From a virus, in the IMG/VR virus record IMGVR_UViG_3300023177_000095, positions 1 through 21,006 of that record: 21,006 bases of DNA, one strand, 5' to 3'. The first letter of the stretch is position 1. Each line of letters opens with the position of its first letter. The notes under the pieces were generated by a model. The model had not been told where the DNA came from and ran no database searches. It saw only the letters and a program-made list of their open reading frames with translations. Of the stretch, positions 1 to 21,006 are shown one piece after another. The translations under genes and the position numbers were made by a program.

Positions 1-355
1 TGTGCCACTGATAAGGATTCAAAGAGGGAGAGGCTTTCAAGGTCCCATCTTCATTCATAGACACATCTAATCTCTCATCTAATGTTGGCTTGGTCCCTCT
101 AGCATTAGTAATTTCAAGTCCTATTCCCGAATTGGCTATAAGATTTTCTATCCATTCAGTTCCAGTATAAACGTACCAGAGTCCTAAATCAGTTCTCCAA
201 CAAGGTTGACCCGCTATTGGAGCAGGATCAGTAGGAAAAGAAGTGCCTGAGAAAGAACTTCTTAATACTTCAGCATGGTTCCTTATTATAGCATAAAGCT
301 CTGAAAACTTAGTTACTCCACTCTCCGGTAAAGTATCATCATAATTTTGTGCCAT
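1..355 (-). CDS. Distal tail/fibre-associated protein, 3' end cut by window
   Basis: A reading frame opens with ATG at 355 and stays open for 118 codons to the window edge with no stop, so the C-terminus lies outside. A strong ribosome-binding site (GAGGTGAT, 4 bases before the ATG) overlaps the stop codon of the upstream gene. The protein starts MAQNYDDTLPESGVTKFSEL and contains an aromatic segment (GQPCWRTDLG, then YVYTGTEW) near residues 44-61, of the kind seen in short adhesin or fibre modules that recite 'this is a labelled sample, dressed with Trp/Tyr on a beta strand'. That reading is impressionistic. It is the last member of the tail operon in view, after the J-like tip protein and two probable fibre proteins, which favours a receptor-binding or fibre-attachment role. 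I do not recognise a named family. Confidence 0.72.
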   Translation of the reverse strand, partial: MAQNYDDTLPESGVTKFSELYAIIRNHAEVLRSSFSGTSFPTDPAPIAGQPCWRTDLGLWYVYTGTEWIENLIANSGIGLEITNARGTKPTLDERLDVSMNEDGTLKASPSLNPYQWH

Positions 356-359
356 TTTA

Positions 360-785
360 TCACCTCGTTATTCCTACATAATCTCTTAAATAAATTATAG
401 CTCTTCCCATAGCTTTCACCATTACCCTTAAACCATCTATCGCATTTTTAGCACTAGGAAGGTCAGTAACATTGGGAACATTAGCTGTTACCCAATTGTC
501 CAAATCACTTTCTGTCCAAGTAGCCCAACCTGGGATGTTTTTTATTTTAACTTCAGCATCCCTATAAGAAGTTTCAGCAGTATTTATTGCGGCAATCCTA
601 GCAGCTATTATAATATCCACTTCAGATTGAGTTTTTCCTTGAACAACCCCTCCTACTATTCTATAAAATTCAATATCTACACCCATTGTAGGAGTAAATT
701 CCACTGCAATTTCATCAACATCTAAAACAGTCTTATTGATGGATGACAAAGATTCTAAATTACTTGCTCTATAAGCTCCCTGCAT
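360..785 (-). CDS. Small tail-fibre-region protein, unknown function
   Basis: A 141-residue protein with an ATG start and a good SD (GGAG, 7 bases upstream). It begins 3 bases after the preceding fibre-like gene and its stop overlaps the SD of the next. The N-terminal half is mixed (SINKTVLDVDEIAVEF). The C-terminal half carries two helical-looking stretches (about 61-82 and 110-137) around a Trp-rich turn (GWATWTESDLDNWV, 86-99). No signal peptide, membrane segment or catalytic motif is visible. Position among distal tail genes suggests a virion accessory, fibre stalk or fibre chaperone protein. Fibre chaperones often follow fibre genes, but nothing in the sequence proves that here. Confidence 0.72.
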   Translation of the reverse strand: MQGAYRASNLESLSSINKTVLDVDEIAVEFTPTMGVDIEFYRIVGGVVQGKTQSEVDIIIAARIAAINTAETSYRDAEVKIKNIPGWATWTESDLDNWVTANVPNVTDLPSAKNAIDGLRVMVKAMGRAIIYLRDYVGITR

Positions 786-788
786 GTA

Positions 789-1655
789 TTATCTCCAATA
801 TCTTATTCCTCTATAAGCAAGTGTGTAACTTCCAGTTCCTGCCCCTCTACGATAATAAATTGATGTAACTCCCCCAAGTGGAAGAAATCTTCCTACAGTA
901 TAATAAAGTTCCTCTGAATACCCCCCTGGTAAATAGGCAAGATCGTTCACCCCATCTAAAGAAACCTTTATAGAGGGATTATCGGTAATATTTATTCCGG
1001 TTAACCAAGCCTCTAGTTGGGAAAGCCCAGTAGGTACATAAGTAAGTGTTTGACTTGTATAGGTAGTAGCAGTTAGTCCAGTAGCTATGACAACATATGC
1101 AGTTTTGAACCATTGTTGTATTATATTCCCCCTTATTAAAGGTATGGTTTGAACAATATTAGAACTGGCATCCGTTATGAATGTTGCTACCAATCTATAA
1201 GAGGAATAACCAGCGGGAATATTAGCAGCAGTTATAGAAGTATCGAATCCTACATCAATATTACCACTGCTAGTTCCTCTAATCAGATGTAAATAATAAA
1301 TAGTGTTGGCAGCTATTGAACCGCTAAATAATCCCCCTTGATTAGTTCCTGCAGCCCAAGGACTTACATCAAGTTTTTTGGTTAAGGAAGAAGATAGGGT
1401 CATTACATAAGTATTTGTACTATCTGTACAAGTTCCTGTTGCTAATGTGATGTCATGATCACTATCAGCAGCGTGGGAATATTCAAGACCTATGATGTAA
1501 TTGTTAGGAACAAAAATAGATCCACTTTTATAAAAATTAGTACCATTAATAATACCATTAACATCCAAAGTATAAGATGGGTTATTCCTATTAACACCCA
1601 TTCTCTTATTAGCTTGATCCCAAAACCAATCAAATGATCCGAATTGCCAAGACAT
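789..1655 (-). CDS. Putative tail fibre or receptor-binding protein
   Basis: A 288-residue protein with SD AGGAT, 6 bases before the ATG, starting one base after the stop of the J-like gene. Residues 13-40 contain a pattern common at the start of phage fibre and spike proteins: 'RMGVNRNNPSYTLDVNG', like the 'lGIGt..P...LdVnG.i' motif that precedes fibre stalks. The rest is rich in Thr, Ser, Gly and Tyr with alternating beta-strand character and few charged residues, as expected for a trimeric beta-structured fibre. There is no obvious enzyme motif and no S74-type intramolecular chaperone signature. Location directly after the central tip protein supports an adhesin role. Host receptor cannot be inferred. 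Confidence 0.7.
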   Translation of the reverse strand: MSWQFGSFDWFWDQANKRMGVNRNNPSYTLDVNGIINGTNFYKSGSIFVPNNYIIGLEYSHAADSDHDITLATGTCTDSTNTYVMTLSSSLTKKLDVSPWAAGTNQGGLFSGSIAANTIYYLHLIRGTSSGNIDVGFDTSITAANIPAGYSSYRLVATFITDASSNIVQTIPLIRGNIIQQWFKTAYVVIATGLTATTYTSQTLTYVPTGLSQLEAWLTGINITDNPSIKVSLDGVNDLAYLPGGYSEELYYTVGRFLPLGGVTSIYYRRGAGTGSYTLAYRGIRYWR

Positions 1656-1656
1656 A

Positions 1657-4600
1657 TTAATATCCTGTGATCTTTAAATTAACTTCCCCAGAAATTTTAG
1701 TATCAGAAATATCAAGCAAATCAATATGAAACCCCGTTTTGCTTTCACCCGAAACAATAGGAACTATTGCTTTAGTTGCACCTTTTATGGTAGCTTGAAC
1801 AACAGGAGCTACACGCAGATTGTATCCATAATTAGCTAAAATTACATCTGTTCCTGTCTCTCCAGACACATGAAAATTATTTAATTCAAACTCTACATCA
1901 GGAACATCACCAGCTATATAAAAATGCTGTAATTCAAATAAACCTGTAGAAGTAGGCAGTTTAACTCTAAACTCAGCTTTTAGATAACGGAAGACTTCTT
2001 GATCTATCCCGAAATATTCTCCAGAGGCAGAATAAGTAATATCATCACTACTGTATTGGTAATACATTTTAGTTTCGGGTATCATAGTAACATGATCATC
2101 CGTATCTGAGGGATAAGTTAAATCTGTTCTATCCGGATAACTTAAATCTGTAGCACTAGGATCCGAAGCATCAAAAACGTTGGATAATCTTATTCCTATA
2201 GTTCCCTCTTGCTCAAAGTCAACACCATTAGATAAATAAGAAGCCCAGTCTGTATAACCATACTGAACAACAACAGCAGGAATTTCTCCACTGTAAGACA
2301 TATGGGTAAAAGTTCCATCAGGACCTCCTAATTTAGTTATTTCATCTTGAACAACTATAATATTAATGGAATCATCTATTCCACTTAAAGTTAAATCAGC
2401 ACTAGCAGCAGTACTGGAATAAAGATTTGAGGAATCAATAGCTTTGATTAGAAAACGAAAAGTACCATCCATTTCGGCTTTCCAAGTCCACTTATCCTTG
2501 GAAATCCCTGTAACTAAAATTGTAGATGTTTCCCAACTAGCTCCTTTTCTTATTTCATACCCCCATAAATCACCGTCCTCAATATGTGTCCATTTAAAAC
2601 TAACAAATTGTCCATCTTGAATAGCCGCAAATCCTGTAACATTAGAAGGCGGATCTAATTTACCTTGAGTTAAAATTTCAGACCAAGGGGCATCAGTTAA
2701 AGCCGTTTTCTTGTTTAAAACATTTACAGTCACAATGGAAATAATATAATTCCATCCTGTTTGTACACCCCTTATTCTGAATCTACCACTTTTATCCGTA
2801 CCTGCAAAAATAGGGTTGCTAACATCGGCTATATCAGTAGTATAAAATGGAGAAGATTGTCTGTACCATATTTCAACATGGTCGAAAAAACTATTTTCGG
2901 GTACTGAATAATAGACATCAATACAATCTACTAATGTGCCATCCGAACTTTTTATAATCAATTCATCTAATTTTATATTTTCTACATCAGGAAGAGGATC
3001 TAATGTTGAATATTCTAAGGTAGTAATTACTGGAGTTTCATCATCTACAGAATAAAGGGAGTGATTGTATTCTATGCCAGATATGGTACATTTAAAATCT
3101 TGTGACTTTGTTATACCTACAACTCTAAAAGGTTTTGCTTCAGTATCAGTTTCCCCAAATGCAAAAGGATCATACTTTTGAGGAAGTGTAGTAAAAGGTG
3201 AGGTAAGTGTCAAAACACTTGTAGTACCCGGCTCTGTAAGAACTTGCCTTTCTACTACAGTATTATCATATAACCTAATCAATATAGAATAATAAGTATC
3301 ATAAGTCATGGTTACTTCTTGATCTAAAGTCACAGTAGAAGTGGTAGCACTTATTATTCTACCCCCATAACCCCATTGAGGTACATCATGTTGAACTAGT
3401 ACCACATCACCAACAGTACAAGCTATGGCATCTACATCAACATCAAAAGTAATTGCCCTGGTTAAGTGTTGATTGTAAAGTAACCTTAATTTGGCTATTC
3501 TGTAAGCTTCCGATTGTTTGGTTATTCCTATAAGTTGTAATAAAACTTTATTGCTATCATTACCTATCTCATCATTATAAACATTAAAGGTTTCCCTTTG
3601 GTAATCATTTTCGGAATTGAGGTATTCCACTTCCAATTCTGATGTTCTATCTTCCATAGGTAGGAATACCTCTTGAAAAGTATCCATGTAAATATTGGCT
3701 ACGGAAAATAACTGGGAAGGATTTGTAGGTTTATCAACAAAAACAGAATATTTAGTACCTGTAGCTACAATCATGGCCCTACTCATTTCACAGACCTTCA
3801 TGACTGCATCCCACATTGTAGTTAAGGCATCAAACCCTCCGTTAAAAGTGAATCTACTTTCAGTACCCCCCTTACCATCCGGAACAGGAGTATCACAATA
3901 AAGAGCCCATTCATAAAAGGCATCAGTATCTATGTATACAGGATCAAATCCATCATATCTGATCACATTCAAATCGTTATCAAAAACAGGCTGAGTTAAA
4001 ATATCATAAGCTACCCAAGCAGGGTTGTTGGAGAAAATTACTGCCCAACTTATTCCATCATAAACCCTGATCAATGCTCCCTGCACTATACACGAAAAAT
4101 CAAATGATCCTGATATTTGTCCAGTTGCTAAAGCCTTAACTCCTACTAATACTTGTCTTGGATATTGAAAATCATCATAAATTATTTCTGATATTGAGGA
4201 CACATACATAACATCCCCATATTTAGAACTGGTTTGTTCTGCGGAGGTTTTCGATATTTTTATCTGATATTGACCTTTGCTAGGAACAGAAAATTTCACA
4301 ACTTTAGTTATAGCCATAGATTTACAATCTGTATAACTACCACTTGCATAACTAACCCAAGTAGTATCCCCTACTTTCCTAGCATCAACTTGAAACCCTA
4401 CAGAATGATAATTCATATCTCCATAATCATTATCAACTGAAAATAACCCTCTAGGGAATATAATCTTTACTTCCAAAGCATCAAAATAATCCCCTTGTGT
4501 AGTATAAGTATAAGAACTACCTCCTTCAACTTGAATAGACATAGAATATTCAACTTTAGTATCATTGAAATTCTCAATCATAGGTTGATCCATGCTACCT

Positions 4601-5766
4601 AAAACATCTTCCACAATTATATTATCATACTTGGTATAATCTTGATCATTTATCTTTATATCACTTATACCATATATAGGACCTAATCCTAAATGAATCA
4701 AAACATTCAAATAATTGGAGTCAGGAGTTCCTGGGTATCCCCCTACCAATTCTGAAACTGTCTCACATTCTTCTATCCGTGCAGGATACCCGCCCACTAC
4801 ATTTAAGATATAACCAGCGGCATTATAATTAGATGTAGCTGCATTTAACGCAAGAAGAGCCGCATTTGTTTCAACTAAAGCAAGTTGCCAAATGTTCCGG
4901 AGTACCTCATTAAACCCGCCCCCTGACATACTATAAGGATCATATGAATAACTATCGAAATAAGCTTTGTAGGCTGCATCAGATATGGCTTTCTTATTCT
5001 CATAATTAGCTAAAGCTTCACTTCTTACTGTATTGAGCCTATAATATTCAGTTTCTTCTTCTCTCGGACCTCCTCCCTCACCACAATAAGTAGTAAACAC
5101 TCTCTGGGCAGCTACCCCTGCCGCACCTGGCTGACTTTCTATATTACCTGATATGATATTACCATGTACTTTGCTATATCCATAAAATCTAGGAATCATT
5201 CCTCCCTCTTGTTGAGTAGTCTGAGGACTCCAAGAAAAAACTTGAGAAGTATCATAACCTTCTCCAACTCCCCCCATAGAACTGCCATAGCCCCCTGGTG
5301 CAGAAGGGGGAGTATAACTAATAGGTTTAGGGGGACCAATATTAAACCCTCCGATAGAAGGTAATTTGTATTCTATAGGCAATAACATATCAACTAAAAA
5401 ATTACCAACTATACTAATACCCATACCTATTAACGCAGCAGCCAAAGGTCCCACACCCCACCATTGACCAGAATAAGCCATTACTACTATAGCTACAACC
5501 GCTACAACCAATTTCAATACCATGTTCCAATCATTATTACTACTACCGAATACAGGAACAAAGGTTATACAATCTTTATCTCTCACTTTATAAAGATCAA
5601 GAGAATCATTGGGCAATATTTTCCCATTTAAAGAAGTAACTATATTTACATCTCTAGGAATAAGTTCATCTCTCAATTCCTTAACAGATTGTCCTCTCAT
5701 AGGAATTGATCGAGTTTCCTTATTTCTTCTATTCAAAGGATCATTTACTTTAACTATCTGAAGCAT
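1657..5766 (-). CDS. Lambda gpJ-like central tail tip / host specificity protein
   Basis: A 1369-residue protein closing the M-L-K-J-like tail-tip series. Residues 1-75 look like a small beta-grasp domain (SLNGKILPND, DCITFVPVFG). Residues about 82-130 are strongly hydrophobic with glycines. Both resemble the two halves of lambda gpI, apparently fused here. From about 176 the gpJ hallmark appears (QVFSWSP, then IPRFYGYSKVHGNIISG). An Ala- and Tyr-rich helical insertion, about 229-350, precedes GLGPIYGISDIKINDQDY. The Phage-tail_3-like region follows at roughly 640-760 (MWDAVMKVCEMSRAMI). Two fibronectin III-like domains lie near 910-1020 and 1036-1130 (PPSNVTGFAAIQDGQFVSFKW). The C-terminal 230 residues are beta-rich and probably distal. 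The start overlaps the upstream peptidase gene by 17 bases and has only a weak SD. The protein probably forms the tip trimer that contacts the host. Confidence 0.9.
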   Translation of the reverse strand: MLQIVKVNDPLNRRNKETRSIPMRGQSVKELRDELIPRDVNIVTSLNGKILPNDSLDLYKVRDKDCITFVPVFGSSNNDWNMVLKLVVAVVAIVVMAYSGQWWGVGPLAAALIGMGISIVGNFLVDMLLPIEYKLPSIGGFNIGPPKPISYTPPSAPGGYGSSMGGVGEGYDTSQVFSWSPQTTQQEGGMIPRFYGYSKVHGNIISGNIESQPGAAGVAAQRVFTTYCGEGGGPREEETEYYRLNTVRSEALANYENKKAISDAAYKAYFDSYSYDPYSMSGGGFNEVLRNIWQLALVETNAALLALNAATSNYNAAGYILNVVGGYPARIEECETVSELVGGYPGTPDSNYLNVLIHLGLGPIYGISDIKINDQDYTKYDNIIVEDVLGSMDQPMIENFNDTKVEYSMSIQVEGGSSYTYTTQGDYFDALEVKIIFPRGLFSVDNDYGDMNYHSVGFQVDARKVGDTTWVSYASGSYTDCKSMAITKVVKFSVPSKGQYQIKISKTSAEQTSSKYGDVMYVSSISEIIYDDFQYPRQVLVGVKALATGQISGSFDFSCIVQGALIRVYDGISWAVIFSNNPAWVAYDILTQPVFDNDLNVIRYDGFDPVYIDTDAFYEWALYCDTPVPDGKGGTESRFTFNGGFDALTTMWDAVMKVCEMSRAMIVATGTKYSVFVDKPTNPSQLFSVANIYMDTFQEVFLPMEDRTSELEVEYLNSENDYQRETFNVYNDEIGNDSNKVLLQLIGITKQSEAYRIAKLRLLYNQHLTRAITFDVDVDAIACTVGDVVLVQHDVPQWGYGGRIISATTSTVTLDQEVTMTYDTYYSILIRLYDNTVVERQVLTEPGTTSVLTLTSPFTTLPQKYDPFAFGETDTEAKPFRVVGITKSQDFKCTISGIEYNHSLYSVDDETPVITTLEYSTLDPLPDVENIKLDELIIKSSDGTLVDCIDVYYSVPENSFFDHVEIWYRQSSPFYTTDIADVSNPIFAGTDKSGRFRIRGVQTGWNYIISIVTVNVLNKKTALTDAPWSEILTQGKLDPPSNVTGFAAIQDGQFVSFKWTHIEDGDLWGYEIRKGASWETSTILVTGISKDKWTWKAEMDGTFRFLIKAIDSSNLYSSTAASADLTLSGIDDSINIIVVQDEITKLGGPDGTFTHMSYSGEIPAVVVQYGYTDWASYLSNGVDFEQEGTIGIRLSNVFDASDPSATDLSYPDRTDLTYPSDTDDHVTMIPETKMYYQYSSDDITYSASGEYFGIDQEVFRYLKAEFRVKLPTSTGLFELQHFYIAGDVPDVEFELNNFHVSGETGTDVILANYGYNLRVAPVVQATIKGATKAIVPIVSGESKTGFHIDLLDISDTKISGEVNLKITGY
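2111..2151. repeat. Short 24-bp-period direct repeat inside the gpJ-like gene
   Basis: Two 17-base copies (2111-2127 and 2135-2151) differ at one position and are spaced with a 24-base period. They encode the near-duplicate peptide TDLSYPDRTDLTYPSD in the C-terminal part of the tip protein. It looks like a small in-frame duplication in a surface loop or linker. Confidence 0.7.
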
Positions 5767-6133
5767 ATTTATAAAACCCGCTTATTCTATTCTTCCAAAG
5801 TAGATGATTAAGTTTCTCTATAGCCACTTGCTTCTTTTCAATACAATGAATAAAACTATTTAGATCAGGTAAAATTACCCCGATATGAGTAGAATATAAC
5901 CCTTTAACCTTAAACGTTACAGCACAAAAAGGTTCTGGCTTGTCAATCTGTATCCAATCAATTTTCTTTTCTTCTACTACAGCATTTATCAAACCTTTAT
6001 TATCAGGAGAGATAAGATCCTCTAAAATAATTCCTCTTCTCCTATAAACCTCCATCAATAAACCATAACAATCAAAAGTATTAGGTCCTCTAGCTCCATA
6101 TTCAAATTGTTTATTAAGCAAATCTAATAGCAT
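5750..6133 (-). CDS. NlpC/P60 family cysteine peptidase, tail tip (gpK-like)
   Basis: A 127-residue protein, the size of a single NlpC/P60 domain. The catalytic layout is visible: Cys22 in NTFDCYGLLMEVYRRRG, His83 in STHIGVILPD, and a third polar residue, probably His96, in FIHCIE. Members of this family cut peptidoglycan stem peptides. In lambda-type tails the homologous gpK acts in tail-tip assembly or in local cell-wall opening. Lambda gpK also has an N-terminal JAMM/MPN domain, which is missing here. The gene overlaps the L-like gene by 20 bases and the J-like gene by 17, matching the lambda order L-K-(I)-J. The AGGA SD lies about 10 bases upstream. Confidence 0.86.
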   Translation of the reverse strand: MLLDLLNKQFEYGARGPNTFDCYGLLMEVYRRRGIILEDLISPDNKGLINAVVEEKKIDWIQIDKPEPFCAVTFKVKGLYSTHIGVILPDLNSFIHCIEKKQVAIEKLNHLLWKNRISGFYKYASDS

Positions 6134-6725
6134 TACTTTTCAATCCTGGAAATCCGCCAAATCTTTTAGTATTACCTAATGTAGTACAATACTCAAATGT
6201 TTTATTACAAGTAGCAGAACTGCCTGAATAAGCACATTCAGCACCTTTAAATATCCAATTACAATGACCTGCTATGTATCGAATCAAAGGGAATCTTCTT
6301 CTAAACGGAGAAGGCGCTCCAAGAGTAAATACGGCTTTTGAAGCTGACATAATTACTGAAATAACCACAAAAGACATATCCAAAGATGAAGTATCCTCAG
6401 ACAAATAATCGGAATTTACTACATGAATATCTACAGTAGAGCCTACTGCTCCATCCAAAGGTTCCAAATAAGCTTGGATTATTCTAGTAACATTAGATAA
6501 GGTAAGTTGCAAAGTAGGCAACTCTCCTTTTCCAGAATCAGAAACAGAATCTATATCAAAGGGAAACCTACTATAAGTAGTTCCATTCCACTCAATATCA
6601 ATAACATTCCTTACAAGATTTAAAACTACACCACTGGTAAGAGTCACATCTAACAAAAGTAACCAAGAACTAGTAGAGGTGAGTTTATTCTTTTCTATTG
6701 CCAATACAGCGGGTAATGTTTTCAT
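6114..6725 (-). CDS. Minor tail protein L-like, probable [4Fe-4S] tail-tip protein
   Basis: A 203-residue protein matching the lambda gpL family in length, gene position and C-terminal cysteine pattern. Four cysteines fall at 155, 164, 173 and 180 (HCNWIFKGAEC, then ATCNKTFEYC) in the region where lambda gpL binds an iron-sulfur cluster. The N-terminal region has the expected beta-rich opening (WLLLLDVTL, WNGTTYSRFPFDI). The ATG overlaps the upstream M-like stop as ATGA, so translation is probably coupled. The SD is weak. In lambda, gpL helps form the hub between the tail tube and the central fibre. The role here is by family. Cluster binding is inferred from the cysteines only. Confidence 0.88.
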   Translation of the reverse strand: MKTLPAVLAIEKNKLTSTSSWLLLLDVTLTSGVVLNLVRNVIDIEWNGTTYSRFPFDIDSVSDSGKGELPTLQLTLSNVTRIIQAYLEPLDGAVGSTVDIHVVNSDYLSEDTSSLDMSFVVISVIMSASKAVFTLGAPSPFRRRFPLIRYIAGHCNWIFKGAECAYSGSSATCNKTFEYCTTLGNTKRFGGFPGLKSNAIRFA

Positions 6726-7069
6726 ACTTGCATAAACCCCATTTCAGCTTGATAATAATGGGCAGTTGCCATGTAAGTTATGGTGGGTACAGGATCAAAT
6801 CTTACTATATAAGTTGTGCTATCATCAGGATTAGTCCAATTAAAAGATTCAGATCCTCCCCTTACCGCGGTTATAAATGCCCTAAGCAAAGCCACATCAG
6901 AAGTATTTAAATTTTTATAAACCACGTTAGACCATTTCTTTCTATCTGAGGTGAATCTAGGTCTAGTTTGAACATACCCACTCTCAAAATCACTTTTAAT
7001 AGTAGAATCTAAAACATCCTCTTTTATTTCCCATTCAGGAGGTCTACTTAATGTAGGAAAATCAGACAT
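6722..7069 (-). CDS. Minor tail protein M-like (tail-tip)
   Basis: A 115-residue protein with the features of the lambda gpM family: RPPEW near the start, 'TRPRFTSDRKKWSNVVYKNL', an LLRAFI helix, then SFNWTNPDDSTTYIVRF. The last motif (F-W-NP-D, then Y-VRF) is the most recognisable part. In siphoviruses with this gene set the protein forms a ring at the tube end, next to the tape-measure C-terminus. The GGAG SD is 9 bases before the ATG, and the start overlaps the tape measure stop by 8 bases. No catalytic residues are evident or expected. Confidence 0.87.
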   Translation of the reverse strand: MSDFPTLSRPPEWEIKEDVLDSTIKSDFESGYVQTRPRFTSDRKKWSNVVYKNLNTSDVALLRAFITAVRGGSESFNWTNPDDSTTYIVRFDPVPTITYMATAHYYQAEMGFMQV

Positions 7070-10000
7070 TTGCTATAGCTCCTCTCAAAACTCCACCTTG
7101 TCTAATATCTTCAAGGATAACACTTATTACATACTTCTTACCATCAAACTGAGTTTTACCTTGTTTAGCAGTTACAGGTTGACTAGATTTATTTTCTAAA
7201 TTTATCTGAACATTGACATCCCTTTGTCCTAAAGCTTTCATCTGACCTGGGGTAAAAACTCCTTCATTTTTTCTAATTACAGACAATCTCTCATCTGGAC
7301 CTACCCCTGAATGGTATCTAGGAAGCATATCAATATATTTTTTAGGAATGATGTCTTGACCCATCACCCCTCCTTTATGAATCCGATAATACTCTCCTCC
7401 TATGCCTCCTCCTATGCCTCCTCCTACACTTCCTCCTGCACTTCCTCCTGCACTTCCTCCTGAACTTCCAAAATATGTACCGACTATTTGTGCAAGATAT
7501 TTTAGAAAGACTTTTACAGTTTCCTGTGCTATAAATTGGGTCATCATTTTAAGTAATTCATCCAAAAATTTCCTAAATATATCTAATAACGATGTTTGTC
7601 CCTCCGCTACCCGTTTTTGAGATTCCACAATCTGTTTATTAGCATCTAATTGGGCTTCCTGTGCTGCAATAGCCGCTATTTGTGTATCAATAATGGCCTG
7701 CTGTTTTCTCTTCTCCGATTCAGAAAGAGAGTTATTACTACTAATTAAATCCCTTTGATTTTGTAAGGCTTCTTTCTGATTAGCTAAGGTTTGTTTGTCA
7801 AGTTCTATCTGTTTTAATTTATCTTCAGCCTTGTTAATATCAGATTCTTTGCTTATATTAAAGGTACCTTTACCCATAGAATAAAGCATATCGGATAAAG
7901 CCCCGCTTAAAGAATCTCCTACGCCTTTAACTATATCAACAATACCTTCAGCAGTAGTTTTAGCCTCTTCTAACCACCTTCTTAATCCTTCCCTTACAGT
8001 TCCCATTAACCCTTCAGTCCTGTAAATTTCTTCCAAATCAGTAGCTAACTTCCTATGAATCCCCCTCACTTTATTTGCATAGTCTTCTTCTAATGCTATT
8101 TGCTTATTTTTATTTTCCTGAACCTTTTCTAAAAAGTCATTTTGAATTTTTTCCTGTTCTTCTACATTCTCTCCTGCTTTTGCCATTTTAGCTTGAGAAA
8201 GTGCATAATAACTAATTAATTCCCTATCTAATAATTCCTTTTTCTTATTAAATAATTCCGTTTCCCTTCTTACCTGATCCTCATAATAATCTCTTGAAGA
8301 TACTTCTTTTCTTCTAAATTTAAAATCAGCTAATTCTTCCTCAGCATCTATTTGTCTTCTTAAACTCTCGGCTTCTCCTTCTCTAACAATTCTATTCAGA
8401 TTAGCCTCAGTGGTCATAGCCTCAATAATTCTATTTATATTTTCAACCCTATTCTTAGTAACATCATCATCCAAATCTATTCTTTGTTTATTTTCAAACT
8501 TCAACCTTTCAGTTACTATCTTCTCCATATCAGCCTTTTCCCTAGCTGCTGATACTTCTAATCTTCTCTTCCTTTCCAAAGGATCAGTAACCTTTTCTAA
8601 TTCCTCTCTCTCCCTTGCGTAATTATTCCTTATCTCATAAAACTCTTCCAACAATTCACTAAAGAAAATATCTCTACCCCTTTCTCTTAAATCCTTTTTC
8701 TTTTCTTGATATTCCTCTTCAGAGATTGTCCTGTTTTTGTAAGAATTTTCTAGAAGTCTTTCCTCAGTGGCATAATCATTTTTAACTTGTTCTAATCTAG
8801 CCCTACTTTCTGCCTTTTGTGCTGATCTTAAATCAGCAAGATAAGATTTGTATTTTTCTTTATCTACAGAGGGGGGAGGTTCCTCTCCTCCTCCTTTTTT
8901 CATTTTCTTATTGAATTCTTCCTCTTTTTTCTTTAATGTTATTTGTTGTTCTAAAAAACTTATTTTCTTTTTAACTATATCCAACGCACGGGCATCATAT
9001 CCTGCTTCCACTCCTGTTTGAGGCTTACCTGTAATAGTAGATGTAGGTCTACCCTCACTTTTAAATTTATCAAACTTTGAAAATTTCTCATAAGTATTGA
9101 CATACTCTTTTAAATTATTAAGCTCCTTCTCTTGTTCTTTCAAAGAAGCACCATACATTTTTACTTCAAATTTACCTAACTCTGAATCATAATCTTCCTT
9201 CATAGCATTAAGTAAAGACATAGCAGAAGCAGCAGCAAATAAAGCAGCAGTTAATGGATTTATTCTAGCTATTAAAGTAGTAAATCCAGCAGCGAGAGAA
9301 GGAATAACAGATAGGCCTAATACTCTAAAAGAAGTAATTGTAACATCCAATATGGCACTTAATCCTGTAAATCTAAATATCAATAAACCTAATCCTACCA
9401 ACAATCTTCCCATTATCACAGTAGCTAATATTTCCACCAACCTAGTATGTTCTGCTAACCAAGAAGTGACCTTTAAAATAACCCCTAAAAACACCTCAAG
9501 TATAGTAACTACAGGTTTCAAAGCTGTCCATATATTTTTAAAAGCGTTTACCAAAGAGGCAGTAATATTATAAGCAAATCTTCCTATAGACCCTAACTTA
9601 TCTAATTTATCTGCAAAAGTTCCTGTAGGATCAATGGCAACTAGAACACCCCTAGCAAAATCAATTAATCTACCTGTAGCCTTTTGAAGATCGGGACCTA
9701 AATACTCATTAACAGCTTTACCCACTTCTTTCAATAAATTTAAAAATATTATCCATTGTTGAGAAGGGGGCATAGCCATAATAGCTGAAGCCGCAGTAAG
9801 ACCTCCAGCAGATTCAGCTATATCCCTAGTTAATTGTTTATAAACGGTACCATAAGTCAGCAACAATTTTACAAGTTCTCTAACTTCTCCTCTCCCCATA
9901 CCTTTTGTAAGTACGTTAAACCATCCCATTACGATTTCACTATTTTCATTTACAGCTTTACTTAATCCCTCCATTATAACATCTAACTGAGCAAATAAAG

Positions 10001-10913
10001 TTTTCTTAGGATCAATTTTGATCTGCAATACATCCAATATCTTTTTAAACTTATCTGTATTCATAGCTTGTAACATTGTAGATGTTACTCTAGAAACAGC
10101 AGCAATATTTCCACCTAAATTAGACATAGCTACAGACATAGCTAATAATTGATCTAAAGAACCTCCAAGCATTTTACTAATAGGGCCCATATACTGTAAA
10201 ACTTTAGCAAACGATTCAGGTCTAGCAATACCAACAGCTTGTGCTCTCAATATTTTCTCAAAAATTAAGAGCATTTTTTCAGCATCAGTATTAACTTCCG
10301 TCAAAGTATCCTTAAAAGTATTAAAAGCACCAACAGTAGCAACAGCCCATTGATTAATATCTATTTCCTTAAAAGAAACTCTTAACTTGGCAACACCATC
10401 TACCATGCCCTGAAGTACACCATAAGGCAATCCTGCTCCAGCGAACGCTTGCATTGATTTACTTAAATCTTCCAAAGTAACAGGAAACTCAGTGGTAGCT
10501 CTTCTCATTAAAATAAGAAGACCGTCTATTTGTTTTTTCATATCTGAAGTTACTTGGCCCGAAGTAGCACCCCATCTTAAAAGACCTGCTCTAGCTTCTT
10601 CAATCTGATTAACATAAGCGAGCACATCTTTAAAAGATTGTATAGGTAATTGAACTCCTGCAAAAAGAGCAAATTTAGCTCCATACCATCTGGCTTGAAC
10701 TGCAAGGAGTTTCTCCATATCAGTTATAATATTCTTTAAACTCCAATCATAGGTAATAAAACCCCTTCTACTTTCTTCAGTAGATTTGGTTACCTTTTTC
10801 ATTGATTCATTTACTTGATCAAATTTAGATTTAATATCTTTGGCAATCCTGTCAAAGGTACCATCTATCTTTGAAGTAAATAAAATACCAAGTGATAAAT
10901 CTCGGCTAGGCAT
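7062..10913 (-). CDS. Tape measure protein
   Basis: A 1283-residue protein, the longest gene after the chaperone pair, in the canonical position. The N-terminal 60 residues are helical (DRIAKDIKSKFDQVNESMKK). Residues about 60-400 resemble the TP901-type tape measure core (ASGQVTSDMKKQIDGL, MSNLGGNIAAVSRVTSTMLQ). A hydrophobic zone at about 470-575 (IMGRLLVGLGLLIFRF) could be the membrane-active segment. A long charged coiled-coil region spans about 640-1080. A Gly/Ser linker near 1150-1173 precedes a C-terminal block like lambda gpH (HKGGVMG, RYHSGVGPDE, NEGVFTPGQMKALG). No lysozyme or peptidase motif is seen. The SD AGGA is 7 bases upstream. At about 0.15 nm per residue, an inferred rule, the tail would be near 190 nm. 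Confidence 0.94.
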   Translation of the reverse strand: MPSRDLSLGILFTSKIDGTFDRIAKDIKSKFDQVNESMKKVTKSTEESRRGFITYDWSLKNIITDMEKLLAVQARWYGAKFALFAGVQLPIQSFKDVLAYVNQIEEARAGLLRWGATSGQVTSDMKKQIDGLLILMRRATTEFPVTLEDLSKSMQAFAGAGLPYGVLQGMVDGVAKLRVSFKEIDINQWAVATVGAFNTFKDTLTEVNTDAEKMLLIFEKILRAQAVGIARPESFAKVLQYMGPISKMLGGSLDQLLAMSVAMSNLGGNIAAVSRVTSTMLQAMNTDKFKKILDVLQIKIDPKKTLFAQLDVIMEGLSKAVNENSEIVMGWFNVLTKGMGRGEVRELVKLLLTYGTVYKQLTRDIAESAGGLTAASAIMAMPPSQQWIIFLNLLKEVGKAVNEYLGPDLQKATGRLIDFARGVLVAIDPTGTFADKLDKLGSIGRFAYNITASLVNAFKNIWTALKPVVTILEVFLGVILKVTSWLAEHTRLVEILATVIMGRLLVGLGLLIFRFTGLSAILDVTITSFRVLGLSVIPSLAAGFTTLIARINPLTAALFAAASAMSLLNAMKEDYDSELGKFEVKMYGASLKEQEKELNNLKEYVNTYEKFSKFDKFKSEGRPTSTITGKPQTGVEAGYDARALDIVKKKISFLEQQITLKKKEEEFNKKMKKGGGEEPPPSVDKEKYKSYLADLRSAQKAESRARLEQVKNDYATEERLLENSYKNRTISEEEYQEKKKDLRERGRDIFFSELLEEFYEIRNNYAREREELEKVTDPLERKRRLEVSAAREKADMEKIVTERLKFENKQRIDLDDDVTKNRVENINRIIEAMTTEANLNRIVREGEAESLRRQIDAEEELADFKFRRKEVSSRDYYEDQVRRETELFNKKKELLDRELISYYALSQAKMAKAGENVEEQEKIQNDFLEKVQENKNKQIALEEDYANKVRGIHRKLATDLEEIYRTEGLMGTVREGLRRWLEEAKTTAEGIVDIVKGVGDSLSGALSDMLYSMGKGTFNISKESDINKAEDKLKQIELDKQTLANQKEALQNQRDLISSNNSLSESEKRKQQAIIDTQIAAIAAQEAQLDANKQIVESQKRVAEGQTSLLDIFRKFLDELLKMMTQFIAQETVKVFLKYLAQIVGTYFGSSGGSAGGSAGGSVGGGIGGGIGGEYYRIHKGGVMGQDIIPKKYIDMLPRYHSGVGPDERLSVIRKNEGVFTPGQMKALGQRDVNVQINLENKSSQPVTAKQGKTQFDGKKYVISVILEDIRQGGVLRGAIANV
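7396..7467. repeat. Six 12-bp tandem repeats encoding a Gly-rich linker in the tape measure gene
   Basis: Six consecutive 12-base units share the core cctcct on the plus strand (for example cctcctatgcct twice, cctcctgcactt twice). Each encodes a four-residue block of the type GGxG, GSxG or GSAG in the tape measure protein. The array is in frame, so unit gain or loss would change linker length by four residues without breaking the gene. Confidence 0.9.
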
Positions 10914-11286
10914 CTGTTAATCCTTCTTTATTGGCCCATTTTTTATAATGCCCCATCATTTTGTCTGTCAAAGTCTGCTTTTCCTCTTCACTCATATTGT
11001 TATACTCTGATGGGTCCTTAAATAACATCCGGTTTTCTTCTTCCCTCTTCTTAGATTCCTTTTCTAAATCTACCCCAAACAGTGAAGCTCCTAACTTATA
11101 ATAATCTAATTTTTGTTCCTCAATCCCCTTAAACAAAATACTAATCTGCCCTACTGTAAGTCCTCCTTCTCTATAGGACTTACTGAAGACATCTTCAAGT
11201 CGGTATTGGGAATAGTGTCTAAGGATACTGGTGATAACTGTGCTGGCAGAAACACTTTCGCCAGTTTTTTCAGGAGGTCCTTCGTT
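10906..11286 (-). CDS. Tail assembly chaperone, -1 frameshift extension (gpT-like part of gpG-T)
   Basis: This is the second frame of the tail assembly chaperone pair. It is open from 11307 to the stop at 10906 and lies in the -1 frame relative to the gpG-like gene. Slippage on the A-run at 11286-11292 would join residues 1-113 of the upstream protein to 126 residues read from here (NEGPPEKTGESV, then LTVGQISILFKGIEEQK), giving about 239 residues. The only internal start for the distal part is a TTG at 11136 without a convincing SD. The frame also stays open and protein-like well upstream of that TTG, as expected for translation by frameshift. The C-terminus is charged and helical (EKESKKREEENRML). 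In lambda the rare GT form bridges the tape measure and the tail tube subunits. Confidence 0.87.
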   Translation of the reverse strand, partial: NEGPPEKTGESVSASTVITSILRHYSQYRLEDVFSKSYREGGLTVGQISILFKGIEEQKLDYYKLGASLFGVDLEKESKKREEENRMLFKDPSEYNNMSEEEKQTLTDKMMGHYKKWANKEGLTDA

Positions 11287-11624
11287 TTTTTTTCTAAGGA
11301 AGCATAATTAGCTTCAAAAACTATTTCAATAATATCTAATAATTGATCATTGGTAATATCAGTTAAAACTTCCTCGTTTTCATCTGATATAAAAGTCATT
11401 ATTTTACCAATATTGTCTGAAATAGTATCTTTTATTACAGATAAAATTTTAATATTATCTTCATCTCTTACAGATTGTACCTCAAAAATAGCTGAGGATA
11501 TGTTGTTCGTGAGTTTAGACTGATCTGCAATAGATAAAGGATAGATTTTTATTTTCCTAAGTTTTCTTATTCCGATAACAGCTTCCTTGATTTGAGGATT
11601 CAATAATTCCAAATCATTGTCCAT
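11151..11624 (-). CDS. Tail assembly chaperone, gpG-like
   Basis: A 157-residue protein lying between the major tail gene and the tape measure gene, where almost all siphoviruses encode the tail assembly chaperone. It opens with a strong SD (AAGGAG, 7 bases before ATG). The sequence is helical and acidic (RDEDNIKILSVIKDTISDNI, ENEEVLTDITNDQLLDIIEI) with no enzyme motif. Its zero-frame end (about 114-157) is replaced when ribosomes slip at codons 112-113 (AAA AAA). By family, the short form coats the tape measure and the frameshifted form recruits tail tube subunits. Neither remains in the virion. Confidence 0.88.
   Translation of the reverse strand: MDNDLELLNPQIKEAVIGIRKLRKIKIYPLSIADQSKLTNNISSAIFEVQSVRDEDNIKILSVIKDTISDNIGKIMTFISDENEEVLTDITNDQLLDIIEIVFEANYASLEKKTKDLLKKLAKVFLPAQLSPVSLDTIPNTDLKMSSVSPIEKEDLQ
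11243..11264 (-). other. Possible RNA stem-loop downstream of the slip site
   Basis: On the transcribed strand CTGGC plus GAAA can pair with TTTC plus GCCAG across a three-base loop (GTG), with one unpaired T on the 3' arm. That gives nine base pairs. It starts 21 bases after the slippery heptamer, farther than the usual 5-9 bases, so a role in stimulating the frameshift is uncertain. Confidence 0.4.
11286..11292 (-). promoter_or_regulatory. Slippery heptamer A-AAA-AAA for -1 ribosomal frameshifting
   Basis: Nine consecutive A on the transcribed strand (11285-11293) are read in the gpG-like frame as GAA AAA AAA ACG. The heptamer A AAA AAA allows both P-site and A-site lysine tRNAs to re-pair perfectly one base back. 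The next codon in the new frame is AAC, and that frame stays open to 10906. This matches the X-XXY-YYZ rule and the conserved position of frameshifts in phage tail chaperone genes. Confidence 0.85.
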
Positions 11625-11655
11625 CTTTTTTCTCCTTATTAATATGATTGGGGGT

Positions 11656-11681
11656 TCAAGTGCCTCTTTCGAGGCACTTGA
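11656..11681 (-). other. 11-bp hairpin with GAAA tetraloop after the major tail gene
   Basis: A perfect inverted repeat (11656-11666 with 11671-11681) begins 12 bases after the major tail stop codon. On the transcript the loop is GAAA closed by C-G, a GNRA tetraloop. The 68-base gap 11625-11693 holds this hairpin and the SD of the chaperone gene, and nothing else I can identify. No U-tract follows on either strand, so a simple intrinsic terminator is not supported. An RNA-stability, processing or attenuation role is more likely. Confidence 0.75.
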
Positions 11682-11693
11682 TTAGTGAGAGGT

Positions 11694-12275
11694 TTAGGTA
11701 AAAATGATACGACCCATAGGCTTTGCATCCCAAACGGCACTGCCTCCTGAAACAGCACTATCAGCCCTTTTAGCTTCAAATACTATAGGAACGGCCGCAG
11801 CATCTTCAGTCTTAAGGTCTACTTCAATTCCTGAAGCAACTTGGGCCCTAGGAAACACAATAGTCATGTAGTTAGAGCCACTAGGAAAGGTATAAACTGC
11901 CTCCATTCTGAGAAAAGCGGGGGTAGTTAAATTGCCCAGTGCAATCTCACCAGAATGGACAGAAGTATAACCTGAAGTAGCATCAATGCCTCGGGTAAAA
12001 GCCAAGTTCATCGGGGTTATTTCTTTGAATGAACATTCTAGAGAAGCGGCCTCTCTTAATGGAATAGTAGTATCTTCCATAAGAGGGAATCCCGATTCTA
12101 ATTTCCAAAAGTCTACTTTAGAAGTAAACTTTGTATTAGCCAAAGCTCCTATAGAATTAGTAGAAGATAAGGCGGGATGGATATTAGAAATGTTGGAATC
12201 GGCAGCACCAACTCTAACCTGAGCCAATCCTAAAGCAACGGTAGTGGTATCCTTAGTTAATGGTCCTGTAGGCAT
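11694..12275 (-). CDS. Major tail protein (tail tube)
   Basis: A 193-residue protein immediately before the chaperone pair, with the strongest ribosome-binding site in the window. The composition suits a tube protein: beta-rich, many Ala, Ser, Thr and Gly, no membrane segment. Recognisable pieces include MPTGPLTKDTTTVALGLAQV at the N-terminus and a C-terminal strand set (VDLKTEDAAAVPIVFEAKRA, then GRIIFT). The latter resembles the 'e..fk...d..G.i.f' end of several siphovirus tube families. It is the right size for a single-domain tube subunit without an Ig-like extension. A stable hairpin follows the stop, consistent with the need for high mRNA output. No specific named relative can be given from the sequence alone. 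Confidence 0.85.
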   Translation of the reverse strand: MPTGPLTKDTTTVALGLAQVRVGAADSNISNIHPALSSTNSIGALANTKFTSKVDFWKLESGFPLMEDTTIPLREAASLECSFKEITPMNLAFTRGIDATSGYTSVHSGEIALGNLTTPAFLRMEAVYTFPSGSNYMTIVFPRAQVASGIEVDLKTEDAAAVPIVFEAKRADSAVSGGSAVWDAKPMGRIIFT

Positions 12276-12280
12276 ACAAT

Positions 12281-12291
12281 ATCACCTCCTT
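12281..12291 (-). promoter_or_regulatory. Extended Shine-Dalgarno site of the major tail gene
   Basis: The transcribed strand reads AAGGAGGTGAT, ending 5 bases before the ATG at 12275. It pairs with the full anti-SD tail of 16S rRNA (AUCACCUCCUU). The match continues into AGAAAGGAGG, the complement of 16S tails ending ...CCUCCUUUCU. It is by far the strongest SD here, as expected for the most abundant tail subunit. Confidence 0.85.
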
Positions 12292-12292
12292 T

Positions 12293-12586
12293 CTATATAA
12301 GATGATTCTGGATTGCTTCAGGTTTTTCTGATTGTAATTCTAACGTATTAGGAAAATAATTCAATATGTTCCAATGCCCACAAGTTCTTGATAGGCATCT
12401 AATTCTCACAGATCCATGTATGAATATCTCAACTGGGGAATGTTCTAAAAGATTCCCTTCTCTATCTTTTCTCTTACCAAATACAAAATAAAATAGCCCA
12501 TTATTTTGTCTCTCGATTATCTTCTTTCCACATTTCTCACAAAAGATAAAAAATTTCTTATCGCCATTCAACAAACCGCCGCCCAT
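12293..12586 (-). CDS. Com-like zinc-ribbon protein
   Basis: A 97-residue protein with a split zinc-ribbon pattern: Cys16 and Cys19 (FCEKCGKK), then Cys64 and Cys69 (VRIRCLSRTCGHWN). The second part resembles the Mu Com family 'veirCprC...n' end, though the spacing between its cysteines is four residues rather than the usual two. Com of phage Mu is a small RNA-binding zinc protein that frees the mom ribosome-binding site. The start is supported by GAGG 5 bases upstream and gives a 19-base overlap with the terminator-like gene. It ends 17 bases before the major tail ATG, right beside that gene's very strong SD. A translational regulator or a structural zinc protein are both possible. The specific function is inference. 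Confidence 0.68.
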   Translation of the reverse strand: MGGGLLNGDKKFFIFCEKCGKKIIERQNNGLFYFVFGKRKDREGNLLEHSPVEIFIHGSVRIRCLSRTCGHWNILNYFPNTLELQSEKPEAIQNHLI

Positions 12587-13038
12587 CTGAGCCTCACATT
12601 TATCGACTTTAATTTAGTATTATCTCCGGCATCAGGATAAGTAGTCTCTATTATCTCTTGAGGTATCATATATCCAATAACAGTCCAAGCTTCACTTGCA
12701 GAACTTCTATAAAGAGGAATTCTTGCCCAACAGTCAGTTCGAGAAGTATCTATCAAATATCCCATGACCTTATCTCTAAGTTGTGCAAGTTTAAATCCTT
12801 CAGAATCCTGTTTGGTACAACAAAATATTTCAATACTAAAACTAGATAAAGTTTGCAGTTCAATATCACCAAATATAATACTAACCCATTTATCTACTTC
12901 AACACCTTGCACTTTAGGAGTAGTCAAAGTCTTATCAAATGTAATGGGATAACCTTCGGTAGTATAAATATTATCCCTAAAATATTTCTTTACAGAATCC
13001 CTTACATTTGCTTCTCTTGCTGTAATATCTAACGCCAT
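12568..13038 (-). CDS. Probable tail terminator / tail completion protein
   Basis: A 156-residue protein with a TAATG start overlapping the previous stop by one base and a GAGGAAA SD. Its place just upstream of the major tail gene and its size suit the tail terminator group (lambda gpU-like). The N-terminus is helical (VRDSVKKYFRDNI), followed by strands with a conserved-looking 'VDKWVSIIFGDIELQTLSSFSIEIF' type core, given here in part, and a helix (FKLAQLRDKVMGYL). The C-terminal strand ends INVRLRWAAVC. Terminators share fold and synteny rather than clear sequence, so the call rests mainly on synteny. No enzyme motif is seen. Confidence 0.65.
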   Translation of the reverse strand: MALDITAREANVRDSVKKYFRDNIYTTEGYPITFDKTLTTPKVQGVEVDKWVSIIFGDIELQTLSSFSIEIFCCTKQDSEGFKLAQLRDKVMGYLIDTSRTDCWARIPLYRSSASEAWTVIGYMIPQEIIETTYPDAGDNTKLKSINVRLRWAAVC

Positions 13039-13244
13039 TAGCTTTCCTCAATTTTCTTCACTAATTCTACTATAGCAGGAAAGAATGTTTTTGTCAAGTA
13101 AGTAACAGCCCTTACCTCATTTTCATTCTTTCCATCATAATCAATTTTACATAAAGACAAACCGGATATTAAGTCCTTCAATTCCTGTATACTAAATTCA
13201 AGAATGGCTACTATTTCTCTATTTTCTATTCCTAATAACTTCAT
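13038..13244 (-). CDS. Small hypothetical morphogenesis-region protein
   Basis: I place the start at the second of two nearby ATGs. From 13244 the protein is 68 residues, the AGGA SD sits 8 bases upstream, and the start overlaps the previous stop as ATGA. The ATG at 13250 would leave only 2 bases to the SD. The sequence is helical and charged (NREIVAILEFSIQELKDLIS, AIVELVKKIEES) with a loop containing DYDGKNENE. It has no recognisable domain or membrane segment. Its position between the gp10-like and terminator-like genes suggests a head-tail joining or assembly helper role, but I do not recognise it. Confidence 0.7.
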   Translation of the reverse strand: MKLLGIENREIVAILEFSIQELKDLISGLSLCKIDYDGKNENEVRAVTYLTKTFFPAIVELVKKIEES

Positions 13245-13780
13245 GCCCATTTTCCTGCTATGAATTGTAAAGCTCTTTCCCCTAAAATAGGAGATTCCCT
13301 AAAAGCAAACTGATTAATAGAATGTGTAAACACGGGTCTTTTAGGGTGAATTCCCCCTTTTCTAGAACGATAATCTCCGCCGTATTCTAAAGTATAAGCA
13401 TATTTGGCAATCTCATAGAGTCTAGTACCTGAATATCTAGGACTTGCCCCTATAATCCCATTGGGAATACCTGCCATATATCCATCACTAACCTTAAAAC
13501 TGGATAGAGCAGCAATCAAAGCTCCTCCCAATTTCCAAAAATCTGATCCATATCCTTGTTCTGCTTTCCATTTACCATATCTCTCTTCATATCTTTGACC
13601 TCTAGCACTCCATCTACTCACCCAATATTGAGATATTATATCTTGCCTAACTCTAGTAACAAATTGCCGTGACATCTCTCTAGGCAATTCATCATTTTGG
13701 TACCTAGTAGCTACTTGTACTTTTCCTATAGCATTGATAATTCTTCGCCTAGTCAATTCATCTATTTTTATTTCAATCAT
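13241..13780 (-). CDS. HK97 gp10-like / virion morphogenesis protein
   Basis: A 179-residue protein with GAGG 4 bases before the ATG and an ATGA overlap with the HNH gene upstream. The C-terminal half shows the family pattern of gp10-like neck or tail-completion proteins: YAYTLEYGGDYRSRKGGIHPKRPVFTHS in outline (quoted parts YAYTLEYGG and HPKRPVF), meaning an aromatic/EYGG turn followed by a 'PaRPf' motif and a final helix. The N-terminal half is basic and helical (TRRRIINAIGKV, REMSRQFVTRVRQDIISQYW). These proteins join the finished head to the tail or complete the tail end. Its place as first gene of the tail module fits. Exact assignment within the superfamily is uncertain. Confidence 0.72.
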   Translation of the reverse strand: MIEIKIDELTRRRIINAIGKVQVATRYQNDELPREMSRQFVTRVRQDIISQYWVSRWSARGQRYEERYGKWKAEQGYGSDFWKLGGALIAALSSFKVSDGYMAGIPNGIIGASPRYSGTRLYEIAKYAYTLEYGGDYRSRKGGIHPKRPVFTHSINQFAFRESPILGERALQFIAGKWA

Positions 13781-14130
13781 AATACCTCATTCAATACTGC
13801 AAAATCCTTATGTAATTCTTTAGCTTTTATATTATAAGCCAAAGCAGCTTCTTCTTTTGTAGAGAATATTCCTAAATAAAAATAAGCTCTATTACAACAT
13901 ATTTGAGATATCCACTTATCTTTATAAGGGCTAACTCCTTTATATCCAGAAATGTTATTACTTTGTACATTTATATTTCTATTATTTTCTGAAATATTAC
14001 AGATCCTTAGATTATCTCTCCTATTATCCAATCTATCTCTATTTTTATGGTCAATATACATCCCCATAGGTACATCTAAAATAAATCTTGATAAAAGTAT
14101 TTTTTTTACAAGAACTAAAAACATACCCAC
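13777..14130 (-). CDS. HNH-AP2 homing-type endonuclease, C-terminal piece
   Basis: This frame carries the catalytic and DNA-binding parts of a phage HNH endonuclease. The motif IDHKNRDRLDNRRDNLRIC contains the first His of the HNH site and the following Asn-rich element. An AP2 DNA-binding domain follows (SGYKGVSPYKDKWISQI, then YFYLGIFSTKEEAALAYN, KELHKDFAVLNEVL). The coordinates begin at an internal ATG at 14130 that has no clear SD. Real similarity begins only at about 14107 (KKILLSRFILDVP). The N-terminal part lies in another frame (14051-14383). Removing one A from the eight-A run at 14100-14107 would fuse the two into about 201 residues. It is likely a frameshifted gene, unless slippage restores it. 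Confidence 0.82.
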   Translation of the reverse strand: MGMFLVLVKKILLSRFILDVPMGMYIDHKNRDRLDNRRDNLRICNISENNRNINVQSNNISGYKGVSPYKDKWISQICCNRAYFYLGIFSTKEEAALAYNIKAKELHKDFAVLNEVL

Positions 14131-14383
14131 TACTTAATAATCCCCATCTTATGTCTTTTATTTTACCATAATCAACAAAATCAAAAACAGTTTCCCCTAT
14201 TACTTCACTTTTTACATTATAAAGTTCCATTCTACATAAAGAATCCTCAATATAAATCTTATTCCTACTTCTTACAGTTCTTTCTTTTATCTTACCATAA
14301 TGATATATGTGCATGTAATGTATTCTACAAAATCCCTTACTACAACTCTTATTAAAACATCCTGATACAGAACAATATTTCAT
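14051..14383 (-). CDS. HNH-AP2 homing-type endonuclease, N-terminal piece
   Basis: The N-terminal frame of the same endonuclease, with a genuine start: ATG at 14383 preceded by AGGTG. It opens with a small zinc-finger pattern common in phage HNH proteins (MKYCSVSGCFNKSCSKGFCR, then IHYMHIYHYG). A linker of the usual type follows (EVIGETVFDFVDYGKIKDIRW, then SSGYVFSSCKK). After the A-run at 14100-14107 the frame loses family resemblance (NTFIKIYFRCTYGDVY) and stops at 14051, without catalytic residues. The break may be a real mutation, an assembly or sequencing error in the homopolymer, or a slip-regulated gene. On its own this piece should be inactive as a nuclease. Confidence 0.78.
   Translation of the reverse strand: MKYCSVSGCFNKSCSKGFCRIHYMHIYHYGKIKERTVRSRNKIYIEDSLCRMELYNVKSEVIGETVFDFVDYGKIKDIRWGLLSSGYVFSSCKKNTFIKIYFRCTYGDVY
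14100..14107 (-). other. Eight-A homopolymer at the HNH frame break
   Basis: The transcribed strand has TGT, then eight A, then TACT. With eight A the N-terminal frame reads TGT AAA AAA AAT. With seven it would read TGT AAA AAA ATA CTT and continue directly into the HNH-AP2 frame (SSCKK, ILLSRF). One surplus A therefore accounts for the whole split. Confidence 0.88.
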
Positions 14384-14389
14384 AATATT

Positions 14390-14779
14390 TCACACCTGTA
14401 AAACAAATCCATTTAAAATAGGTATACCCTTTAAAGATTCTATATCAACAGGATAAGCCATGTTATCTCTCATCCTAATATCTGACCTGTACATCCTTGG
14501 AGAAATACTATACTTTAATTTACCATACTCCTTCCTCAATTTGTAAAAAGAAAAATAATCAAATTCTTCATTCTCTAATAGAGATGGAAAAGCTGCTAAT
14601 AGTTGTGGAGAAAAATACTCATTAGCATACATAAAAACTTTCCAATCAGTCTTAATAGTAACATTAAAATATCTGCTATCTTCCATTCTCATGTACCTAC
14701 CTGGAACTTTATCAAAAGATTCTACTAGTTTTAAATCATCCACCCCTTCTATAGGTACAATTATCAAGGTCACTTTCAT
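14390..14779 (-). CDS. Short GT2-like protein with degenerate DxD, probably non-catalytic
   Basis: A 129-residue protein, ATGA-coupled to the methyltransferase upstream, with a weak SD. Residues 46-58 (WKVFMYANEYFSP) align by eye with the metal-binding strand of GT2 glycosyltransferases. The window's own GT2 gene at 19696-20433 has FIMDFDERMSP at that place. Here the DxD acids are replaced (MYANE against MDFDE). The following parts also have GT2 flavour: SPQLLAAFPSLLEN and YSISPRMYRSDIRMRDN. It has lost most of the N-terminal nucleotide-binding half of a normal GT2 (around 240-300 residues). It may be a remnant, a partner subunit, or a glycan-binding derivative. The family link is inference from short motifs. 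Confidence 0.62.
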   Translation of the reverse strand: MKVTLIIVPIEGVDDLKLVESFDKVPGRYMRMEDSRYFNVTIKTDWKVFMYANEYFSPQLLAAFPSLLENEEFDYFSFYKLRKEYGKLKYSISPRMYRSDIRMRDNMAYPVDIESLKGIPILNGFVLQV

Positions 14780-15486
14780 AATAAATTTTCATACACCTTA
14801 TCACATAAAGATTTTAGAAACTGAAGGGAATCTGACATATCAGGATAATCAAAAAAACTGTCATCATAATGAACAAAAGGGATAGAATCTTTCCACCAAA
14901 AACTTAATTCCCCATCAGCATATCCACCTAAATCAGAAATATTATCAACCTTTAGACTCATAGAATCTAAAACGCTGAACTTGGGAAATAAAAATAAAGT
15001 ATGAGTATCTGTGTCAAAAACCCAGCGATGGGGAATAAATCCTCTAGTAAGTTGCTCCAGTTCTTTCTGTTGCATTTCTTTATAATAAATCCCTTTCATC
15101 AATTCTATTACCCCATTAGGAAGACATATAAAGCCTTCTTTCCCGATTTTAGGTAAGAAATCTAAAATCAAATGAGGTTTTCCTAAATGTTCCAGACAAT
15201 GAGAACATATTACAAAATCAAAAGGGGCTTCTTTTAATAACTGTTCTTGAATTTTAAAATCCTCTAAATCCCCTACAATAGAAACAGAACCCTTGACTTT
15301 TTTTAGATTATGGGCATCAGATTCCCTAGAATGAACATCTTGAATATCACAATAATGGGTAACATAATCTCCTGCCCAAGGACCCAAAGCTCCCCCAACA
15401 TCTAAAACCTTATCAAAATTATTCTTGGATAGGTAATCTAAGACTTTATCTTTATGATAACCTATTTTATTGATTTGATGAATCAT
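14776..15486 (-). CDS. Class I SAM-dependent methyltransferase
   Basis: A 236-residue protein with the Rossmann-type methyltransferase signature: motif I VLDVGGALGPWAGDY at 27-41, an acidic strand end (HYCDIQDV, 44-51), SIVGDLEDF near 69-77, and the motif IV/post-IV region FDFVICSHCLEHLGKPHLIL at about 89-108. This layout is typical of the Methyltransf_11/23 group acting on small molecules or sugars. The C-terminal third (about 140-236) is divergent and aromatic-rich and may shape the acceptor site. The ATG overlaps the preceding methyltransferase stop (ATGA). With two other methyltransferases and three glycosyltransferases nearby, O-methylation of a sugar is the simplest idea. The substrate cannot be read from sequence. 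Confidence 0.84.
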   Translation of the reverse strand: MIHQINKIGYHKDKVLDYLSKNNFDKVLDVGGALGPWAGDYVTHYCDIQDVHSRESDAHNLKKVKGSVSIVGDLEDFKIQEQLLKEAPFDFVICSHCLEHLGKPHLILDFLPKIGKEGFICLPNGVIELMKGIYYKEMQQKELEQLTRGFIPHRWVFDTDTHTLFLFPKFSVLDSMSLKVDNISDLGGYADGELSFWWKDSIPFVHYDDSFFDYPDMSDSLQFLKSLCDKVYENLL

Positions 15487-16028
15487 ATTTTTCTCAACAC
15501 CATGTCAAAAGTTTCGCTAGTCCACGGAATGGTACTGTGCTGTACTATTTCAAGATCAGGGATTTCTTTAACTATATTTCTCATAAAATTAAAACCCATC
15601 TTGACTTTATGAGAAATATTTCCTCCATCCTCCACTTCAGGGTATCTTCCTCCTTCAACATCAGGTAAAAGCAAAACAATGTATCCCCCTGAAACAAGAA
15701 ATTCCGTCCATTTTATTAAACACCCTCTAATATCTTCCTCACTATCCAAATCTTCCAAAGCATGACTACTGAATACAAAGTTAAACTCTGAGAAGAAATT
15801 TAGATTTTCAAAATGGGTATTCATAAATATAGAGCCAGGACTTATTTGTTCCTCACATAAAGGTTGCGGGGACATATCAACATAATAGATACAGGTAGGT
15901 TTTAACAAAGGACAACTTCCACATCCCATATCTATTCCTCTACCTTGTAGAAATTGTTTTACATATTCCACATTTTTTTCAAATAGAGGTCTTACTGTAT
16001 TATTAACTTCCTCTACTGAATTAGGCAT
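15483..16028 (-). CDS. Small class I SAM-dependent methyltransferase
   Basis: A 181-residue methyltransferase with AGGAGG 4 bases before its ATG. Motif I is GIDMGCGSCPLLKP (31-44), then a strand ending YYVDMSPQPLC (48-58). The motif IV region is FNFVFSSHALEDLDSEEDI (82-100), followed by WTEFLVSGGYIVLLLPD. The 'SSHALEDL' helix and 'GGYIVLLLPD' strand are typical of Methyltransf_11-type enzymes. It is shorter than usual and lacks a large substrate-binding extension, ending soon after the last strands (ETFDMVLRKI). The gene lies between a GT4 glycosyltransferase and another methyltransferase in the transferase module. Probable role is methyl transfer in the same glycan pathway (inference). Confidence 0.83.
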   Translation of the reverse strand: MPNSVEEVNNTVRPLFEKNVEYVKQFLQGRGIDMGCGSCPLLKPTCIYYVDMSPQPLCEEQISPGSIFMNTHFENLNFFSEFNFVFSSHALEDLDSEEDIRGCLIKWTEFLVSGGYIVLLLPDVEGGRYPEVEDGGNISHKVKMGFNFMRNIVKEIPDLEIVQHSTIPWTSETFDMVLRKI

Positions 16029-16036
16029 ACTTCCTC

Positions 16037-17086
16037 CTACAATTCACCGGTGATGTTGTAAACCTTACCTCTTTCAATAACTTTCTGAAAATATTTCAAA
16101 TGATTGTTTGCCATAATCTCAGAAGTGAACCTATCTTTAAAAAGATTATAACAAGCCATACGGTCAATATTATCAATCTGTTTGTAAAAATCTAAAGCCT
16201 TGTCAATAGAGAGTTCCCTATCCTGTTCTGAATAAGTATCATATTCATTGATGAACCCATGAACTCCATGACTTATGATTTCTCCCCCTTCAAAATTCAT
16301 AGCCGAAGGTTCATCTTTTTTACCCCATCCTATAATAGGAACACCGCAAGCTAAGGCTTCGATATTGACAATTCCAAACATTTCATGATAACGATCCCAA
16401 TTTGTACTTATAAAAGCTTTGGCATTTTTTAACACCTTAAACTTAATTTCATCATCTACAGCCCTCAACCATATGATATTTTTATTATCTACATGAGGGA
16501 AAATTTTATCTTGCGAATAGGGATAATGATAAGCTGGTCCCATAAGAACAAGTTTAACTCCTGCTCTCTTTGCAAAATCTATAGCTATGTCAGGAGCTTT
16601 CCCCATATCCATTCTACCAGTCCAAACAACATAATCCTTTGCTTCTTCAGGTAACGGTCTATCAGGGATACCGTAATAAATAACCGTGCTTTGGTTAGCA
16701 TTTAGACTATTCAGTTTCTTAGAATAAGCTATTACATTTTCATAAAACCTTCCGAAACTGAAATAAGGTTCTAGACTGTAGTTCCAATCCTCTCTTATTT
16801 CGTGTGATATAAATCCAGAAGCCATGTAACTATGAATATAATCAAACTTACCATTCTTACCTTCATAATCTTTAACAGCTTCCAAATAAAGATCCTTATT
16901 ATCTGACCAAGGAATAGGAATTTGAATGTATTCAAATCCGGGCAAGTTACACCCCCCTACAGAAAATACAACACACTCATGTCCCTTCTTTTTAAACTCT
17001 TGAATTAGATACCAAATCTCCCTTTCAGCACCGTAATAACAACCCTCACCGAAAGGATGAGCATACCCTAGAATAGCAATTTTCAT
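16037..17086 (-). CDS. GT4-family (GT-B fold) glycosyltransferase
   Basis: A 349-residue glycosyltransferase with the GT-B arrangement. The N-terminal acceptor domain opens MKIAILGYAHPFGEGCYYGA and contains EREIWYLIQEFKKKGHE. The C-terminal donor domain starts near 145, with DYVVWTGRMDMGKAPDIAID (161-180) and KLVLMGP (178-184 region). The key E-x7-E motif is present: Glu235 and Glu243 in HEMFGIVNIEALACGVPII. These features match the retaining GT4 family, which uses nucleotide sugars to extend polysaccharide, LPS or protein glycans. The AGGAGG SD lies 8 bases upstream and overlaps the stop of the carbamoyltransferase. There is no membrane segment, so it is probably cytosolic. Donor and acceptor are unknown. 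Confidence 0.9.
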   Translation of the reverse strand: MKIAILGYAHPFGEGCYYGAEREIWYLIQEFKKKGHECVVFSVGGCNLPGFEYIQIPIPWSDNKDLYLEAVKDYEGKNGKFDYIHSYMASGFISHEIREDWNYSLEPYFSFGRFYENVIAYSKKLNSLNANQSTVIYYGIPDRPLPEEAKDYVVWTGRMDMGKAPDIAIDFAKRAGVKLVLMGPAYHYPYSQDKIFPHVDNKNIIWLRAVDDEIKFKVLKNAKAFISTNWDRYHEMFGIVNIEALACGVPIIGWGKKDEPSAMNFEGGEIISHGVHGFINEYDTYSEQDRELSIDKALDFYKQIDNIDRMACYNLFKDRFTSEIMANNHLKYFQKVIERGKVYNITGEL

Positions 17087-17098
17087 AAGATTGTCCTC

Positions 17099-18691
17099 CT
17101 ACCTTTCATGAATTTTTCCATCTAGTACCATAATATCTACAGTACCTAGATTAAAGAAATTGACAGCATCTTGCGTAGATTCTACCATAGGTTCCCCATT
17201 ACCATTAAAACTGGTATTTAACAAAATGGGAACTCCGGTAATCTCATTAAATTCCTCAACTAATCTGTTATAGTGGAAATTGGTCTCCTCATTTACTGTT
17301 TGTATCCTAGCAGACCCATCCATATGATTTATTTCAGGAATAATATCAGGTCTTTTAACAGGTGCAGTAAAAAGCATGAAAGGACTTTTCACATCAAAAT
17401 CAAACCAATTGTTTAGTTCCTTCTCTAGTATAACAGGGGCCAAAGGTCTGAACCATTCTCTATTCTTTATCTTTGAATTTATCCTTTCTCTGTTATCATG
17501 GTTTCTTGGATCAGCTAGAATTGATCTGTTTCCCAAAGCTCTAGGACCAAACTCAGCCCTCCCATTACACCATGCAACTACCTTTCCTTCAGCTATCTTA
17601 CGAGCAATATGACCATAATTTATATCCCCTTCCATAGGTTTATCTGGACCTAAAAAACATATTTCAGAATCAGAATACTCAGGTCTTTCTTCTCCTAAAA
17701 TATGATGGGCAACATAAAGAGCCGATCCTACTGCTCCCCCATCATCCCCACATCCAGGAAATAAATGCACATTTCGGAATTGTGTCTCTTTCAATATCCT
17801 TGAATTAGTTACACAATTCAACATTGATCCCCCACTGAGGCATAAATTTTTTGTAGTCATAGGACCAATATTTCTTACACAATGCAAAATAGATTGTTCA
17901 AATAGTAACTGAATGGTTGCGGCTATATCTCTGCCCTTTTCAAAATCAAATTGGCACCAAGGAAATACTTCAGGAGATCCATGCAAATCGGTCCATAGAT
18001 TAAGATACCATTGATGATAATCTTGATCATCAGGATAAAAGCAAGCCTTTACATAGGAATCTAGATTGTCCATTACTCTAGGAATCACTTTTCCATATGC
18101 CGCAACTGCCATAGTAGAACCTGCTTTAAATAATTGATGACCTACCCCAAGATATTCAGTAAAATATCCATAAGCCACACCGATCATTAATCCAGGACAA
18201 TGTAAAGAAGTTAATTTCTTTCCTTTACCATAAGCTATTAAGGAATTATTCTTATTGTTTGCCCCACTGGCATCTAAAGAAAAAGAATAAGCTTCCTCAA
18301 AAGGACTTGTGTAAAAAGCTGAGGCAGCATGACAAAGCTGATGTCCTATGTAATATCCTTTTACGTTTTTACCTCTAAAATTAATATCTAATTCCAGACA
18401 TTCATTGTCATAAACCCTGTTCCAAAGACAGTCTATTTTCTCATTACCTTGAAAGACTTCCATTTGATGGAAACAAAAATCTTTATTCCAATCAGACAGT
18501 CCTATATAATCAATGTCATTATGTGTGATTCCAAGATAGCCGAACAAATAATCTAAATCTTTATTAGTAACCCCATGGGAAAACTTATGTCTAGAAAGTC
18601 TTTCAGAACTAATGGCCCCGATCAACTTTCCATCTCTTATTACACAAACAGAGCCATGATGTCCATAATGTAAACCAAGGACAATACTCAT
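17099..18691 (-). CDS. NodU/CmcH-family O-carbamoyltransferase
   Basis: A 530-residue enzyme of the family that makes carbamoyl-adenylate from carbamoyl phosphate and ATP, then transfers the carbamoyl group to a hydroxyl, often of a sugar. The N-terminal Kae1-like domain has MSIVLGLHYGHHGSVCVIRD, the metal-ligand region GHQLCHAASAF (His117, His121) and SLDASG (Asp140). It also has LSGGSMLNCVTN (285-296) and GCGDDGGAVGSA (313-324). The C-terminal YrdC-like domain (about 361-530) shows GRAEFGPRALGNRSILADPR, REWFRPLAPV and LLNTSFNGNGEP. All expected blocks are present and the length is near normal, so it should be active. The start is an ATGA junction with the zinc-ribbon gene. By context the acceptor is probably a glycan made by the neighbouring transferases (inference). 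Confidence 0.95.
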   Translation of the reverse strand: MSIVLGLHYGHHGSVCVIRDGKLIGAISSERLSRHKFSHGVTNKDLDYLFGYLGITHNDIDYIGLSDWNKDFCFHQMEVFQGNEKIDCLWNRVYDNECLELDINFRGKNVKGYYIGHQLCHAASAFYTSPFEEAYSFSLDASGANNKNNSLIAYGKGKKLTSLHCPGLMIGVAYGYFTEYLGVGHQLFKAGSTMAVAAYGKVIPRVMDNLDSYVKACFYPDDQDYHQWYLNLWTDLHGSPEVFPWCQFDFEKGRDIAATIQLLFEQSILHCVRNIGPMTTKNLCLSGGSMLNCVTNSRILKETQFRNVHLFPGCGDDGGAVGSALYVAHHILGEERPEYSDSEICFLGPDKPMEGDINYGHIARKIAEGKVVAWCNGRAEFGPRALGNRSILADPRNHDNRERINSKIKNREWFRPLAPVILEKELNNWFDFDVKSPFMLFTAPVKRPDIIPEINHMDGSARIQTVNEETNFHYNRLVEEFNEITGVPILLNTSFNGNGEPMVESTQDAVNFFNLGTVDIMVLDGKIHER

Positions 18692-18984
18692 AATAGAGCC
18701 TCAATCATCTTCATTTGATAATTCTTCATTTTAGGCCCCTCTACAGTATAAGCTATACTACAATCAGGACACCACTTGATGTCACCTGGAAAATCAGTTA
18801 TTATCATGTGTCCACAAGGTCCTACTACTTTAATATCTTCAATATAAGGTGGCTGATTGTAATCAATATTATCACAAAAATACATATCCCTACAAAAAGG
18901 GCAGACTGTTTTTCCATCTACTTTCCTCTTTTCCAGAGTAACAAATCTACCACAAGACAAACACATAATCCTAGTATTATCCAT
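18688..18984 (-). CDS. Two-site zinc-ribbon protein, unknown function
   Basis: A 98-residue protein when started at the ATG at 18984, which overlaps the previous stop as TAATG and has AAAGGA about 8 bases upstream. A longer start at 19005 would overlap the methyltransferase coding end without a better SD. The protein has one four-cysteine zinc ribbon (MCLSCGRF, then VCPFCRDM) and a second possible site (GPCGHMI, then KWCPDCS). It is otherwise short and lacks catalytic motifs. It is ATGA-coupled to the carbamoyltransferase. It may be a small regulator, a protein-protein adaptor, or a metal-binding accessory of the module. I do not recognise the family. Confidence 0.72.
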   Translation of the reverse strand: MDNTRIMCLSCGRFVTLEKRKVDGKTVCPFCRDMYFCDNIDYNQPPYIEDIKVVGPCGHMIITDFPGDIKWCPDCSIAYTVEGPKMKNYQMKMIEALL

Positions 18985-19688
18985 TACCTTATCCTTTCTC
19001 CCCAAAGTTGTTTGTGTCCGATTTCAGTATGAAACCATTTCCAATTGTCTTTTCCCATAAAATATTCTTTTTGAGGAAAATTAAGATGAATATCATCCAT
19101 TACAATTAAACTCCCTATCTTTGAATAGGGTTCATATAATTCCCACTCTATTATCATTTCCTCTAGATCATGAGTAGAATCTTGGAACAGAAAATCCCAA
19201 ACTCCTATTTTTGGCATCCAAATAGGCAAAGTATCCCAAGTAAGTCCTTCTACAAAAGTAACCTTTACCTTGTTTAAATTTTTCAATTCTCTTAATATTT
19301 TATTTCTTTTATCAATAACTTTACCAAAGTCATTCCATCCTTCAAAGTCAATATTTTTCCAATCTACTAAATGACCATCTATGAGATATTTTTCAGTCAC
19401 CCCATAGGGTTCACCCATAGTAATAGGAGCCTTACCTGCATCAAAAGTATACAATTCACCCCCTTCTGTCTTATTCATAGCAATGGCAATCTGTTTAGCA
19501 CCTAACCCTTCAAAAGTACCAAGTTCAATAGACACTCTAGGTTTATAAATTTCTATCGCCTGTACTATCATATCCATATTTGCAAGATCATGATTCCAAC
19601 ACATTAGAAAATTAACAGCCACACTTTCTGCTGTAGCTTCTCCTACCCTAGGCTCTATAGTGTTCCAAATATTTTCTAAAGTTGACAC
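18984..19688 (-). CDS. Class I SAM-dependent methyltransferase (Methyltransf_24 / TylF-like)
   Basis: A 234-residue methyltransferase if started at GTG 19688. That start has AGGAG 4 bases upstream, the same spacing as the AGGAGG of the gene at 16028, and begins just after the previous stop. An ATG at 19730 would add 14 residues (MNTGTIFVFGG), overlap the GT2 gene by 35 bases and lack a good SD. Motif I is RVSIELGTFEGLGAKQIAIA (51-70). A probable metal or substrate cluster is WDFLFQDSTHDLEEMIIEW (164-182), followed by GSLIVMDDIH (192-201). The 'Q-D-x-x-H' plus 'DD' pattern fits the metal-dependent sugar or macrolide O-methyltransferase and cephalosporin hydroxylase-like group. A sugar O-methyl transfer is plausible (inference). 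Confidence 0.82.
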   Translation of the reverse strand: MSTLENIWNTIEPRVGEATAESVAVNFLMCWNHDLANMDMIVQAIEIYKPRVSIELGTFEGLGAKQIAIAMNKTEGGELYTFDAGKAPITMGEPYGVTEKYLIDGHLVDWKNIDFEGWNDFGKVIDKRNKILRELKNLNKVKVTFVEGLTWDTLPIWMPKIGVWDFLFQDSTHDLEEMIIEWELYEPYSKIGSLIVMDDIHLNFPQKEYFMGKDNWKWFHTEIGHKQLWGERIR

Positions 19689-19695
19689 TTTACTC

Positions 19696-20433
19696 CTACC
19701 CCCAAAAACGAAAATTGTCCCAGTATTCATCGTTATTGAATTCTGCTACTTCCTGTTTAACCATACATTCATAAATATCTACTGGCAACCCTAATTGCCT
19801 TCTCCTTATTATATGCCTAAGCCATTTCTTTTCTACAGCTATCCTATCTCTATAATCATCCTTTTCATAATGAATAATATCATAATTCACATTTTTAGTA
19901 TTTTCATACCCTATCAAAACATGGTGAGGACTATTCACCCATCTTAATTTAGGAGTTTTTCTAAACATTCTACATTGGTAATCAGGGTATTGTCCTATCT
20001 GATGACTAATAATAGGCCATCCATCCTCTCCGATTATAGCATGAGGAGAATCTTCATAACGAATTACATCCACTGTTTTCCTAGAAAAATGTAGAGCCAT
20101 TCCTATCTGAAAAGCTTCCTCATTGAATTCTGAAAAAAACTTTTTAAGGTCTGGACTCATCCTTTCATCAAAATCCATTATAAAAATTAATTCCCCATGA
20201 GGCACATAAGACAGGGCAATATTAGATTGACAAATTTCCATATCATGATACCAGTCAAACCAAGGGTGAATATAAACATCCACCTTCTCAAATCTCCTCA
20301 GTTCTGACACAGTATGATCATGTGAATTTCCATCAATCACTATTATCCTCTTTACAAAAGGTTCATCATGAAAATCTCCAACACATCTTTTTACAACTTT
20401 TTCCTCATTTGTACCTTTCATTAAAATTATCAT
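19696..20433 (-). CDS. GT2-family glycosyltransferase
   Basis: A 245-residue GT-A fold glycosyltransferase. The opening MIILMKGTNEEKVVKRCVGD leads to the nucleotide-binding strand IIVIDGNSHDHTVSEL, with Asp34. The metal-binding motif is DFDE at 87-90 in GELIFIMDFDERMSP. The C-terminal part contains YQCRMFRKTPKLRWVNSPHH (about 155-175), typical of short GT2 enzymes that act on glycan chains. It is ATGA-coupled to the GT9 gene and has AGGAG 7 bases before its ATG. No membrane segments are seen, so it is a soluble transferase rather than a synthase. The specific sugar is unknown. The degenerate relative at 14390-14779 shares the same motif region. Confidence 0.88.
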   Translation of the reverse strand: MIILMKGTNEEKVVKRCVGDFHDEPFVKRIIVIDGNSHDHTVSELRRFEKVDVYIHPWFDWYHDMEICQSNIALSYVPHGELIFIMDFDERMSPDLKKFFSEFNEEAFQIGMALHFSRKTVDVIRYEDSPHAIIGEDGWPIISHQIGQYPDYQCRMFRKTPKLRWVNSPHHVLIGYENTKNVNYDIIHYEKDDYRDRIAVEKKWLRHIIRRRQLGLPVDIYECMVKQEVAEFNNDEYWDNFRFWG

Positions 20434-21006
20434 TTATTTTCTCCTATTAATTTATTAAGAGATTGTGCTACCAAAAAGGGTGAAATGGAATCTATACAAG
20501 GTGTTACACATTTATTTTTTTCAGTCACACCCCAACAATTACTAGTAATAGGACACACCTCTAATTTATTAGGTTCTAAGAAGATCATTAAATTAGGATC
20601 ACCTTTAGGACCTGTTACTCTAGCAGGGGCAGGTCCAAATAAAACAACTAAAGGTATACCTATAAGTCCTGCTAAGTGAGAGGGAAAACTGTCAATTACT
20701 ATAGCCCCTTGTGAATGTCCCATAATATAAGCTGTTTCTCTCCAAGAAAGTTTACCTCTAAGATCAATAGCCCCATTACATGTTCTATCCATTCTTCCCC
20801 CTATCTGAACAACAGGATAGGGAAGCTTCTTAATTACCATACCCATATGTGAATATGTTCTATATTCAATACTACCGCCAGTAGTATGTACAACGATAAA
20901 CTTATTAGGCAACAAACACAAAATTTCCTCAGAAGGAGGTTTAGGATCAATGAACATTTTATCAGGTTTAACTCTACAAAAATAAGGATACATATCATAA
21001 AGTTTT
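20430..21006 (-). CDS. GT9-family (heptosyltransferase-like) glycosyltransferase, 5' end cut by window
   Basis: Only the C-terminal half is present. The first ATG in view is at 20993, but the frame remains open to the edge (codons for K, L, Y, D before it), and GT9 enzymes are normally around 330-360 residues. I therefore treat it as truncated. The visible part is the GT-B donor domain: FIVVHTTGGSIEYRTYS, PVVQIGGRMD, DLRGKLSWRETAYIMGHSQG and IVIDSFPSHLAGLIGIPLVV with LFGPAPARVTGP. This is the typical 'DLrGktsl.el..li..a...v..DsgpmHlAaalg.p.valFGpt' pattern. A cysteine-rich tail follows (VCPITSNCWG, KNKCVTPCID), as seen in some heptosyltransferases. A role in building an LPS-like or virion glycan is inferred. 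Confidence 0.88.
   Translation of the reverse strand, partial: KLYDMYPYFCRVKPDKMFIDPKPPSEEILCLLPNKFIVVHTTGGSIEYRTYSHMGMVIKKLPYPVVQIGGRMDRTCNGAIDLRGKLSWRETAYIMGHSQGAIVIDSFPSHLAGLIGIPLVVLFGPAPARVTGPKGDPNLMIFLEPNKLEVCPITSNCWGVTEKNKCVTPCIDSISPFLVAQSLNKLIGENK

Follow-up and report, generated by a model that had tools for sequence, protein, structure and literature searches.

Does a run of nine A's in a viral tail gene give rise to two proteins through a programmed −1 frameshift? The run occurs in IMG/VR virus record IMGVR_UViG_3300023177_000095, whose complete 21,006 bases were analysed and are termed the window here; the record itself is probably a fragment. Its tail genes lie on the minus strand in lambda order: the tube gene, a pair of overlapping frames termed G and T, the tape-measure gene, and then homologues of M, L, K and J (Table 1). 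A first-pass annotation, made from the letters of the window alone, had proposed that a gpG-like frame reads the run as GAA AAA AAA ACG, that a protein-like −1 frame stays open from 11307 to 10906 with an unsupported TTG as its sole internal start, and that a programmed slip between the two yields a 239-residue tail assembly chaperone. On the evidence presented below, the locus very probably encodes a lambda-type G/GT tail assembly chaperone pair made by programmed −1 frameshift.

Table 1. Features of the tail module in the window. L236 and L285 are homologous loci; percentages are identities to the window.
Feature	Position	Strand	Evidence
Major tail (tube) protein, upstream neighbour of G	11694..12275	minus	Weak matches to major tail protein families; position; L236 74%
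gpG-like tail assembly chaperone, 0-frame ORF, 157 aa	11151..11624	minus	Between tube and tape-measure genes; marginal phrog_1442 match; L236 56%, L285 33%
A_AAA_AAA slippery heptamer within nine-A run 11293–11285	11286..11292	minus	In phase with G; coding change-point; L236 and L285 sites
T frame (−1), 126 aa post-slip, C-terminal part of gpGT	10906..11286	minus	L236 65%, L285 42%; no well-supported start
Overlap: 44 gpG codons past the slip plus stop, also first part of T	11151..11285	minus	Two-frame constraint, window versus L236
Tape-measure protein, downstream neighbour of T	7062..10913	minus	phrog_1272 and phrog_28 tape measure; Pfam PhageMin_Tail
Lambda-like M, L, K, J genes downstream, completing the module	1657..7069	minus	Pfam Phage_min_tail, Phage_tail_L, NLPC_P60, FNIII-A_GpJ, Phage-tail_3

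A slippery heptamer where the coding frame changes

The G frame starts at an ATG behind the ribosome-binding site AAGGAG. The minus-strand sequence contains exactly nine A's and reads GAA AAA AAA ACG in this frame, as the first-pass annotation had stated; 11294 lies 330 nt from 11624, in frame, so that the heptamer A_AAA_AAA is in phase. This X_XXY_YYZ heptamer of the upstream ORF leads into the −1 ORF, which the ORF reading likewise finds open from 11307 to its stop, and the start of the tape-measure gene overlaps the end of T. A slip at the heptamer would join 113 G residues to 126 T residues, and this computation returns the predicted product of 239 residues. The fusion junction reads ...SLEKK-NEGPPEK..., with a predicted junction peptide of SLEKKNEGPPEK.

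The nine-A run and the heptamer by themselves are weak evidence, no more than chance would provide. Approximately 1.5 A9/T9 runs are expected per window under a Markov model of the window, and an in-phase A_AAA_AAN appears in the last 60 codons of 23% of codon-shuffled G genes. With a codon model trained on the window's other genes, coding is best fitted by a change from the 0 frame to the −1 frame located exactly at 11292–11286. In the overlap past the slip, the 0 frame scores −0.089, below real genes (5th percentile 0.11), and the −1 frame scores +0.128, inside the range of real genes. Because the coding switch falls at the heptamer, and because two homologues and the surrounding family have the same layout (see below), the frameshift is judged to be real beyond chance; the coding switch and the homologues thus support the original proposal of a programmed slip.

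In E. coli, the V_VVA_AAR heptamers, of which A_AAA_AAA is one, rank with the most efficient, and a stimulator alone does not suffice for frameshifting (PMC4066793). The first-pass suggestion that the level of frameshifting may differ from that in lambda is a reasonable one. No stimulatory Shine-Dalgarno sequence was found upstream of the slip, and no convincing stimulatory RNA structure was found downstream: a 130 nt downstream fold was no better than shuffles, and the covariation term of a consensus fold computed from three sequences was unfavourable. The RNA structure CUGGCGAAAGUGUUUCUGCCAG (−7.8 kcal/mol), about 20 nt past the slip, was rejected as a stimulator since it is not kept in L236, and a 9 bp hairpin near the G stop was rejected since it lies about 105 nt away. 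The latter, a perfect hairpin, belongs to an inverted repeat (11151–11188, minus strand) that covers a Shine-Dalgarno-like AAGGAGG, whose GGAGG corresponds to a Gly-Gly codon pair conserved in L236 and L285.

Conservation in two homologues

Two true homologues of the window's G/T pair were identified, L236 and L285, the second of which is part of an 86 kb contig. L236 repeats the nine-A run in the window's phase, and L285 carries A_AAA_AAC, a six-A site, where the homologous codon lies (TCA AAA AAC). The heptamer, the −1 ORF and the overlap are kept in both, and in both the conservation of the −1 frame extends well ahead of any possible start, with the homologous heptamer giving access to that frame. 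The first-pass annotation had called for an alignment of relatives; this alignment upholds the heptamer and the −1 frame, but the nine-A length is shared with L236 only.

Known families offer little more. The full G ORF gave a marginal match to the tail assembly chaperone family phrog_1442 (E 0.014), and its 113-residue G part matched no tail-chaperone family. AlphaFold models predicted without homologous sequences were not good enough to search for similar folds, and searches of solved structures returned chance-level matches only. Since family searches hardly recognise G and T, automatic annotation would miss or split them.

Related tail modules

Direct searches of phage records and viral contigs with G or T gave no match, and the N-terminal part of the tape measure gave none as a query. 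Relatives were reached via gpL and the tail-tip gene J, and loci were gathered from viral contigs, bacterial genomes and phage records, starting at J; some alignments were too variable for scanning. Profile searches comparing G and T with the first, more distant relatives revealed no homology above decoys. In a census of 82 non-redundant cases, the window included and a few doubtful ones filtered out, a G-like ORF overlaps a −1 ORF that reaches the tape measure and carries an in-phase heptamer. This heptamer is A_AAA_AAC in 38 cases, G_GGA_AAC in 18, A_AAA_AAG in 12, G_GGA_AAG in 8 and A_AAA_AAA in 3 (including the window), with 3 others. A start with a Shine-Dalgarno sequence that keeps at least 80% of T is present in only two of the 82 related T frames, and several G proteins of the surveyed modules match named tail-assembly-chaperone families. 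The last survey comprised 199 loci, 82 of which received no call, including loci with a possibly misplaced tape measure or a non-canonical site. In this survey the 0 frame ends no more than 12 codons past the slip in 69 of 92 cases (median 1).

Several individual loci deserve mention. In a prophage-like Rickettsiales locus (L147, 1837–2708), the G/T pair carries A_AAA_AAG and overlaps by 49 codons, and the T frame there has a cysteine pattern resembling that of other T proteins. In L014 an ORF that by eye is HNH endonuclease-like (2451–3245) separates T from the tape-measure gene, to which it is usually adjacent; a T match noted there by eye was set aside because profile searches gave no homology above decoys. 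Achromobacter phage JWF (L006) has a seeming T_TTT_TTC site with a 43-codon overhang, which was dropped because the −1 frame in that stretch is rich in arginine and does not look like protein. Long overhangs at other T_TTT_TTN sites of the last survey were likewise not trusted.

An unusually long overlap of the two frames

Past the slip, the 0 frame runs on for 44 codons in the window, 44 in L236 and 42 in L285, and it would give gpG the tail peptide VFLPAQLSPVSLDTIPNTDLK. In published sets the overlap averages 26–36 nt (PMC10885494). The position of the 0-frame stop, 44 codons past the slip and far from the usual few, counts against a lambda-type pair, as do the negative searches for a stimulator and the at best marginal resemblance of G and T to known chaperone families. 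Among the surveyed modules, only L236, L285 and L147 have an overlap of similar length; given the comparable overlap of L147, long overlaps are rare but not unique.

We compared synonymous differences between the window and L236 at codons where both encode the same amino acid, a test that rests essentially on this one sequence pair. For the T frame, 6 of 26 such codons differ within the overlap, compared with 27 of 44 downstream of it (Fisher p 0.002); for the G frame, the counts are 8 of 27 within the overlap and 32 of 61 ahead of it (p 0.04). The amino-acid identity of T between the window and L236 is 58% and 59% in its two parts, and the low synonymous change is therefore not merely that of a slowly changing stretch. 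For pairs with L285, the synonymous signal was not significant. When T was randomly recoded with synonymous codons, the 0 frame stayed open in less than 1% of trials for the window and L236 and in 9% for L285. Identical 0-frame residues number 27 of 44, versus at most 20 of 44 after recoding, a null that ignores shared ancestry.

By these comparisons, the overlap is constrained in both frames between the window and L236. Within its first 12 codons, T is identical at 2 of 12 residues and G is conservative (KDLLKKLAKVFLP / TEILKKIMKTFLP); at the later codons conservation is mainly for T. Thus, judging from these alignments, constraint looks to be divided within the overlap, with early codons kept for G and later ones for T. 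An RNA element could be an alternative cause of the reduced synonymous change, but no such element was found.

Other routes to the T frame

T might be made as a separate protein, started at the TTG at 11136 or by ribosomes that re-initiate past the G stop (11151), such that no frameshift is needed. This TTG (76 aa) is, as the first-pass annotation had it, the only start listed in the −1 frame, and it has no Shine-Dalgarno sequence at a normal distance; L236 carries an ATG at the matching codon, which likewise lacks a well-placed Shine-Dalgarno sequence. The G stop does lie near possible starts, and the Shine-Dalgarno-like AAGGAGG is found at 11168–11162. However, its GGAGG is about 25 nt from the TTG, which is too far, and it encodes the conserved Gly-Gly; moreover, the −1 frame is conserved and coding-like over about 35 codons ahead of any start. 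Neither L236 nor L285 proved to be a homologue with an intact start for T alone, which had been named as the finding that would speak against a frameshift. The second frame lacks an effective start, and we regard separate synthesis as very improbable; a short additional T product may exist but would not replace the fusion. It is scarcely credible that the true gene is a single ORF split by a sequencing error in the homopolymer or by gene decay. Homopolymers are error-prone, and the window's HNH gene is also split close to an A8 run, but an independent contig, L236, shows the nine-A run and both overlapping frames just as the window does, L285 carries another heptamer at that codon, and the 0-frame tail is itself constrained.

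A different question is which polymerizing machine slips. RNA polymerase might add an extra A to part of the mRNA, from which ordinary translation would enter T. At the shift site the run has nine A's, enough for efficient slippage by bacterial RNA polymerase (PMC5009743; PMC1088944). The run in L236 is also exactly nine, and the run common to these two loci is the longest in the survey. Because an extra A in the mRNA would give an identical fusion, sequence cannot separate a transcriptional from a ribosomal slip; loss of one A would instead end the G protein four residues after EKK. Run length is not conserved in the homologues, however: the homologous site of L285 is a standard ribosomal heptamer with no more than six A's. 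Related modules mostly have six or seven A's, or G_GGA_AAN without a long run. For these reasons ribosomal slippage is likelier as the conserved mechanism, and we consider it quite unlikely that T is entered through transcriptional slippage, which is possible as an addition to the ribosomal slip in this phage.

Relation to known systems and proposed mechanism

The window differs from phage lambda in its heptamer, A_AAA_AAA rather than the familiar G_GGA_AAG, in a 0 frame that closes 44 codons after the slip where lambda's closes after a few, and in G and T sequences that lack a clear match to known chaperone families. It resembles lambda gpG/gpGT (PMC5009743) in the placement of the pair between the tube and tape-measure genes, with G followed by T in the −1 frame, in its in-phase XXXYYYZ heptamer, in a T frame without a good start, and in conservation of these features across relatives. 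With the A_AAA_AAC/G modules (e.g. L013, L175, L012 and L031, and the true homologue L285) it shares gene order, the kind of heptamer at the G end, and a T in the −1 frame that ends at the tape measure; in contrast to the window, those modules nearly all have six or seven A's and mostly 0–12 0-frame codons after the slip. Thermus thermophilus dnaX, a case of transcriptional slippage (PMC5009743; PMC1088944), likewise has nine coding-strand A's and two products from one gene, but the window's site is also a standard ribosomal heptamer, and its run length is not conserved in L285.

In the proposed programmed −1 frameshift, most ribosomes would pass A_AAA_AAA without a slip, yielding gpG (157 aa). 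In a minority, the two lysine tRNAs on AAA AAA would shift back by one base and re-pair, and translation would proceed along the −1 frame, yielding gpGT (239 aa). In lambda, G binds the tape measure and T binds the tube protein (PMC5009743). By analogy, many gpG and few gpGT molecules would bind the tape-measure protein, and the T part would recruit tube protein. We infer the ribosomal nature of the slip, its level and the functions of the proteins.

A backward one-base slip on an A run is well known; what is new is a divergent lineage with an unusually long conserved two-frame stretch. With this locus, the G/GT frameshift gains a lineage whose proteins are barely detected by standard family searches. 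A tentative extension, which we hold possible but on balance doubtful, is that the 42–44-codon overlap is truly dual-coding, with a functional gpG tail, and that in this phage RNA polymerase slippage at A9 supplements the ribosomal slip and helps to set the ratio. If so, the slip would exchange the functional C-terminus of gpG for a different one, rather than simply appending T. With an overlap under constraint in both frames, and with homologues that differ between A9 and A6, the locus offers a compact natural system for studying whether the gpG tail past the slip has a function and how the two kinds of slippage, ribosomal and transcriptional, may divide a single site.

Other features of the window

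A contig from a second record, IMGVR_UViG_3300028737_000046 (L004, 630–4736), encodes a protein J that is 100% identical to that of the window, with L and K partly so, and stops short of the G/T region; the identity of J indicates that it is the same virus assembled elsewhere. An HNH/AP2 homing-endonuclease-like gene (13777–14383, minus strand) is split into two overlapping ORFs, 14383–14051 and 14130–13777, whose frames meet near the A8 run at 14107–14100. This could be a decayed gene, a sequencing error or another slip site. Adjoining the structural genes (14776–20993, minus strand) is a run of genes for methyltransferases, glycosyltransferases of families 1, 2 and 9, and a carbamoyltransferase, which suggests sugar or surface modification.
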